Positions 1 to 64,000 of a stretch of 64,000 bases of DNA are shown piece after piece. This stretch comes from Arenimonas daejeonensis (GTDB lineage: Bacteria > Pseudomonadota > Gammaproteobacteria > Xanthomonadales > Xanthomonadaceae): positions 1,178,001-1,242,000 of the forward strand of contig NZ_CP042453.1 of the NCBI RefSeq assembly GCF_007993735.1, read 5' to 3'. The notes beneath the pieces are model-generated. The model searched no databases and was not told the origin of the DNA. It saw nothing but the letters and a program-made list of their open reading frames with translations. The translations under genes were made by a program, and so were the position numbers. The first letter of the stretch is position 1. Each line of letters opens with the position of its first letter.

Positions 1-2
1 CC

Positions 3-488
3 GCCAGCGCCGAAACCGCCCAGGCCCGCAAGCTGGCCCAGGCGCGCGCCCGCGAAGCCGAGCTCGCCCGCAAGGAAGCCGAACTCGCCGCCGCCGTCGC
101 CGCCGACGACATCAGCGATGCCGCGCCGCCGCCGTCGCGTCGCGAAGGGGGCCGCACGATCTATACCCTGGACGGCAACGCTTTCGGCAGTGGCAGCGCC
201 AACCTCACCGCCCAGGCGCAGGCCAGCCTGCGGTCCCTGGCCGGCCAGCTTCGTGGCGGTGGCGGAGCCATCTCGATCGAAGGCCACACCGACAGCCAGG
301 GCGCCGATGCCGCCAACCAGGCCCTGTCGCAGCGGCGCGCCGAGGCCGTGCGCCGTGTGCTGGAGGATGCCGGGCTGCCCAGCGCGCGCCTCAGCGCAAG
401 CGGGCGGGGCGAATCGGCTCCGGTTGCCGACAACGCCACGGCCGAGGGCCGCGCACGCAACAGGCGGGTCGAAATCATCGTGAATTGA
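3..488 (+). CDS. OmpA-family C-terminal domain protein (5' end outside window)
   Basis: The reading frame is open from the window edge to the TGA at 486-488, so the N-terminus is missing. The first 40 or so visible residues are Ala/Arg/Glu/Lys-rich heptad-like sequence, probably a coiled coil. The rest is an OmpA-like peptidoglycan-binding domain: a TLDGNAFGSGSANL strand, the core GHTDSQGADAANQALSQRRA, and a C-terminal GRARNRRVEIIVN. Domains of this type hold an outer-membrane or periplasmic protein to peptidoglycan. The coiled coil plus OmpA arrangement is common in small envelope proteins of Xanthomonadaceae, often with a lipoprotein signal, which would lie outside the window. The exact subfamily cannot be given. 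Confidence 0.85.
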   Translation, partial: ASAETAQARKLAQARAREAELARKEAELAAAVAADDISDAAPPPSRREGGRTIYTLDGNAFGSGSANLTAQAQASLRSLAGQLRGGGGAISIEGHTDSQGADAANQALSQRRAEAVRRVLEDAGLPSARLSASGRGESAPVADNATAEGRARNRRVEIIVN

Positions 489-574
489 TATCCAAATCAA
501 TCGGATAGGGTGCTTATCGAATTTTTCACATCACCCAAGTGCTTGAATCCCAAGGCCTTCGCCCAGGCCGTCGA

Positions 575-598
575 AGCCCCCGTTCAGCGTGGGCTTTT
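575..598 (+). terminator. Weak intrinsic terminator
   Basis: AGCCC (575-579) pairs with GGGCT (591-595), and the 3' arm runs into TTTTCTTT. It lies about 90 b after the OmpA-like stop codon. The stem is only 5 bp, so efficiency is uncertain. Confidence 0.4.
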
Positions 599-635
599 CT
601 TTGTATTTCAAAAGCTTGCGAAAGGGCTTGCGGCC

Positions 636-673
636 AAAAAACCGGGGAGTAGGTTCAAAGCCCCGGGACTTTT
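636..673. terminator. Possible bidirectional hairpin terminator
   Basis: CCGGGG (642-647) pairs with CCCCGG (661-666). Read on the minus strand the hairpin is followed by a run of T (the A run at 636-641); on the plus strand it is followed by GACTTTT. This could insulate the OmpA-like gene from the next unit. Confidence 0.4.
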
Positions 674-863
674 CCACCCGGGGATCACCGAGCCAGGCCG
701 ATGAAAGCAGACCTCGCCCCCGCCGACTGCGCCGCCTCCCGATCGGGTGCGGGCGCGTCGAATGGGGACGCCGCCCGCGTAAGCGACCTGACCTTTGTCT
801 CAATCCGCCACGCCCTGGACTTCGCCGTCCGGGGCGTTCGCGTTTCAGGAGGAGGTCAATCCG

Positions 864-1081
864 ATGTTTGAAGGGCAACCGCAGAACGAACTCGACGCGC
901 TGATGAAGAGCGACCCGGAATTCAGGCAGCTCTACCACCGGCACCGCGAACTGGACAAACAGGTGCTGGACGCCGAGTTGGGGGTCCTGCCGCTGGACGA
1001 CACCACGCTGGCGCGCATGAAAAGGAAAAGCTGAACGCCAAGGACCGGTTGACCCGGATGTTCGACCGAAGAAAACACTGA
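864..1081 (+). CDS. DUF465/YdcH-family small protein (one-base frameshift)
   Basis: A strong Shine-Dalgarno (AGGAGGAGGT, 847-856) precedes ATG 864. The frame begins MFEGQPQNELDALMKSDPEF and continues through RQLYHRHRELDKQV, a short helical-hairpin protein of the DUF465 (YdcH) type. As read, it stops at 1034, but the next frame continues EKLNAKDRLTRMFDRRKH to TGA 1079-1081, which is the normal DUF465 C-terminus. One missing A in the AAAA run at 1020-1023 explains this. The repaired protein is 72 aa, normal for the family, whose function is unknown. It stands alone between a terminator region and the cbs promoter. Confidence 0.75.
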
Positions 1082-1144
1082 GTTTCCGCTGCGGCGGCGG
1101 CGGCCCACCTCGTCGGGTCGCCGCCGCCTGCACTTGAGCGTGAA

Positions 1145-1179
1145 GGGGCCCGCGGATGGCCCCTCGGGGCGCGGGCCCC
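1145..1179. repeat. Perfect 10-bp inverted repeat upstream of cbs
   Basis: GGGGCCCGCG (1145-1154) is the exact reverse complement of CGCGGGCCCC (1170-1179). The 15-b loop contains a smaller CCCC-TC-GGGG hairpin. It ends 13 b before the putative cbs -10 box. There is no T tract, so it may be a Rho-assisted terminator for the DUF465 gene or an operator. Confidence 0.5.
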
Positions 1180-1192
1180 CGTACTGGGCTGC

Positions 1193-1198
1193 TAGAAT
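1193..1198 (+). promoter_or_regulatory. Putative -10 box of cbs
   Basis: TAGAAT lies 35 b before the cbs ATG, after a strong hairpin. No convincing -35 is visible at 16-18 b spacing. Confidence 0.35.
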
Positions 1199-1232
1199 CA
1201 CGCCCCCGCACAAGCGCCCATCCAGCCCCCTC

Positions 1233-2603
1233 ATGACGGTCCAGCAGAACGTCCTCCAGCTCATCGGCGAGACCCCGATCGTCAAGGCCCAGCACCTGGA
1301 TACCGGGCTCTGCGAGCTCTACCTCAAACTCGAATGCATGAATCCCGGCGGGTCCATCAAGGACCGCATCGGCCTGCGCATGATCGAGGCCGCCGAAGCC
1401 CGCGGCGACATCGGCCCGGGGGCGACCCTGGTGGAAGGCACCGCCGGCAACACCGGCATCGGCCTGGCCCTGGTGGCACAGCAGAAGGGCTACAAGCTGC
1501 TGCTCGTCGTCCCGGACAAGATGAGCCGGGAAAAGATCTTCAACCTGCGCGCCATGGGCGCCGAGGTCGTGCTGACCCGGTCGGACGTGGCCAAGGGCCA
1601 TCCGGACTACTACCAGGACATGGCCGCGCGCATCGCCCGCGACACGCCGGGCGCGTATTTCATCAACCAGTTCGGCAACCCGGACAACCCGGCCGCGCAC
1701 GAACACGGCACCGGCCCGGAGATCCTGCGCCAGATGGACGGCGACTTCGACGCCATCGTCTTCGGCTGCGGCAGCTCGGGCACGATGACCGGCCTGTCGC
1801 GGTATTTCGCCAAGGCGGCGCCGAAAGTCGAGCTGATCCTGGCCGATCCGGTCGGTTCAATCCTCACCCAGTACATCAACGAAGGCACGCTGAGCACCAA
1901 GTCCGGCAGCTGGCTGGTCGAGGGCATCGGCGAAGATTTCCTGCCCGACATTTCCGACTTCACCCGCGTGAAGAAGGCCTACGCGATCACCGACAAGGAA
2001 AGTTTCCTGGCCGGTCGCGAGCTGCTGATGAAGGAAGGCGTGCTGGGCGGCTCCTCGACCGGCACCCTGCTGGCCGCGGCGCTGAAGTACTGCAAGGAAC
2101 AGACCACGCCAAAGAAGGTGGTGGTCTTCGTCTGCGACACCGGCAACAAGTACCTGTCGAAGATGTACAACGACTACTGGATGCTGGACCAGGGCTTCCT
2201 GGAGCGCCCGCAGTACGGCGACCTGCGTGACCTGATCCTGCGGCCGTACGCACAGCGCGACACCGTCGTGGTCGGCCCCAACGACACCCTGCACGTCGCC
2301 TACCAGCGCATGAAGATGTACGACGTCTCGCAGCTGCCGGTGATGGACGGCGATGCCATCGTCGGCATCGTCGACGAGTCGGACGTGCTGATGCACGTCT
2401 TCGGCCAGGACGAGAAGTTCCAGGACCCCGTCGCCACGGCGATGGTGAGCAAGCTCGACAAGCTCGAGGTCACCGAGCCGATGGCGGCGCTGTTGCCGGT
2501 TTTCGACCGCGGCCACGTTGCCATCGTGATGGACGGCCAGAGGTTCCTGGGCCTGATCACCCGCATCGACCTGCTCAACTACCTGCGCCGCCGCGCGCAG
2601 TGA
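1233..2603 (+). CDS. cbs: Cystathionine beta-synthase
   Basis: This is a PLP enzyme of the fold-type II cysteine synthase/CBS family, 456 aa. It condenses serine (or O-acetylserine) with homocysteine to cystathionine, the first step of transsulfuration. The PLP lysine sits in NPGGSIKDRIG (Lys about 43), followed by the substrate loop EGTAGNTGIG and the phosphate-binding GCGSSGTMTG. The C-terminal 120 residues form a pair of CBS domains, as in full-length cystathionine beta-synthase and unlike CysK. ATG 1233 gives a start that aligns with the family (MTVQQNVLQLIGETPIVKA). The metB homologue follows 22 b downstream, making a two-gene transsulfuration unit. Confidence 0.9.
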   Translation: MTVQQNVLQLIGETPIVKAQHLDTGLCELYLKLECMNPGGSIKDRIGLRMIEAAEARGDIGPGATLVEGTAGNTGIGLALVAQQKGYKLLLVVPDKMSREKIFNLRAMGAEVVLTRSDVAKGHPDYYQDMAARIARDTPGAYFINQFGNPDNPAAHEHGTGPEILRQMDGDFDAIVFGCGSSGTMTGLSRYFAKAAPKVELILADPVGSILTQYINEGTLSTKSGSWLVEGIGEDFLPDISDFTRVKKAYAITDKESFLAGRELLMKEGVLGGSSTGTLLAAALKYCKEQTTPKKVVVFVCDTGNKYLSKMYNDYWMLDQGFLERPQYGDLRDLILRPYAQRDTVVVGPNDTLHVAYQRMKMYDVSQLPVMDGDAIVGIVDESDVLMHVFGQDEKFQDPVATAMVSKLDKLEVTEPMAALLPVFDRGHVAIVMDGQRFLGLITRIDLLNYLRRRAQ

Positions 2604-2625
2604 CCCCGCACCACAAGGAACTCCG

Positions 2626-3789
2626 ATGAGCGATGCCAAGCAACACGGCCTCGGCACCCGCGCCATACATGCCGGCCAGTCGCCCGACCCGAGCACGGGC
2701 GCGGTGATGACGCCGATCTACGCCACCTCGACCTACGTGCAGTCCAGCCCGGGCGTGCACCAGGGTTACGAATATTCGCGCAGCCACAACCCGACCCGCT
2801 TCGCCTACGAGCGCTGCGTCGCGGCGCTGGAAGGCGGCGGCAATGGCTACGCCTTCGCCAGCGGCCTGGCGGCGACGTCCACGGTGCTGGACGTGCTCGA
2901 CAGCGGCAGCCACGTGGTCTGCATGGACGACGTCTATGGCGGCACCTACCGCCTGTTCGAGCGCGTGCGCCGCCGCAGCGCCGGCCTGGACTTCAGCTTC
3001 GTCGACCTCAACGACATGGCGGCGCTGGAAGCCGCGGTCACGCCGAAGACGAAGCTGATCTGGTGCGAGACCCCGACCAACCCGATGCTCAAGATCGTCG
3101 ACATCGCGCGCCTGGCCGAGTTCGCCCGCAAGCGCGGCATCTGGCTGGCCGTGGACAACACCTTCAGCTCACCTATCCTGCAGCGCCCGCTCGAACTGGG
3201 CGCGCACCTTATGATGCACTCGGCCACCAAGTACCTCAACGGCCACAGCGACATGGTCGGCGGCATGATCGTGGTCGGCGACGACGCCGGGCTGGCCGAG
3301 CAGATGACCTTCCTGCAGAACGCGGTCGGCGGCGTGCAGGGCCCATTCGACAGCTTCCTGGCGCTGCGTGGCCTCAAGACCCTGCACCTGCGCATGAAGG
3401 CGCACTGCGAAAACGCCGGCGAGCTGGCGGCGTGGCTGGAAAAACACCCAGCCATCGACAAGGTGATCTACCCGGGCCTGGCCTCGCACCCGCAGCACGC
3501 GTTGGCCAAGCAGCAGATGAACGGCTTCGGCGGCATGATCTCGATCTACGTCAAGGGCGGTGCCGATGCGTCGCGCCGGTTCATGGAGCGCTGCCGGCTG
3601 TTCGCACTGGCCGAGTCGCTGGGCGGCGTCGAGAGCCTGGTCAACCACCCCGCGATCATGACCCATGCCTCGGTGCCGCCGGAGCGCCGCGCCGCGCTGG
3701 GCATCGCCGACAACCTGGTTCGGTTGAGCGTTGGCGTGGAGGATGTGGCGGATCTGCGGGCGGAGCTGGAAGAGGGTTTGGCACGATGA
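2626..3789 (+). CDS. metB: Cystathionine gamma-lyase / gamma-synthase (Cys/Met metabolism PLP enzyme)
   Basis: A 387-aa member of the Cys/Met-metabolism PLP family (fold type I). The PLP lysine is in HSATKYLNGHSD (Lys 202); the upstream YEYSRSHNPTRFAYE and the C-terminal SLGGVESLVNHPAIMTH are family hallmarks. Next to a cystathionine beta-synthase, the likely role is cystathionine cleavage (reverse transsulfuration to cysteine), but gamma-synthase activity cannot be excluded by sequence. A Shine-Dalgarno AAGGA lies before ATG 2626. Its TGA overlaps the ATG of the ABC-exporter permease (ATGA at 3786-3789), so the polysaccharide export operon appears translationally coupled to it. Confidence 0.88.
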   Translation: MSDAKQHGLGTRAIHAGQSPDPSTGAVMTPIYATSTYVQSSPGVHQGYEYSRSHNPTRFAYERCVAALEGGGNGYAFASGLAATSTVLDVLDSGSHVVCMDDVYGGTYRLFERVRRRSAGLDFSFVDLNDMAALEAAVTPKTKLIWCETPTNPMLKIVDIARLAEFARKRGIWLAVDNTFSSPILQRPLELGAHLMMHSATKYLNGHSDMVGGMIVVGDDAGLAEQMTFLQNAVGGVQGPFDSFLALRGLKTLHLRMKAHCENAGELAAWLEKHPAIDKVIYPGLASHPQHALAKQQMNGFGGMISIYVKGGADASRRFMERCRLFALAESLGGVESLVNHPAIMTHASVPPERRAALGIADNLVRLSVGVEDVADLRAELEEGLAR

Positions 3790-4609
3790 GCATGATGCAG
3801 GGACGCTACGTCTCCGAGGATGGCCAGGGGTGTTCCACCATCTTTGGCAGAGCCTGCGTCGGCCGGAGTACTGGGCGTACTCCAGCTGGCTCGAGATCAC
3901 CACGAAGTATCGGCGCACCAGCCTGGGCCTGCTCTGGTTGTGCCTTCCGGTCGCGTTGTTCGTCCTGGTGCTCGGCAACGTCTATTCGCACCTGATGGGC
4001 TACCCGTTGGAAAAGTACATGCCTTACCTTGCCATCGGTTACGTCATCTGGCGGTTCATGATCCAGGTCGTCACCGATGTCGCCGGCGCGTTCCCCACGC
4101 ACAAGGCCAACATCATGGAGGGCCGGATCCGGCTCACCGATTTCATCCTGGTGTCGTTCTCCAAGGCCGGTTTCCACCTGATGTTCGGCGGCGCGGTGGT
4201 GGTCGGCGTGCTGTTGTGGTCGCCGGCGGCGCACGTCGGCCTGCTCTGGACCTTGTTGCTGACTTTCCCGCTGCTGCTCGCGAACCTGGGCTGGATCGCG
4301 GTCTGCATCGCCCTCGTCGGCGCCCGGTTCCGCGATACCCAGGAACTGATCGGCGCCATCCTGATGCTCGGTTTCCTGTTGACGCCGATTCTCTGGCAGG
4401 TGGACCGCTTTCCGCCGGATACGCTGCGCGGCAGCCTGGTGAGGTTCAACCCGGCCTTCCATCTCATCGAAGTGGTGCGTGCACCGATTCTCGGTGGAAC
4501 GCCGGAGGCGGCCTCGTTCTGGATCGTGGGGTTGATGGCCGTCGCCGGCTGGGCGCTGACGCTGCTTGTATACCGGCGCTATGCGCGCTTCGTTCCCCTT
4601 TGGGTCTAA
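3786..4609 (+). CDS. wzm: ABC-2 type polysaccharide export permease Wzm (one-base frameshift)
   Basis: Integral-membrane subunit of a Wzm/Wzt-type exporter, with about six hydrophobic segments. The body starts VFHHLWQSLRRPEYWAYS and ends YRRYARFVPLWV, as in ABC-2 permeases of O-antigen or capsule exporters. The natural start is ATG 3786, overlapping the metB stop; it reads MSMMQGRYVSEDGQG and then goes out of frame. One missing G in the GGGG run at 3827-3830 would join it to the long frame and give 274 aa, normal for the family. Without repair, GTG 3830 could start a slightly shorter protein. The ATPase subunit follows 9 b downstream. Confidence 0.85.
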
Positions 4610-4618
4610 GGAAAGTCG

Positions 4619-5449
4619 ATGAGCGCATTCATCACCGCAAAGGGCGTGGGCCTCGATGTCCCGAACTTCGTCCAGACGGAACGGTCGGCCAAGTCGTTCC
4701 TTAGCACGCTGCTGGCCGCGGCGACATCGCGGCCCCGGCGCGAGTTCAGGACCATCCTCGACGACGTGAGCCTGGAGGCGAAGGAAGGCGACCGTATCGC
4801 GCTGATGGGGCGTAATGGAGCCGGCAAGACCACCTTGCTGCGCGTGTTGTCGGGTGCCTTCCGGCCGACCCGCGGCGCGGTGGAGGTGCATGGCTCGCGC
4901 CAGGCGCTGCTCAACCTCGGGTTGGGTTTCCACCAGGAAGCCACCGTGCGCGAGAACGTGTTCCTCAGAGCGGCGGCGATGGGTCTCGCCGGCCGGGAAA
5001 CCGCACGGCTGTTGCCGTCCATCATGGATTTCTCCGGACTGGGCGACTGCGCGAACCATCGGCTGGCGGTGCTGTCGTCGGGCCAGCGCATGCGCCTGGG
5101 TTTCGCCATCTCCACCAGCGTCCAGCACGACATCATGCTCATGGACGAATGGTTCGGCGCTGGCGACGCCGAGTTCGTCGACAAGGCGCGTGAACGCATG
5201 ACGGACCGTGTGCAGGGCAGCAAGATCGTCGTGCTCGCCAGCCACAACTTCCAGATGCTGCGCGAGGTCTGCAACCTGGGCATGGTGATGGACTACGGCC
5301 GGGTGGTGTATTTCGGTCCGGTGCGCGACGCGATCGACGCCTACAAGGGCATCTACCAGGCCAGCGACGAATACAAGGCGCGCCACGCCCGCGTGGGCCG
5401 GGCTCGCGCGGGTGCCGTCCAGGCCGTCGGAGATGGTGGCGATGCCTAG
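4619..5449 (+). CDS. wzt: ABC exporter ATPase Wzt (short form)
   Basis: 276-aa ATP-binding subunit. It carries Walker A GRNGAGKT (about residues 64-71), signature LSSGQRMRLGF, Walker B IMLMDEWFGAGD and an H-loop ASHN. It is the partner of the preceding permease and would drive export of a lipid-linked glycan across the inner membrane. It lacks the C-terminal carbohydrate-binding domain of long Wzt proteins (O8/O9a type), so chain-length recognition would have to lie elsewhere, as in capsule or teichoic-acid exporters. AAGGAAAG precedes ATG 4619. Its 3' end overlaps the start of the next glycosyltransferase. Confidence 0.9.
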   Translation: MSAFITAKGVGLDVPNFVQTERSAKSFLSTLLAAATSRPRREFRTILDDVSLEAKEGDRIALMGRNGAGKTTLLRVLSGAFRPTRGAVEVHGSRQALLNLGLGFHQEATVRENVFLRAAAMGLAGRETARLLPSIMDFSGLGDCANHRLAVLSSGQRMRLGFAISTSVQHDIMLMDEWFGAGDAEFVDKARERMTDRVQGSKIVVLASHNFQMLREVCNLGMVMDYGRVVYFGPVRDAIDAYKGIYQASDEYKARHARVGRARAGAVQAVGDGGDA

Positions 5450-6844
5450 CCCGACGCCGCAGCGCATCCTGCTGGTCGCGTACGAGTTCCCGCCTAGCCC
5501 GTCACCCCAGTCCATTCGTTGGGCTTACCTGGCCAGCGAGCTGGTGGCGCTGGGCCACGATGTCCACGTGCTGGCGCCGGAACACAGCGCGCACGGCGCC
5601 GGTTTGCCGGCGCTGCCGCCCGGCCTGACGGTGCACAGGACCTTCGCCGGTCCCTTGATGGGGCTGCTGGCATGGCGCGCCCGCCGGGGTCGGCCGGCCG
5701 GGGCCTCGGCGGTTCCACCGTCGCAACCCCCCGGCGTCGCTGATGACGGGGATTCGCTGAACTGGAAGGGGCGGGTCTGGCACACCGGTCTGAACTGGAA
5801 AGGCCGGATGTTCGCCCGGTTGCAGAAACTGCTGCAGTGGCTGCTGTTTCCGGACCAGCGGGCGGAATGGAAGCCCTGGGCGCGGCGCCGGTTCCGCACC
5901 CTGGTGGCCGAACTGCGGCCGGACGTGGTGATCAGCTCCCACGAACCCGCCACCACGATCGAGATCGGGCTGGACGCCGTCGGGCAGGGCGTGCGGTGGA
6001 TCGTGGACATGGGCGACCCGGTGCTGGCGCCGTACACGCCGCGACGCTGGCGACGCCGGGCAGGTGCGCTGGAGCAGGCGGCCTGCCGTCGCGCGAGCCA
6101 CGTACTGGTCACCACGGCCCAGGCGCGTGATCTGTTGATGGAGCGGCACGGCCTCGCCGCCGATCGTTGCACGGTGCTGACTCAGGGCCATGCGCCGGAC
6201 CCCGCACTGCCTGCCGACGGACCGCTGGATCCTGTCTTCGATCCCGGGCTGCTTGAGCTGCTGTATACCGGCAGCTTCTACGGCTTCCGCCGCCACGATG
6301 CGCTGATCGAAGCCGTGCTGGCCACGCCGGGCGTGCGGCTCAACATCGCTTCGGTCAATGTGCCGGACGATATCCGCCAGGCGGCGCGGACGTCGGGTGG
6401 CGCGATCCGCCTGCTTGGTTTCATGCCGCACCTGCATGCGCTCAAGGCCCAGCGCCGCGCCGACGTGCTGGTGAACATCGCCAACGACAATCCTTGCCAG
6501 GTGCCCGGGAAACTTTATGAGTACCTCGGCGCCGGCCGGCCGATCCTGCACCTGGGCGACAGCCCGGATGATGCCGCGGGCCATCTGCTGGCCGACACCG
6601 GCGGCGGCGTGGTCTGTCCGAACGAGCCCGCCGAAATATCGCGAAGGCTGGAGCATTGGCGTCACTCCAAGCTCGACCGGGGCAGGTCGCTTTCGAGGCG
6701 CGGGCCGGCAGCGTGGATGCCTACGCCTGGCCCGCTATCGCCGCCCGGCTCGATGCGATAATCCGCCCCCAGCCGGCTTCCCCGGCACGGCACAGCCACT
6801 TTCCGACGAACAACGTCCCAAGGAACGCAGAAAATGAACAATGA
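5442..6844 (+). CDS. Glycosyltransferase family 4-like protein (one-base frameshift near the C-terminus)
   Basis: GT-B fold glycosyltransferase, about 467 aa after repair. The N-terminal Rossmann half begins RILLVAYEFPPSPSPQSIRW; the C-terminal half contains LLYTGSFYGF and the nucleotide-sugar region PGKLYEYLGAGRPILHLG. A short repeat of LNWKGR occurs twice around 5757-5807. As read the frame ends at 6761 in low-complexity sequence, while another frame supplies VAFEARAGSVDAYAWPAIAARLDAI; one missing G in GGGG at 6679-6682 joins them and the gene then ends at 6844, overlapping wecC. ATG 5442 is chosen; ATG 5433 is in frame. Donor and acceptor are unknown. Confidence 0.8.
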
Positions 6845-8123
6845 CACTGGCCGCCAGAGCACCGCTGCAGGCGTGAGCGATGAAATCGCCAGCCTGGCAG
6901 TGGTCGGCCTCGGCTACATCGGCCTGCCCACGGCGGCGATGTTCGCCGCCAGCGGGCTTCGGGTCCATGGCGTGGACATCAGCCAGCGTGCGGTGGACAG
7001 CGTGAACCAGGGTCGTGCGCACATCGAGGAGGGTGACCTGGACGCGCTGGTCGAGCGCTGCGTCAGGGACGGCCTGCTCAGCGCGACGTTGACGCCGCTG
7101 CCTGCCGACGCGTTCATCATCGCCGTGCCGACGCCGGTCGGCCATGACGATGCGCACCAGCCCGACGTGGCCTACGTCGAGGCCGCCGGTCGCTCGATCG
7201 CGCCGGTCCTGAAGAAAGGCGACCTGGTCATCCTCGAATCCACCTCGCCGGTGGGAACGACCGGGATGCTGGCGCGTGTCATGGCCTCGTTGCGCCCGGA
7301 CCTGGTGTTCCCCGGTGGCGAACGCGAGCCGGACATCCACGTGGCCTACTGCCCCGAACGCATCATCCCCGGGCAGATGCTGCGCGAGCTGGTCGAGAAC
7401 GACCGCATCATCGGCGGCATGACGCCGGGTTGCGCGCGCCGCGCGACCGGGCTCTACAAACGCTTCGTGAAGGGCGAGTGCCACCTGACCAACGATCGCA
7501 CGGCGGAAATGGTCAAGCTCACCGAGAATGCCTACCGCGACGTCAACATCGCCTTCGCCAACGAGCTGTCGATGATCTGCGACGGCCTTGGCATCAGTGC
7601 ATGGGATGTGATCGCCTTCGCCAACCGGCATCCGCGCGTGTCCATCCTCAACCCCGGGCCTGGCGTCGGCGGGCATTGCATCGCGGTGGACCCCTGGTTC
7701 ATCGTCGCCAGCGCGCCCGACCGCGCCCATCTCATCCGCCAGGCGCGCCTGGTCAACGACGCCAAGCCGCACCACGTCATCGACCAGGTCGAGGCCTTGC
7801 TCTTGAGTCGCCCCGGGACGCGCGTCGCCTGCCTGGGACTGACCTACAAGCCGGACGTGGACGACTTCCGCGAGAGCCCGGCGCTGCAGATCGCCCGTGA
7901 ACTCAATGCGCGCCATCCCGGCCAGGTGCTGTGCGCGGACCCGTACGAGGCGGCGCTGCCGCACGCGGGCCTGGGCGACACGGGGCTTGTGCTGGTGGGT
8001 GCGCAGGAGGCGGTGGACCGGTCCGATGTCGTGTTGTTGCTGGTCGGGCACAAGGCATTCGCGTCCCTCGGCCTCGACGCCGGGAAGCATGTGATCGACA
8101 CGGTCGGGCTGTGGCGTCGATGA
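6834..8123 (+). CDS. wecC: UDP-N-acetyl-D-mannosamine dehydrogenase
   Basis: 429-aa UDP-sugar dehydrogenase that oxidises the C6 alcohol of UDP-ManNAc to the uronate in two NAD-dependent steps. The NAD-binding VVGLGYIGLPTAAMFA is at residues 23-38, the central helix region has KLTENAYRDVNIAFANEL, and the catalytic cysteine lies in GPGVGGHCIAVDPWF (Cys 282). The C-terminal UDP-binding domain includes CLGLTYKPDVDDFRESPA. The GHCIAVDPW form matches WecC better than UDP-glucose dehydrogenases. AAGGAACG precedes ATG 6834. A UDP-GlcNAc 2-epimerase (wecB) that would make its substrate is encoded at 36119-37264. Confidence 0.92.
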   Translation: MNNDTGRQSTAAGVSDEIASLAVVGLGYIGLPTAAMFAASGLRVHGVDISQRAVDSVNQGRAHIEEGDLDALVERCVRDGLLSATLTPLPADAFIIAVPTPVGHDDAHQPDVAYVEAAGRSIAPVLKKGDLVILESTSPVGTTGMLARVMASLRPDLVFPGGEREPDIHVAYCPERIIPGQMLRELVENDRIIGGMTPGCARRATGLYKRFVKGECHLTNDRTAEMVKLTENAYRDVNIAFANELSMICDGLGISAWDVIAFANRHPRVSILNPGPGVGGHCIAVDPWFIVASAPDRAHLIRQARLVNDAKPHHVIDQVEALLLSRPGTRVACLGLTYKPDVDDFRESPALQIARELNARHPGQVLCADPYEAALPHAGLGDTGLVLVGAQEAVDRSDVVLLLVGHKAFASLGLDAGKHVIDTVGLWRR

Positions 8124-8148
8124 CCAGCGGCCGCGCACGATCGTCGCT

Positions 8149-11100
8149 GTGAAGGACCAGGACTCGCCGCCGCTGGACTCCGCTGCCGCCACCAAGGCGC
8201 TTCGGGACGCCGTGCGCCAGGAAGCGCATGAAGAGGACCTTGCGCGCATGCGCGAGGCGCTGGCGGAGAAGGCGCACCATGTCGGGCTGCATGAAAACAG
8301 CGTGGTGCGCCAGATCGGCGCCATGCAGGTGGATGCCCTGCGCTCCTGGCGGGGCTGGGTCTCGTTGCCTTCGCGCCTGCTCCGGCTGGCCCGCACGGTC
8401 CGGCGCGGGCCGGGTCCCGGTCACATTCCGGATGCCGAGCTGGAAGCCCAGGCGGAGGCGGCCCTGGCCATCTACAACGCCGGTGGGTTCGTGGCGGCGG
8501 ATGCGAAGGTCAGCGGCACGTTCCTGAGCGTCGAGCAGCGCGCGCGCGTCTACACCGAACTCGCCAAGCGGGTCTTTCCGATTTCACCGCGCGACGCCTG
8601 CCGGTTCGGCCAGGTGGCCGAAACCCTGGAGCCGAAGCCGTACCGGACGCTCTGGCTGGCCTACATGCGCTTCGATGCAGGCGAACTGGACGAGGCCCTG
8701 GCCACGCTGGACAGGCTGCCCGTCGAACATCCGCTCACCGACGAAGAGAAGGAACGGACGACGCAACTGCGCGGGCTCGTGCGCTTGCGGCACCGTCTTC
8801 CCGTGATCCCGCCGCGTGCGCCGGTGGCGGCACGGGATCGCAAGGGCGTGCTGTATGTCGCCGCCAGTGCGCTGCCCCATCACGTCTCCGGGTATACGTT
8901 GCGCACGCAGGAGCTGCTTTCCGCGCTGCGCGGGCAGGGTGTCGAACTGGCCTGCCTGACCCGGCCCGGCTATCCCGCCGATCGTCCGGACCGGGCCGCG
9001 GAGCCGGTCGATCCGACGACCGTGGACGGCATCGAATACCTGAGGGCGCCCGGAAACCGCCAGCTCAATGCGCCCGACGAATACATGGCGCGTGCGGCCG
9101 ACGCCATCGAGAAGGTCGTTCGCGAACGTGGCGTTGCCATCGTCCACGCCGCTTCGAACTACGAAAACGCATTGCCCGCCCTGATCGCGGCGAGGAGGGC
9201 GGGACTGCCCTTCGTCTATGAAGTTCGCGGCCTGTGGGAGTTCACCAACGCCAGCCGCCTGCCGGGTTACGAGCAGCAGGAGCGCTTCGCGCTGGAGCGT
9301 GACCTGGAAACGCTGGTCGCGCGCAGTGCGGACCATGTGCTGGCCATAAACGAGGACCTGGCGGCGGAGCTGCGCCGGCGCGGCGTGCCGGCGGAACGTA
9401 TCTCGTTGGCGCGCAATGGCGCCTATGCGGTCGATCGTCCCGATCCCGATCCGGAACTGCGGCGCACGCTGGACATCCCCGACGGCGCGTTCGTGGTCGG
9501 CTTTGCAGGCACGCTGACGCGATACGAAGGCCTGGATGACCTGTTGCGTGCGGTGGCCCGCCTGGGCTCCGACGGCAGGCAGGTGCACGCTTTGCTCGTC
9601 GGCACCGGGGAAGCCTGGGCCGGGCTCGAGCAGCTCGCCCAAGAACTGGAGATTTCCTCGCGGGTGCATTTTGCCGGCCGGGTCGCCCCTGCCGACGTCC
9701 GGGCGCACCTGGCGCTGTGCGATTGCGTTGCGTTGCCGCGCAAGCCCTTGCGTGTCTGCGAACTGGTCGCGCCGCTCAAGCCGGTCGAGGCGATGGCCAT
9801 GGGCCTGCCGCTGGTGGTGTCCAATGTCGCGCCGCTGCGCCGTCTCGTCGAGGACGGCCGCACGGGCCGGGTGCACGCTGCCGGCGATCCGGACGCGCTC
9901 GCCAGATGCCTGGCCGACTTGGCTGCCAACCCCGAAGCGACCCGGCGGATGGGCGAAGCGGCGCGCCGCGTGGTCGAAGCCGAGTTCGGATGGGACCTGG
10001 TGGCAACCGACGTCGCGGCGGTCTATCGGGTCCTGGAAGATGGCACGACCGTGACATCGGCCTCCTCGGCGTCGACCGTTACCAGCACATCGCCGCGTGT
10101 CGGGCTTGCAGGTGGGCTTCGTTCGCTCAGGGTCGCCACGATCATGGACGAGTTCACGCAGGCCTGCTTCGAGCCGGAATGCCAACTCACGGCGCTGCGG
10201 ATCGCCGACTGGCGGACGCAGATGGACGAATGCCAGCCGCACTTGTTGCTGGTGGAGTCCGCCTGGAAGGGCCACCGCATGGAGTGGGCCAAGAAGGTCC
10301 CGCAATGCAGCCACGAGCTGCGCGAGCTGGTGGCCTACTGCCGGTCGCGCGGCATACCCACGGCGTTCTGGAACAAGGAGGACCCGGTCCACTACGCGCT
10401 GTTCCTGCGCGCGGCGGCGCTGTTCGACGTCGTATTCACCACGGACATGGACCGCATCAAGTCCTACCGCGAGGACCTCGGCCATTCCCGCGTCCACCTG
10501 CTGCCATTCGCCGCGCAGCCCCGCGCGCACAACCCGGTGGAGAAGTACGACCGCAAGGATGCATTCTGCTTCGCCGGCTCGTACTACGTGAAATATCCGG
10601 AGCGGCGCGCCGACTTCGACATGCTTATGGAAGCCGCCGCCGATTTCCGGACGGTTGACATCTTCGACCGCAACCACGGCTCCGACGACCCGGGGTTGAC
10701 CTTCCCCGAGCACTACCGGCCCCTGATCCAGGGCTCGCTGCCGTTCTCGGAGATCGACAGGGCCTACAAGGGATACCGTTACGCGATCACGATCAACACG
10801 GTCAAGCAGTCGCAGAGCATGTTCGCTCGTCGCGCCTTCGAACTGCTGGCATGCAACACGTTCACGATCAGCAACTATTCCCGCGGACTGCGGACCATGC
10901 TGGGAGAGCTGGTGCCCTCGGCGGGCGACGGCAGCCACATGCGGGAACTGCTCGCGGGCCTGCTGGCGGACCAGCAGAAGCTGCGCAGATTCCGCCTGGC
11001 GGGCCTGCGCAAGGTGCTCTCGGAGCATACCTATGCGCATCGCCTGTCCTGGTTGGCAAGCCGGACTTTGGGTGAGCCGGTAGAAGCGGATCGCGCACGT

Positions 11101-14100
11101 GTGCTCGTGCTGGTCCAGGCGGCCGACCAGGCCGCCGTGGACGCGGCCATCCTGGCGTTCGACGCGCAGCAGTGGCCCGAAAAACACCTGTTGCTTGTCG
11201 CAGCCGCGGGTCTGGTGCCGGACGTCCCGCTTGGACGTCGTGACCTTTCGCTTATTGGCGCGGATGAGGCCAGGCGAATCGACCCTGGGGTCGCCTGGCC
11301 CGAGCACTGGATCGCCCGTCTCGACGAGCGTGACCACCATGGGCCGAACTACCTGACCGATCTCGCGCTGGCGACTTCGTTCTCACGGGCTGCCGCGCTG
11401 GTGAAGGCGGCGTTCTATCGCCTGGAGGACGGGGTCCCCGTGCTGATCGACGATGGCCAACAGTACCGGCCTGCCAGCGGAGGCAGCTTGCGCCGTGCGC
11501 TGGTGCGCAGCGAGGCGCTGGCGGGCCGGATGCTCTCCGAGTTGCTCGACGGGGATGCTGCGATCGGTGCCGTCGAAACGCTTGCGATCGACGAGTTCAA
11601 CTACTGCGAAGGTGGCGCGGGCGCGAACATCGACGCCGGAGTGCACGATCTGGCACTGGACACGGGCATGTCCATGGACGAGGTGCTGATGCGTGGTGAG
11701 ACGCGCTTCGCCAGCGCGACGCCCGTGGCCAAGCGGGAGGACCGGGATGATTCCGAGGCGGAATACCTCCGCATCCTGTTCCCCCCCGTCGAGCCATGCC
11801 GAGGACAAGCTCAGGGTGCTCCACGCGGGCGACCACGTCCAGCTCAGTTCGCGGCTGGATGACGGCAAGCATGGTTACGTCTATGCCGCCCGCATGTTCC
11901 GCGCCGATGAGCTGGCCGAGGACGGTGCCGTGCGCTTCCACCTGCGCACTTCGGCCGGGCTGTATGTAAACGTCGCACTGGTTTTCCTCAACTCCGCGAA
12001 AGAAAAAATCTCGCACGCCATCGTCTCCTCCGACACGAACCAGGCGATACCGATGCCTGCCGGGACCGAGTGGATACGATTGGGGCTGCGGGTGATCGGT
12101 TCGGGTGACACCGACGTACTGGCCCTGGTCCGTGGCGCGGTTTCTCCCCGCCTGGACCAGATCACCGGCCTCGGCAGGGCGCTGCTCCTGACCAAGGACT
12201 ACCCTCGTTACGACAATCTGTATCGCTACGGCTTCGTGCATCGTCGTGTACTGGCCTACGGGCAGGCCGGAACCCGCGTTGACGTGTTCCGCTTCAGCAG
12301 CCAGGCGCTCGAGTTTTCGGAGTTCCAGGGCATCGACGTGGTGGCCGGGCAGTCCGAGCACCTGTCGATGCTGGTCAGGGCAACCACTACCGGTGCCTGC
12401 TCGTGCATGCCATGGACCCGCAGATGTGGGAGGCAGTGAAGCCGCTGCTGGACAATGTCAGGGTGATCGTCTGGGTGCATGGTGCCGAGATCCAACCCTG
12501 GTACCGGCGGAGTTTCAACTTCGCCGATGCCGCGCAGATGGAGCGAGCCCGATGCGCCAGCGAACTCCGGCGCCGGATGTGGCTGGAAGTGCTCGCGCAC
12601 CCGCATCCGAACCTGCGCCTGGTGTTCGTCTCCAGGCACTTGGCCCACGAGGCCGTACGCGATCTCGGGGTGGACGTTCCGTTGCGGCAGCTGGCGGTCA
12701 TCCCCAATTTCGTGGACGGCGAGCTGTTCCGCTACCGGCCGAAAACCGCGGAGCATCGGCGCAAGATCCTGTCCATCCGGCCTTTTGCTTCCGCCGCCTA
12801 CGGCAACGACATGACGGTGGCCGCCATCGTCGAACTGTCGCGCGTACCCTGCTTCAGGGAGCTGGAGTTCCGTATCATCGGCGACGGGCGCCTGTTCGAA
12901 GAGACGGTGGCGCCCTTGCGCGCCTTCCCCAATGTCACGCTGGAGCAACGTTTCCTGTCCCAACAGGAGATCGCCGAACTGCATTCTGAATACGGCGTGT
13001 TCCTGGTTCCGTCCCGCATGGACAGCCAGGGAGTGTCCCGTGACGAGGCGATGGCATCGGGGCTCGTGCCGGTGACCAACGCGGTGGCTGCCATCCCGGA
13101 GTTCGTGGACGGCAGTTGCGCATGGTTGGCCGCCCCCGAGGATGCCCATGGCCTGGCCATGGGCATCCTTACCCTTTATCGCGAGCCCGAGCGTTATTTG
13201 GCGATGTCCGCCGCTGCATCGGAGCAGGCGCGCCGCCTTTCGGGTGCCGAGGCCACCATCAATCGGGAACTTGTGCTCATCGGCGGTGCTTCCGTGCCGG
13301 CGCCGGCGCTGGATCCCGGTCCTGTCATGCGCCGCCTGGCCATCTATGGCGACGTGAACATGAACATCACCGATGGCTCGGCGATCTGGGCGGCTTCGTT
13401 GGCCCAGGTATTGGCCGGGCAGCCGGGAGTCAGCGCCACACTTTACCTCAAGGCGAGGGTGCACTCCCCGCGCATCATCGCGCCCCTGTTGCCGATCGAA
13501 TCCTTGCGGGTGGCGGAACCCGACATCGAGGTCCGCCAGACGCTGTCCCCGCGCGAGGCGCTGGACTGGATGGAGGCCGACGATGCCACCCACGCGTACG
13601 ACGCCATCGTGCTGCGTGGGTTCGAACTGTGCCGGTGCGCGTCGGAACGACCGGCATTGGCGGGACGCTTGTGGGTCTATATCACCGACCTGCCGCAGCG
13701 CGAGGAACTGGTGGATGGCGACACGCTGGCCACGTTGCGCACCATCGCCGCCGCTGCAGCAGTGGTTCTGTGCCAGACGCCGCAGTTCCGCGACTACCTC
13801 GAGCACCTGCTGCCGGAAGTCGTGGGCAAGACCCGGCTGCTGCCGCCGATGGTCCCGGCCCTGGCGCCGCCAGCGGCCGACATACAGAGATCCGGATCCA
13901 CGCCATTGCTCGTCGCCTACGCCGGCAAGTTCGCGCCGCTGTGGGGCGTGCGCGAACTGTTCTCCGCGCACCGGAAGCTGCGCGACGAGGGCCTGGACCT
14001 GCAGCTGCATGCCTACGGCGACAAGATCCACAACCCGCCGGACGACCCGGCCTTCCGGGACACGGTGAAGGCGGCGCTGACGGAACAGCCGGGCGTGACC

Positions 14101-14484
14101 TGGCATGGCGCGATGGAGCGCGAGCCGTTGCTGGCGGCCTTGTCCGGCATGCATGTCGGATGGGCGTGGCGACACCCCGATCTGGAAGCGCACACGCACG
14201 AACTTTCCACGAAGGTGCTGGAGTACGCGCTGTGCGGCATACCGCCGATCCTCGCGGGCAACGCGCTGAATCGTGACGTGTTCGGCGCGGACTACCCGCT
14301 TTATGCCGACACCGAAAACGAAGCGCTTGAGCTGTTGCGCCGCTTGGCGCGCGACCCGGCATTGCTGCAGCGGGCCCGCGACGGGCTGCGAGAAGTGACG
14401 ACCCGGTTCACCTTCTCCGGGGTGCGGGCCGCCCTGGCTGCCCAGGGGTTGTTGCCCGGGGTGCCGGAAGCGGCCGGGCGATGA
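8149..14484 (+). CDS. Giant multidomain glycosyltransferase, about 2111 aa (two frameshifts)
   Basis: Three consecutive open stretches join into one protein if one C is removed from the C7 run at 11781-11787 and one G is added at 12378-12380. Approximate domains: helical N-terminus 1-230; GT4 domain 235-630 (SGYTLRTQELLSALR, LKPVEAMAMGLPLVVSN); CgeB-like domain 655-980 (AFWNKEDPVHY, FAGSYYVKYPERR, RRAFELLACNTF); degenerate GT2-like domain 980-1215 (WIARLDERDHHGPNYL); beta-sandwich 1217-1335; second GT4 1340-1720 (HGAEIQPWYRRSF, VPSRMDSQGVSRDEAMASG); third GT4 1725-2110. It probably builds several linkages of the repeat unit. GTG 8149 opens the long frame; ATG 8120 overlaps the wecC stop and may be the true start with one more indel. 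The 3' end overlaps the heparinase ATG. Confidence 0.75.
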
Positions 14485-17034
14485 CTTCGCCCGACCCGAC
14501 CGCCGGCAAGGTGCTCGAGGCGCTGCGTGCCCGGATCATGTCCATCCGCGCCAACCCCGCGGCGGCCAGGGCCGGGCGGCGCCTGCTGGCGGACGGCGTC
14601 TACCAGTTCCGCGGATTCCCCCGCCAAGGTGGATCTGCTGGCCGACTGGCGGGCGAATCCCTTCGGGCATCGCAGTTGGCAGTGGCACACCGCATCGTTC
14701 AACTTCATGCCCTGGCTGATCGCACTGGACGCCGCCGGAGAACCGGCGGCGATGCGCCGGGCGCTGGAGGCGGTGAGGTCCTGGTCGGCCGCCTTCCCGA
14801 CCGCGGACAGCGATTACGAGTTCGCGTGGCACGACCATGCCACTTCCACGCGGGCACTCAATGTCCTCTGGCTGTTGTGCCACCTGCGCATGGACGGGCG
14901 AGAGCCGGAAGCACAGCAGATGCTGGAGTCGTTCCTGTCGCGGCACGCCGAACGCCTGATGGAAGAGGGCATGTACTCGAGGCATACCAACCACGGCATC
15001 GACCAGTCGCGCGTGCTCGCGCTGCTGGGCGCGAGCCTTGCGAACGGAGCGGAATGGCGGGCCAGGGCGATGACGCGGCTGGCGGACGAACTGGCCTTCG
15101 CATTCGGGCCCGACGGCGTGCATGTCGAGAACAGCCCGACATATCACCAGTTCGTCAGCAACCTGTTCACCGAAGTGGCGGCGAGTTTCGATCGAGACCA
15201 GCTTGGTCCGCTCGGAGCCTCGCTGGACGAGGTGCTGCCACGCGCGCTCGACTACATGGCCTGGATCGTGCGCCCGGACGGATTGATGCCGACGCTCGGT
15301 GATTCCGAACAGCGCCGGGCAAACAACGTCTACCGCAGCCTTGAAGGCACGCCAGGGCACGCCCGGCTGGACTGGGTGCTCAGCGGTGGCAACGAAGGTG
15401 AAAAACCCGCGGGATGGGTACGGGCCTTCGAGGCCGGCGGTTACCTGGTGGCACGCAGCGACTGGTCGGCGGCGGATGCGCCCGCCGATGCATTCCACAT
15501 GGTGCTCCGGTGTGGCTTCCGTTCCGGCTACCACCGTCACGACGACGACCTGTCGATCTGCCTGTACTGGGGCGGTGACTGGCTGCTGGACCCGGGCATG
15601 CACAACTATGTCGAGGAGTCGCCGGTGCGCCGGTACCTGCGTTCGAAGTGGGCGCACAACGTTCCCGTTCCCGAAGGGTTCGGGCCCGACTGGTCGCGCC
15701 CGGCCTCGAATGCAGACGGCGGGCTGAAGCTGGTAGCCGGTGACGATGACCGTGCGCGGGCCGAGGCCTGGACCGCATCCTATCCGGGGATGTCGGCGCG
15801 CCGTTGCCTGGATATCGACCTGGCGGCGCGCCGGTTCGAGGTCGAGGACCGGCTGGAGTCGGCCTCGGCAACGGGCGGGCAGCACCTCTTCAAATCACTG
15901 TGGCACCTGCCGGCGGACAAGCAGGTGTCCATCGGCGACCGGCAGGTGCGCATCCTGGATGTGGTCCAGGGGCGTGAGCTGCGCATCGACGTGCTGGAGG
16001 GCGACTGCGAGCGGATCGTACTGGAAGACCCCGGCATCGAGGGCCAGCAGGGCGCGGTCGCCTCGCGCGAAGTCAACTCGCTGGAACCGGCGCAGGTATT
16101 GTCCTTCCAGTTCCGCGGCGCCGTGCTGCACTCGCGGCTCGGATTCCGAATGATCGACCATCGTGCTGACCAGCGCCTGGGAGGCAGCGACCCCGGGCGC
16201 GCCCTGTTCGAGAGTTATTGCCGCGAGCCTGCCCAATGGTGGCCTCCACTGGCCAAACGCGGCATGGAACGGATCTGCAAAAGCCGGGATGCGCACCTGC
16301 AGCGCCTTGGACTGGACGCGGCCGGCCTGGCGGAAGAACTGTACGCCACCGCCGTGCTGCGAAAACGCAAGCGGCGGCCGACCATCTACCTCACCGGGCT
16401 CGGCGGCGCCGCGGCGGCACGGCTGGAAACCCTGCTGGTGCAAGGCGCGGGCATGATCGGTGCCGGTTGGACGCAGATGCCCGCGCCGCTGGTGAAACGG
16501 GTCATGGCGCTCGATGCCAGGCACCGGGCGATCATCGTTGATGCCATCCATCTCCTGAACTCGCAGGCGGAGCCGACGGATGTCCTGCATGCCAGTGCCG
16601 TCAGCACCGAAGCGATCGTGCAGGCCGACCTGTATTTCACTCCCGAGCCGGGTTGCGTGAAGGTGCTGCTGTGCGGCGATCCGGTGCTGTACTGCCTGAG
16701 CCAGTCTGCGGCCGGTGTGCAGGTCCCGTCAGGCAAGGAACTTGAACACGCCGTCGCCCGGGCCGAGCGCGCCTTGCGCTGGTCCCAGCGCCAGCAGTTC
16801 GACCTCGGTTACACGCCTCAGCAGGTGCTCGACGCGCCGGGTGAGGTGGTGGCCGCCATCTGCCGCGCCAGCGGCACGCCGCTCGACACGGATCGTCTCG
16901 AGAGAGCGCTGCGACGACAGGCCAGGCATGCCAGCGCGGCAGGCATTGCCAGCCGCAGCGATTTCCCGGCAGCGCTGGTCAGCCGCCTGGAGGATCGGTT
17001 CGCGCCATTCGCCGGCCTCTGGCCGCGCGACTGA
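14481..17034 (+). CDS. Heparinase II/III-family protein with C-terminal sulfotransferase-like domain (one-base frameshift)
   Basis: ATG 14481 overlaps the stop of the giant glycosyltransferase (ATGA). The first 45 codons are in another frame from the rest; removing one C from CCCCC at 14618-14622 gives 850 aa. Residues 50-300 are alpha-helical (SRHTNHGIDQSR, ENSPTYHQFVSNLF), followed by the heparinase beta-sheet domain with GYHRHDDDLSICLYWGGDW and KWAHNVPVP. From about residue 620 comes a different domain, TIYLTGLGGAAAARLETLL then VLLCGDPVLYCLSQS; these resemble the 5'-phosphosulfate loop and 3'-phosphate motif of sulfotransferases, though degenerate. Heparinase-fold proteins cleave uronate polysaccharides; here a biosynthetic trimming or modification role is likely. 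The same pair is encoded separately at 28162-31454. Confidence 0.75.
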
Positions 17035-17060
17035 AGCGGATCACGGGAGCCTTTGCACGC

Positions 17061-18212
17061 ATGGACCAGCTGAATTCGCATGTCCTCGCCGGCCTCGGGC
17101 TGCTGGCGGTCGTATCGTTACTGGCCGTTCCCAGGGAAGGCCGTGTCGGCACGACGCTTGCCACTTTTGTCGTCGGGCTGGTGCTTGTGTTGGCCGGCAT
17201 ACGCTGGACCAGCAACGAGGCAGGATATTTTCCCTTGACCCACGCACTACGGCTCGTCGCCGGGGCGGAGCGCGAACTGAAGGCGGCAATCGCAGATCCG
17301 GCCGTCAGTCGGATACTTCTGTTCGAGGGCAGCAGCTACAGTGCCCGCGGCCTGGATGGCCATCTGATAGCCCGCGAGTTCAGCGAGCAGACCGGGGTCG
17401 GAACCGCATCGGTGCAATTGACCCTGGACGGCTCCAATCACTTCGAACGGTACTGGATGTTGTCCATCGTCATCAGCCGTCTGGACCAGGCGGCGCAACG
17501 CGAGGCGCTGCGCCGCAAGGAACTCGTGCTGATGATGGAGATACAGAGTCGCTACGACCTGGACCCGCTGAACAACTTCACGCGCAACGAGCGCACCTAC
17601 CGAACCTACGCTTACATGGGGCCGGGGAATGCACTGGCGGCGCTACATTCGCTGGCGTTGAACGGTACGGGTAAGCCGGCGACGGCCCTGGCGGTCCTGG
17701 AGCACGTCGCGATCAACATGTCATCGCTCGGCGGGTTCCGGCGCATGAGCAGAATCGACGGACTCCGCGTGAGCCCGGGCTATCTGCCACTGGACGGTTC
17801 CAAGGCCGGATACCGCTACAAAAAGGGCCCACGGGTGCAAGCGGCACTGAGGCATGTCGCCGCGTGGCGCAGAGAGGACCGGCTGGTCGCCAGGGCGGGC
17901 AAGGAGCTGGCGTGGATCGGACCGGTGCGTGTTGCCCGGTTCGATGAACTGCTGGATGGAATGCTCGACCGCAGGATGTTCTATGCCGTCGCCAGCGCCG
18001 ATCCGGCCGATGTCTACCATGTCGCCACATTCTGCGCGGTTCGCCAGGACGGAGCCTGTCTGGACTACGAGGACGCCGGGCTGATGTCCAGTCTGGACGG
18101 GTCCGCCTACTGGAACGATGACCGGCACCTCACCCGTGCCGGCGCCAGGGTGTTCAGCCATTGGTTCGCCGGCCGTCTCGCCGCCGGCTTCGGGGCGGAG
18201 TCGGCACGATGA
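17061..18212 (+). CDS. Membrane-anchored SGNH-like protein of an O-acetylation system
   Basis: 383 aa, with two hydrophobic segments in the first 65 residues and a periplasmic body. ILLFEGSSYSARG (about residue 90) occupies the place of the GDS block of SGNH hydrolases, and YWNDDRHLTRAGARVFSHWF near the C-terminus gives the Asp-His block. Proteins of this architecture act with an MBOAT acyltransferase to O-acetylate exported polysaccharides, and the MBOAT gene follows with an ATGA overlap (18209-18212). The Ser-Asp-His reading is from motif position only; overall similarity to AlgX/AlgJ is not obvious. ATG 17061 is the first start after the preceding stop. Confidence 0.65.
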   Translation: MDQLNSHVLAGLGLLAVVSLLAVPREGRVGTTLATFVVGLVLVLAGIRWTSNEAGYFPLTHALRLVAGAERELKAAIADPAVSRILLFEGSSYSARGLDGHLIAREFSEQTGVGTASVQLTLDGSNHFERYWMLSIVISRLDQAAQREALRRKELVLMMEIQSRYDLDPLNNFTRNERTYRTYAYMGPGNALAALHSLALNGTGKPATALAVLEHVAINMSSLGGFRRMSRIDGLRVSPGYLPLDGSKAGYRYKKGPRVQAALRHVAAWRREDRLVARAGKELAWIGPVRVARFDELLDGMLDRRMFYAVASADPADVYHVATFCAVRQDGACLDYEDAGLMSSLDGSAYWNDDRHLTRAGARVFSHWFAGRLAAGFGAESAR

Positions 18213-19629
18213 TCTTCACCTCGGGTGCGTTCCTGCTTTTCTACGTGGTCGTTTTTTCTGTTTACTGGCTGATGCGCGGGCGCATCGCCCAGAACGGATT
18301 CCTGCTGGCCGCCAGCCAGCTGTTCTACGGTTGGTGGGACTGGCGCTTCCTGGGCCTGATGTGGGTGGTCATCCTGGTATGCCATTTCGCGGCGATGCTG
18401 ATCGAGGCCAGGTGGCGGCCACGCCTGGTGATGGTGGTGGCGATCACGGCCCTGCTGGCCATCCTGTCGGCGTTCAAGTACTTCAACTTCTTCGCCGGGT
18501 CGCTGCAGGCGCTGGCGTCATTCGCCGGCGTGCACCTGTCCGTTGCCACCCTGACGATCATCCTTCCGGTCGGCATCAGCTTCTTCGTCTTCGAGGCGAT
18601 CTGTTACGTCGTGGACGTCTGGCGCCGTGACATCCGCGCCGACCGCAGCCTGGCGAACACGGCGCTGTACATCTCGTTTTTCCCGAAGATGATGGCCGGC
18701 CCTATCATCCGCGCCTCGGACTTTTTCCCGCAACTCCAGCAGGCAAGGATCCTGACGGCCCGCGACCTGCTGGCGGGGCTGAAGCTGTTCCTGATCGGGT
18801 TCATCTACAAGGCGGTGTTCTCGGACAACATCTCGCCGTTCGTGGACGGCGTCTATGCTTCGGTGGCCGGGCACGACAACCACAGCCTGGTGATGGCCAC
18901 CCTGGGGTTCTATGCCCAGATCTACTTCGATTTCTGCGGCTACTCGCTGATGGCCATCGGCATCGCCCGCACCTGGGCATCCACCTGCCCAGGAACTTCA
19001 ACTTCCCCTACATCGCAACCAACATCACCGACTTCTGGCGCCGGTGGCACATCTCGCTGTCCACCTGGCTGCGCGACTACCTGTACATCCCGCTGGGCGG
19101 AAGCCGGGGCGGGGAGGTCTAGCGCCAACGCAACCTGATGCTGACCATGCTGCTGGGCGGGTTGTGGCACGGCGCGAGCTGGAACTTCGTGTTCTGGGGC
19201 GGCCTGCATGGCGCCGCGCTCGTGGCACACAAGGAGTTCGCCCGGATCACCCGCGACTGGCCGCGTTCGGCGCTGGCCATGGCCGCCTGGGTCCTGTGTG
19301 CCTGGGCGCTGACCCAGTCCTTCGTGCTGCTGGCCTGGGTGCCGTTCCGGGCCCAGGACTTCGGTGACTCGCTGCAGGTGTTCGCGGCGTTCAGCGGCCT
19401 GCGCGCCGATGCGTGGCTGGCGCGCGCGGACGTCCCTTATTTCGCCTTGCTGGCCCCGTTGCTGCTGGACACGCTCGTGCTCGGGATCCAGTCGGACCGG
19501 CGGTGGTTCGCGTCCCGCGTGCCCGCGCTGCCGGCCTGGGCCATGGCCCTCGGGGCCGGTGCCGCGGCCGCGGTCCTGATCATGGTGATGTCGCTGGAAG
19601 TGAGCAACTTCATCTACTTCCAGTTCTGA
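18209..19629 (+). CDS. algI: MBOAT O-acyltransferase, AlgI-like (frameshift and in-frame TAG)
   Basis: Multi-spanning membrane O-acyltransferase, 473 aa after repair. It begins [20 protein letters not shown], and contains [20 protein letters not shown], then [18 protein letters not shown], and the catalytic-His block [18 protein letters not shown]. It would pass acetyl groups across the membrane to the SGNH partner upstream. Two lesions are present: a one-base loss near 18971-18973 (frame resumes [20 protein letters not shown]) and a TAG at 19120-19122 inside the conserved loop [14 protein letters not shown], where relatives usually have an aromatic residue, so TGG to TAG is plausible. Either the gene is decaying or both are sequence errors. 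It converges with the next gene. Confidence 0.75.
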
Positions 19630-19638
19630 GCCGCCGGG

Positions 19639-20388
19639 TCAGGCGGCGGCGAAATCGCGGGAATAGCCGAAGGCGTCGAAATCGGCCCGGAAACGTTCGT
19701 AAATCAGGTCGGCCAGTTCGGGAGTGTAGAACTGGGCCAGCTTGCTGCCGGCATTGGTCACCTTGGGCGACTTGTTCACTTCGGATGCGGCCATGGGCGG
19801 CCGGACTTCACCCCAGATGCGGCGGCTGACCTCGCCCATGTCTTCCCAGAGGTTCTCGAACTTTCCGATGAAGTCGAACTCCATGTCGCCCCATAGGATG
19901 TCGTCGGCCTGGACCCGCCAGTGCGAGTTCTGGTCGGGAGACTTCTGCGCGCAGATGGTGCGCACGAACAGGTCGAAGCTGATGTCTTCCGTAACCACAT
20001 CCTTGGCCTTCAGCGTGCGGAGCAGGTGCGCCCTGGGTTTGCTGGTCGGGTTCAGGATGCGGTCGAGGTAACACGACAGCGTGCGTGAATAAGGGTTGCG
20101 GACGAATGCGAACCGGAAATAATTGCCGCTGTTGAGCACCACGCGCAGCAGGTCCGGCGGAAGCTGGTAGGGCGAAAGCAGGGGTGACAGCCGCTTGTCG
20201 AAGGGCGAGGGCGGGGCCTTGTTCACCGATTCGAGCTCGATCGTGTACAGGCTGTTCTTGATCGAGCTGTTGGCGACCTTGTCCACGGCGAAATAGACGT
20301 ATTTGTTCCGCAGCGAGATGTTGGTGGAGTCCTCGAAATCAATCGGCCGCTTGCGGCGCGCGATGAGGGTCTGGTCGTAGATCGCCAT
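19639..20388 (-). CDS. Carbohydrate sulfotransferase family protein
   Basis: 249-aa, compact sulfotransferase of the Sulfotransfer_2 type (related to chondroitin and HNK-1 sulfotransferases). KYVYFAVDKVANSSIK (about residues 29-44) is the 5'-phosphosulfate-binding loop and FRFAFVRNPYSRTLSCYLD (about 90-110) the 3'-phosphate motif with the key Arg and Ser. It would move sulfate from PAPS to a sugar hydroxyl; no signal peptide is visible, so it probably acts in the cytoplasm before export. ATG at 20388 is used; upstream in-frame sequence is not coding-like. It is the only reverse-strand gene inside the plus-strand polysaccharide operon and is divergent from the glycosyltransferase at 20516. Confidence 0.82.
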   Translation of the reverse strand: MAIYDQTLIARRKRPIDFEDSTNISLRNKYVYFAVDKVANSSIKNSLYTIELESVNKAPPSPFDKRLSPLLSPYQLPPDLLRVVLNSGNYFRFAFVRNPYSRTLSCYLDRILNPTSKPRAHLLRTLKAKDVVTEDISFDLFVRTICAQKSPDQNSHWRVQADDILWGDMEFDFIGKFENLWEDMGEVSRRIWGEVRPPMAASEVNKSPKVTNAGSKLAQFYTPELADLIYERFRADFDAFGYSRDFAAA

Positions 20389-20515
20389 CAAACCTGCCTC
20401 TGTGGAAGTGTGGGGCTGCGGCGGGCCTGGGGCGGCCCCGTGCCCGGGTGGTCCGGACCCTAGTATTATGCAGGCCCGCAACCAGCGGGTGCGAGGCTGG
20501 GCTTCGAGGAGCGAC
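20389..20515. promoter_or_regulatory. Divergent promoter region between sulfotransferase and glycosyltransferase
   Basis: 127 b between two divergent starts. A possible plus-strand -10 (TATTAT, 20464-20469) follows a GC-rich stretch with GGGCGGCCCC. No clear -35. This is the only place within 3786-24848 where a new plus-strand transcript obviously must or could start. Confidence 0.35.
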
Positions 20516-21690
20516 ATGAGGATTCCGGACATGGCGGAAGGGGCGACCAGCCCCGCCGAGGCGTTCATAGAGGCGGTCACGGCCCAGGCCCACGACATGG
20601 CCACCCTGCCCTATGTGCTCACCTATGCCCCTGTGGCGCAGATGAACCCGTTCCAGCGCCTGCTGTATTCGCGGTCCGCCGAATACGGCTTCGCGATCGT
20701 GCCGGCGCTTCAGTTCGGGCACCTTGGACTGGCCGGATGGCGCGACCGGTCGGTGATCCACCTGCATTGGCTGGCCGGGATATTGGACGGCGTCGCGACG
20801 CAGGAAGAGGCCGGCGGGCGGATCGAGGCCTTCGCTTCTGACCTGGCGCGCTGGCGCGACGACGGCCATCGCATCGTCTGGACCATGCACAACGTGCTGC
20901 CGCACGACTGCGATATTCCCGAGGCCGAGGTCGCACTGCGCCGGGTGATCGTGGCGGGCGCCGATGCCATCCATCTGCTGTCGCGCAGTTCCGCCGACGA
21001 GGCGCGCCGCCACTACGACGTCCCCGAACACAAACTTTTCCATGTGCCGCATCCTTCCTACGAAGGCTGGTACGCCAATGCCGGCGACCGCATCACCGCG
21101 CGACTCGACATCGGCGCCGAACCGCGCGACTTCGTCTTCGTGCTGTTCGGCTCGATACAACCCTACAAGGGCGCCATCGAACTGGTGGATGCCTTCGAGG
21201 TGCTGCGGGAAATGCATCCCGGCCGATCGCTGCGGCTGGTCATCGCCGGAAAGCCGATAGACAAGGAGTACACGCAACGCCTGGCGGCGCGCATGGCGCA
21301 CGTCCCTGGCGCATCGCTGCTGCCCAGCTCGCTGGAAGAGCGCAACATCCAGTCACTATTCAACGGCGCGGATGTGGTGGTGGCCCCTACCAACGTACCC
21401 TGAACTCCGGCGTCGCATTATTGGCGGCGACCTTCCGCCGCCCCTTGATCGCGCCGCGTGCCGGCGGCGTACTCGAAACCTACTCGGCCGATCCTGCATT
21501 GCTTTATGGCAATACACCGGGAGACGGCCTAGTCGAGGCAATGGACCGCGCCTTGGGTCACCGATCGTCTCCGGACGCCCTTGACGGCATCCTCGCGCGG
21601 CATCGTCCGGCCGATGTCTCAAGCCGTTTCTTCAGGGCCCTGCACGAGCACCTGTTCTCGCGCGACGGCCACGGGAAGGTCCGCTCATGA
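20516..21690 (+). CDS. Glycosyltransferase family 4-like protein (one-base frameshift)
   Basis: About 391 aa after repair. The N-terminal half has VIHLHWLAGILDG and VWTMHNVLPHD, typical of GT4-like enzymes; the C-terminal half has FVLFGSIQPYKGAIELVDAF and, after the shift, YQRTLNSGVALLAATFRRPL, the conserved nucleotide-binding end. As read it terminates at TGA 21401-21403; one missing C in CCCC at 21384-21387 restores the frame to 21690. ATG 20516 has a good Shine-Dalgarno (CGAGGAG, 20505-20511). Its stop overlaps the start of the next gene (ATGA, 21687), and the junction lies in a 51-bp tandem duplication. Confidence 0.8.
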
Positions 21691-21770
21691 AAATCGCCAA
21701 GATCATATTCGGCGCTGGACCACGGGAAGGCCCGCTCAAGAGAATAGCCAAGATCCTTTTCGGCGCTGGT
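21669..21770 (+). repeat. 51-bp imperfect tandem duplication across a gene junction
   Basis: Unit 1 (21669-21719) covers the last codons of the upstream glycosyltransferase and the first 10 codons of the next gene. Unit 2 (21720-21770) repeats it in frame with about seven mismatches, starting ACGGGAAGG in both. As a result the protein begins with KIAKIIFGAGP followed by KRIAKILFGAGP. Confidence 0.75.
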
Positions 21771-24700
21771 CCAGATGGAGACATTGTGGTCGACCACCCG
21801 GTGATTCCCGGCGCCTACTACACGATCCGTGCGCATGCGCATGACGACGCGTCGAGCGCCGGACCGACCGGGATGATGGCGCGGGTGCGGTTCCTGGACG
21901 CCGCAGGCGTGGAAATCCCTGGCGTGGCGGCCGGTTGTTCCACGTCGGAACAATACGGCGCCTTTGTCTACCTGCCTACCGTCGTGCCCGGTGCGGAGCC
22001 TGCGTGGGCCCAGGCGCCGGTTTGCGCGCCGGAGAGGGCGGCGAAGATGCGCTTGAGCGTGAGGCGTTGGAAGGTGTCCGCCGCACTTGCTTTTTCCGGT
22101 CGCGTTGACATCGCTGACGACCGCACATTTGCCAAGTTCGAGCAGACCCATCCCGTCGATGCAGGCCGGGCGTACCAGTTGACCGTCCGGCTAGCGGACG
22201 ATGAGCCCACCGACCGGGCGATGGTGCTGACGATGGAATTCCAGGACGCTGCGGGCCAGCGCCTGCCCGGCCCCTACGTGGGCACGAGCGAATCGCCCCG
22301 TTTTGGCGCCTACCGGTATGCGGGCGCCGCCGCCCAGGACGGCAGTCTCAACGTGTTCGGCCTTTCCGCGCCAGAACAGGCAGCCCAACTGGTCATACGT
22401 GGTCACCGCTGGCACGGGGGTAGTGGGCTGCAGCTTGTCGCGCCGATATCACTGGTCGCCCAAGGGGTGACGGATACCACCCGCTGGAAGCTTGTAGACG
22501 CGGCCGGTGACGAGATGGACCAGTGCCTCGCGCCCGAGCACGCTGGCTTGGTTTGCGTGCAGCTGGGCTACCAGGCCGACGTGGAACCGAAGGAGATCGC
22601 AGCGCTCGTCACCCTGAGATTCCTGGATGCTGCGGGCCAGCCGATGGTTGCCGGCATCGACAGCCCGGAGGCGGCCTTGTCGGCACCGATCACATTGATG
22701 GGCAGTCCCTCCGCGATGGTGCGAAAGTGCCTGGCGTGGCGTCCGGCGGGCGCGGTCGGCCTACGCGTCAAGGTGCAGCCCGCGGCCACGGAAAGCATGG
22801 TGCGCATCGATCCGACGCCCGGCGTGGAGACACTGTCCCCGGACCTGCCGGGTGTGCGCATAGAAACGGTCGCTGCCCCCATGCAGCGTTCCGAACACAG
22901 TGTGCGCATGTTCAGCGCGTGGTCGTCGCGCGTCAGGGTGGAGGTACTTCGCCCCTTCGACCCCTCGTTGCCCGAGCCCGAGCTTTACCTCTTCTTCGGT
23001 GACGACCGTGGCAAGACAGTGCCCCCGCAGGATGGACTGATCGACAGCGCCGACGTTGAGTATCGGACGTTTGGCAATATCCTGCGCCTGTTCCTGCGCC
23101 GGAAGGCGCATGCGGACGTGGACACGTGCCCGGGGCTGGAGGTTTTCACTGCGCAGTTCAGCCTGCGCGCACCGATCGGTGCAACAAACGCCGTGCTGAG
23201 GATGGGCAACCGCTCCCTCTCGGCAGAGGCGGCAATGGGGCTGGATGTCCAGACCACCTACGATCTGATCGAATCGGCGATCACGCCGGCCATGGCTGGC
23301 GATCTGGCGCTGCTCGAGGACGCTTCGCCGGAAGCGGGCCGGTTCGCGCTGCAACGCCTGCTGGAACTGCACGGCGACGACCATGGCGTGATGATGGCCG
23401 CCATGGATTCATTCCGCCGCCTCGGTGACGTGGACCGCCTGGAGGCAATGGCGGCCCGCGGGGTCTCGGTTCAGGGGGCCGCGGCAGGTAAGCTGCGCAT
23501 GAAATCCAAGCACATGCTGGCGCTGGTGCGGGAGCTGGATACGAACTGGCTGCCGGATGTCGGTGGTATCCCTCCGCTCGCGCCGGCTCCGCGGCCGGCA
23601 TCGGCCGGATTGCGGGTGGCCCATCTTTTCAAGACCACGCTGCCGCACGAAAACAGCGGCGGCGCCATCCGCTGCCTGAACATCGTCAAGCACCAGCAGC
23701 GGATCGGCATGCGGCCGATCGCGATCACCCCGCTGGGCTACCCCGAGCGCGGCCTGTCCGGCGCTCCCTGGGAAAGGGATGACGTCGAAGGCATCCCGCA
23801 TTTCCGGCTCAACGGCCTGTCGCGCGCGGATGTCCGCAGCGTGCCGGTGACCCGTCAGCTGGATTTCACCGCGCTGCTTACCGCGCAGCTGTTGCGCAGC
23901 GAGGGCGTCGACCTGATCCAGGCGAGCTCGGGCTACCGGGGTTATGAGCAGGCCCTGGTCGGCCTGGCCGTTGCGCGGCGCCTCGGTGTGCCCTTCGTCT
24001 ACGAGGTCCGGTCCTACCACGAACATACCTGGCGGCCGATGGCCGAATGGGTGATGGACAAACAGATGACCCGTCGCCGGATGGCGCAGGAAGACCGCTG
24101 CATGCGCGAGGCGGACGCCGTGGTCACCATCTGCGAAACCATGAAGGAAGGGCTGGTTGCGCGCGGCATTCCGGCCGACAAGGTCTTCGTGGTGCCCAAC
24201 AGCGTCGACATGGAGCATTTCATTCCGCAGGCGCCGGACCTGGCGTTGCGCGAGCAGCTTGGCATCAAGGCGGGCACGGTGGCGGGCTACATCTCGAACC
24301 TTTCGGCCCGGGAAGGCCATGCCGTGCTGCTGCGGGGCGTGGCCATGGCCCGCGCCCGGGGCGCCGACCTGGCTTGCCTGATCGTGGGTGCCGGGCCCGA
24401 GCTGGAGCGGCTGAAGGCGCTGGCCGGACAGCTCGGCATCGCCGAGCACGTTGTCTTCACCGGCGAGGTCGCGCACGACCAGGTGCAGAAGTACTACGCC
24501 CTGATCGACCTGTTCGTCGTGCCGCGCGTCGAGGATTTCGCCAGCGATTACGTCACGCCCATGAAGCCGTTCGAGGCGATGGCGATGGGTCGGCCGGTGA
24601 TCATCAGCGACCGGCCGGCGCTCAAGGAGGTTGTCGAGCCTGGCGTGCGCGGTGACGTTTTTCGCGCCGGTGACGCCGAGCACCTTGCCGACAAACTGGT

Positions 24701-24848
24701 GGCGCTGCAGGCGCAGCCCTCGATCGCGCATGAATTCGCGCTTGCTGGCCGAGAATGGATCACGAACGAACGGACCTGGGAAAAATCGATCCGGATCTAC
24801 GAGGCGGTGTATGCATACGCCCGGGCTACGCGAGATGTGGCGGTATGA
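21687..24848 (+). CDS. Glycosyltransferase with three N-terminal beta-sandwich repeats, 1053 aa
   Basis: The C-terminal 420 residues are a GT4-type glycosyltransferase: VAHLFKTTLPHENSGGAIR, FVYEVRSYHEHTWRPMA, VVPNSVDMEHF, and MKPFEAMAMGRPVIISDRPA. The first 400 residues hold three similar modules of about 110 aa, each with a strand ending F-x-DAAG (FLDAAGVEIPG, FQDAAGQRLPG, FLDAAGQPMVAG) and a downstream ARxxL-type strand; they look like carbohydrate-binding beta-sandwiches and resemble the middle domain of the giant glycosyltransferase. A helical linker at 540-630 joins them to the enzyme. The N-terminus comes from a 51-bp duplication. The gene is coupled on both sides by ATGA overlaps. Sugar specificity is unknown. 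Confidence 0.8.
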   Translation: MKIAKIIFGAGPREGPLKRIAKILFGAGPDGDIVVDHPVIPGAYYTIRAHAHDDASSAGPTGMMARVRFLDAAGVEIPGVAAGCSTSEQYGAFVYLPTVVPGAEPAWAQAPVCAPERAAKMRLSVRRWKVSAALAFSGRVDIADDRTFAKFEQTHPVDAGRAYQLTVRLADDEPTDRAMVLTMEFQDAAGQRLPGPYVGTSESPRFGAYRYAGAAAQDGSLNVFGLSAPEQAAQLVIRGHRWHGGSGLQLVAPISLVAQGVTDTTRWKLVDAAGDEMDQCLAPEHAGLVCVQLGYQADVEPKEIAALVTLRFLDAAGQPMVAGIDSPEAALSAPITLMGSPSAMVRKCLAWRPAGAVGLRVKVQPAATESMVRIDPTPGVETLSPDLPGVRIETVAAPMQRSEHSVRMFSAWSSRVRVEVLRPFDPSLPEPELYLFFGDDRGKTVPPQDGLIDSADVEYRTFGNILRLFLRRKAHADVDTCPGLEVFTAQFSLRAPIGATNAVLRMGNRSLSAEAAMGLDVQTTYDLIESAITPAMAGDLALLEDASPEAGRFALQRLLELHGDDHGVMMAAMDSFRRLGDVDRLEAMAARGVSVQGAAAGKLRMKSKHMLALVRELDTNWLPDVGGIPPLAPAPRPASAGLRVAHLFKTTLPHENSGGAIRCLNIVKHQQRIGMRPIAITPLGYPERGLSGAPWERDDVEGIPHFRLNGLSRADVRSVPVTRQLDFTALLTAQLLRSEGVDLIQASSGYRGYEQALVGLAVARRLGVPFVYEVRSYHEHTWRPMAEWVMDKQMTRRRMAQEDRCMREADAVVTICETMKEGLVARGIPADKVFVVPNSVDMEHFIPQAPDLALREQLGIKAGTVAGYISNLSAREGHAVLLRGVAMARARGADLACLIVGAGPELERLKALAGQLGIAEHVVFTGEVAHDQVQKYYALIDLFVVPRVEDFASDYVTPMKPFEAMAMGRPVIISDRPALKEVVEPGVRGDVFRAGDAEHLADKLVALQAQPSIAHEFALAGREWITNERTWEKSIRIYEAVYAYARATRDVAV

Positions 24849-25978
24849 AGAGCGAGGTCGAGCAGACGATCCATGTGACGACAACGTCTGCAGTTCCGCG
24901 ATTCAGTGCCATTGAAGGAGTCCGGTCGGTACTGGCCTGGTGGGTTGTTCTCGCCCACGTTATAGATTTCTCCGGATTTGACGCAGTTGACCTGCCAGCC
25001 CTGCTGCGCCCACTCCGGCAAGGCATCTTGCCGGTTTACGTGTTCATGATGATCTCCGGTTTCGTCATCACGCACCTGCTGGCCAGAAAGCAGGAGCCCT
25101 ATGCCGCGTATGCGGTGCGGCGCGTTTTTAGATTGCTCCCATTGCATGTAGCCATTCTGGTGGCAGTTCTGATCGCGGCATCCGTCGGTCTGGATGTCAC
25201 GAGGGTCCAAGGCGAACATTTGCTGGATCGATTCCTGGTCGAACTAAGCATGCTGAATGGATTGATCCCAAGGGCTTGGGAGCCGGCAAGTTGGGGTTCG
25301 TTGAATACGCCGAACTGGTCCATCAGCGTTGAAATGCAGTTCTATCTGCTTGCTCCGCTCGTCATATTGCCGGTACTCAAAAGGCAGAAGGCGCGGTGGG
25401 TGGCCGGACTTGTGTACCTGGCATTTGTCATGCTTTCGGTCCAGTCCTACGGGCGCTGGTTCTGCTATGTGCCAGGCATGGCATGCGTGCAGTATCCACA
25501 TCCGTCATTCCTTCCCATTGTCGCCATCTATTTCGCGATTGGTGCCTCAACCTACCTGTTGATGTTCCGATGGAAGGAGCTAGGCCTTGGTGCGCTTGGC
25601 GTGCTGCTGCTGCTGTTGCCCATGGCCCTTGTCGAAGGCGCCCTGATTCCGATGGTCCTGTGGGCAATGGTGGTTGCGTTGGTCATGCTCCCGGAAAGTC
25701 GTGCTTCCAGATTCTTTTCATCAGCGCCGCTGGTTTCGCTTGGCACCGTGAGCTATTCGACGTACCTGATCCATTTTCCTCTCGTATTCTTCTCGGCATC
25801 GATTGCGCGGGACCTTGGCTTCAAGGGCGGAAACCTTGAAACGCTGGCGGTCATGTCCTTGATGGTTTTTCCAGTTGTCCTGGCATTTTCGTACTTGGCC
25901 TACCGCTACATTGAAATGCCGGGGATTCGAACTGGATCCAGCCTCGCAAGAAAACTTTCTGGTGCGGAGCGCCGGTAA
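24845..25978 (+). CDS. Acyltransferase 3 family membrane protein (OafA/WecH type)
   Basis: 377 aa with about ten hydrophobic segments. FSAIEGVRSVLAWWVVLAHV is the N-terminal acyltransferase-3 motif, followed by FMMISGFVITHLLARK and the central NWSISVEMQFYLLAPL. Such enzymes O-acylate (usually acetylate) exported or lipid-linked sugars. ATG 24845 overlaps the previous stop. There is no C-terminal SGNH domain, unlike the protein at 43711. Its third codon positions are clearly less GC-rich than those of the upstream genes, which suggests later acquisition or a different origin from the rest of the operon. Confidence 0.85.
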   Translation: MKSEVEQTIHVTTTSAVPRFSAIEGVRSVLAWWVVLAHVIDFSGFDAVDLPALLRPLRQGILPVYVFMMISGFVITHLLARKQEPYAAYAVRRVFRLLPLHVAILVAVLIAASVGLDVTRVQGEHLLDRFLVELSMLNGLIPRAWEPASWGSLNTPNWSISVEMQFYLLAPLVILPVLKRQKARWVAGLVYLAFVMLSVQSYGRWFCYVPGMACVQYPHPSFLPIVAIYFAIGASTYLLMFRWKELGLGALGVLLLLLPMALVEGALIPMVLWAMVVALVMLPESRASRFFSSAPLVSLGTVSYSTYLIHFPLVFFSASIARDLGFKGGNLETLAVMSLMVFPVVLAFSYLAYRYIEMPGIRTGSSLARKLSGAERR

Positions 25979-26187
25979 GCAGTCGTACGCGAGCATTCGA
26001 GTTCAAGCAAGCACGCCAAGCAGGTGCCGCAAGTTGCTGAAAAATAAGAATAAAATACGGCATTTTGTTTGATGGTCGATTCCGCGAATGTCCGGAATTG
26101 ATGCCAATGCTCGTTACATTGGAACGCGAAGAGTCAACTTCGTCGGTGATCGCCCAGGCGCACCGATTTCCTTCCTTGAGAGTCCCA

Positions 26188-26709
26188 ATGATCCGCAACA
26201 AGCTTATGGCTGCTACTGCTGTCGCGATTGGTCTGGTCGCTGCGTCGGTCCCGATGCAGAGCGAGGCAGCGACCTCGCGTTACCGGTACGTCGGTGCGAC
26301 CAATGCTTGCGACGCAACCGATCCGGCGAACTTCACAGGTCTTCGGTTCCGCACGATCGGCGTGTTCAACGCCTCCCTCTCGTCCATCCAGATTGCCTGC
26401 TCGGTTCCGGCAGACCTCAATGCCGACAATGGCGTCTCCGAAGTCAGCCTGTTCCTAACGAACTTCAGGAATGTACCCGTTACCGTGAACTGCTGATTCA
26501 CTGTTTCCGCCGGCAACAGGGGCTCAGGCGTCAACAACTATCCGCAGGGCGGCCAGGTTCCGGCCGACACCACGATCGAACGCTGGTACGCCAGCATTGA
26601 CCGCGTGCAGACGTCGTTCACCCACTACAACGTGACCTGCATCCTGCCGCCGGGCATCGAGCTCAGCACCATCCGCGTGGTGGAGAACAGCGTCGAAGAT
26701 GACCTCTGA
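26188..26709 (+). pseudogene. Small secreted protein, copy 1, interrupted by an in-frame stop
   Basis: ATG 26188 opens MIRNKLMAATAVAIGLVAAS, a signal peptide with likely cleavage near QSEA-AT. The mature part (YRYVGATNACDATDPANF, SSIQIACSVPADLN) is nearly identical to copy 2 at 26936-27448. At 26494-26496 a TGA appears because of a 6-b insertion relative to copy 2 (TGATTC); the frame then continues unchanged (NYPQGGQVPADTTIERWY, HYNVTCILPPGIEL) to TGA 26707-26709. It may be a pseudogene, or a truncated product of 102 aa may be made. The family is not one I recognise. Confidence 0.65.
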
Positions 26710-26754
26710 TCCGCGGGCAGGGCACAGTTCGACGATGAGATAACGAACGCGCAC

Positions 26755-26874
26755 ATCAAAAAGCCGTTGATTGCTGAGATCGCGTTCGGTCTGCCGGGTG
26801 GAGGCTGGATCCTCAGGTTCCGCCTTCACCCTGCGCTTGGGCAGACACGCACTACAACGTGAACTGCAGTCTTG
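26755..26874 (+). repeat. Vestigial fragments of duplicated neighbours
   Basis: 26755-26820 resembles the start of the gene at 27494 (KKPLIAEIAFGLPGGGWIL against KPLLAVIALLLVGGGWVL). 26845-26874 resembles the HYNVTC region of the small secreted protein. Together they show that a unit of secreted gene plus following gene was duplicated and partly deleted. Confidence 0.6.
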
Positions 26875-26935
26875 CAAAGAGCCAACTTAATCGGCTGCTA
26901 CTTCGGCGCGCCGAATCCATTCTTGGAGAATCCAA

Positions 26936-27448
26936 ATGATCCGCGACAACCTCACCGCTGCTGCCCTCGCTATCGGCCTGGCCGCAGCCGCGTTCCCGAT
27001 GCAAAGCAACGCTGCGGACTACCGTTATCGTTACGTCGGCGCGACCAATGCCTGCGACGCCACCGATCCGGCAAATTTCACCGGCCTGCGCTTCCGCACC
27101 ATTGGTGTGTTCAATGCCTCCCTCTCGTCCATCCAGATCGCTTGCTCGGTTCCGGCAGACCTCAATGCCGACAACGGTTCGAGCCAGGTCAGCCTTTTTC
27201 TCACCAACTTCAAAAACACGCCTGTGACAGTCAACTGCACGGTGTCCGCTGGCAGCCGCTCCGAGGGTACGAATAACTACCCACAGGGCGGCCAGGTTCC
27301 GGCCGATACGACCGTTGAACGCTACTACGGCAGCATTGATCGTGTCAGCACCGCCTATACGCACTACAACGTGACCTGCATCCTGCCGCCCGGTGTCGAG
27401 CTCAGCACCATCCGGGTGGTCGAGTACAGCGCCGAACTGGATCTCTGA
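26936..27448 (+). CDS. Small secreted protein, copy 2, unknown family
   Basis: 170 aa. A signal peptide (MIRDNLTAAALAIGLAAAAF, cleavage near QSNA-AD) is followed by a mature domain of about 140 residues rich in beta-type sequence, with four cysteines (NACDA, QIACS, TVNCT, NVTCI) that could form two disulfides. I do not recognise the family and give no function. ATG 26936 has GGAGAATCC upstream, also found before copy 1. The position between polysaccharide genes and a sulfotransferase suggests an exported accessory protein, but there is no direct evidence. The gene is a tandem duplicate of 26188-26709. Confidence 0.7.
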   Translation: MIRDNLTAAALAIGLAAAAFPMQSNAADYRYRYVGATNACDATDPANFTGLRFRTIGVFNASLSSIQIACSVPADLNADNGSSQVSLFLTNFKNTPVTVNCTVSAGSRSEGTNNYPQGGQVPADTTVERYYGSIDRVSTAYTHYNVTCILPPGVELSTIRVVEYSAELDL

Positions 27449-27493
27449 TCCAGCCGACGTCCTTTGGACCCACGCCGAGACGCTGAAGACGAT

Positions 27494-28115
27494 ATGAGCA
27501 AGCCACTACTCGCGGTGATCGCGTTGGCTCCTGGTTGGCGGAGGTTGGGTCCTAGGATCCAATCTCCGTTCCGCGGAAAGTGTTTCGCCCAGCGGCGGCG
27601 ATGCCGCCGCTGTGGTGTCTGATACGGACGTCGAAGCCCGGATGGCCGCACTGGAAGAAAAAGTGCAGCGCATTGCGGTGTCCATCGACCGGCTCGCGGC
27701 ACGTGGTGCCGCGCCTTCCGCTTCCGACGGAAGCGCGGAAGATCGAGCCGGAATGGAGCCCTTCGACCAGGAAGCAGCGAACGCCCGGCGCGAACAGACC
27801 CGCCTCGACTATGCCAGGCGCTTTGCGGAAGATGGGGTGGACCATGCGTGGTCCGCCGCCGCCAAGACCGACCTGCTGGCCAAGGCGGCAGGAGATCATG
27901 TCCTCGCGAATGCACCAGCCATGCCGGACAAATGGGACGTGGACTGCCGATCCAGCATGTGCCAGATGACCTTCGACTTCTCAGACGCCTCCGCGGCGAC
28001 GGACTGGACCGACGCCTACATGGCCGACATGGGCAATTCGCTCGCCTCGGTGTGGACCTCAGAAGTCAGGAATCCCGACGGCACGACCACGGTCGTGATG
28101 TACGGTTTCCGCTGA
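27494..28115 (+). CDS. Membrane-anchored hypothetical protein with coiled coil and CRSSMC motif (one-base frameshift)
   Basis: ATG 27494 reads MSKPLLAVIAL and then leaves frame; removing one G at 27526-27527 gives a continuous signal-anchor (LLLVGGGWVLGSNL), confirmed by the vestigial copy at 26755 that lacks the extra base. Repaired length is 206 aa. After the anchor come a short coiled coil (ARMAALEEKVQRIAVSIDRL) and a C-terminal domain with VDCRSSMCQMTFDF, a two-cysteine motif seen in several hypothetical periplasmic proteins. No function can be assigned. GTG 27612 is an alternative start of the uninterrupted part. It converges with the sulfotransferase at 28162. Confidence 0.6.
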
Positions 28116-28130
28116 GGCGGACTGCCGACC

Positions 28131-28149
28131 CGATCCGGCTGCGGGATCG
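28131..28149. terminator. Hairpin between convergent genes
   Basis: CGATCC (28131-28136) pairs with GGATCG (28144-28149) around a 7-b loop, in the 46-b gap between two convergent genes. No T tract on either side. Confidence 0.3.
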
Positions 28150-28161
28150 CTGCCGGAAGGA

Positions 28162-29553
28162 TTACTGGAAGTCGCGAATCTCTCCGGGCACCCCGAGCGC
28201 TTCCGGAAGGCCCGAGGTGTTTGTCCGGGCGAGCGAAGGGAGCTGGGTGGCCGAGGGGGCGCAGCGCACTCCGGAACACGCCAGGTCCAGGTTGACGACG
28301 CGCTCGAGGCGACCGAGCAATGCAAGCGGCTCGTCGCCAAACTTCGCCAAGCCAGCCGCGCACAGATCGGTGATCCAGGGGCGCAGGGCATCGCCGCCGG
28401 GCAGGGCCATGTCGCCGTTGCGCAGCACCAGCCGGACCCGATCCCCGGGTTCGAGTTCACCGCGGTCCTTGAGCGGATGCCAGCCGTCCTCTGCGGCGGA
28501 CTTCACGTCGTAGCGGGAAACCACCTCGTCCGGTAGTTTCGCAAGCACCTGTGGAAGCCCCGGGGGCGCAGCTGCGGTTGGCGCCGGGGACTGCGGGAAA
28601 CAGTCGCAAAGCGCATAACCCTGGCCCGAGATCGCGCGCGCCATCACCGCGTGCATGGATCGGCGATAGTTCGGCTCCATGTCCCGCCACGATTTGGCGA
28701 CGCCACCCTGATCCAAGTTCCCTCGTTCTGCGCTCATCCCCTCCGTGCTGCGAAGAAACTCGGGGCTGTTGCGATGGGAAACATCGGCAGCCACCTCGGT
28801 GCTGATCTCAAGTCCGATGGCGGCGAGCATGTTCCTCAAGGTGTCTGGCCCGCGCTTCCGGAAGTCCTCGTAACTGACCTGGACGTCCGCCTTGTGCCTG
28901 AGCCCGGAATAGCGGTCCCAGTAACTCTGGCTGCGGCGCGCCTTGGACAGCATGTACTCAAAATCGTCGAGTCCGGTCGCTTCGTAGGCGCGGTACTCCG
29001 CCTTGCGGAAGCTGACCGACATGGTGCGGTCACGCGGGTCCCGGACAAGGTGGATGACCTTCGCGTCAGGACGCAGCCAGCGATAGAACGAAATCTTCTC
29101 GCAGCCGTGGGCCGAATTGACCATGCGGGCGCTCGCGAAATCCGCCGGATCCAGGCCATAGAGAAGGCCGTGGGCGAGCTCGGTCGCATCCATCATCCTC
29201 GCCGCCTGCTCGCGGTCCTGCGTGCGGAGTTCCGCATACTGCCGCTGAGGAAGATAGACTTCGCCCGCGTCCATAAGACCCGCGGATTGCGCCATCATGC
29301 GCGACACCCAGTGCGAACCGCATCCACCCAGATTTACGAGGTATACGGGAAGCGTCTGGTCAGGAGCTCGCTGCTGCACGGCGGCGATCAGGGATTCGAC
29401 GAAGGAGTCGCGCGACAGTCCATGTCTCTTGAGCGCGATGGAGATCACGGATTCCAGTTTTACTACCTGGCGCTCCCTGATATCACCCCAAGCGCTCACG
29501 GGGTCCCGGAAGTAATCGCGGACCCACTGCTTCCAGTCAGGCGGTGTCGTCAT
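28162..29553 (-). CDS. Sulfotransferase family protein with C-terminal extension
   Basis: 463 aa. LPVYLVNLGGCGSHWVSRMM (about residues 69-88) is the 5'-phosphosulfate loop and AKVIHLVRDPRDRTMSVSF the 3'-phosphate motif, both well preserved. KSWRDMEPNYRRSM matches the late region of PAPS-dependent sulfotransferases. From about residue 330, after a Pro/Ala linker, there is an extra domain of about 130 aa (DRVRLVLRNGDMALPGGDA, RLERVVNLDLACSG) with no family I recognise. The heparinase-fold gene lies just upstream on the same strand (25-b gap), so the two form an operon that mirrors the fused protein at 14481-17034. Confidence 0.85.
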   Translation of the reverse strand: MTTPPDWKQWVRDYFRDPVSAWGDIRERQVVKLESVISIALKRHGLSRDSFVESLIAAVQQRAPDQTLPVYLVNLGGCGSHWVSRMMAQSAGLMDAGEVYLPQRQYAELRTQDREQAARMMDATELAHGLLYGLDPADFASARMVNSAHGCEKISFYRWLRPDAKVIHLVRDPRDRTMSVSFRKAEYRAYEATGLDDFEYMLSKARRSQSYWDRYSGLRHKADVQVSYEDFRKRGPDTLRNMLAAIGLEISTEVAADVSHRNSPEFLRSTEGMSAERGNLDQGGVAKSWRDMEPNYRRSMHAVMARAISGQGYALCDCFPQSPAPTAAAPPGLPQVLAKLPDEVVSRYDVKSAAEDGWHPLKDRGELEPGDRVRLVLRNGDMALPGGDALRPWITDLCAAGLAKFGDEPLALLGRLERVVNLDLACSGVRCAPSATQLPSLARTNTSGLPEALGVPGEIRDFQ

Positions 29554-29578
29554 TCATCGTTCTCCCAGACCCGGATGG

Positions 29579-31454
29579 CTACTTCGGCTCCACGTGAACG
29601 GGTGTCGGGCCAAAGTTACGGTAGTGAGTGATCCGGGGCGGCTTCGCTGCTTCCGTCATGTCGAATTCGACGCACTTGCCGTTCCCGTCGGATTCGATGA
29701 AGAGCCTCAGCAACTTCCCGCCGTACAGCTGGTGCGCTTCGAAACGGCAAGACGCGTTGGTCGTGAGCAAACTGGCAAGCCAGCCTTCAGCTGCCCGGAA
29801 GCCGGTGGCGACGATGGGTGCTGGTTCCAGGTGCCCGAGATCACGTGTAACCCAGGATTGAGGGAATGCTTCGCCTCCCCGGGGCCGGCGTGGCGGTCAA
29901 TGTCCTTGTTGCCAGCCTGGTGCATGTACAGCCGGGCCTTGCGCCCTGCTGCCTCGATGACGCCGTCGTCGCGCTCGGCCAGTGTGACGCCAGGCGCGAA
30001 GCGGAACAGAGCATCGAACCGGTGCCTGCCCTGGGCTGCGACGGCATCCACCACCAGGTAGGTGCCCGCCCCAAGGTCCACGAAACCGCGGTGCCAAATC
30101 GCGCCGCCGAGGTCGTCGCACACCAGCCGCATTCCGCTTCCAAGTGGTCCCGTCATCACGCTCGCGACGCGGGTCAGGTACGGCCGGGACTTGCGGTCGA
30201 CCAGCACGACGTTGTGCGCTTCAGCGGCCTTGAAGTAATTGAATCGCAGCTTCTGGCCGTAGGCATAGGGGCCGCCGGAGTCCACCAGCATCGCCTCGCC
30301 TTCCAGATTGATGGTGAAGCTGCCGCCGTCAGCGTGCGCATGCGCGCCCATGTAGGGTTTGTCGAGAAGCAACGCCAGGTTGCTTTTTGCCGGTCCACCC
30401 GCCGTTTCGTCATGGAACACGTAGAAGCCGGTGCGCGGGAAGACCGTGAGCGCTTCTGGGCGGTCGGCACCGGTACCGCGTCCCATCAGGTACTCCGAGA
30501 CAGAAGATTCTGGAACGAGTGCGGTGATCTCGTCGAGCATGGGGCTCGCGGACGTGCGGCCGAATGTCGTGTCACCAACGGCAGGAAGCTCGTGATTCGC
30601 CGGTGAGACGCGATGGTAGAAATCGATCATCTTTCGCAAGACTTCACGATAGCCGGGAATCACATCTATGCCGAAGCCGGCCATGTACGTGGCACTCTGG
30701 GCGAGCAGCCAGGCATCGAAAAGGTGGTAATAGATCGAATGCTCACGGCACACACCCTCGTCTGAATCGATCATTTCCGAATAGACGTCGCGCATCGCCT
30801 TGAGTGCGAGGGATTTCGTCGATTCCGCGTCGAGGACATCTTCAAATACGTGTGCCAGGTCCCACAGGGCCTCGGCGTGGAAGATGCCGTGGTTGTTGGC
30901 CTTCCAGCGGCCCGAAGCGATGAACTCCCGAAGCTTTTCCTCGTGCTGGCGCACGACGGCCGCGAGTTGCTGGACTTCCCCGGCCGCGAGCTGGCCCCGC
31001 AAGCGACGTTCGTACACGTAGGCAAGGGTCGATGCGCGCCATGCGGTGGAATGGTCGAACCAGACCATCTTGTGCACTTCCCGGCCGCTGTTCTCAGACA
31101 GGAAGCGGACGTAGGAAATGAACAGCTCTTTCAGTCTTGCGGCACAGGCCGAGCGCCCGGCTTCGTCGGGCGCTTCGTCGATACCCAGGTCGAGAATGGA
31201 GAGCCAGACCAGCGAGTGGTAGTAGAGCCCCAGGTGTCGTCACGGTAGGGGTCTTCGTTCCACTCGGGCTCTGCCGGGAGCTGCCAGGGCTTGAAGGGGC
31301 GGCAGACATCGACGATGCCCGAGCGAAGCCAGAGTTCCAGAGCGCGGGGCGTCCGCTGCCTGGCGAAGTCGGGCTGACGCAGCTTCTGAAACAGGGGCTT
31401 TCCGTTCATCAATTCATACGCCAGGATTTCGAGCCCGTACCAAGGGGTTGCCAT
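29579..31454 (-). CDS. Heparinase II/III-family protein (two frameshifts)
   Basis: Three frames join into 625 aa when one G is restored in the G run opposite 31228-31231 and one C opposite 29816-29818. The N-terminal alpha domain has [37 protein letters not shown] and [15 protein letters not shown]; the beta domain has [20 protein letters not shown] and [17 protein letters not shown], with the Asn-His, Tyr and His residues expected of heparinase-type lyases. The C-terminus, read from the third frame, is [19 protein letters not shown] to HVEPK. No signal peptide is evident. ATG 31454 is chosen; 31481 is also in frame. It pairs with the downstream sulfotransferase. Confidence 0.75.
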
Positions 31455-31589
31455 GGTCGATCGGCTATCGAACGGCTGCACCCGGCTGGTCGCGTCTGTG
31501 AGGGGATCGGGATCATACGTCTTCTCCCTGGCCGGGTCACTTCAGGTGCCCGTAGCATTGGCCGAAAGTACGTGTCGGCCCTGACGCCA

Positions 31590-31606
31590 GCTGGCTATAA
31601 TCCAGC
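31590..31606 (+). promoter_or_regulatory. Putative CoA-transferase promoter: TATAAT inside an inverted repeat
   Basis: TATAAT (31596-31601) is a consensus -10, 33 b before the ATG. It is flanked by GCTGG (31590-31594) and CCAGC (31602-31606), so an operator overlapping the promoter is possible. No good -35 is visible. Confidence 0.4.
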
Positions 31607-31634
31607 GCTAGTTCAGGACGGGCGGGTCAATACG

Positions 31635-32362
31635 ATGTCTGCACCAATTGGCAATGCGCGAGGCAAGCTTTATCCCGGGGCCGTTGAAGCACTCGCAGGA
31701 ATCGTCGCCGACGGCCAGACCCTCGCGGTCGGCGGCTTCGGCCTGTGCGGCATCCCCGAGGCCCTGATCGCCGCCCTGCGCGATTCCGGCGTCAAGGGCC
31801 TGACCGTGATCTCGAACAACGCCGGCGTGGACGGCTTCGGCCTGGGTCAGCTGCTGAGCACGCGCCAGATCGCCAAGATGATTTCGTCCTACGTGGGCGA
31901 GAACAAGGAGTTCGAACGCCAGTACCTGGCCGGCGAACTGCAGCTCGAGTTCAACCCGCAGGGCACGCTGGCCGAACGCCTGCGCGCCGGTGGCGCCGGC
32001 ATCCCGGCCTTCTTCACCCGCACCGGCTACGGCACCATCGTCGCCGACGGCAAGGAAACCCGGCAGTTCCCTGACGGCCACTGGTACGTGCTGGAAACCG
32101 CGCTCAAGGCCGACGTCTCGCTGGTGAAGGCCTGGAAGGCCGATGCCGCCGGCAACCTGGTGTTCCGCAAGACCGCGCGCAACTTCAACCCGGCCTGCGC
32201 GATGGCCGGCAAGGTCTGCGTGGCCGAAGTGGAGGAGATCGTCGAGGTCGGAAGCATCGACCCCGACCACGCGCACCTGCCGGGCATCTACGTGGACCGC
32301 ATCGTGCTCAACACCACGCCCGAAAAACGCATCGAACAGCGCACCGTGCGAGGAGCGAAATA

Positions 32363-32363
<1 letters not shown>
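31635..32363 (+). CDS. scoA: 3-oxoacid CoA-transferase subunit A
   Basis: 242 aa. [18 protein letters not shown] and [16 protein letters not shown] are typical of the alpha subunit of succinyl-CoA:3-ketoacid CoA-transferase, which moves CoA from succinyl-CoA to acetoacetate for ketone-body or hydroxybutyrate use. Its TAA overlaps the ATG of subunit B by one base. ATG 31635 aligns with the family start. It stands between the polysaccharide genes and a metabolic block and has its own putative promoter. Confidence 0.92.
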
Positions 32364-32998
<635 letters not shown>

Positions 32999-33021
32999 GT
33001 CCCGACCGCCTGGCCGGCTCC

Positions 33022-33864
33022 GTGCTCGAACCGGTCACGGGTCCCGGCGGTGCGCCCCTGCTGCGCCTGCACGGCCCTGGCGGTGCGCGCGTGGATATCA
33101 GCGAAACCGGCGGCCAGGTGTGCTCCCTGGGTGGATGCGGGCGGCCGCGAACGCCTGTTCCTGAGCCCGAACGCACGCTTCGACGGCGAAACCGCGATCC
33201 GCGGCGGCGTGCCGGTGATCTTCCCGCAGTTCTCCGACCGCGGGGCGCTGGCCAAACACGGGTTCGCGCGGACCCAGCCCTGGCGAGCGGGCGCGGGCGA
33301 GACCTTCGCCGATGGCCGCACCGGCCTGCGGCTCACACTCGACGCCAATGTGGCGACACGCGCGCTGTGGCCGTTCGAGTTCGAAGCCACGCTCGACCTG
33401 CGGCTGGGTGCCGACAGCCTCGAACTGCGCCTCGGCGTGCACAACCGCGGCGATGCGCCGTTCGCCTTCACCACCGCACTGCACAGTTATCTCGCCGTCA
33501 CCGATGCCAGCGTGGCGGAAGTGCGGGGACTCGGGGGCCATGCCTACGAGGATTCCGCCGCCGGCGCGGCAAGGCGTGTGCAGTCGGAGCCTGTGCTGCG
33601 TTTCGCAGGAGAAGTCGATCGCATCTATCCCGGCGCGGCCGGCCCCTTGGCGCTGGTCTGCGGGCCGGACCGCCTGCGCATCGAATCCGAGGGCTTCTGC
33701 GACGTGGTCGTCTGGAACCCCGGGGCGGCGTTGGCGGCGGGACTGGCCGACCTGGGTCCGGGCCAGCACCGGCTTTTCGTCTGCATCGAGGCTGCCAGCG
33801 TGCTCGAGCCGGTGGTGCTGGCCCCGGCGAGGCCTGGTCGGGCTGCCAGCGGCTGTACGCCTGA
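33022..33864 (+). CDS. D-hexose-6-phosphate mutarotase / aldose 1-epimerase-like protein (two compensating frameshifts)
   Basis: Galactose-mutarotase fold, about 280 aa. Frame 1 gives LEPVTGPGGAPLLRLHGPGG; after one extra C (CCC at 33125-33127) the sequence continues WVDAGGRERLFLS, GGVPVIFPQFSDRG and the catalytic region FTTALHSYLAV, then VCIEAASVLEPVVLAP. A missing C at 33822-33825 moves it back to frame 1 for GEAWSGCQRLYA and the TGA at 33862-33864, a typical family C-terminus. The likely role is interconversion of the anomers of a hexose phosphate. No ATG is present; GTG 33022 is the best start, though CTG 32995 is possible. Confidence 0.75.
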   Translation: MLEPVTGPGGAPLLRLHGPGGARVDISETGGQVCSLGGCGRPRTPVPEPERTLRRRNRDPRRRAGDLPAVLRPRGAGQTRVRADPALASGRGRDLRRWPHRPAAHTRRQCGDTRAVAVRVRSHARPAAGCRQPRTAPRRAQPRRCAVRLHHRTAQLSRRHRCQRGGSAGTRGPCLRGFRRRRGKACAVGACAAFRRRSRSHLSRRGRPLGAGLRAGPPAHRIRGLLRRGRLEPRGGVGGGTGRPGSGPAPAFRLHRGCQRARAGGAGPGEAWSGCQRLYA

Positions 33865-33938
33865 GGCTTCCCCGCCCCCGGCGCAGCGGCTAGATTGGCG
33901 CTGCGGCCGGGGAGCCGCGTGTCCATCCAGGGGAATGC

Positions 33939-35091
33939 ATGCCGTACGACCAGGACCTGAGCACGCCAGCGGCGCAGCCGCCGGCGCTGCCACCGCTGCC
34001 GCCACCGTTGCCCGAGCCGCCGCCGGCCCCGCAAATCCAGCGCCACCCATTCACGTTCACCGGCCGCACCGGCGAATTCTTCGGCATCTGGTTCGTCAAC
34101 CTGGTCCTGTCCGTGCTGACCCTGGGCCTGTATTCGGCCTGGGCCAAGGTGCGCACCGAACGCTACTTCTACGGCAACACCCATTTCGCCGGTGCGTCTT
34201 TCGAATACCTGGCCAGCCCGATCGCCATCTTCAAGGGCCGGCTGATCGCCTACGCGGTGGCGATCGCGCTGGGCCTGTGCGCGCATTTCCAGGTCTGGGT
34301 GGTCTATATCCCGCTGATCCTGGCCATCCTGCTGCTGCTGCCCTGGCTGATCCAGCGCACGCTGCGCTTCCGCGCGCGTTATTCGGCCTGGCGCGGACTG
34401 CGTTTCCGGTTCGTGGACGGTGTGTTCGAGGCCTACGTCAACTTCATGTTCCGGCCGATGCTGCAGTGGGTCACCTTCTTATGGTGCATCCCTGGGTGCG
34501 CATGTGCCAGCACGAATACATGGTCGCGGGCCACCGTTTCGGCGGCAAGCGCTTCTCGTTCAGGGTGACGTGGGCCGCTATTTCATTCCCTTCCTGATCT
34601 GCATCGGCCTGGGCTTCGCGGTCTACATCCTGATGATCGTGGCGGCGTTTGGCGGCGCGCTGGTCAGCGAAGCGGTCGGTATCGCCGGCAAGGGACCGGA
34701 TGGCGAGCCCTCGGACGGGGCGATGGCCGCCATCCTCGTGCCGGTGATGCTGGTGTACCTGGGTTTCCTGGCGCTGCCGGTGTTCCTGCGCACGCGCTAC
34801 ACCAACCTGATGTGGGAATTCACCCGGCTCGGCGCGCACCGGTTCGAGTCCACGCTGCGTGCGCGCGATGTGATCTGGATCTACTTCAGCAACGGCGTGC
34901 TGATCGTGCTCAGCGTAGGCCTGATGGTGCCGTGGGCGATGATCCGGCTGGCGCGTTACCGGGCCGAACACTTCACGGTGCTGGTGCAGGGCGACCTCGA
35001 CAGCTTCATCGCCGAATCGGAGCGAACCGAAGGCGCGACCAGCGCCGAACTCGTGGATGCGCTCGACATGGACGTGGACCTGAGCATTTGA
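33939..35091 (+). CDS. DUF898/YjgN-family membrane protein (two frameshifts)
   Basis: 384 aa after repair. A Pro-rich N-terminus (residues 10-35) leads to HPFTFTGRTGEFFGIWFVNL, the start of the YjgN/DUF898 domain, which has about six membrane segments and the repeated LYSAWAKVRTERYFYGNTHF motif. The middle (LMVHPWVRMCQHEYMVAGH) is in a second frame and the rest (GRYFIPFLICIGLGFAVYIL) in a third; missing bases near 34476 and at 34563-34565 account for both. Function is unknown; the family often precedes an M48 peptidase, as here. ATG 33939 is chosen. Confidence 0.75.
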
Positions 35092-36112
35092 GCGCGCTCG
35101 ACGCCACCTGGTACGACGGCCGCAGCAGCCGCGGCCGGCCGGCGCGGCTGAGCCAGCCGGCAGCCGGCACGCTGCGGGTGGAAAGCGAAGGCGAGACGCT
35201 GGAGTTCGCCGTCGCCGAACTCACGCTCAGCCCGCGCCTGGGCCGCACCGTGCGCACGCTGGCGATGCCGGGTGAAGGCCAGCTGCAGATCGCCGATTCG
35301 CCGCTGCTCGACCAGTGGCTGCCGGTACCGAGCCGGGTCGAGGCCTGGGCCGACTGGCTCGAGCGCCGGCGCACGGCGGCGATCGCCTCGGGCGTGGTCA
35401 CGGTATTGGGCGTGCTGCTGTTTTCCAGGTCGGCCTGCCCTGGATGGCGAACAAGGTCGCGCCGGTCGTGCCGCGGGCGATGGAACGCACCATCAGCGAC
35501 CAGGCACTGTCCCTGATCGACCGCACGCAGCTGCAGCCGAGCCGTCTGCCGGCCGAGCGCAAGCTGGCGCTGCAGCTGGAGTTCAAGGCGCTCACCACCG
35601 GCCTGCCGCGCGAACTCGACTACCGGCTCAGTTTCCGCCACGCGCCGGGCCTGGGGCCGAACGCCTTCGCGCTGCCCGATGGCCATGTCGTGGTCACCGA
35701 CCAGCTGGTCGAGCTGGTGGATGGCAACGATGACGAACTGCTGGCCGTGCTGGCGCACGAGGCCGGCCACCACGAACACCGCCACGGCATGCGCCAGGCG
35801 CTGCAGAGTTCGGCGGTGGTGGTGGTGGCGGGTTTCCTGTTCGGCGACCTGTCGGGCACCGGCTCGCTGTCGGTGTCTATCCCGGTGCTGCTGCTGGAAA
35901 GCGGCTTCTCGCGCGACCACGAGCGCGAGGCCGATGACTTCGCCTTCGCGCTGCTGGAGCGCCAGGGCCGCTCGCCGGCGGATTTCGCCGCGGTGATGCG
36001 GCGCCTGTCGAAGCACTATGGCGAGAAGGACTTCGGTGCGGTCAGCTACCTGTCCACGCATCCGCCCAGTGCCGAGCGCATCGCCGCGGCCGAGCAGGCC
36101 GCGGCGGACTGA
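35088..36112 (+). CDS. M48-family metallopeptidase, membrane-anchored (one-base frameshift)
   Basis: 341 aa after repair. The N-terminal domain (LDATWYDGRSSRGRPARL, TLSPRLGRTVRTLAMPGEG) and one transmembrane segment precede the peptidase domain with VLAHEAGHHEHRHGMRQAL (HEXXH zinc motif), the third-ligand region SRDHEREADDFAFALLE, and STHPPSAERIAA. One missing T in TTTT at 35421-35424 joins the two frames inside the membrane segment. No ATG or GTG fits the N-terminus; TTG 35088 overlaps the yjgN stop as TTGA. The active site probably faces the periplasm. Confidence 0.78.
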
Positions 36113-36118
36113 GCAGGC

Positions 36119-37264
36119 TCAGCGGACGGCGATGATGTCGGCGATGCGGCGTGCGGCCAGGCCGTCGCCGTAGGGGTTGTGCGCGCGGGCCATGTCGCGG
36201 TGCGCGTCGGCGTCGTCCAGCAGGCGCGTGACTTCGGCGACGATGCGGGCGCGGTCGGTGCCGACCAGGCGCACGGTGCCGGCATCCACCGCTTCCGGGC
36301 GCTCGGTGGTGTCGCGCATCACCAGCACCGGCTTGCCCAGCGAGGGCGCTTCCTCCTGGATGCCGCCCGAGTCGGTGAGGATCAGGTGCGAGCGCGACAT
36401 CAGGTAGACGAAGGGCAGGTAGTCCTGCGGCGGCACCAGCACCACGTTGTCCACGCCGGCCAGGATGCGGTTCACCGGTTCCTGCACCTGCGGGTTGAGG
36501 TGCACCGGGTAGACCAGCTGCACGTCGTCGCGCTGCGCCAGTTCGCGCAGGGCCAGGCAGATCTGCTCGAAACCGTCGCCGAAATTCTCGCGGCGATGGC
36601 CGGTGATCAGCACCAGGCGCTTGCCGGCGTCCAGGAAGGGGAAGCGCGCGGCCAGTTCGGCCGCCAGCGCCGGGTTGTCGCCGATGCGCTTGACCACCGC
36701 CAGCAGGGCATCGATCACGGTGTTGCCGGTGACGTGCACGGCGGCGGCCGGCAGGTTCTCGGCCAGCAGGTTGGCACGCGACTGCTCGGTCGGGGCGAAA
36801 TGCAGCGACGTGAGCGGCGCGGTCAGGCGGCGGTTGGCCTCTTCGGGCCACGGTGCCTGCAGGTCGCCGGTGCGCAGGCCCGCTTCGACGTGGCCGATGG
36901 CGACCTTGGCGTAGAAAGCGGCCAGGGCGGTGGCGAACGTGGTGCTGGTATCGCCGTGCACGAGCACCAGGTCGGGCTTGCGCCGCGCCAGCACCTCGGT
37001 CATGCCGGTGAGGATGCGCCCGAACAGGTCGGGCAGCGCCTGGCCGGGGGCCATCACGTCCAGGTCGTCGTCGGGCACGATGCCGAACAGGTCAAGCACC
37101 TGGTCGAGCATCTGCCGGTGCTGCGCCGTCACCGCCACCAGGGTTTCGATGCCCGGGGTGGCCTTCAGGGCCTCGACGACCGGCGCCATCTTGATGGCCT
37201 CCGGGCGGGTCCCGAACACCACCATCACCCGCTTGCCGGGCGTGGCGCCGGCGCTGGGACTCAA
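36119..37264 (-). CDS. wecB: UDP-N-acetylglucosamine 2-epimerase (non-hydrolysing)
   Basis: 381 aa. [50 protein letters not shown] and [20 protein letters not shown] are hallmarks of bacterial WecB/MnaA. The enzyme interconverts UDP-GlcNAc and UDP-ManNAc, the substrate for WecC encoded at 6834. The start is uncertain: TTG 37264 overlaps the etfA stop (TTGA) and has GGAG eight bases upstream, while ATG 37225 is a later in-frame choice. It is last in an etfB-etfA-wecB unit, separate from the polysaccharide operon. Confidence 0.9.
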
Positions 37265-38202
37265 AGCGACTTCTCCAGCTCGGGCACGATGGCGAACAGG
37301 TCGCCGACCAGGCCGAAATCGGCGATCTCGAAGATCGGCGCTTCCGCGTCCTTGTTGATCGCGACGATGGTGCCCGCGTCCTTGATGCCGGTCAGGTGCT
37401 GGATGGCGCCCGAGATGCCAATGGCGACGTAGAGTTCCGGCGCGATGATCTTGCCGGTCTGGCCGACCTGCAGCTCGTTCGGCACGTAACCGGCGTCCAC
37501 CGCGGCGCGCGAGGCGCCCACGGCCGCACCCATCTTGTCGGCCAGCGAATAGATCACCGAGAACGCATCGGCCGAACCGAGCGCGCGGCCACCGCTGACC
37601 ACCTTCGACGCGCTCTGCAGGTCCGGGCGGTCGGACTTGCCCTGCTGCAGCGACACGAAACGGGTGTGCGAGGGCAGGGCGGCGCCAACCGACGCGGCCT
37701 CGACCGCGGCGTTGCCGCCGTTCGCCGCCGCCGGCCACGAGGCCGTGCGCACGGTGCCGACCACGGCCATCGCCGACGGTGCTTCGACGGTGATGATGGC
37801 GTTGCCGGCATAGATCGGCCGCTTGAACACGTGGCTCGATTCCACCGCCATGATGTCCGACACCTGGGCCACGCCCAGCAGGGCCGCGACGCAGGGCATA
37901 AGGTCCTTGCCGAAGGTGGTGGACGGGCCGAGCACATGCGAATAACCGGCGGCGAGCTTCGCCACCTGCGGCGCCAGCACCTGCGCGATCGGGTGCGCGT
38001 TGGCGGCGTTGGCCACGGTGACCACTTTCGCGACACCGGCGATCAACGCGGCTTCCGCGGCGACCGCATCCGGCGCATCGGCCAGCACGGCGACGTGGAT
38101 CTCGCCGCCGATCGCCGTGGCGCAGCTGACGCAGCGCGCGGTGGAGGAGTTCAGCTTGCCGCCGAGGTGTTCGGCGACGATCAGGATCTTGCTCATGCTC
38201 AT
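37261..38202 (-). CDS. etfA: Electron transfer flavoprotein subunit alpha
   Basis: 313 aa. The N-terminal domain is [19 protein letters not shown]-type; the C-terminal FAD-binding domain has [30 protein letters not shown] and [20 protein letters not shown]. With EtfB it accepts electrons from acyl-CoA dehydrogenases and passes them to ETF-quinone oxidoreductase, encoded at 55175-56783. AAGGAG precedes the start; ATG 38196 is an alternative. It follows etfB by 7 b. Confidence 0.93.
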
Positions 38203-38209
38203 CGTCTCC

Positions 38210-38956
38210 TTACACCAGGCCCTTGGCCTTGAGCGCCGAGACCAGCTCGGCGACGTCCTTCACCATCACGCCCTTGCTGCGCTTGGCGGGCGGGGCGTAG
38301 GTGCTGGTCTTGAGATGGTCGCCGGACTCGACGCCGAGGTCGGCGAAGGCGATCGTCTCCAGCGGCTTGGACTTGGCCTTCATGATGTCGGGCAGCTTGA
38401 TGAAGCGCGGCTCGTTCAGGCGCAGGTCGGTGGTGACCACGGCAGGCAGGTCGACCTCGAGGGTCTCCAGGCCGGCGTCCACTTCGCGGGTCACGGTGGC
38501 CTTGTCGCCGGCGACTTCGAGCTTGCTGGCGAAAGTGGCCTGCGGACGGCCCCAGAGCGTGGCCAGCATCTGGCCGGTCTGGTTGGCGTCGTCGTCGATG
38601 GCCTGCTTGCCCAGCAGCACGATCTGCGGCTGTTCCTTTTCGACCAGCTTGAGCAGGGCGCGCGCCGCGGTCAGCGGCTGGATGGCCTGGTCGGTGACCA
38701 CGTGGATGGCGCGGTTGGCGCCCATGGCCAGGCCGTTGCGCAGGTGCGCCTGGCAGTCGGCCGGGCCCAGGGTGGCGACGATCACCTCGGTGGCGATGCC
38801 CTTGTCGCGCAGGCGCAGGGCTTCTTCCAGGGCGATGTCGTCGAAGGGATTGGGCGACAGCTTCACGCCCTCGGTGACCACGCCCGAACCGTCGGGTTTG
38901 ACCTGGATGCGGACGTTGTAGTCCACGACCCGCTTGTAACCCACCAGGATTTTCAT
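38210..38956 (-). CDS. etfB: Electron transfer flavoprotein subunit beta
   Basis: 248 aa. MKILVGYKRVVDYNVRI, LSPNPFDDIALEEALRL, VLLGKQAIDDDANQTGQM and KLPDIMKAKSKPLE are conserved EtfB features, including the AMP-binding and recognition-loop regions. It is first in the etfB-etfA-wecB operon and divergent from the SLC13 transporter, with a palindromic promoter region between. Confidence 0.93.
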   Translation of the reverse strand: MKILVGYKRVVDYNVRIQVKPDGSGVVTEGVKLSPNPFDDIALEEALRLRDKGIATEVIVATLGPADCQAHLRNGLAMGANRAIHVVTDQAIQPLTAARALLKLVEKEQPQIVLLGKQAIDDDANQTGQMLATLWGRPQATFASKLEVAGDKATVTREVDAGLETLEVDLPAVVTTDLRLNEPRFIKLPDIMKAKSKPLETIAFADLGVESGDHLKTSTYAPPAKRSKGVMVKDVAELVSALKAKGLV

Positions 38957-39002
38957 ATGCCTTTTGCTCCGATCCGGGCGGACCCCGGGGAGCCGCCATC
39001 CT

Positions 39003-39021
39003 GTAGAATCCGGCATTCTAC
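39003..39021. promoter_or_regulatory. Divergent palindromic promoter element (etfB / SLC13)
   Basis: GTAGAAT (39003-39009) and ATTCTAC (39015-39021) form a perfect inverted repeat with a 5-b spacer. Read on either strand this gives TAGAAT, a -10-like hexamer, so one element may serve both directions. It lies 47 b from etfB and 67 b from the transporter start. Confidence 0.45.
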
Positions 39022-39088
39022 CTTGGCGACCCAGCCGAAGGGGCGGTGCCCCCACGATGGCGGCCCCGGACCCTCGGAATACGACGGC

Positions 39089-40870
39089 ATGGCAACAGAA
39101 CTGGGTTGGCAGGGATGGCTGACGATCGGCGTGGTACTGGCCACCCTGGGCCTGCTGCTCTGGGAGCGCCTGACGCCCGACAAGGTCCTCGCGGGCGCCG
39201 TGGTCGTGCTGATGGCGACCGGCGTACTGAGCCCGGCGGAAGCGTTGGCCGGGTTCTGGAACCAGGGCGTGCTGACCGTGGCCGTGCTGTTCGTGCTGGT
39301 CGCGGCGCTCAAGACCACCGGGGCCATCCGCTGGATCGGCGCCTGGGTGCTGGGCCGGCCCAGCGGTGAGATGCGGGCCCAACTCCGGTTGACCACCATT
39401 TCCTCTGGCCTGAGTGCCTTCATCAACAACACGCCCGTGGTCGCCACCCTGATCTCGGCCGTCGAGCATTGGAGCCGCGCCAGCGGCGTCCCGGCGTCCA
39501 AGCTGCTGCTGCCGATGAACTACGCCACCATCCTGGGCGGCATGTGCACGCTGATCGGCACCAGCACCAACCTGATCGTCGCGGGCCTGGTGCTGGCCCA
39601 GGGCATGCCGCCGCTGCGCATGTTCGACCCCCTCTGGGTGGCGTTGCCGGCGGTGGTCGCCGGCCTGCTCTACCTGGGCACGCTGGGCCGGTGGCTGTTG
39701 CCGGCGCGGCGTTCGGCCTTCGACCAGGCGGCGGCCGATAGCCGCGAATATTCGGTGGAGATGCTGGTCGAGCCGACCGGTCGCCTGGTCGGAAAGACGG
39801 TGGACGCCGCGGGGCTGCGGCACCTGTCGGGTTCCTTCCTGGTCGAACTGTCGCGTGAACGCGAGCTGCTGGCGGCGGTGACGCCCGACACGCTGCTGCG
39901 CGCGGGCGACCGGCTGGTGTTCGTCGGCGTCACCGATGCCGTGCGCGAACTGCGCCGCATCGAGGGCCTGCGCCCGGCCACGGACCAGTTGTTCAAGATC
40001 GACGGTGCCGAGGCCCGGCGCAACCTGGTCGAGCTGGTGCTGTCGCGGTTCTCGCCGGCGGTCGGCAAGAACCTGCGCGATGCGGCCTTCCGCAACCGCT
40101 ACAACGCCGCCGTGATCGCGGTTTCGCGCCACGGCCAGCGCCTGCACCAGAAACCCGGCGACGTGGTGCTGCAGGCCGGCGACACGCTGCTGGTGGAAAC
40201 CTCTCCCGACTTCATGGCGCGTTTCGCCAATTCGCCGGATTTCCTGGTGGTGAACCTGATCGACGGCGAACGCCCGGTGGACAGCCGGCGCGCCATGACG
40301 GCGCTGGGCATCCTGCTGGCGATGATCCTGGCCAATTCAGTGTTCGGCGTCAGCATCCTGCTGTCGGCGGTGGTGGCGGCCTCGGTGGCGGTGTTGGCGC
40401 GCTGCGTCGGTTTTTCCGAACTGCGGCGCAGCCTCGATCTGCGGCTCATCGCGGTGATCGCCTGCTCGTTCGCCCTTGGCGCCGCGGTCGACAAGACCGG
40501 CGTGGCCGACGTCGTCGCCGGGCAGCTGAGTGGCTTCAGCGCTTCCGACCCGTTCATGACGATGGTGCTGGTGTACCTGATGGCCGTGCTGTTCACCGAG
40601 CTGCTGACCAACAACGCCGCCGCCATCCTGATGTTCCCGATCGGCCTGAGCGCCGCCGAACAGCTGGGCGTCAGCCCGATGCCCTTCGTGATGGCGGTCA
40701 TGATCGGCGCGTCCGCCGGCTTCATCACGCCCATCGGCTACCAGACCAACCTGATGGTCTACGGCCCCGGCGGCTACCGGTTCACCGACTACGTGCGGGT
40801 CGGCGCGCCGCTGTCGCTGGTGGTGGGGCTGGCGGTGCTGTGGGCCATCCCGCGCGCCTGGCCGTTCTGA
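39089..40870 (+). CDS. SLC13-type anion transporter with two RCK/TrkA-C domains
   Basis: 593 aa. Hydrophobic segments fill residues 1-210 and 400-593, with the paired hairpin motifs [14 protein letters not shown] and [20 protein letters not shown], repeated in the second half as [15 protein letters not shown] and [17 protein letters not shown]. Two TrkA-C-like domains lie between ([39 protein letters not shown]). Such proteins carry sulfate, di- or tricarboxylates. The cysD-cysNC genes immediately downstream make sulfate the best guess, but substrate cannot be read from sequence. ATG 39089 is used; the long open frame upstream is a shadow of etfAB. Confidence 0.85.
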
Positions 40871-40883
40871 GCCGCACGACACC

Positions 40884-40889
40884 TATAAT
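40884..40889 (+). promoter_or_regulatory. Putative cysD -10 box
   Basis: A consensus TATAAT lies 28 b before ATG 40918. Transcription from it would start near 40896, which argues against ATG 40888 and 40897 as cysD starts. No clear -35. Confidence 0.4.
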
Positions 40890-40917
40890 GCACGCCATGA
40901 ATCAAGGACCTGACGCG

Positions 40918-41826
40918 ATGATCCCCCACCGGCTGTCCCACCTGGATCGCCTCGAGGCCGAAAGCATCCACATCCTGCGCGAAGTGGCGGCCGAGTTCGG
41001 CAATCCCGTCATGCTCTATTCGGTCGGCAAGGACAGCTCGGTGCTGCTGCACCTGCTGTTGAAGGCGTTCTACCCGGCGAAGCCGCCGATCCCGCTGTTG
41101 CACGTGGACACCGGCTGGAAGTTCAGAGAGATGATCGCCTTCCGCGACCGCCGGGCCGCCGAAACCGGCGTCGAGCTGCGCACCCACACCAATCCCGATG
41201 GCCTGGCCCAGGGCATGGGCCCGATCAGCCACGGCGCCACCGTGCACACCGACGTGATGAAAACCCAGGGCCTCAAGCAGGCCCTGGACCTCTACAAGTT
41301 CGACGCCGCCATCGGTGGCGCCCGCCGCGATGAAGAGAAGTCGCGGGCCAAGGAGCGCATCTTCTCTTTCCGCAGCGCCCAGCACCGCTGGGACCCGAAG
41401 AACCAACGGCCGGAACTGTGGGACCTGTACAACACCCGCATCCGCAAGGGCGAGAGCGTGCGTGTGTTCCCGATCTCCAACTGGACCGAACTCGACGTCT
41501 GGCTGTACATCTTCCGCGAGAAGATCCCGGTGCCGACGCTGTACTTCGCCAAGGAGCGCCCGGTGGTCGAACGCGACGGCGCGCTGATCATGGTGGACGA
41601 CGAGCGCCTGCCGCTGCGCGACGGCGAAGTGCCGCAGCAGCGCAAAGTGCGGTTCCGCACGCTCGGCTGTTACCCGCTGACCGGTGCGATCGAATCCGAG
41701 GCCGACACGCTCGAGGCGATCATCGCCGAGATGCTGGTGGCCACCACCTCCGAACGCCAGGGCCGGGTGATCGACCACGACCCGTCCGCGTCCATGGAAA
41801 AGAAGAAGCAGGAGGGCTATTTCTGA
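40918..41826 (+). CDS. cysD: Sulfate adenylyltransferase subunit 2 (ATP sulfurylase)
   Basis: 302 aa, the same length as E. coli CysD when ATG 40918 is used ([20 protein letters not shown]); an AAGGA lies upstream. The PP-loop [19 protein letters not shown] binds [23 protein letters not shown] and [15 protein letters not shown] are conserved. It adenylates sulfate to APS with energy from the CysN GTPase. Its TGA overlaps the ATG of cysNC by one base. APS and then PAPS feed both reduction (CysH) and the sulfotransferases in this window. Confidence 0.95.
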
Positions 41827-43714
41827 TGGCCGCCACCGACCACCAGGCTGCCGTCGCCGCCTACCTGCAGCAGCACGAGACCAAGGGCCTGCTGCGTTTC
41901 ATCACCTGCGGCAGCGTGGACGACGGCAAGAGCACGCTGATCGGCCGCCTGCTGCACGACACCAAGCTGCTGTTCGACGATCAGCTGGCCGCGCTGGAGA
42001 AGGACAGCAAGCGCCACGGCACCAGGGCGAGGACATCGACTTCGCCCTGCTGGTGGACGGCCTGGCCGCCGAACGCGAGCAGGGCATCACCATCGACGTG
42101 GCCTACCGCTACTTCAGCACCGACCGGCGCAAGTTCATCGTCGCCGACTGCCCGGGGCATGAGCAGTACACGCGCAACATGGCCACCGGCGCTTCCACCG
42201 CCGACCTGGCGGTGGTGCTGGTGGACGCGCGCAAGGGCCTGCTGACGCAGACGCGCCGGCACAGCTACATCGTCTCGCTGCTGGGCATCCGCAACGTGCT
42301 GCTGGCGGTCAACAAGATGGACCTGGTCGATTACGACCAGGCGGTGTTCGACGACATCGTCGAGGGCTACCGCGAACTTGCGGCCCAGCTGGGCATCGCC
42401 AACGTTCAGTACATCCCGCTGTCCGCCCTCAAGGGCGACAACATGATGTCGCCCTCGCAGGCGATGCCCTGGTACCAGGGACCGAGCCTGCTCGAACACC
42501 TCGAGACCGTGGACATCGGCGAAGGCCGCACGGACGGCGTGATGCGCCTGCCGGTGCAGTGGGTCTGCCGCCCGAACCAGAATTTCCGCGGTTTCGCCGG
42601 CACCCTGGCCGCCGGCAGCGTCGCCACCGGCGACGAGGTCGTGGTGCTGCCGTCCGGGCGCCGCTCGAAGGTGGCCCGCATCGTCACCGCCGACGGCGAC
42701 CTCGACCGCGCCTACCGCGGCCAGCCGGTCACGCTGACGCTGGCCGACGAGGTGGACGTCAGCCGCGGCGACGTGATCGCAGGAACCGAGAACCCGCCGC
42801 AGGTCGCCGACCAGTTCGCCGCGCACCTGCTGTGGATGAGCGACACGCCCCTGCTGCCCGGCCGCCCGTACTGGCTGAAGATCGGCGCGCGCACCGTCAG
42901 CGCGCAGATCACCGAGATCAAGCACAAGATCGACGTGAACACCCAGGCGCACCTGGCCGCCAAGCACCTGGACCTCAACGAGGTCGCGTACTGCAACCTC
43001 AGCCTCGACCAGCCGATCGCGTTCGAGTCCTACGCCGAAAACCATTCGCTCGGCGCCTTCATCCTCATCGACCGCCAGAGCAACGGCACGGTCGGTGCCG
43101 GTACGCTCGACTTCGCCCTGCGCCGCGCCGCCAACATCCACTGGCAGCACATCGAGGTGGACAAGCAGGCCCGCGCCCGCCTCAAGGGCCAGTCGCCGCG
43201 CTGCCTGTGGTTCACCGGCCTGTCCGGCGCCGGCAAGTCCACCATCGCCAACCTGGTCGAGAAGCGCCTGCACGCGCTGGGCCACCATACCTACCTGCTC
43301 GACGGCGACAACGTGCGCCACGGCCTGAACAAGGACCTGGGCTTCACCGACGAGGACCGCGTCGAGAATATCCGCCGGGTGGCCGAAGTGGCGCGGCTGA
43401 TGACCGACGCCGGCCTGGTGGTGCTGGTGAGCTTCATCTCGCCATTCCAGGCCGAACGCCGCATGGCGCGCGAGATGTTCGCCGAGGGCGAATTCCTGGA
43501 GGTGTTCGTGGACGCGCCGCTGGCGGTGGCAGAACAGCGCGACGTGAAGGGACTCTACGCCAAGGCCCGTGCCGGAAAGATCAAGAACTTCACCGGCATC
43601 GACTCGCCCTACGAGGCACCGCTGGCACCGGAGATCCACCTGCGCACGGACCAGGCCGAGGCCGGCGAGCTCGCCGCCGCCGTTGTCGACCGGCTGCTGG
43701 AGAGCATGGATTGA
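41826..43714 (+). CDS. cysNC: Bifunctional sulfate adenylyltransferase subunit 1 / adenylylsulfate kinase (one-base frameshift)
   Basis: 629 aa after repair. CysN GTPase part: [20 protein letters not shown] (G1), [19 protein letters not shown] (G3), [10 protein letters not shown] (G4). CysC part from about residue 450: [20 protein letters not shown] and [18 protein letters not shown], ending near LLESMD. Together with CysD it makes APS and then PAPS. A missing C near 42021-42024 (ACCAGG for ACCCAGG) breaks the frame after the G1 region; the second frame begins [20 protein letters not shown]. The fused NC form is common in Xanthomonadaceae and means PAPS is made directly, relevant to sulfation. 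Confidence 0.92.
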
Positions 43715-45771
43715 GCAGGCTCGAACTGCCGTCTCCCGCAGACGGCACTTCGGCCGGCGCGCATTCGCCGCGCGCCTACCGCGCCGACATCGACGGCCTG
43801 CGCGCCGTCGCCGTGCTCAGCGTCGTCATCTACCACCTCAGCAGGACGGCGCTGCCCGGCGGTTACGTCGGCGTGGACATCTTCTTCGTCATCTCAGGCT
43901 ACCTGATCACCCAGAACATCTGGGGCGAGATGGCCGACGGCCGCTTCACCATGGCCGGTTTCTACCTGCGGCGCATCCGGCGCATCCTGCCGGCCTTCCT
44001 GGTGATGGTCATGGCCACCCTGGCGGCCGCTTGCCTGCTGATGGTGCCCGAGGACCTGGAGCGGCTTTCGCGGGCCTCGTTGTGGTCGGCGGTGTCTCTG
44101 TCCAACGTGTTCTTCTGGTTGCACCTGGACACCGGTTATTTCGCCGCATCCAGCGAACAGGAGCCGCTGCTGCACACCTGGTCGCTCGGCGTCGAGGAAC
44201 AGTTCTACCTGGTCTGGCCGGTGCTGCTGTTGCTGGCCTGGCGCCTGAAGCTGCATCGTTCCGGCGCCATCGCGACGGCAGCACTTATCTGCGTCGCGTC
44301 CTTCGTCCTCGGGGAATGGATCCACGCGACGTCGCCGAAATTCGCCTACTACATGCTGCCCGCGCGCGCCGGCGAGCTGATGGTCGGCGCGCTGTTGGCC
44401 TTGGCGGTGCGCCGTGACGCGCCGTTACAGGCGTCCGGCGGGCGCATGGTCCGTGTCGGCGACGAGCTCGCCGGCCTGGCGGGTTTCGGTTTCATCGTGT
44501 GGTCGCTCTTGGCGCTGGACGAAAACTCGACGTTCCCGGGCTTCAACGCCATCTATCCCTGCCTGGGCGCCGCATTGGTGATCTGGGCCGGAGGCCGTGG
44601 CGCGCGCGTGGTCACGCTGCCGCTGGGCTGGCGCCCGATGGTCTGGGTCGGCCTGATCTCGTATTCGCTGTACCTGTGGCATTGGCCCATCCTGGCCTTC
44701 CTGCGTTATTTCCTCGGCGAACTGGACCTGGCCTCGGGCAGTGCTGCTGTAGTGGCGATGTTCGCGCTCGCCTGGTTGAGCTATCGCTGGGTGGAACAGC
44801 CCGCGCGCCACTGGCGCGCCGCGCCGCGCCGCCAGGCGTTGGCGCTGTTCGTGCTGCCGGTGGGTGCGCTGTGCCTGGTGGCGGCCGCCCTGGCGGGCAG
44901 CCAAGGGCTCAAGCGCCAGTTCGAGTCGGGCACCGGCCAGGGCGAGGCCCTGACGCGCCTGCGTACCCAGGTCGCGCCTGCTTTCGAATACCGCTACAAC
45001 TGCCAGCTGTCCGAACACTCGCCGGACATCCTCCGGGATCCGCGCTGCCTGGTGGGTGCGCCGGCGGCGCGCAAGGCCGGTGCCGCGCCGGAGTACCTGC
45101 TGTGGGGCGACTCCCAGGCCGCGCATTTCATCGGCCTGCTCGGCCAGCTGGCGAAGGACGGGGGTTACCTCTACCGCAACGCCAGCCATTCCGCCTGTCC
45201 GCCGGTGTTCGGCGGTGACTACGGTGTCGGCATGTACGAGGAGGGCTGCCGGCAGTTCAGACCCTACATCCGCCAGGCGCTGCTGTCGGGTGCGTTCGAT
45301 ACCGTGGTGATCAGCGGCGGCTGGGACGTCTATGACGCCTATCCGGGTTTCCGTGCGGACCTCGAGCGTACGCTGGCCGAACTGACGGCGGCCGGCGTGC
45401 GCGTGGTCATCGTCGGTCAGGTGCCGCGTTTCCGGCGTTACGACCGCAGCTGCGAACTGCGGGCGCTGCGTCTGCCCGGGGGCATCGACTGCCGGGCGCG
45501 GGCGCGGCTGCGTGACCGCGGGGAAACCCGCATCAACCGGCACCTTGCCGCGCTGGCGGCATCGATGCCCGGCGTCGAATACCTGGGGACGCGCCAGATG
45601 CTCTGCCGGCGCGGCAGCTGTTCGCCTTACCTCGGCCAGCGCCCGGTGTATTTCGACAACGGCCACCTGAGCATGTCGGGTTCGTGGTATCTGGGCCGGC
45701 GGCTCGTGGCCAGACCGGAAGGCCAGGCCTGGCAGGCGGCACTCCGGGGAACGCCGCCCGCCCAACCCTAG
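43711..45771 (+). CDS. Acyltransferase 3 with C-terminal SGNH domain (OafA-like)
   Basis: 686 aa. The membrane part begins [20 protein letters not shown] and has [18 protein letters not shown] and [18 protein letters not shown], typical of O-antigen or peptidoglycan acetylases. After the last membrane segment (about residue 400) a periplasmic SGNH-type domain follows: [17 protein letters not shown] (GDS block) and [16 protein letters not shown] (Asp-His block). It would O-acetylate a surface glycan. No ATG fits; TTG 43711 overlaps the cysNC stop as TTGA. Co-transcription with the PAPS-forming genes is suggestive but may be coincidental. Confidence 0.85.
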
Positions 45772-45787
45772 GCGATGGCGGCGCGGA

Positions 45788-46743
45788 TCAGAGCGCGGCC
45801 AGCCACTCGTCGTCGCTGCCCTCGTTCACGCCTTCGAACAGGAAGGTGCTGAGGTAACGTTCGCCGGTGTCGGGCAGCATGGCCAGCAGCACGCTGCCCT
45901 TGGGCGCCGTTTCCGCGACCTGCAATGCTGCCGCCACCGTGGCGCCGGCGCTGATGCCGACGAACAGGCCTTCTTCCGACGCCAGCCGGCGCGCGGTGTC
46001 GCGGGCGGTAACGTCGTCCACCGGGCGGATTTCATCGGCCACGCCGCGATCGAGCACGGCCGGTACGAAATCCGGCGTCCAGCCTGGATCTTGTGCGGCG
46101 CCCATTCCTTGCCGGAGAGCAGCGACGCACCGGCGGGTTCCGTGGTGACGATCTTCAGGTCCGGGCGCGCCAGCTTGAGCACCTGGCCGGCGCCGGTCAG
46201 CGTGCCGCCCGTGCCCCAGCCGGTGACGAAGAAGTCGAGCCGCTTGCCGGCGAAATCGCGCAGGATCTCCGGGCCGGTGGTGGCGCGATGGTAGGCCGGG
46301 TTGGCCTCGTTCTCGAACTGGCGGGCCAGGAACCAGCCGTGTTTTTCCGCCAGCTCGGCCGCGCGCCGCACCATGCCGCTGCCGCGTTCGGCGGCGGGCG
46401 TCAGGATCACCTTGGCACCGTAGGCACGCATCAGCTTGCGGCGTTCGATCGAGAATGTCTCGGTCATCACCGCCACGAACTTGTAGCCGCGTGCGGCGGC
46501 GACCATGGCCAGCGCGACGCCGGTGTTGCCCGAAGTCGCTTCGATGATGGTGTCGCCCGGCTTGAGCTGGCCACGCTGTTCGGCATCCAGCACGATCGCC
46601 AGCGCCAGGCGGTCCTTGACCGACCCGCCGGGGTTGAAAGCCTCGACCTTGGCGTACAGCGTCACGTGTTTCGGCGCGACGCGGTGCAGTTTGACGATGG
46701 GCGTGCCGCCGATGGTGTCGAGGATGCTGTCGTACAGGGCCAT
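45788..46743 (-). CDS. cysK: Cysteine synthase A (one-base frameshift)
   Basis: 318 aa after repair. NPGGSVKDRLALAIV carries the PLP lysine, TSGNTGVALAMVAAARGYKF the substrate loop, and TGWGTGGTLTGAGQVLK the phosphate-binding loop. It makes cysteine from O-acetylserine and sulfide. After HKIQ the frame is lost at about 46083-46086 (one missing C on the plus strand); the second frame continues GWTPDFVPAVLDRG and GLFVGISAGATVAAALQVA to the stop. ATG 46743 aligns with the family start. It follows cysG on the same strand, 41 b away. Confidence 0.9.
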
Positions 46744-46784
46744 GGGTTGCTCCGGAATCAGGCGGGAAGGGGTCGGTCAGGCGT

Positions 46785-48244
46785 TCATGCCGCATCGGCG
46801 ACCGCGGCGGCCGGTGCGCCCAGGGGTGCGTCGCCGAACCAGTGCAGGGTATCCGCCAGGGAAGCGACCTCGCCCAAGATCAACAGGCTGGGCGATTGCA
46901 CGTTATGCAAACGTGCAAGCCCGGGCAGATCGGCCAGGGTTCCCGTGACCACCCTTTGTTCCGGGCGCGAGCCGTTTTCGACCAGGGCGAAGGGCGTGCT
47001 GGCGGCGCGGCCGTGTTCCAGCAGCTTCTGGCGGAAACGCTCGAGCCCGGCCACGCCCATGTACACCGCCAGGGTCTGTTTTTCCTGCGCCAATGCACGC
47101 CAGTCCAGCGTGTCCACCGAATCCCCTGGTGTGCGCCGTCACGAAGCGCACCGACTGGGCATGGTCGCGGTGCGTCAGCGGCGCGCCGGCATAAGCGGCG
47201 CAGGCCAGTGCCGCCGTCACGCCGGGCACGACCTCGAAGGTGATTCCGTGCGCGTGAAGGAACTCCAGCTCCTCGCCGCCGCGCCCGAACACGAAGGGAT
47301 CACCGCCCTTGAGCCGAACCAGGCGCCGGCCGGGCGCGCGTGTTCCAGCATCAGCGCATGGATGCCGTCTTGGGTGACGTGGTGGTTCGCCGCCTGCTTG
47401 CCGACTTCGATGAATTCGGCGTCGCGGCGCGCCAGCGCCAGCACGCCGTCGCTGACCAGGCGGTCGTGCAGGATCACGTCGGCCTGGTTGAGCAGGCGCA
47501 ATGCGCGCAGCGTCAGCAGGCCGGGGTCGCCGGGACCGGCACCGACCAGCGCGACCGAACCGATGTCGCGCGACGGCGGCGCTTCGCCCAGTGCGGCTTC
47601 GAAGGCCTGCCGTGCACCGTCGTGGTCGCCGGCGCGGAAACGTTCGGCCACCGGGCCGTTCAACAGCGCATCGAAAAAACGCCGGCGTTCGGCCAGGCGC
47701 GGGTGCCGCGCACGGATACGGCGGCGTTCGCGCAGCAGCAGTGCGGCGAGATCGGCCAGCGATTCGTCGAGTTCGGTCTCGAGTTTTTCGCGCAGGTGCC
47801 GCGCCAGCATCGGTGCGCCGCCGCCGCTGGAGATGGCGATCTGCAGCGGGCCGCGTTCGACGCGGGCGGGGGATTGGTAGGAGGACAGTTCCAGGTCGTC
47901 GACGACATTCGTCCAGATCCGGCGTTCTTCCGCGGCGGCGGCGACCGCGCGGTTCACGCTGGCGTCGTCGGTGGCGGCGATCACCAGCCAGGACCCATCG
48001 AGCCAATGGGTCGCGAAGTTGCCGTGCAGATGTTCGACAACCCCGCGTCGACGAGCTGCTTCACCGCTTCTTCCAGCCAGGGCGCCCCGACCACTACCTG
48101 CGCGCCTGCCGCCAGCAGCGGCTCGAGTTTGCGACGGGCCACGGTTCCGCCGCCGACCACGAGGACGCGGCGACCCCGGAGGTCGGCGAACAGGGGAAAC
48201 AGCGGCGCCGGCGCGGGCCGGTGGGAAGCAGGGGAGGAAGCCAT
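46785..48244 (-). CDS. cysG: Siroheme synthase (three frameshifts)
   Basis: Four pieces in three frames join into 486 aa if a G is restored opposite 48043-48046, a C opposite 47331-47334, and an extra G removed opposite 47127-47130. The first domain is precorrin-2 dehydrogenase/ferrochelatase ([39 protein letters not shown]). The second is uroporphyrinogen-III methyltransferase ([68 protein letters not shown]). It makes siroheme, the cofactor of CysI encoded at 50661. ATG 48244 is used. It is divergent from cysB. Confidence 0.9.
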
Positions 48245-48364
48245 GCCGCGACGCTAGGCCCGCCCCCGGTCCGGTGGAAATGACCGGCCGCCCCTTCCAT
48301 ATGCCATCCGGTTATTTGGACCGTATGGACGCGGTCCCGGCCCCGGGTTAGCTTGCTGAAGACC
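48245..48364. promoter_or_regulatory. Divergent cysG / cysB control region
   Basis: 120 b between divergent starts. It contains CCATATGCC (48297-48305) and, on the other side of a TTATTT core, TATGG (48324-48328), forming a loose inverted repeat. ATATGCC also occurs upstream of cysJ (54203-54209), so a common CysB-type site is possible. Confidence 0.35.
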
Positions 48365-49351
48365 ATGACCCTGACCCAGCTCCGCTATCTCGTCGCCATC
48401 GCCGATTCCGGCCTCAACATCACCCTGGCCGCCGAAAAGGTGCATGCGACCCAGCCCGGCCTGTCCAAACAGCTCAAGCAGCTGGAGGACGAGCTGGGCT
48501 TCCTGCTGTTCCAGCGCAAGGGCCGCAGCCTGGAGGCGATCACGCCCGCCGGCCAGGACGTGCTGGCCCACGCCCGCCGCGTGCTGGCCGAGGCCGGCAA
48601 CATCCGCGCCTACGCCGCCAACGAGCGTGGCGAAAAACACGGGCGTCTCACGCTGGTCACCACGCACACGCAGGCGCGTTTCGTGCTGCCCCCGGCGATC
48701 GCGCACCTGGCCCGGAAATTCCCCGACGTCAGCATCCACCTGCAGCCCGCGTCCGAAGGCGAGGTGCTGAATGCACTGGCGCAAGGCCTGGCCGACTTCG
48801 CCGTGGTCAGCACCGCCGGCGAGATCCCGCAAGGCGGCCTGGCCGTGCCGCTGTACCGCTGGCGCCGGCAGGTGCTGGTGCCGTCCGCGCATCCGCTGGC
48901 GAAGCTGCAGCGCGCACCGACCTTGGCCGAGTTGGCTGAGCAACCCCTGATCAGCTACGAATCCACCAACAAACCCGAATCCAGCCTGCGCCGTGCTTTC
49001 GCCGAAGCCGGGCTGGAGCCGCAGATCGCGATGACCGCACGCGACGCCGACCTGATCAAGACCTATGTGCGCGCCGGCCTCGGCGTGGGGCTGTTGGCCG
49101 AGATGGCGGTGAGCACCCGTGACGATGGCGATCTGCACGCGTTGCCTGCGCCGGCGGCGGTGCCGGAGTGCACCAGTTGGGCGGTGTTGCCGCGGGAGCG
49201 GGTTCTGCGGGATTATGCGCTGGAGCTGTTGCTTGCCCTGGCCCCGCAGCTGGACCGCGCCGATCTGAAGCGCGCGGTGGCCGGGCATGACACACCGGTG
49301 TGGCCTACCGCGCCGACGTGGGTGGAACTGAGCCAGGCGATCACCACCTGA
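48365..49351 (+). CDS. cysB: LysR-family regulator CysB
   Basis: 328 aa, close to E. coli CysB (324). MTLTQLRYLVAIADSGLNIT and KVHATQPGLSKQLKQLEDEL form the winged helix-turn-helix; the effector domain has SYESTNKPESSLRRAFAEAG and YVRAGLGVGLLAEMA, regions that bind O-acetylserine or N-acetylserine in CysB. CysB activates the cysteine regulon in the absence of sulfide, and it sits here among cysG, cysK, cysHIJ. ATG 48365 is preferred to the upstream TTG 48353. Confidence 0.92.
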   Translation: MTLTQLRYLVAIADSGLNITLAAEKVHATQPGLSKQLKQLEDELGFLLFQRKGRSLEAITPAGQDVLAHARRVLAEAGNIRAYAANERGEKHGRLTLVTTHTQARFVLPPAIAHLARKFPDVSIHLQPASEGEVLNALAQGLADFAVVSTAGEIPQGGLAVPLYRWRRQVLVPSAHPLAKLQRAPTLAELAEQPLISYESTNKPESSLRRAFAEAGLEPQIAMTARDADLIKTYVRAGLGVGLLAEMAVSTRDDGDLHALPAPAAVPECTSWAVLPRERVLRDYALELLLALAPQLDRADLKRAVAGHDTPVWPTAPTWVELSQAITT

Positions 49352-49357
49352 CGCGCC

Positions 49358-49921
49358 ATGCGGACACACGGTCATCTGAGCAAGTGGAACGACGACCGGG
49401 GATTCGGTTTCATCACCCTCGGCCTGGGTGGTGAAGAGGTTTTCGTCCACATCTCCGCTTTTCCTCGTCGCGGCGGCAGGCCATCGGTCGGTGAGCTGGT
49501 GTCGTTCGAAGTCCAGGTCGCGGCAGACGGCAAGAAGCGGGCGATCAATATCCAGCGGGCGGGCCAGCCTTCGCGGCGCCGGGCGCCGAATCGCCCTGGC
49601 GAAGCAGCCGGTGGGCTCCGCTCCCTGATGCGGGGCTTGGCGATCATCGCGATCACCGTGGCTGCCGGAAGTTATGTCTGGTGGCGGTTCAATCCCCCTG
49701 TAGCGGACGCCGGATCCTCGTTCCCTGATCCTGCGACGGATGCAGCGCCGGCCACCGTCACTCCCGCCTTCCAGTGCGACGGTCGTACCCACTGTTCGCA
49801 GATGACCTCCTGCGCCGAAGCCAGGTATTTCCTGAAGCACTGCCCGGGCACGCAGATGGATGGCAACAACGATGGTGAACCTTGCGAACAGCAGTGCGCT
49901 GCAGACGACTTCGGTCGTTAG
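49358..49921 (+). CDS. Cold-shock domain protein with transmembrane segment and Excalibur domain
   Basis: 187 aa. Residues 1-66 are a cold-shock domain (GHLSKWNDDRGFGFITL, EEVFVHISAF) that would bind nucleic acid. A basic linker leads to one membrane segment (LMRGLAIIAITVAAGSYVWW) at about 90-110. The C-terminus, outside the membrane, is an Excalibur domain with paired cysteines and the calcium-loop motif MDGNNDGEPCE. How the two halves work together is unknown. ATG 49358 follows cysB by 6 b. Its TAG (49919-49921) overlaps the TAA of cysH on the other strand (49918-49920). Confidence 0.8.
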   Translation: MRTHGHLSKWNDDRGFGFITLGLGGEEVFVHISAFPRRGGRPSVGELVSFEVQVAADGKKRAINIQRAGQPSRRRAPNRPGEAAGGLRSLMRGLAIIAITVAAGSYVWWRFNPPVADAGSSFPDPATDAAPATVTPAFQCDGRTHCSQMTSCAEARYFLKHCPGTQMDGNNDGEPCEQQCAADDFGR

Positions 49922-50664
49922 GCGCTGCGTGCCACCACCGGCTCGTCGTAGTGCAGGCCGCACTCGCGCTTGAGGCCGAAGAAGCGGGTGTCTTCCTCGC
50001 GCATGCCGGGTTCCCAGGCGCGGGTGCTGTGCACGTCGCCGATGGAGACGTAGCCCTTGTCCCATAGCGGGTGGTAGGGCAGGTCGTGCCGGGTGAGGTA
50101 GCGGCCGATGTCGCGGTCGGTCCAGTCGGCGAGCGGGTGCAGTTTCCAGCGGCCGTCTTTCAGTTCGAGGAAGTCGGTGTTGGCGCGTGTGCTGGATTGG
50201 TCGCGGCGCAGGCCGGCGATCCAGGTGCGCACGCCCAGTTCCTTCAACTTGCGCTGCATCGGTTCGACCTTGTGCGCGCGGTTGTAGCGGTCGATGCCGT
50301 CGGCGCCCAGGGTTTCCAGCGAGGCGATGCTGGCGGGCGACCAGGCCTTGGCCGGGTCGGGGCGGGCGATGTGCAGGTTCAGCTGCAGGCGGTGCGTGAG
50401 CTCATCCACGAAGCCGTAGGTTTCCGGGAACAGGTAGCCGGTATCCACCAGGATCACGGGCAGGTCGGGGCGCACGCGCGTGGCGAGGTGCAGGGCCACC
50501 GCCGACTGCGCGCCGAAGCTGGACGAGAGCGCGTGTTCGCCCGACAGCGATTCCAGCGCCCATTCGATGCGCTGCTGCGCCGTGCGGCCGGCCAGCCAGG
50601 TGTTGAGTTCAGCCAGCCCTTGCCGGGATTCGGCGGCGGCGGTCGGGTCGGGGACGGTGCTCAT
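49918..50664 (-). CDS. cysH: Phosphoadenylylsulfate (PAPS) reductase
   Basis: 248 aa. [17 protein letters not shown] is the PP-loop-like substrate site, [20 protein letters not shown] and the C-terminal [10 protein letters not shown] carry the catalytic cysteine (ECGLH). It reduces PAPS to sulfite with thioredoxin. The absence of the two CC pairs expected in APS reductases, as far as I can see, supports PAPS as substrate, in line with the CysC domain of CysNC. ATG 50664 overlaps the cysI stop (ATGA). It is last in the cysJIH operon. Confidence 0.93.
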
Positions 50665-52345
50665 GCCTGCAGCTCCACGGGAATGCCGATGCGCGGCGTC
50701 ACCACGCCGGCGCGGACGAGAAAATCGCCGAAGCCTTCGCCGGCGCCGCGCTCGGCGGCGTAATCCGCGAGCAGGGGCTCGAGCGCGGCGAGGATCTCCG
50801 GCTCCGCGATGTTTTCGCGGTAAAGGGTGTTCAGGCGCTGGCCGCGGTGGTCGGCGCCCAGCATCAGGTTGTAGCGGCCGGGCGCCTTGCCCACGAGCGC
50901 GATCTCGCCCAGGTAGGGACGCGAGCAGCCGTTGGGGCAACCGCTGATGCGAAGTCCGATGTCTGCGTCTGTCAGGCCGTGGGTGGCCAGTTGTGCTTCG
51001 AGCTTGTCGAGCAGCGCGGGCAGATAACGCTCCGCCTCCGCCATCGCCAGGCCGCAGGTCGGCAGCGCGACGCAGGCCAGGGACTTCAGGCGCAGCGGGC
51101 TGGCGCTGCGGAAGCCGTCGAGGCCGTGCGCGGCGACCAGTGCGTCGATCTGGGCGCGCTTCGCCTCCGGCACCCCCGCGATGACGAGGTTCTGGTTCGG
51201 CGTCATGCGGAAGTCGCCCTCGTGCACCTTGGCGATCTCGCGCAGGCCGGTGAGGTGGGTGCCGTGCCCGCCGTCCTGGATGCGGCCGGCCAGCAGGCGC
51301 AGCGTCAGATGCCAGCGGCCGTCTTCGCCCGCGACCCAGCCGAAGCGGTCGCCGCTGTGATCGAAGGCGAAGCGCCGCGCCGGGGAGAGAGTGAACCCGG
51401 CGCGGCGTTCGACTTATAGGTGAACCAGGCGATGCCGTGGTCATCAATCGTGTACTTCAGTCGCGCGCGCTTGCGTACGGTGCGGTTGCCGTGGTCGCGC
51501 TGCGCCGTGACGACGGCGGTGGCGATGGCGGTCACCTGGTCGGGCGTGACGAAACCGATCACGTCGGCCAGGCGCGGGTAGGTTTCCGGGTCGCCGTGGG
51601 TGGCGCCCATGCCGCCGCCGACGCTGACGTTGTATCCGGCCAACACGCCGTCCTCGACGATGGCGATGAAGCCGAGGTCCTGCGCGAACACATCCACATC
51701 ATTCACCGGCGGTATCGCGAAGCCGATCTTGAACTTGCGCGGCAGGTAGGCCTGGCCGTAGATCGGTTCCTCTTCCTCGCCGGCGCCAGCCACACGCTCT
51801 TCGTCCAGCCAGATTTCGTAGTAGGCGCGGGTGTTGGGCAGCAGGTGTTCGCTAAGCGCCGCCGCCTGCGCGTACACGGCCGCATGCAGATCGGACTGCA
51901 GCGGATTCGCCGCCACCGCCACGTTGCGGTTGACGTCGCCGCAGGCGGCCAGGGTGTCGATCAGTGCGGCGTTGATCGCCTGCATGGTCGGCTTGAGCTT
52001 GCCCTTGATCACGCCGTGGAACTGGAAGGCCTGGCGCGTGGTGATGCGCAGACCACGTTCGGCGTAGGTCGTTGCGATGGCGTCGAGCTTGAGCCACTGT
52101 TCCGGCGTGATCACGCCGCCCGGCGTGCGGGTGCGGATCATGAAGCTGTAGTCGGGCTCGAGCTTGGCCAGCCGGCGTTCGTCGCGGAGGTCGCGGTCGT
52201 CCTGCTGGTAGCTGCCGTGGTACTTGATCAGCACCTGGTCGTCTTCGGCCAGCGCGCCGGTGACCGGGTTGGCCAGGCTCTGCAGCAGGGTGCCGCGCAG
52301 GCGGCTGCTGGCCTGCTTGATGTCTTCGACCGAGTGCGCGCTCAT
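50661..52345 (-). CDS. cysI: Sulfite reductase hemoprotein beta-component (one-base frameshift)
   Basis: 561 aa after repair. [36 protein letters not shown] and [20 protein letters not shown] are in the first frame. A missing G near 51413 shifts the frame; the second part gives [11 protein letters not shown], and the siroheme/4Fe-4S cysteines [19 protein letters not shown] and [19 protein letters not shown]. It reduces sulfite to sulfide together with CysJ. ATGA overlaps link it to both cysJ and cysH. Confidence 0.93.
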
Positions 52346-54125
52346 CAGTACACGTCCCGGGCGTAGCGGCCCTGCTGCTGCAGCTGCGCCAGCCACTCGC
52401 GCGCGCCGTCGGCGTCGCGGCCGCCGTGTTCCACGGCCACGGCGAGCAGGGTCTGTTCCACGTCGCGGCCCATCGTGGTGGCGCCGCAGACATAGAGATG
52501 GGCGCCGGACTCGATCCAGCGATACAGCTCGGCGCCGTGTTCGTGCAGCTTGTCCTGCACGTAGATCTTGTTCTGCTGGTCGCGCGAGAACGCCAGGTCG
52601 AGTTTGTGCAGCTGGCCGTTCTTCAACGCCAGCTGCCACTCCAGCTGGTACAGGAAGTCATGGCGCGCATGCGGATTGCCGAATAGCAGCCAGTTGCGGC
52701 CGGTCGCGCCGGCGGCGCTGCGTTCCTGCACGAAACCGCGGAAGGGCGCGACGCCGGTGCCGGGGCCGATCATGATCACGTCACGCGCGCCGTCCTTCGG
52801 CAGGCGGAAACGTTCGTTGGCTTCGATGTACACCGGCAGGCGCTCGCCTTCCGCCGCGGACGCCAGCAGGTGCGAAGCGGCGCCCCAACGGCGGCCGCCC
52901 GGCGCATCCCAGGCGACGTGGTCCACGGTGAGGTGCGCTTCCGGCCCGACCACGGCCTGGCTGGAGGCGATCGAATACAGCCGCGGCGCCAGCGGCGCAG
53001 CGCGGCCACCAGGTCTTCGGCCGACCACGCTGCCGGGAAGGCCTGCAGCAGGTCGATCAGCTGGTGCGAGGCGAGCAGCTTCGCCAGGCCGTCGTTGTTC
53101 TCCGGCTGCAGAAGGCGCGAGAGCTCGTCGCGGCCCGCCCGTTCGGCGTGGCGCTGCAGGAAGGGGCGGGCAAGTTTGGTCAGCTCGCGCTTTTCGCTGA
53201 GCCAGGTGCTCAGCGGCGCGCCTTCGATCGATGTGCCGGCATCAAGCGAGAGTTCGGCCAGTACGGCATCCACCAGGGCCGGCGGGTTTTTCGGCCACAG
53301 GCCCAGCGCGTCGCCGGGGTGGTAGCTGAGGCCGGAGCCTTCCAGCGAGATTTCCAGATGGCGCACGTCCTTGCGGCTGCCGCGGCCGGTGAGGCGCTGG
53401 TTCGCCAGCAGTTCCGCGGCGAAGGGTTTTTCGCGGCTCCAGGGCGACACGGCGGCGGCCGGGCGCAGCGGGGTGACGGTGGCCAGCGGTGCGTTCGACT
53501 TCAGTTCCTCGCGGGCGCTGTCGAGCGCCTTCGACAGCCACGGCGTGGCGACGGTTTCGACATCGAGGTCGCATTCGCCGCGCGCGAACAGGCGCTGTGC
53601 ACCCAGCTCGGCCAGGCGCTCGTCGAGCTGGAGGCCGGTGGCGTTGAACTGCGGGTAGCTGGAATCGCCCAGGCCCAGCACGGCGAACTTCAGCGACTTC
53701 AGCGCGGGCGCACGCTTGCCCAGCAGGTGTTCGACAAAACCGCGGGCGTCGTCCGGCGGATCGCCGTCGCCCTGGGTGCTGATGACGACGTAGAGCAGGC
53801 GCTCGTCCTTGAGCTCGCGCAGCGGGTAGCTGTCGGCGCGAACCAGACGCACGCCCAGGCCCTGGGCTTCGGCCTGCCGGGCCAGGGTTTCGGCCAGGCG
53901 CTTCGCGTTTCCGGTCTGGCTGCCGTAGACGATGCTCAGCCGCGCCGACGCCGACACCTCGGCCGCGACGGCCGGGCGCTGGCCCGGACGCGCGGCGAGG
54001 CCGGCGGCATACCCGGACAACCACCACAGGCCGGGGGCGTCCAGCCCCTCGGTCAGGCGCGCCAGCAGGTCGATCCGGTCCTCGGGCAGGGGCGGCACGG
54101 GCAGGACGGCGGGGGCGGGAGGCAT
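52345..54125 (-). CDS. cysJ: Sulfite reductase flavoprotein alpha-component (one-base frameshift)
   Basis: 593 aa after repair. The flavodoxin-like FMN domain has [20 protein letters not shown] and [19 protein letters not shown]; then come the FAD domain ([20 protein letters not shown]) and the NADPH domain ([38 protein letters not shown]), ending RYARDVY. A missing C near 52994 divides the FAD domain into two frames. It passes electrons from NADPH to CysI. ATG 54125 is used. It is first in the cysJIH operon. Confidence 0.93.
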
Positions 54126-54293
54126 CGGCAAAGGTCCGGGGAGAGCGTGAGCCGAAACTACGCGCGCGCTTTTTCCGCCGGAAAGGAAGAAGGGGCATGG
54201 GGATATGCCCGAGGGGCATTTCCCGGCATGGACGGGCGTTGCGCAGTGCCGCCGATGCCTCGCGGCTGCGGGGGAGGGCTACCCGCTCCGGAC
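54126..54293 (-). promoter_or_regulatory. cysJIH upstream region with repeated GGGGCAT motifs
   Basis: GGGGCAT occurs at 54192-54198 and 54213-54219, 21 b apart (two helical turns). The first forms an inverted repeat with ATGCCC (54205-54210). Placement 67-94 b upstream of cysJ fits an activator such as CysB. Confidence 0.4.
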
Positions 54294-55151
54294 TCAGCCG
54301 AGGCGGCGCTTGAGCGCCGCCACGAAGCGGTCGGCGGCGCCGGGGCCGTAGGGCAGGAAGACCGACGGTTCGGTCAATTCCAGTTCCAGCAGCTGCGGGC
54401 CATCGGCCGAGGGCAGCAGGTCCACGCGCGCGTAGGGCAGGGTGTCGAAGGGCAGGGCAGCCAGCACTTTCGCCGCGACCTCGTGTTCGGCGGCCGACGG
54501 CGTGCGTGACTGGATGTGTTCGGCCGCGAACAGCGCCCGGGTCGGGCCCTGGCCATGTTTGAGCAGCGGGCCCTTGCGGATGGCGTGGCTGAACTGGCCG
54601 TCGAAGAACAGCAGCGCGGTTTCGCCCTGTTCGTCCACCGCCTTCAGGTAGGGCTGCACCAGCACGTGCCGGTCCTGGTCGAGCAGGCGCCGGGCATGTT
54701 CGATCGCCGCCGCGCGTTCATCGCGCACGTATCGCTGCGCATCGCGCGAACCGGCGCCGACCGTGGGCTTGACCACGAACTCCTCGAGATCGGGCAGGGT
54801 GGCCGGGTCGTCGCCCGGTGCCAGGAAGTGGCTCTCGATCACCGGCACGCCCTGCCGGGCCAGTTCGCCCAGGTAACGTTTGTCGGTGTTCCAGCGCACG
54901 ACCCCGGGCGGGTTCCACAGGCGCGTGACCGCGGCCGTGCGTTCGCACCAGGCCAGGAATTCCGGCAGCCGGCCGGTGTAGTCCCAGGTCGAGCGCAGCA
55001 GCACCGCGTCGAAACGCGCCCAGCCCACCGTCGGGTCGTCCCAGGCCAGCGCATGGGCCTCGATGCCGGCCTCGGCGCAGGCCTCGCGCAGCGGCGCCAG
55101 GTCTTCGTCCAGCGAAAACGCACCGATGGCGGTGGCGAGCGCGAGTTTCAT
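54294..55151 (-). CDS. ATP-grasp domain protein of unknown substrate
   Basis: 285 aa. The sequence MKLALATAIGAFSLDEDLAP to LLRSTWDYTGRLPEFLAWCE, then EEFVVKPTVGAGSRDAQRY (ATP-grasp lysine and flexible loop) and YARVDLLPSADGPQLLELEL (metal-binding Asp and Glu) marks a RimK/glutathione-synthetase-like ATP-grasp ligase. Such enzymes join a carboxylate to an amine or thiol through an acyl phosphate. Substrate is unknown; some relatives are annotated near cycloserine or glutathione-like pathways. It shares the strand with ETF-QO, 23 b downstream of it. Confidence 0.75.
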   Translation of the reverse strand: MKLALATAIGAFSLDEDLAPLREACAEAGIEAHALAWDDPTVGWARFDAVLLRSTWDYTGRLPEFLAWCERTAAVTRLWNPPGVVRWNTDKRYLGELARQGVPVIESHFLAPGDDPATLPDLEEFVVKPTVGAGSRDAQRYVRDERAAAIEHARRLLDQDRHVLVQPYLKAVDEQGETALLFFDGQFSHAIRKGPLLKHGQGPTRALFAAEHIQSRTPSAAEHEVAAKVLAALPFDTLPYARVDLLPSADGPQLLELELTEPSVFLPYGPGAADRFVAALKRRLG

Positions 55152-55174
55152 GCGGGCAGGATGCGCGGCGGCCG

Positions 55175-56783
55175 TTACAGGTTCTGGTAGTTGGGACCGG
55201 CGCCGCCCTCGGGCGTGACCCAGGTGATGATCTCGTACGGGTCCTTGATGTCGCAGGTCTTGCAGTGCACGCAGTTGGCGGCGTTGATCTGCAGGCGCTT
55301 GCCGGCGCCATCGGCCACGATCTCGTACACGCCCGCCGGGCAGAAGCGCTGGCAGGGGTTGCCGTATTCCTCGGCGCACTTCGTGATGCAGATGTCGGTG
55401 TTCGACACCTTCAGGTGCACCGGCTGGTCCTCGTCGTGCTCGGTGGCGGCGAAATAGACGCCGGCCAGGCGGTCACGCGGGGCGAGCGTACGTTCGACGT
55501 AGTCGCGTTTGGGTTTTTCGGCGACGTCGAGCTTCTGCAGCGAGTTCCAGTCCGGCTTGCAGCGCCAGGTCCAGGGCGAGAGACCGGCGGTGGCCGTTTC
55601 CCATCCGGCATTCACCAGGCCGAACCACATGCCCTTCTTGAAGCCGGGTTTGATGTTGCGGACCTTCTTCAATTCGGCCATCGCCGGCGAGGCGCGCAGT
55701 TTGGCGTCGAATCCGGTGCTGCTCAGGCCCTCGGCCTGCGCCGCCAGATGTTCCGCCGCCAGCATGCCGCTGCGGATGGCCTGGTGCGTGCCCTTGATCT
55801 TGGGCACGTTGAGCAGGCCGGCGGTGTCGCCGATCAGCAGCGCGCCGGGCATCTCGACCCTGGGCAGCGACTGGTAACCCCGGTGACGATCGCGCGCGCA
55901 CCAGCGCTGAGGAGGGTGCCGCCTTCAAGCAGCGCCTTCACCGACGGATGGTTCTTCCACTGCTGGAAGGCTTCGTAGGGCTGGTAGTTCGGGTCGCGGT
56001 AGTCCAGGCCCGAGACGTAGCCGAGCGCGACCTGGTTCTTGTCCAGGTGGTACAGGAAGCTGCCGCCGTAGGTGTGCGTATCGGCCGGCCAGCCCAGGAA
56101 TGCACGATCTTGCCCGGCTTCACGCGGCCTTCCGGCACCTGCCAGAGTTCCTTGATGCCGATCGAATAATTCTGTGGGTCGGATTCGGCGTCGAGGCCGA
56201 ACTTGCGCACCAGTTGCTTGGTCAGGTGCCCGCGCGCGCCTTCCGCCAGCACGGTGACCTTGGCCTTGATGTCGATGCCCTGGGTGTAACCGGGCTTGTG
56301 CGATCCGTCCTTGGCCACGCCCATGTCGCCGATGCGCACGCCGGCGACCGCGCCGGCCTCGTCGTACAGCAGCTCGGCGGCGGCGAAGCCCGGATAGATT
56401 TCAACGCCCAGGGCCTCGGCCTGCGGCGCCAGCCAGGCGCACATCGCGCCCAGGCTGACGATGAAGTTGCCGTGGTTGTCCATCTGCGGCGGGACGATCG
56501 GGAATTTCGTTCCACCGGTCTTCGTGAGGAACCAGAACTCGTCCTCGGTGGCCGGCACGCAGACCGGCGGCGGGTTGTCGCGCCAGCCCGGCAGCAGGGC
56601 GTCGAGCGGGCCCGGTTCGATGACCGCGCCGGACAGGATATGGGCGCCGATGGTCGAGGACTTCTCGATTACGCAGACCGACAGCTCGGGCTTGAGCTGT
56701 TTGAGCCGGATGGCGAAAGACAGGCCCGCCGGGCCTGCGCCCACGGCCACCACGTCGTATTCCATCACGTCACGCTCGCTCAT
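55175..56783 (-). CDS. Electron transfer flavoprotein-ubiquinone oxidoreductase (two frameshifts)
   Basis: 536 aa after repair. YDVVAVGAGPAGLSFAIRLK binds FAD; IGIKELWQVPEGRVKPGKIV, LEGGTLLSAGARAIVTGG and PGALLIGDTAGLLNVPKIKG are typical, and the C-terminal 4Fe-4S site has CITKCAEEYGNPCQRFCPAG with NCVHCKTCDIKDPYEI. It takes electrons from ETF (etfAB, 37261-38956) to the quinone pool and is membrane-associated. One missing base near 56096-56099 and one G opposite 55878-55881 break the frame. ATG 56783 (MSERDVMEYD) is used; ATG 56765 is possible. It is divergent from the amidase homologue. Confidence 0.92.
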
Positions 56784-56855
56784 CTGGCTGGCTCCATACG
56801 CTGATGTCCGGATTGTCCCGCGTTTGCCCACGGGCGGGCAATCAAGGAAACTCCC

Positions 56856-58232
56856 GTGAAACCCCCGCCACGGAACATGCCACGCATGACCGCCAGCCCC
56901 GACGCCCTGCGCCAGGCCCCGCTCTATCGCGTGTTGCACGCCCTGGCCAAGGGCGAAACCAGCAGCGAGGCGCTGACAGGCGCCTGCCTGGCCGCGATCG
57001 CCCGCGACGGCAACCTGAATGCCTGGGCCTGGGTGGATGCCGCCGGTGCCCTGGCCCAGGCCCGCGCCAGCGACGAACGCCGCGCCGAGGGCAAGCCCCT
57101 GGGCCGCCTGGACGGCGTGCCGATCGCGGTGAACGACAACTTCGACGTGGCCGGCATGCCGACCGGCCTGGGCCTGCCCGGCCATCCGGGCCTGGCCGAA
57201 CACGACGCGCACGCGGTGCGGCGCCTGCGCGGCGCCGGCGCCGTGTTCCTGGGCAAGACCACGATCGACGAAGCGGCCTTCGGCACCGTCGGCCGCAACC
57301 CGCACCACGGCGACGTGCGCAATCCGGTGCTGCCGGACCGTGCCGCCGGGGGTGCTTCGGCTGGTGCGGCCGCCGCGGTGGCCGCCGGCCATGCGGTCGC
57401 CGCGCTGGGCTCGGACACGCTGGGTGCGGCGCGCATTCCCGCTGCGTTCTGCGGCCTGGTCGCGCACAAGCCGACCTTCGGCGAGATCAGCTGCCGCGGC
57501 ATGGCCATCGGCCTGCGCCGGCTCGACTGCCCGGGCCTGATCACCCGCACCGTGCAGGACTCGGCGCTGCTGCTGCCGGTGCTCAACGGCTACGACGCCG
57601 GCGACCCGCGCTCGCGCAAGCGCCGCGTGCCGCTGGCGCCGCCGGACTGGGTGCCGGGCGAACTCAAGGCCGGCGTGGTCGCCGACCTGTCGGCGCTGGG
57701 CGTGGATGCGGCCGTGGTCGAGAACTTCAGTGCCGTGATGGCGCGCGTGGCGCCGGTGTTCGGCAGTGCGTTGCCGGTGGCGCTGGAAGTGGCGCCGCTG
57801 GAAGTCGCGGCCACCCGCCGCGCCGCGCTGCTGCTGATGGAAGCCGAGATCCTGGCCGCGCACGAACCCCGCCTCGACGGCGCTTCGACGCGCCTGCGCT
57901 GGCTGCTCGATTTCGCCCAGCGCAAGACCGCCACCGATTACGCGCGCGCCGCCCAGCGCCTGGACGAACACGTGATCATGGTGCGGCGCCTGTTCGAACA
58001 GTTCGACGTGCTGCTGCTGCCGACCGTGGCCACGCCGCCGCCGGCCTTCGGCGCCGACGAACCCGCGAACCTGGCCGACCTCACCGCGCTGGCCTCGCTC
58101 GCCGGCTGCCCGGCGTTGAGCCTGCCGCTGCCCAACGGCCTTGGCCTGCAGCTGGTGGGTGCACCGGGCAGCGACCTGCGGCTGCTGGAACTCGGCCAGA
58201 TCCTGGCGTCGGTCGCCGATACCGGCGAGTAG
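56856..58232 (+). CDS. Amidase-signature family homologue lacking the catalytic triad
   Basis: 458 aa, full length for the amidase-signature fold. The Ser-cisSer-Lys triad appears lost. The lysine position reads AVNDNFDVAG (Asn 93 where AVKDN is usual), the cis-serine block reads GGASAG (Ala 167, usual GGSSGG), and the nucleophile block reads DTLGAARIP (Ala 191, usual DTGGSxRxP). The surrounding fold (DRAAGGASAGAAAAVAAG, IPAAFCGLVAHKPTFG) is otherwise intact and the frame is clean, so this is probably a maintained non-hydrolytic protein, not a decayed gene. AAGGA seven bases before GTG 56856 supports that start; ATG 56877 is possible. Role unknown. Confidence 0.75.
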   Translation: MKPPPRNMPRMTASPDALRQAPLYRVLHALAKGETSSEALTGACLAAIARDGNLNAWAWVDAAGALAQARASDERRAEGKPLGRLDGVPIAVNDNFDVAGMPTGLGLPGHPGLAEHDAHAVRRLRGAGAVFLGKTTIDEAAFGTVGRNPHHGDVRNPVLPDRAAGGASAGAAAAVAAGHAVAALGSDTLGAARIPAAFCGLVAHKPTFGEISCRGMAIGLRRLDCPGLITRTVQDSALLLPVLNGYDAGDPRSRKRRVPLAPPDWVPGELKAGVVADLSALGVDAAVVENFSAVMARVAPVFGSALPVALEVAPLEVAATRRAALLLMEAEILAAHEPRLDGASTRLRWLLDFAQRKTATDYARAAQRLDEHVIMVRRLFEQFDVLLLPTVATPPPAFGADEPANLADLTALASLAGCPALSLPLPNGLGLQLVGAPGSDLRLLELGQILASVADTGE

Positions 58233-58235
58233 GAG

Positions 58236-58379
58236 CTCCCTCCCCTGTTTACAGGGGGAGGGCTGGGGAGGGGTGAGCCCTTGCCTCGAACCATCACGCT
58301 CCGGAGTTCCACCCCCTCCCAACCTCCCCTGCAAGCAGGGGGAGGAGAAGGGGTAGGGCTGCAAGCAGGGGGAGGGGTT
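58236..58379. repeat. Cluster of CCCCTGC...GCAGGGG palindromic repeats
   Basis: Three related units fill the amidase-alkB gap: CCCCTG-TTTA-CAGGGG (58242-58257), CCCCTGC-AA-GCAGGGG (58326-58341), and a half unit GCAAGCAGGGGGAGGGG (58361-58377), joined by CT/GA-rich arms. They look like the small palindromic intergenic repeats found in many copies in Xanthomonadaceae genomes. They could act as a terminator for the amidase gene. Confidence 0.6.
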
Positions 58380-58386
58380 GATCAGG

Positions 58387-58980
58387 ATGCCCAAGGCTTA
58401 CGTCATTCCGGATGCCGATGTGCGCTTCGACCCGCAGTGGCTGCCGCGCGCGGAAGCCGATGTGCTGTTCGACCGGCTGATGGACGAGATCCACTGGGAG
58501 ACCCACCGTATCCGGATGTTCGGGCGCGAGGTGGATTCGCCGCGGCTGAGCTGCTGGATCGGCGACCCGGGCACCAGCTACGTCTATTCGCGCACGCGTT
58601 TTGAACCACGGCCCTGGCCGCCGGCGCTGCAGGCGCTGCGCGCGCGCATTGATGACGTCGCGGGCGTGGCGATGAACAGCGTACTGGCCAACCTCTACCG
58701 CAGCGGCAACCACGCCATGGGCTGGCACAGCGACGACGAACCCGAGCTCGGGCCGCGGCCGGTCATCGTGTCGCTGAGTCTGGGCGGCACGCGCCGGTTC
58801 GCTTTCCGGCACCGGCACGATGCGTCGAAGAAATTCGCACTCGACCTGCCGCACGGCAGCCTGCTGGTGATGGCCGGCGACACCCAGGCGAACTGGCGCC
58901 ACGCGCTGCCGCGCACGTTGCGCGCGGTGCCGCCGCGCCTGAACCTCACGTTCCGGCGGATTCTTCCGCCGGCGCCTTGA
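58387..58980 (+). CDS. alkB: AlkB-like 2-oxoglutarate/Fe(II) dioxygenase
   Basis: 197 aa. NSVLANLYRSGNHAMGWHSD with the HxD iron ligands (WHSDDEPELG), the substrate region SLSLGGTRRFAFRHR, and the distal His and Arg block WRHALPRTLRAVPPRLNLTFR match AlkB-family proteins closest to those repairing alkylated DNA or RNA. It oxidatively removes methyl groups from bases. ATG 58387 is chosen. The 3' end overlaps the convergent lipoprotein gene by 35 b. Confidence 0.85.
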   Translation: MPKAYVIPDADVRFDPQWLPRAEADVLFDRLMDEIHWETHRIRMFGREVDSPRLSCWIGDPGTSYVYSRTRFEPRPWPPALQALRARIDDVAGVAMNSVLANLYRSGNHAMGWHSDDEPELGPRPVIVSLSLGGTRRFAFRHRHDASKKFALDLPHGSLLVMAGDTQANWRHALPRTLRAVPPRLNLTFRRILPPAP

Positions 58981-59587
58981 CCAGGCGGTCGCCTTCGACC
59001 AGGGTCCAGCCGACGATCTCGGTGCTGATGTTCGAGAGCGCCTGGCTGAAACTGAGCACCATCGAATCGAGGTCCGGCGACGTGCCCGGCACGACCTGGC
59101 GGAAACGTTTCGTGACCGGCGAGCGCCCGCCGCCGCGCAGCCGCACCAGCATCGCCTGCACTTCGATCACGGCTTCGGGCCGGTCGCCGGTGTAGACGGT
59201 CTCGAACGCGCGCACTTCCAGCACCAGCCCGTATTCACCGCGCGAATAGGCGCCGAAGCGGCCGACCGCGGTGATCTTGCCCGAATCCTCGAATCCCTCG
59301 ACCAGGGTGGTCTGCAGCAGTTCGGGCACGCTGTCGGTCCACATCGCACCCTTGTAGGCCTGGAACCGGTTGGGCGTCGGCCGCACGGCAATGCGCGACG
59401 AGTCGAGCATCTGGTTGGCGGCGGTGACGCCGATGGACAGCGACCAGTCCGCCGCCGGCCAGGCCGGGTCGGGCGTGATGGACGCGGTCGGTGCGTACAC
59501 CTTCACTTCGGTCTTGGGCCCGCCGATCGCGGCGCAGCCGCCCAGCAGCAGCGATGCCGCGGCAGCCAGCAGGAAAACTCGGCTCAT
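58946..59587 (-). CDS. ABC-type transport auxiliary lipoprotein (PqiC/Mla-associated)
   Basis: 213 aa. A lipoprotein signal with lipobox LLLGGC (Cys about 18) precedes the ABC-type transport auxiliary domain (VKVYAPTASITPDPAWPAAD, SSRIAVRPTPNRFQAYKGAM, LLQTTLVEGFEDSGKITAVG). Such lipoproteins sit in the outer membrane and work with MCE-type lipid transport complexes. Its ATG overlaps the stop of the MCE gene (ATGA, 59584-59587), and it is last in the mlaE-mlaF-mlaD-lipoprotein operon. Confidence 0.82.
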   Translation of the reverse strand: MSRVFLLAAAASLLLGGCAAIGGPKTEVKVYAPTASITPDPAWPAADWSLSIGVTAANQMLDSSRIAVRPTPNRFQAYKGAMWTDSVPELLQTTLVEGFEDSGKITAVGRFGAYSRGEYGLVLEVRAFETVYTGDRPEAVIEVQAMLVRLRGGGRSPVTKRFRQVVPGTSPDLDSMVLSFSQALSNISTEIVGWTLVEGDRLVKAPAEESAGT

Positions 59588-60508
59588 GGTTCGAACTCCT
59601 CGGGTTGTTCGCGGCCCAGCAGTACGCCGGCGGGATTGCTGTCCACGCGTTCGACCAGGTCGTTGAGGTCGCGGATCAGGCTGCGCAGCTGGCGCATGGT
59701 CGGCGCCACCTGGGCCAGGCCGTCCTGGCTGAAGTCGGCAAGCGCCGCGCGGTTGTCGGTGAGGATGCCGTCGGCCGACTTGCTGGCCGATTCGAGCTGG
59801 GTGAGCGTGCGTTCGAGCTTGGCGACCAGCCCGGGCAATTCCTGCACCAGTCCCTGGTCGAGGTTGTTGATGGTGCGGTCGGCGCTGGCCAGGGTCTTGT
59901 TCAGTTGCTCGCTGGCGGCGCGGGCATTGCGCAGCAGGCCGGCGATCTCCTCGCGCTCGGACGAGATCGCGCCGGTGATCTGGTCGAGCTGGTCCAGGGT
60001 GCGGGTGACCCGGGCCACGTTCTCGTCGCTGAGCAGCTTGTTGACGCGGTCCACGATCTCGCTGGCGGTGGCGGCGATGTTCTGCAGGGCCGAGGGTTCG
60101 CTGGGGATCAGCGCCACGCGCTGGCCTTCGCGCGGCTCCAGCGCCGGGCTGCCGGGGCTGCCGCCGGTGAGCTGGATGATGGTCACGCCGGTCAGGCCGG
60201 TGACGGTGAGCTTGGCGCGGGTGTCGGTCTTGACCGGCGTGTCCGCCGACAGGCGCACGCGGGCCACGACCTTGCGCGGGTCGTCCTTCATCAGCGACAG
60301 CCGGCGCACGGCGCCGACGCTGATGCCGCTGTAGAGCACCTGGCTGCCGACGCTGAGCCCGGTGACGGCTTCCCATGGAACACCACGTCGTATTATGGAA
60401 GCTCTTCTCGGTGGTGTATTTGGCCGCCCACAGTGCGAACAGCACCGCGAGCACGAAGACGCCTAGGGTGAAGGCGCCGATCAACACATGGTTGGCGCGG
60501 GTTTCCAT
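59584..60508 (-). CDS. mlaD: MCE-domain lipid transport protein MlaD-like (two frameshifts)
   Basis: 308 aa after repair. METRANHVLIGAFTLGVFVL is the N-terminal membrane anchor. After a short region broken by two missing bases (near 60391-60394 and at 60372-60374) the MCE domain follows: GSQVLYSGISVGAVRRLSLM and LTVTGLTGVTIIQLTGGSPG. The C-terminal half is a long helical or coiled-coil region (IVDRVNKLLSDENVARVTRT, DQGLVQELPGLVAKLERTLT). It would form the periplasmic part of a retrograde or anterograde phospholipid shuttle with MlaE and MlaF. ATG 60508 is two bases before the mlaF stop codon. Confidence 0.85.
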
Positions 60509-60510
60509 GC

Positions 60511-61310
60511 TCAAGCCTCCTGGGCCTTGGCGGCCTGCGCGGCGCGTCCGCGCGGGCCGTGGAAATATTCCTGCACCCAGGGATGGTCGAACTTCTCGAC
60601 CTCCGGCAGGGGGCGGCGACCAGCACGCGGCGGTCGGCCAGCACCGCGACACGGTCGCAGATGCTGTACAGGGTGTCGAGGTCGTGGGTGATGAGGAAGA
60701 CGGTGAGGCCGAGCGCGCGCTGCAGCGTGCGGATCAGGTCGTCGAAGGCGGCGGCGCCGATCGGGTCCAGGCCGGCGGTGGGTTCGTCCAGGAACAGCAG
60801 GTCGGGGTCCAGCGCCAGCGCACGGGCGATGCCGGCGCGCTTGCGCATGCCGCCCGAGAGCTGCGAAGGCAGTTTGGCGCCGGCGTCGGCGCCCAGGCCG
60901 GACATGCGGACCTTCAGCATGGCCAGGTCGTGCACCATGTCCAGCGGCAGGTCCGGGTAGTGTTCCTTCAGCGGTACCGACACGTTCTCGGCCACCGTCA
61001 GCGACGAGAACAGCGCGCCGCCCTGGAACAGCACGCCGGTGTTGCGTTCGATCAGCTTCGATTCGCGCGCCTTCTCCGACAGCGCGTCCACGCCCAGCAC
61101 CTCGATGCTTCCGCCCTGCGGTTCGCGCAGGCCCAGGATGGCGCGCATCAGCACCGACTTGCCCGTGCCCGAGCCGCCGACCACGCCGATGATCTCGCCG
61201 CGGCGCACCTCCAGGTCCAGGTCCTCGTGCACCACCTGGTCGCCGAAGGCGTTGCGCAGTCCGCGCACGCGGATGGCCGGGGTGTCGTCGGCGGCCGGAA
61301 CGGCGCTCAC
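60511..61310 (-). CDS. mlaF: Lipid transport ABC ATPase MlaF-like (one-base frameshift)
   Basis: 266 aa after repair. Walker A GVVGGSGTGKSVLMRAI, signature LPSQLSGGMRKRAGIARALA and Walker B LLFLDEPTAGLDPIG identify the ATPase of an Mla-type complex. The last 35 codons are out of frame because of one missing C opposite the G run at 60612-60616; the repaired C-terminus is EVEKFDHPWVQEYFHGPRG to the TGA at 60511-60513. GTG 61310 overlaps the mlaE stop (GTGA). Confidence 0.88.
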
Positions 61311-62416
61311 CAGTCCATCTCCAGGAAGAACAGTGCGGCGAAGGCGTCGATCAGGATCACCAGCGAGATCGTCTGCACCACGGCCGAAGTCGTGCGTTCA
61401 CCCACCGACTGCGCCGTGCCCTGGGTCTGGAAACCTTCGAGGCAGCCGATCAGGGCGATCACCACGGCGAAGATCGGCGCCTTCGAGATGCCGACCCAGA
61501 AGTGCTGGACCGACATCGTGTCGTGCAGGCGGGTGATGAACATTTCCGCGGTCATGTCCAGGCTGCCGATGCTCACCGCCATGCCACCGACGATGCCCGA
61601 GACCATGGCCAGGAAGGTCAGCAGCGGCAGCATGATCAGCAGGGCGAACAGGCGCGGCAGCACCAGCAGTTCGATCGGGTCCAGGCCCAGGGTGCGGATG
61701 GCGTCGATCTCCTCGCCGGTCTGCATGGCGCCGATCTGGGCGGTGAAGGCGCTGGCCGTACGGCCGGCGAGCAGGATGGCGGTCAGCAGCACGGCGAATT
61801 CGCGCAGGAAGGCGATGCCCACCAGTTCGACAACGAAGATCTCGGCGCCGAAGTCGCGCAGCACGGTGGCGCCGAGGAAGGCGATCACGGCGCCGACCAT
61901 GAAGCTGAGCAGCATCACCAGCGGCACCGCGTCCAGGCCGACCTGTTCCATGTGGTGCACGGTCGGCGTGACGCGGATGCGCGAAGGCTTGAGCATCACC
62001 GCCAGCGTGGTCTTGAGCGTCAGGCCCAGGAAACCGACCAGGGCCAGCACCTCGCGGGTCACGTCCTCGGCCGCGAAGCCCATGCGCGCCAGCATGTCGC
62101 GGAAACCGTAATCCTTGCGGCGGATGCGCGGCCGGTTCTCGCAGATCGCCTGCACGGTCTTCGTCAGCGGTTCGTACTGCGGCTGCACCTCGACGGTGGC
62201 CAGGCCCAGGCCGACCTTCACCGCGTAACGCGACAGCATCAGGGCACCGGCGGAGTCGAGCCGGGTGATGTCGCGGCCGTCGATGTCGGCGGCCGATTCC
62301 GGCGCCCGCTCGACCAGGGCCAGCATCGTGTCGGCGTGGGCCAGGGTCCAGTCGCCGCGCGCCACCAGGATGCCCGGGTGGTTTTCGCTGTTTTCGATGC
62401 TGGGCCGCTCGCTCAT
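61307..62416 (-). CDS. mlaE: MlaE-family permease with N-terminal STAS-like domain
   Basis: 369 aa. Residues 1-95 form a STAS-like domain (GDWTLAHADTMLALV, ITRLDSAGALMLSRYAVKVG); the rest is the MlaE permease with about five membrane segments and the family loops HHMEQVGLDAVPLVMLLSF, AEIFVVELVGIAFLREFAVL and AMQTGEEIDAIRTLGLDPIE. The STAS part replaces a separate MlaB protein. It is first in the operon with mlaF and mlaD. ATG 62416 follows the DMT transporter by 15 b on the same strand. Confidence 0.9.
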   Translation of the reverse strand: MSERPSIENSENHPGILVARGDWTLAHADTMLALVERAPESAADIDGRDITRLDSAGALMLSRYAVKVGLGLATVEVQPQYEPLTKTVQAICENRPRIRRKDYGFRDMLARMGFAAEDVTREVLALVGFLGLTLKTTLAVMLKPSRIRVTPTVHHMEQVGLDAVPLVMLLSFMVGAVIAFLGATVLRDFGAEIFVVELVGIAFLREFAVLLTAILLAGRTASAFTAQIGAMQTGEEIDAIRTLGLDPIELLVLPRLFALLIMLPLLTFLAMVSGIVGGMAVSIGSLDMTAEMFITRLHDTMSVQHFWVGISKAPIFAVVIALIGCLEGFQTQGTAQSVGERTTSAVVQTISLVILIDAFAALFFLEMDW

Positions 62417-62431
62417 CGTGCCGTTGCAGTC

Positions 62432-63316
62432 CTAGGGGATCATCATCGCCACCACGCCGGTGAGCGTCAGCGCCACGCCGGCCAGGCCGCGCCGGGTCAG
62501 CGGCTCCTTCAGCCAGAACGCGGCCAGCAGGAGGATGAACACCGAGGCGGTTTCGTTGAGGATAGCCGCGACCGAGGCCTGGGTGTACTTGTAACCCGCC
62601 AGCCACAGGATCATCGCCAGGAACTGGCCCACGAACGCCGCCAGAACAAGCCGGCGCCAGGGCATGGCCTCGGTGGGCGGGTGCAGCAGGGCCATCTGCC
62701 GGGCCAGGGCCGCGACCAGCACCATGCCGCCCAGCGCGCCGACCATGCGCACGCCGGTGACCCAGAGCAGCGGTTGTGCTTCCAGTACGCGTTTCACCAT
62801 CACGATGGCGATGGCCATCAGGCCGATCGACAGCAGGGCCAGGGCCAGTCCCTTGAACACATGCGGCGGCCGCCCGCCGGGTACGGATTTCGGCCAGGCC
62901 GCCACGAACACTCCCAGGCTGACCAGCACGAAGCCGCACAACTGCATCGTGCTCAGCCGCTCGTCCAGGAACAGGTAACCCAGCACGATCACGAACGGGC
63001 TGTAGAAATTTCCCAGCACGCCCATGCGCCCGGCGCCCAGTTCATTGAGCGCGCGGAAATACAGGGTGTCGGCGATGCCGATGCCGATCGCGCCGCTGGC
63101 CAGCGCCAGCACGATCTGCGTGATGGTGAAGGAGGGCAGTGCCAAGCCGTGCAGCAGCGGGATGGCCGGCAGCAGCATCAGCAGCACCAGGCCGTTCTTC
63201 AGGAAATTGAGCTGCAGCGGCGGCAGTTTCGCGCCCAGCTGGCGATACAGGATGACGCCGACCGCCCAGGCCAGGGCGCTCAGCAGGGAAAACAGTTCGC
63301 CGAGGCCCAGGTTCAC
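62432..63316 (-). CDS. EamA/DMT-family transporter
   Basis: 294 aa with ten predicted hydrophobic segments in two halves, each an EamA unit: SALAWAVGVILYRQLGAKLP to LGYLFLDERLSTMQLCGFVL, and LSIGLMAIAIVMVKRVLEAQ to FWLKEPLTRRGLAGVALTLT. The substrate is unknown; the family exports metabolites such as amino acids. It has a GTG start at 63316 with a short divergent gap (105 b) to the ThrE-like gene. Possibly co-transcribed with the mla operon. Confidence 0.85.
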   Translation of the reverse strand: MNLGLGELFSLLSALAWAVGVILYRQLGAKLPPLQLNFLKNGLVLLMLLPAIPLLHGLALPSFTITQIVLALASGAIGIGIADTLYFRALNELGAGRMGVLGNFYSPFVIVLGYLFLDERLSTMQLCGFVLVSLGVFVAAWPKSVPGGRPPHVFKGLALALLSIGLMAIAIVMVKRVLEAQPLLWVTGVRMVGALGGMVLVAALARQMALLHPPTEAMPWRRLVLAAFVGQFLAMILWLAGYKYTQASVAAILNETASVFILLLAAFWLKEPLTRRGLAGVALTLTGVVAMMIP

Positions 63317-63421
63317 GTAAAGAAGGTCCGAGGGGCAGAAGGGTCCGTCATCATACCGGCCCGCCAGTCCCCGCTTTTGCCAGGCACCGGCTCCCCCGCA
63401 CCCGGTTTATGCTTGCCTCCA

Positions 63422-64000
63422 ATGAACGCCCCCGAATCCGCCCCGCTGTCCGGTTACGAAGCCCAGGCCAACTTCGTCTGTGAACTGGCTTCGCGCCTGC
63501 ACGCCTACGGCACCACCGCACAGCGGCTTGAAGGCGCGGTCGAGGGCGTCGCGCACCGGCTCGGGCTGGACTGCGAGGTCTGGTCCAATCCCACCGGCAT
63601 CATCCTGAGCTTCGCCGACCCGGTGCGCGGGCAGCACAACGGCATCACCCGCGTGCTGCGGCTGGCGCCGGGCGAACAGAACCTGGGCCGGCTCGCGGCC
63701 ACCGACCACATCGCCGAGGAAGTGCTGGCCGGGCGCCAGGATCCCGCCGAGGGCCTGGTCGCGCTGAAGTCCCTGGACTTGCCCCCGAGCCGCCGCGAGA
63801 AGGCGAATACCGCGCTCAGCTTCGGTCTGTCGGGTGCCGCCGTGGCGGCCCTGCTCGGTGCCGGCTGGCCCGACATCGCGACGGCCGGCACGATCGGCAT
63901 CGTCATCGGCGTGATGTCGGTGCTGGCGGCGGACCGGCCGCGCCTGGGCGAAGCCCTGGAGGCGCTCGTCGCGCTCGTCGCGACCCTGGCCGCCGCCGCC
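63422..64000 (+). CDS. ThrE-family threonine/serine exporter, N-terminal part (3' end outside window)
   Basis: ATG 63422 opens a frame of 193 codons with no stop before the window end. The N-terminal cytoplasmic domain (FVCELASRLHAYGTTAQRLE, VEGVAHRLGLDCEVWSNPTG) is characteristic of ThrE/YjjP proteins, and the hydrophobic part (FGLSGAAVAALLGAGWPDIA, IGIVIGVMSVLA) begins the membrane domain. ThrE exports threonine and serine. The rest of the gene lies downstream. Confidence 0.8.
   Translation, partial: MNAPESAPLSGYEAQANFVCELASRLHAYGTTAQRLEGAVEGVAHRLGLDCEVWSNPTGIILSFADPVRGQHNGITRVLRLAPGEQNLGRLAATDHIAEEVLAGRQDPAEGLVALKSLDLPPSRREKANTALSFGLSGAAVAALLGAGWPDIATAGTIGIVIGVMSVLAADRPRLGEALEALVALVATLAAAA

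Follow-up and report, generated by a model that had tools for sequence, protein, structure and literature searches.

A heparinase-fold protein fused to a degenerate sulfotransferase-like domain in an O-antigen-type locus of Arenimonas daejeonensis

The window, a stretch of 64,000 nucleotides from the Arenimonas daejeonensis genome, contains a locus of O-antigen type. It is bordered on the left by a metB-type gene of the cystathionine gamma-synthase family (2626-3789, plus strand; NF005871 517.8 bits, cut-off 513; PF01053 8.1e-149), also found in genomes G812 and G842, and on the right by an etfA-type gene (37261-38202, minus strand; PF00766 1.9e-32). Between them lie the permease and ATPase genes of a Wzm/Wzt-type ABC exporter (3803-5449, plus strand; NCBIfam galactan export models Wzm 8.9e-45 and Wzt 8.5e-53, both under their curated cut-offs), a UDP-N-acetyl-D-mannosamine dehydrogenase of the WecC type (6834-8123, plus strand; NF008286 568.6 bits, cut-off 459), a giant glycosyltransferase gene (8149-14484, plus strand), fragmented in the window and spanning a single frame of roughly 2100 aa in the genomes of G329, G1010 and Luteimonas terricola, and the UDP-GlcNAc 2-epimerase gene wecB (36119-37273, minus strand; TIGR00236 508.8 bits, cut-off 210.15). 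The metB-etfA interval is described as an O-antigen site of xanthomonads (PMC524487), and here the exporter, WecB and WecC genes lie within that interval. Both borders are visible in the window, G812 and G842, the other fetched stretches ending before one or both. Genes for PAPS supply, cysD and cysNC (40840-43714, plus strand; CysD NF009214 549.5 bits, cut-off 413; CysNC NF004035 942.2 bits, cut-off 715), sit beside the locus. We rejected them as evidence for sulfation, since they also occur near etfB in G812, G972 and G842, the last of which has no sulfotransferase on the contig of its heparinase.

The gene at 14481-17034 (plus strand) encodes a heparinase-fold protein that runs on into a sulfotransferase-like domain. 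As the first-pass annotation had noticed, its frame needs a repair: it breaks near 14620, with the first ~45 residues read from the ATG at 14481 and the remainder in the frame of 14626. This break is probably a sequence error, since the fusion occupies one open frame in four other genomes, G116, G329, G1010 and L. terricola (unbroken copies at L009 9824-12439, L010 13525-16515, L011 10438-13038 and L078 11078-13780); these copies show that the fusion itself is real. Several apparent sequence errors are seen elsewhere in the same locus of the window.

The heparinase part (14626-16209, plus strand; 528 codons) comprises the toroid and beta-sandwich domains of the heparinase II/III type. In the frame 14626-17031, Pfam detects Hepar_II_III_N (PF16889; 2.5e-15, 57.1 bits, cut-off 22) and Hepar_II_III_C (PF07940; 5.1e-15, 56.1 bits, cut-off 24), and heparinase III structures are hit by a profile built from four of the fusions (5jmd 2.6e-16, 4mmi 7.4e-15). 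The heparinase III lyases of family PL12 (4MMH, 4MMI, 4FNV, 5JMD) resemble the fusion in their two-domain architecture, significant profile matches and aligned Asn, Tyr and His. In the window, the Asn of the motif TNHGIDQ (14989-14991, plus strand) aligns with Asn240 of heparinase III, a match read at position 216 of the 4mmi sequence with an inferred offset of 24, the Tyr of SPxYH (15142-15144, plus strand) with Tyr294 and the first His of YHRHDDD (15532-15534, plus strand) with His424; these three are catalytic residues of heparinase III (4mmi). In the alignment the three residues are kept in all five fusions, the Asn being invariant across the four aligned fusions and also present in G1010. 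To our knowledge, the known heparinase III/PL12 lyases are catabolic and carry no sulfotransferase domain. The equivalents in PL33 are N238, Y291 and H444 (PMC11848413). The 700-bit NCBIfam equivalog cut-off for HepC is not reached by the window copy (38.1 bits) nor by that of G329 (64.9 bits), and a hydropathy scan of the N-terminal stretches revealed no hydrophobic N-terminus in the five fusions (best 19-residue mean 0.71 or less). A heparinase-type C-terminal domain occurs in 164 of 398 genomes sampled from the phylum.

The remaining 274 aa (16210-17031, plus strand) had been likened in the first-pass annotation to PAPS-dependent sulfotransferases, and this resemblance proved to be homology. 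In a single BLASTP comparison, the domain is 25% identical over 161 aa to the separate sulfotransferase of the window at 28162-29553 (E 4e-10), and hhalign against unfused sulfotransferases gives 99.2% and E 1.8e-19, with homology along the whole domain. Scored with a profile that combines three unfused sulfotransferases, including the separate one of the window, the window domain obtains 30.5 bits versus 7.1 for the best of its 1000 shuffles; the five fused domains reach 25.7-75.3 bits versus 8.1 for the best of 5000 shuffles, of which 3595 got a score, the others being unreported. The last ~270 residues of the window fusion have no Pfam match at E 1, phmmer of the fused domain against the PDB gives none at E 10, and only the unfused-sulfotransferase profile reaches solved sulfotransferases (7d1x, 5.2e-4). 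AlphaFold models built on three-row alignments are poor, with mean pLDDT of 43.1 for the window C-terminal domain and 41.8 for the full L. terricola fusion. Judged by the sequence comparisons, the domain is sulfotransferase-derived, and the order first proposed, heparinase II/III domains followed by a sulfotransferase-like C-terminus, holds.

Enzymes of the Sulfotransfer_3/Sulfotransfer_1 type, such as the separate gene of G812, are homologous along the whole fused domain and differ from it at the donor site. The two stretches initially quoted as PAPS-contact motifs do align with the 5'-PSB loop and 3'-PB motif of sulfotransferases, which are characterised by Ser/Thr in the former and by Arg and Ser in the latter. 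In the window fusion, the 5'-PSB loop reads GLGGAAAARL, versus NLGGCGSHWV in the separate sulfotransferase, and the 3'-PB motif CGDPVLYCLS, without the Arg of the equivalent VRDPRDRTMS. The Gly-Ser-His of the PAPS loop is gone in all five fused domains, G116 having a Ser one column further. The 3'-PB Arg and the Glu of GEVYLP are both lost in the window and G116; three fusions keep the Arg and only one, G1010, keeps Arg and Ser together, along with GEVYLP. Gly-Ser-His, the GEVYLP Glu and the 3'-PB Arg are all present in the unfused sulfotransferase of G812 and in the one at 28162-29553 of the window. The loss is thus stepwise across the fusions and most advanced in the window and its nearest relative. 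It is very unlikely that the fused domain still transfers sulfate through an atypical donor site, which would make the protein a bifunctional modifying enzyme: the motifs kept in G1010 and the constraint on the domain would fit, but Gly-Ser-His is missing throughout, window and G116 have also lost the Arg and Glu, and at E 1 the Pfam sulfotransferase models do not match the domains of the window, G116 and L. terricola, while the remaining two of the five score under the cut-off of 27 (G329 14.2 bits, G1010 18 bits). Since the domain is both sulfotransferase-derived and degenerate, a non-catalytic role, already suggested from the degenerate motifs, is likely.

The fused domain evolves under constraint, with rough dN/dS values of 0.21-0.49 (dS near 1 or above). 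Three comparisons in the other clade give 0.25, 0.24 and 0.21 for the fused domain versus 0.19, 0.17 and 0.17 for the heparinase part, while window versus G116 gives 0.49 and 0.23, the fused domain of this pair being clearly more relaxed than the catalytic part. In a tree of eight rows, the five fused domains fall on one side of a branch with support 100/98; a single fusion event is found in 47% of bootstrap trees of the heparinase part. A functionless, decaying passenger that has had too little time to be lost would account for the relaxation in the window and G116 and for the stepwise motif loss. We consider it unlikely, because five genomes keep the frame of the domain open, at identities to the window copy as low as 26%, and because dN/dS is low in the other clade.

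Some 11.1 kb beyond the fusion (17034 to 28162), the window carries the same two domain types as separate genes, as first reported. The sulfotransferase (28162-29553, minus strand; PF13469, Sulfotransfer_3, 1e-9 and PF00685 5e-7, both above cut-off) has the motifs NLGGCGSHWV, AGEVYLP and VRDPRDRTMS. The heparinase (29579-31481, minus strand; PF07940 1.2e-14) stops ~25 bases ahead of it on the same strand; its open part is 29710-31239 and, by eye, both ends run on in other frames. Another sulfotransferase, this one of the Sulfotransfer_2 type (19639-20604, minus strand; PF03567 1.7e-21) has a counterpart in G116 with 81% identity. G1010 also has a sulfotransferase-heparinase pair, but we rejected it as a repeat of the separate pair described here: its heparinase is only 22% identical to the one in the window and is hydrophobic at the N-terminus (19-residue mean hydropathy of up to 2.09), which makes it at best an independent pairing.

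Beyond the window, the two domains are associated only in part. Besides the four further fusions there is G812, whose locus encodes a heparinase of this type in unfused form and, 18 kb away, a sulfotransferase with intact motifs. In the class, among the 16 best-scoring of 37 positive genomes besides that of the window, a heparinase-sulfotransferase pair lies within 10, 15 and 20 kb in 3, 6 and 6 genomes versus 0.60, 0.89 and 1.18 expected by random placement, a null that ignores that both gene types sit in polysaccharide loci anyway. In the family, a Sulfotransfer_3 gene is found within 30 kb at 6 of 36 heparinase places, in 4 of 27 genomes (G1010 and the genome of the window account for two places apiece, G812 and G170 for one); 10 of the other places have one farther on the same contig and 20 none on the contig. 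Searches with Sulfotransfer_1 and Sulfotransfer_2 covered seven family genomes and L. terricola. For two of the five fusions, those of G329 and L. terricola, the locus yielded no intact sulfotransferase, the Sulfotransfer_3 search of L. terricola covering the locus only. The contig of the unfused G842 relative lacks one as well, and G972 has a sulfotransferase gene and no heparinase. These results do not establish a standing link to sulfation, and the coupling first suggested is only partly supported, by the origin of the fused domain and the shared loci elsewhere. The class sample of 303 genomes gave no further fusion and the viral contigs no relative of the separate sulfotransferase; 11 plasmid records matched, none covering 80% of the query, the best listed place of each being within the heparinase part. 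An 863-aa frame of G1085 was discarded as a fusion, no sulfotransferase motif being seen by eye, and G245 gave a weak match (8.9e-4). A home-made general sulfotransferase profile was abandoned as too narrow: among 2357 frames it found only the separate sulfotransferase, missing the Sulfotransfer_2-type gene and the G1010 sulfotransferase.

The reading that we prefer, at about even chances, is that of a cytoplasmic heparinase-fold enzyme working on uronates of the O-antigen, with a pseudo-sulfotransferase domain that holds the glycan. The fusion would act in the cytoplasm while the O-antigen polymer is assembled, ahead of export by the ABC transporter, and would attack uronates in that polymer, probably ManNAcA. 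The reaction would start from abstraction of the C5 proton, common to polysaccharide lyases and uronyl epimerases; beta-elimination, trimming or ending chains, seems slightly more likely than epimerization, since the enzyme is related to heparinase III. The C-terminal domain would be a sulfotransferase descendant that lost its PAPS-holding sites and was retained for an acceptor-binding surface that can still grip or position the polymer, or for its part in shaping the enzyme. The homology, degeneration and constraint of the domain, the locus type and the conserved catalytic residues are observed and, with the lack of a hydrophobic N-terminus and the arrangement in G812, speak for this reading; cellular site, substrate, reaction and glycan binding are inferred. 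Several points count against it: a lyase in the cytoplasm would degrade what the cell itself makes, the G842 relative lacks a sulfotransferase on its contig, the domain of the window pair is relaxed, the heparinase tree gives a single fusion in just 47% of bootstrap trees, and the AlphaFold models are poor.

The first-pass annotation knew of no described system with this pairing. Human DS-epi2 (DSEL), however, has an epimerase domain of heparinase fold followed by a predicted C-terminal sulfotransferase domain (PMC8006597). At the sequence level the fusion shares this layout, with a heparinase-fold, presumably uronate-acting N-terminal domain and then a sulfotransferase-like C-terminus. According to a review (PMC9957132), the sulfotransferase-like domain of DS-epi2 proved inactive towards the substrates offered to it and has never been elucidated. 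DS-epi2 is an animal Golgi enzyme with demonstrated epimerase activity, the activity of the fusion being a prediction; DUF4962, the N-terminal domain of DS-epi1, marks the DS-epi family (PMC8006597), and PF16889 and PF07940 mark the window fusion. There is no evidence for common descent of the two fusions. Another comparison is the deacetylase-sulfotransferase, which we take to be a working bifunctional enzyme and, unlike the fusion, not of the heparinase fold. It resembles the fusion in joining a glycan-modifying domain to a sulfotransferase domain (PMC10864358). At the level of the locus, a parallel is the sulfated capsule cluster of Vibrio sp. KMM 8419 (PMC11641403), a single polysaccharide locus in which sulfotransferases and PAPS genes accompany an ABC exporter; neither "heparinase" nor "lyase" appears in the main text of that paper. 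Among the matches listed from the open-licence PMC literature, no title or abstract opening names a bacterial heparinase-sulfotransferase fusion.

The DS-epi2 layout raises the possibility, which we hold tentatively, that the heparinase part works on the polymer as a uronyl C5-epimerase and, as the counterpart of DS-epi2 in bacteria, inverts ManNAcA or another O-antigen uronate, with a separate sulfotransferase fixing the product and the pseudo-sulfotransferase being a relic of direct coupling or a polymer dock. The domain order is the same, lyases and DS-epi1 have the fold and catalytic Tyr in common (PMC11848413), the motif Asn and the His next to it are both kept, and a depolymerase would be harder to explain than an epimerase in the cytoplasm while the polymer is being built. 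On the other hand, the nearest solved relatives by profile are heparinase III lyases, Pfam at E 1 gives only PF16889 and PF07940 and no DUF4962, and an intact sulfotransferase was not found in two of the five fusion loci.

Whether lyase or epimerase, this is a bacterial protein with the DS-epi2 layout whose sequences document how the donor site was lost; G812 offers an intact unfused relative to compare it with, and L. terricola is a named species open to genetics. Through the fusion one could test the contribution of a dead sulfotransferase to a uronate enzyme, and one group of the common bacterial heparinase-type genes would gain a function. A bolder suggestion, in our view rather doubtful, is that bacteria may have evolved, independently of animals, a DS-epi2-like protein in which a heparinase-fold uronyl C5-epimerase is joined to a sulfotransferase that later gave up catalysis and turned into a polymer-holding domain, so that uronate inversion in a bacterial O-antigen and its sulfation by a separate enzyme would be organised as in dermatan sulfate.

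The heparinase II/III-type gene at 14481-17034, which continues into a sulfotransferase-like C-terminal region, is broken in frame near 14620, and for this reason the window's genome alone is no proof of a fusion. The fusion is nevertheless real, as heparinase and C-terminal domain share one open frame in four further genomes: the sampled genomes G116 (997 aa), G329 (866 aa) and G1010 (907 aa) and Luteimonas terricola (871 aa). Other genes of the window's locus are broken likewise (a glycosyltransferase gene, the MBOAT gene and the separate heparinase gene HEP2); compared with relatives, breaks lie at 8149-14484 (glycosyltransferase gene), 14620 (fusion) and 18161-19629 (MBOAT), and by eye more are seen in the regions 20402-21690 (a GT), 29579-31481 (HEP2) and 41826-42053 (cysNC start). 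Because of these split genes and a completeness of 86% on one contig, this genome looks like an error-rich assembly. Its third heparinase (locus L013, G000:C1:2969001-2983000; match at G000:C1:2975579-2976034) also has broken frames, among neighbours that by eye are polysaccharide-like (epimerase, glycosyltransferase). The fusion is rare. Within the window's family, the fusion profile matched 28 of 395 sampled genomes at E 1e-5 and full fusions were found in four, the window's own counted; the C-terminal domain alone, searched in 398 genomes of the order, gave four matches (the window's, G116, G329 and a weak one in G245), and 303 genomes of the class held no further fusion. Among the genomes searched, only the window's family and L. 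terricola have it.

The first-pass annotation had described a heparinase joined to a sulfotransferase-like domain with motifs resembling PAPS contacts, and this observation is sound. Pfam places both heparinase II/III domains in frame 14626-17031, the C-terminal region of which has no Pfam match at E 1. This region is homologous to the separate sulfotransferase ST3 at 28162-29553 (25% identity, E 4e-10), and its two motifs fall at the positions of what we take to be 5'-PSB and 3'-PB. Scored with a three-row profile of unfused sulfotransferases (ST3, the one of genome G812 and part of the G972 one), the five known fused domains reached 25.7-75.3 bits, against best scores of 5.5-8.1 bits for 1000 shuffles of each; three of the five heparinase halves scored below 0 and two were not reported. 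Profile-profile comparison of the fused domain with sulfotransferases gave 99.2% probability over 268 columns. We have very little doubt that the C-terminal domain is a (pseudo-)sulfotransferase.

In an alignment with the two intact sulfotransferases, Gly-Ser-His of the 5'-PSB loop is missing from every one of the five fused domains; G116 shows a Ser one column further on. G329, G1010 and L. terricola, which form a clade, keep GEVYLP and the 3'-PB Arg, and both are gone from the window and G116; 3'-PB Arg and Ser occur together only in G1010. In that clade, dN/dS of the fused domain is 0.25, 0.24 and 0.21, compared with 0.19, 0.17 and 0.17 in the heparinase half; between window and G116 the two values are 0.49 and 0.23 respectively, all rough values with dS near or above 1. 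Rough as they are, such rates indicate constraint on the fused domain and speak against its being a pure relic.

Unfused relatives exist. The heparinase of G812 belongs to this type, is 42% identical to that of the window and ends where the fusion would continue; 18 kb off in the same locus a separate 311-aa protein matches the C-terminal part of the fusion profile (E 2.3e-21), carries NCGSSGSHWV, CGEVYLP and VRDPIDVVAS, and is a Sulfotransfer_3 by Pfam (29.4 bits, cut-off 27). In G972 the sulfotransferase gene (locus L080, 8777-9556) has a frame break and lies, like that of G812, between etfB and cysD, and a search of the genome gave no heparinase II/III gene; G842 has an unfused heparinase, no sulfotransferase being found on its contig. 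Counting six from the family profile search and that of L. terricola, this heparinase type occurs in seven loci, five of them fused, one with a separate sulfotransferase and one without. In a tree of eight rows a branch with support 100/98 separates the fused domains from the other rows; in the 13-row heparinase tree, 47% of 200 bootstrap trees give a single origin of the fusion.

Searched as a profile, four of the fusions hit heparinase III structures (2.6e-16 to 2.7e-14). The Asn, Tyr and His aligned with the catalytic residues of heparinase III, presumably N240, Y294 and H424, are invariant in these four and present in the fifth. Their PL33 equivalents are given as N238, Y291 and H444 (PMC11848413). 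Since the epimerase DS-epi1 is described as having fold and catalytic Tyr in common with these lyases (PMC8006597, PMC11848413), the sequence is compatible with lyase and epimerase alike. Judged by hydropathy, none of the fused proteins has a hydrophobic N-terminus.

The pairing had been thought to be without a described counterpart, yet human DS-epi2 has this layout, a heparinase-fold epimerase domain followed by a predicted sulfotransferase domain (PMC8006597), the latter inactive on the substrates tried (PMC9957132). By domain family the bacterial fusion, with PF16889/PF07940 and without DUF4962, is no DS-epi2 member, although it shares the layout and may perhaps resemble it in working. Titles and abstract openings returned by a literature search named no bacterial heparinase-sulfotransferase fusion.

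The window's locus contains two further sulfotransferases, ST3 and the Sulfotransfer_2-type ST2 (19639-20604), and G116 has ST2. In G1010 a Sulfotransfer_3 protein is encoded about 4 kb downstream of the fusion. Its gene (L078, 18080-19162) overlaps with the frame (19132 onward into L079) of another heparinase, whose N-terminus is hydrophobic; these two make up a different sulfotransferase-heparinase pair. In G329 the sole Sulfotransfer_3 match is weak, below cut-off and 124 kb from the heparinase, and Sulfotransfer_1 and Sulfotransfer_2 gave no match. L. terricola has no Sulfotransfer_2 match and its only Sulfotransfer_1 match is on another contig; in its fetched 22-kb locus, the scope for Sulfotransfer_3, five further frames scanned with Pfam gave no sulfotransferase but an acyltransferase, a methyltransferase, a glycosyltransferase, a hexapeptide protein and a weakly matched membrane protein. 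The expected co-occurrence of the two families elsewhere was borne out in part: in the class, pairs lie within 15 kb in 6 of 16 genomes (0.89 expected) and within 10 kb in 3 of 16 (0.60 expected), but in the family a Sulfotransfer_3 gene lies within 30 kb of a heparinase at only 6 of 36 places, both gene types favouring polysaccharide loci anyway. A general link is thus supported to some degree in the class, but only slightly in the family. In three more families of the class, heparinase and sulfotransferase genes lie about 3-15 kb from each other (G1312:C16:113888-117733, G1132:C85:77687-84547, G1167:C1:2712081-2727019); these are candidate sulfated-polysaccharide loci.

Starting at a metB-type gene, which scores just above the cut-off of the cystathionine gamma-synthase model, the window's locus continues with an ABC exporter of Wzm/Wzt kind (below curated cut-offs), UDP-ManNAc dehydrogenase, giant glycosyltransferases and the fusion, and ends with WecB (like the dehydrogenase, over its model cut-off) and etfA/etfB. 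The space between metB and etfA is described as the lps locus of xanthomonads (PMC524487). Directly after the fusion, 17061-19629 encodes a protein that by eye is SGNH-like but reaches no Pfam cut-off, and the MBOAT acyltransferase (PF03062 over cut-off). The two also neighbour the fusion of G116 and the heparinase of G812, and may serve as a module for O-acylation of the same polymer. Two small proteins (26065-26496 and 26936-27448) with near-identical stretches in common (RYRYVGATNACDATDPANFTGLRFRTIGVFNASLSSIQIACSVPADLNADN) are apparently a tandem duplication.

In ABC-exporter pathways the polymer is finished in the cytoplasm before export, where the fusion protein, apparently lacking a signal peptide, could meet it; the supply of UDP-ManNAcA suggests a uronate as target of the heparinase-fold enzyme. 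The fusion, real and rare, joins a pseudo-sulfotransferase that is still under constraint to a heparinase-fold enzyme that would act in O-antigen assembly, and there is about an even chance that the pseudo-sulfotransferase serves as its glycan-holding domain.
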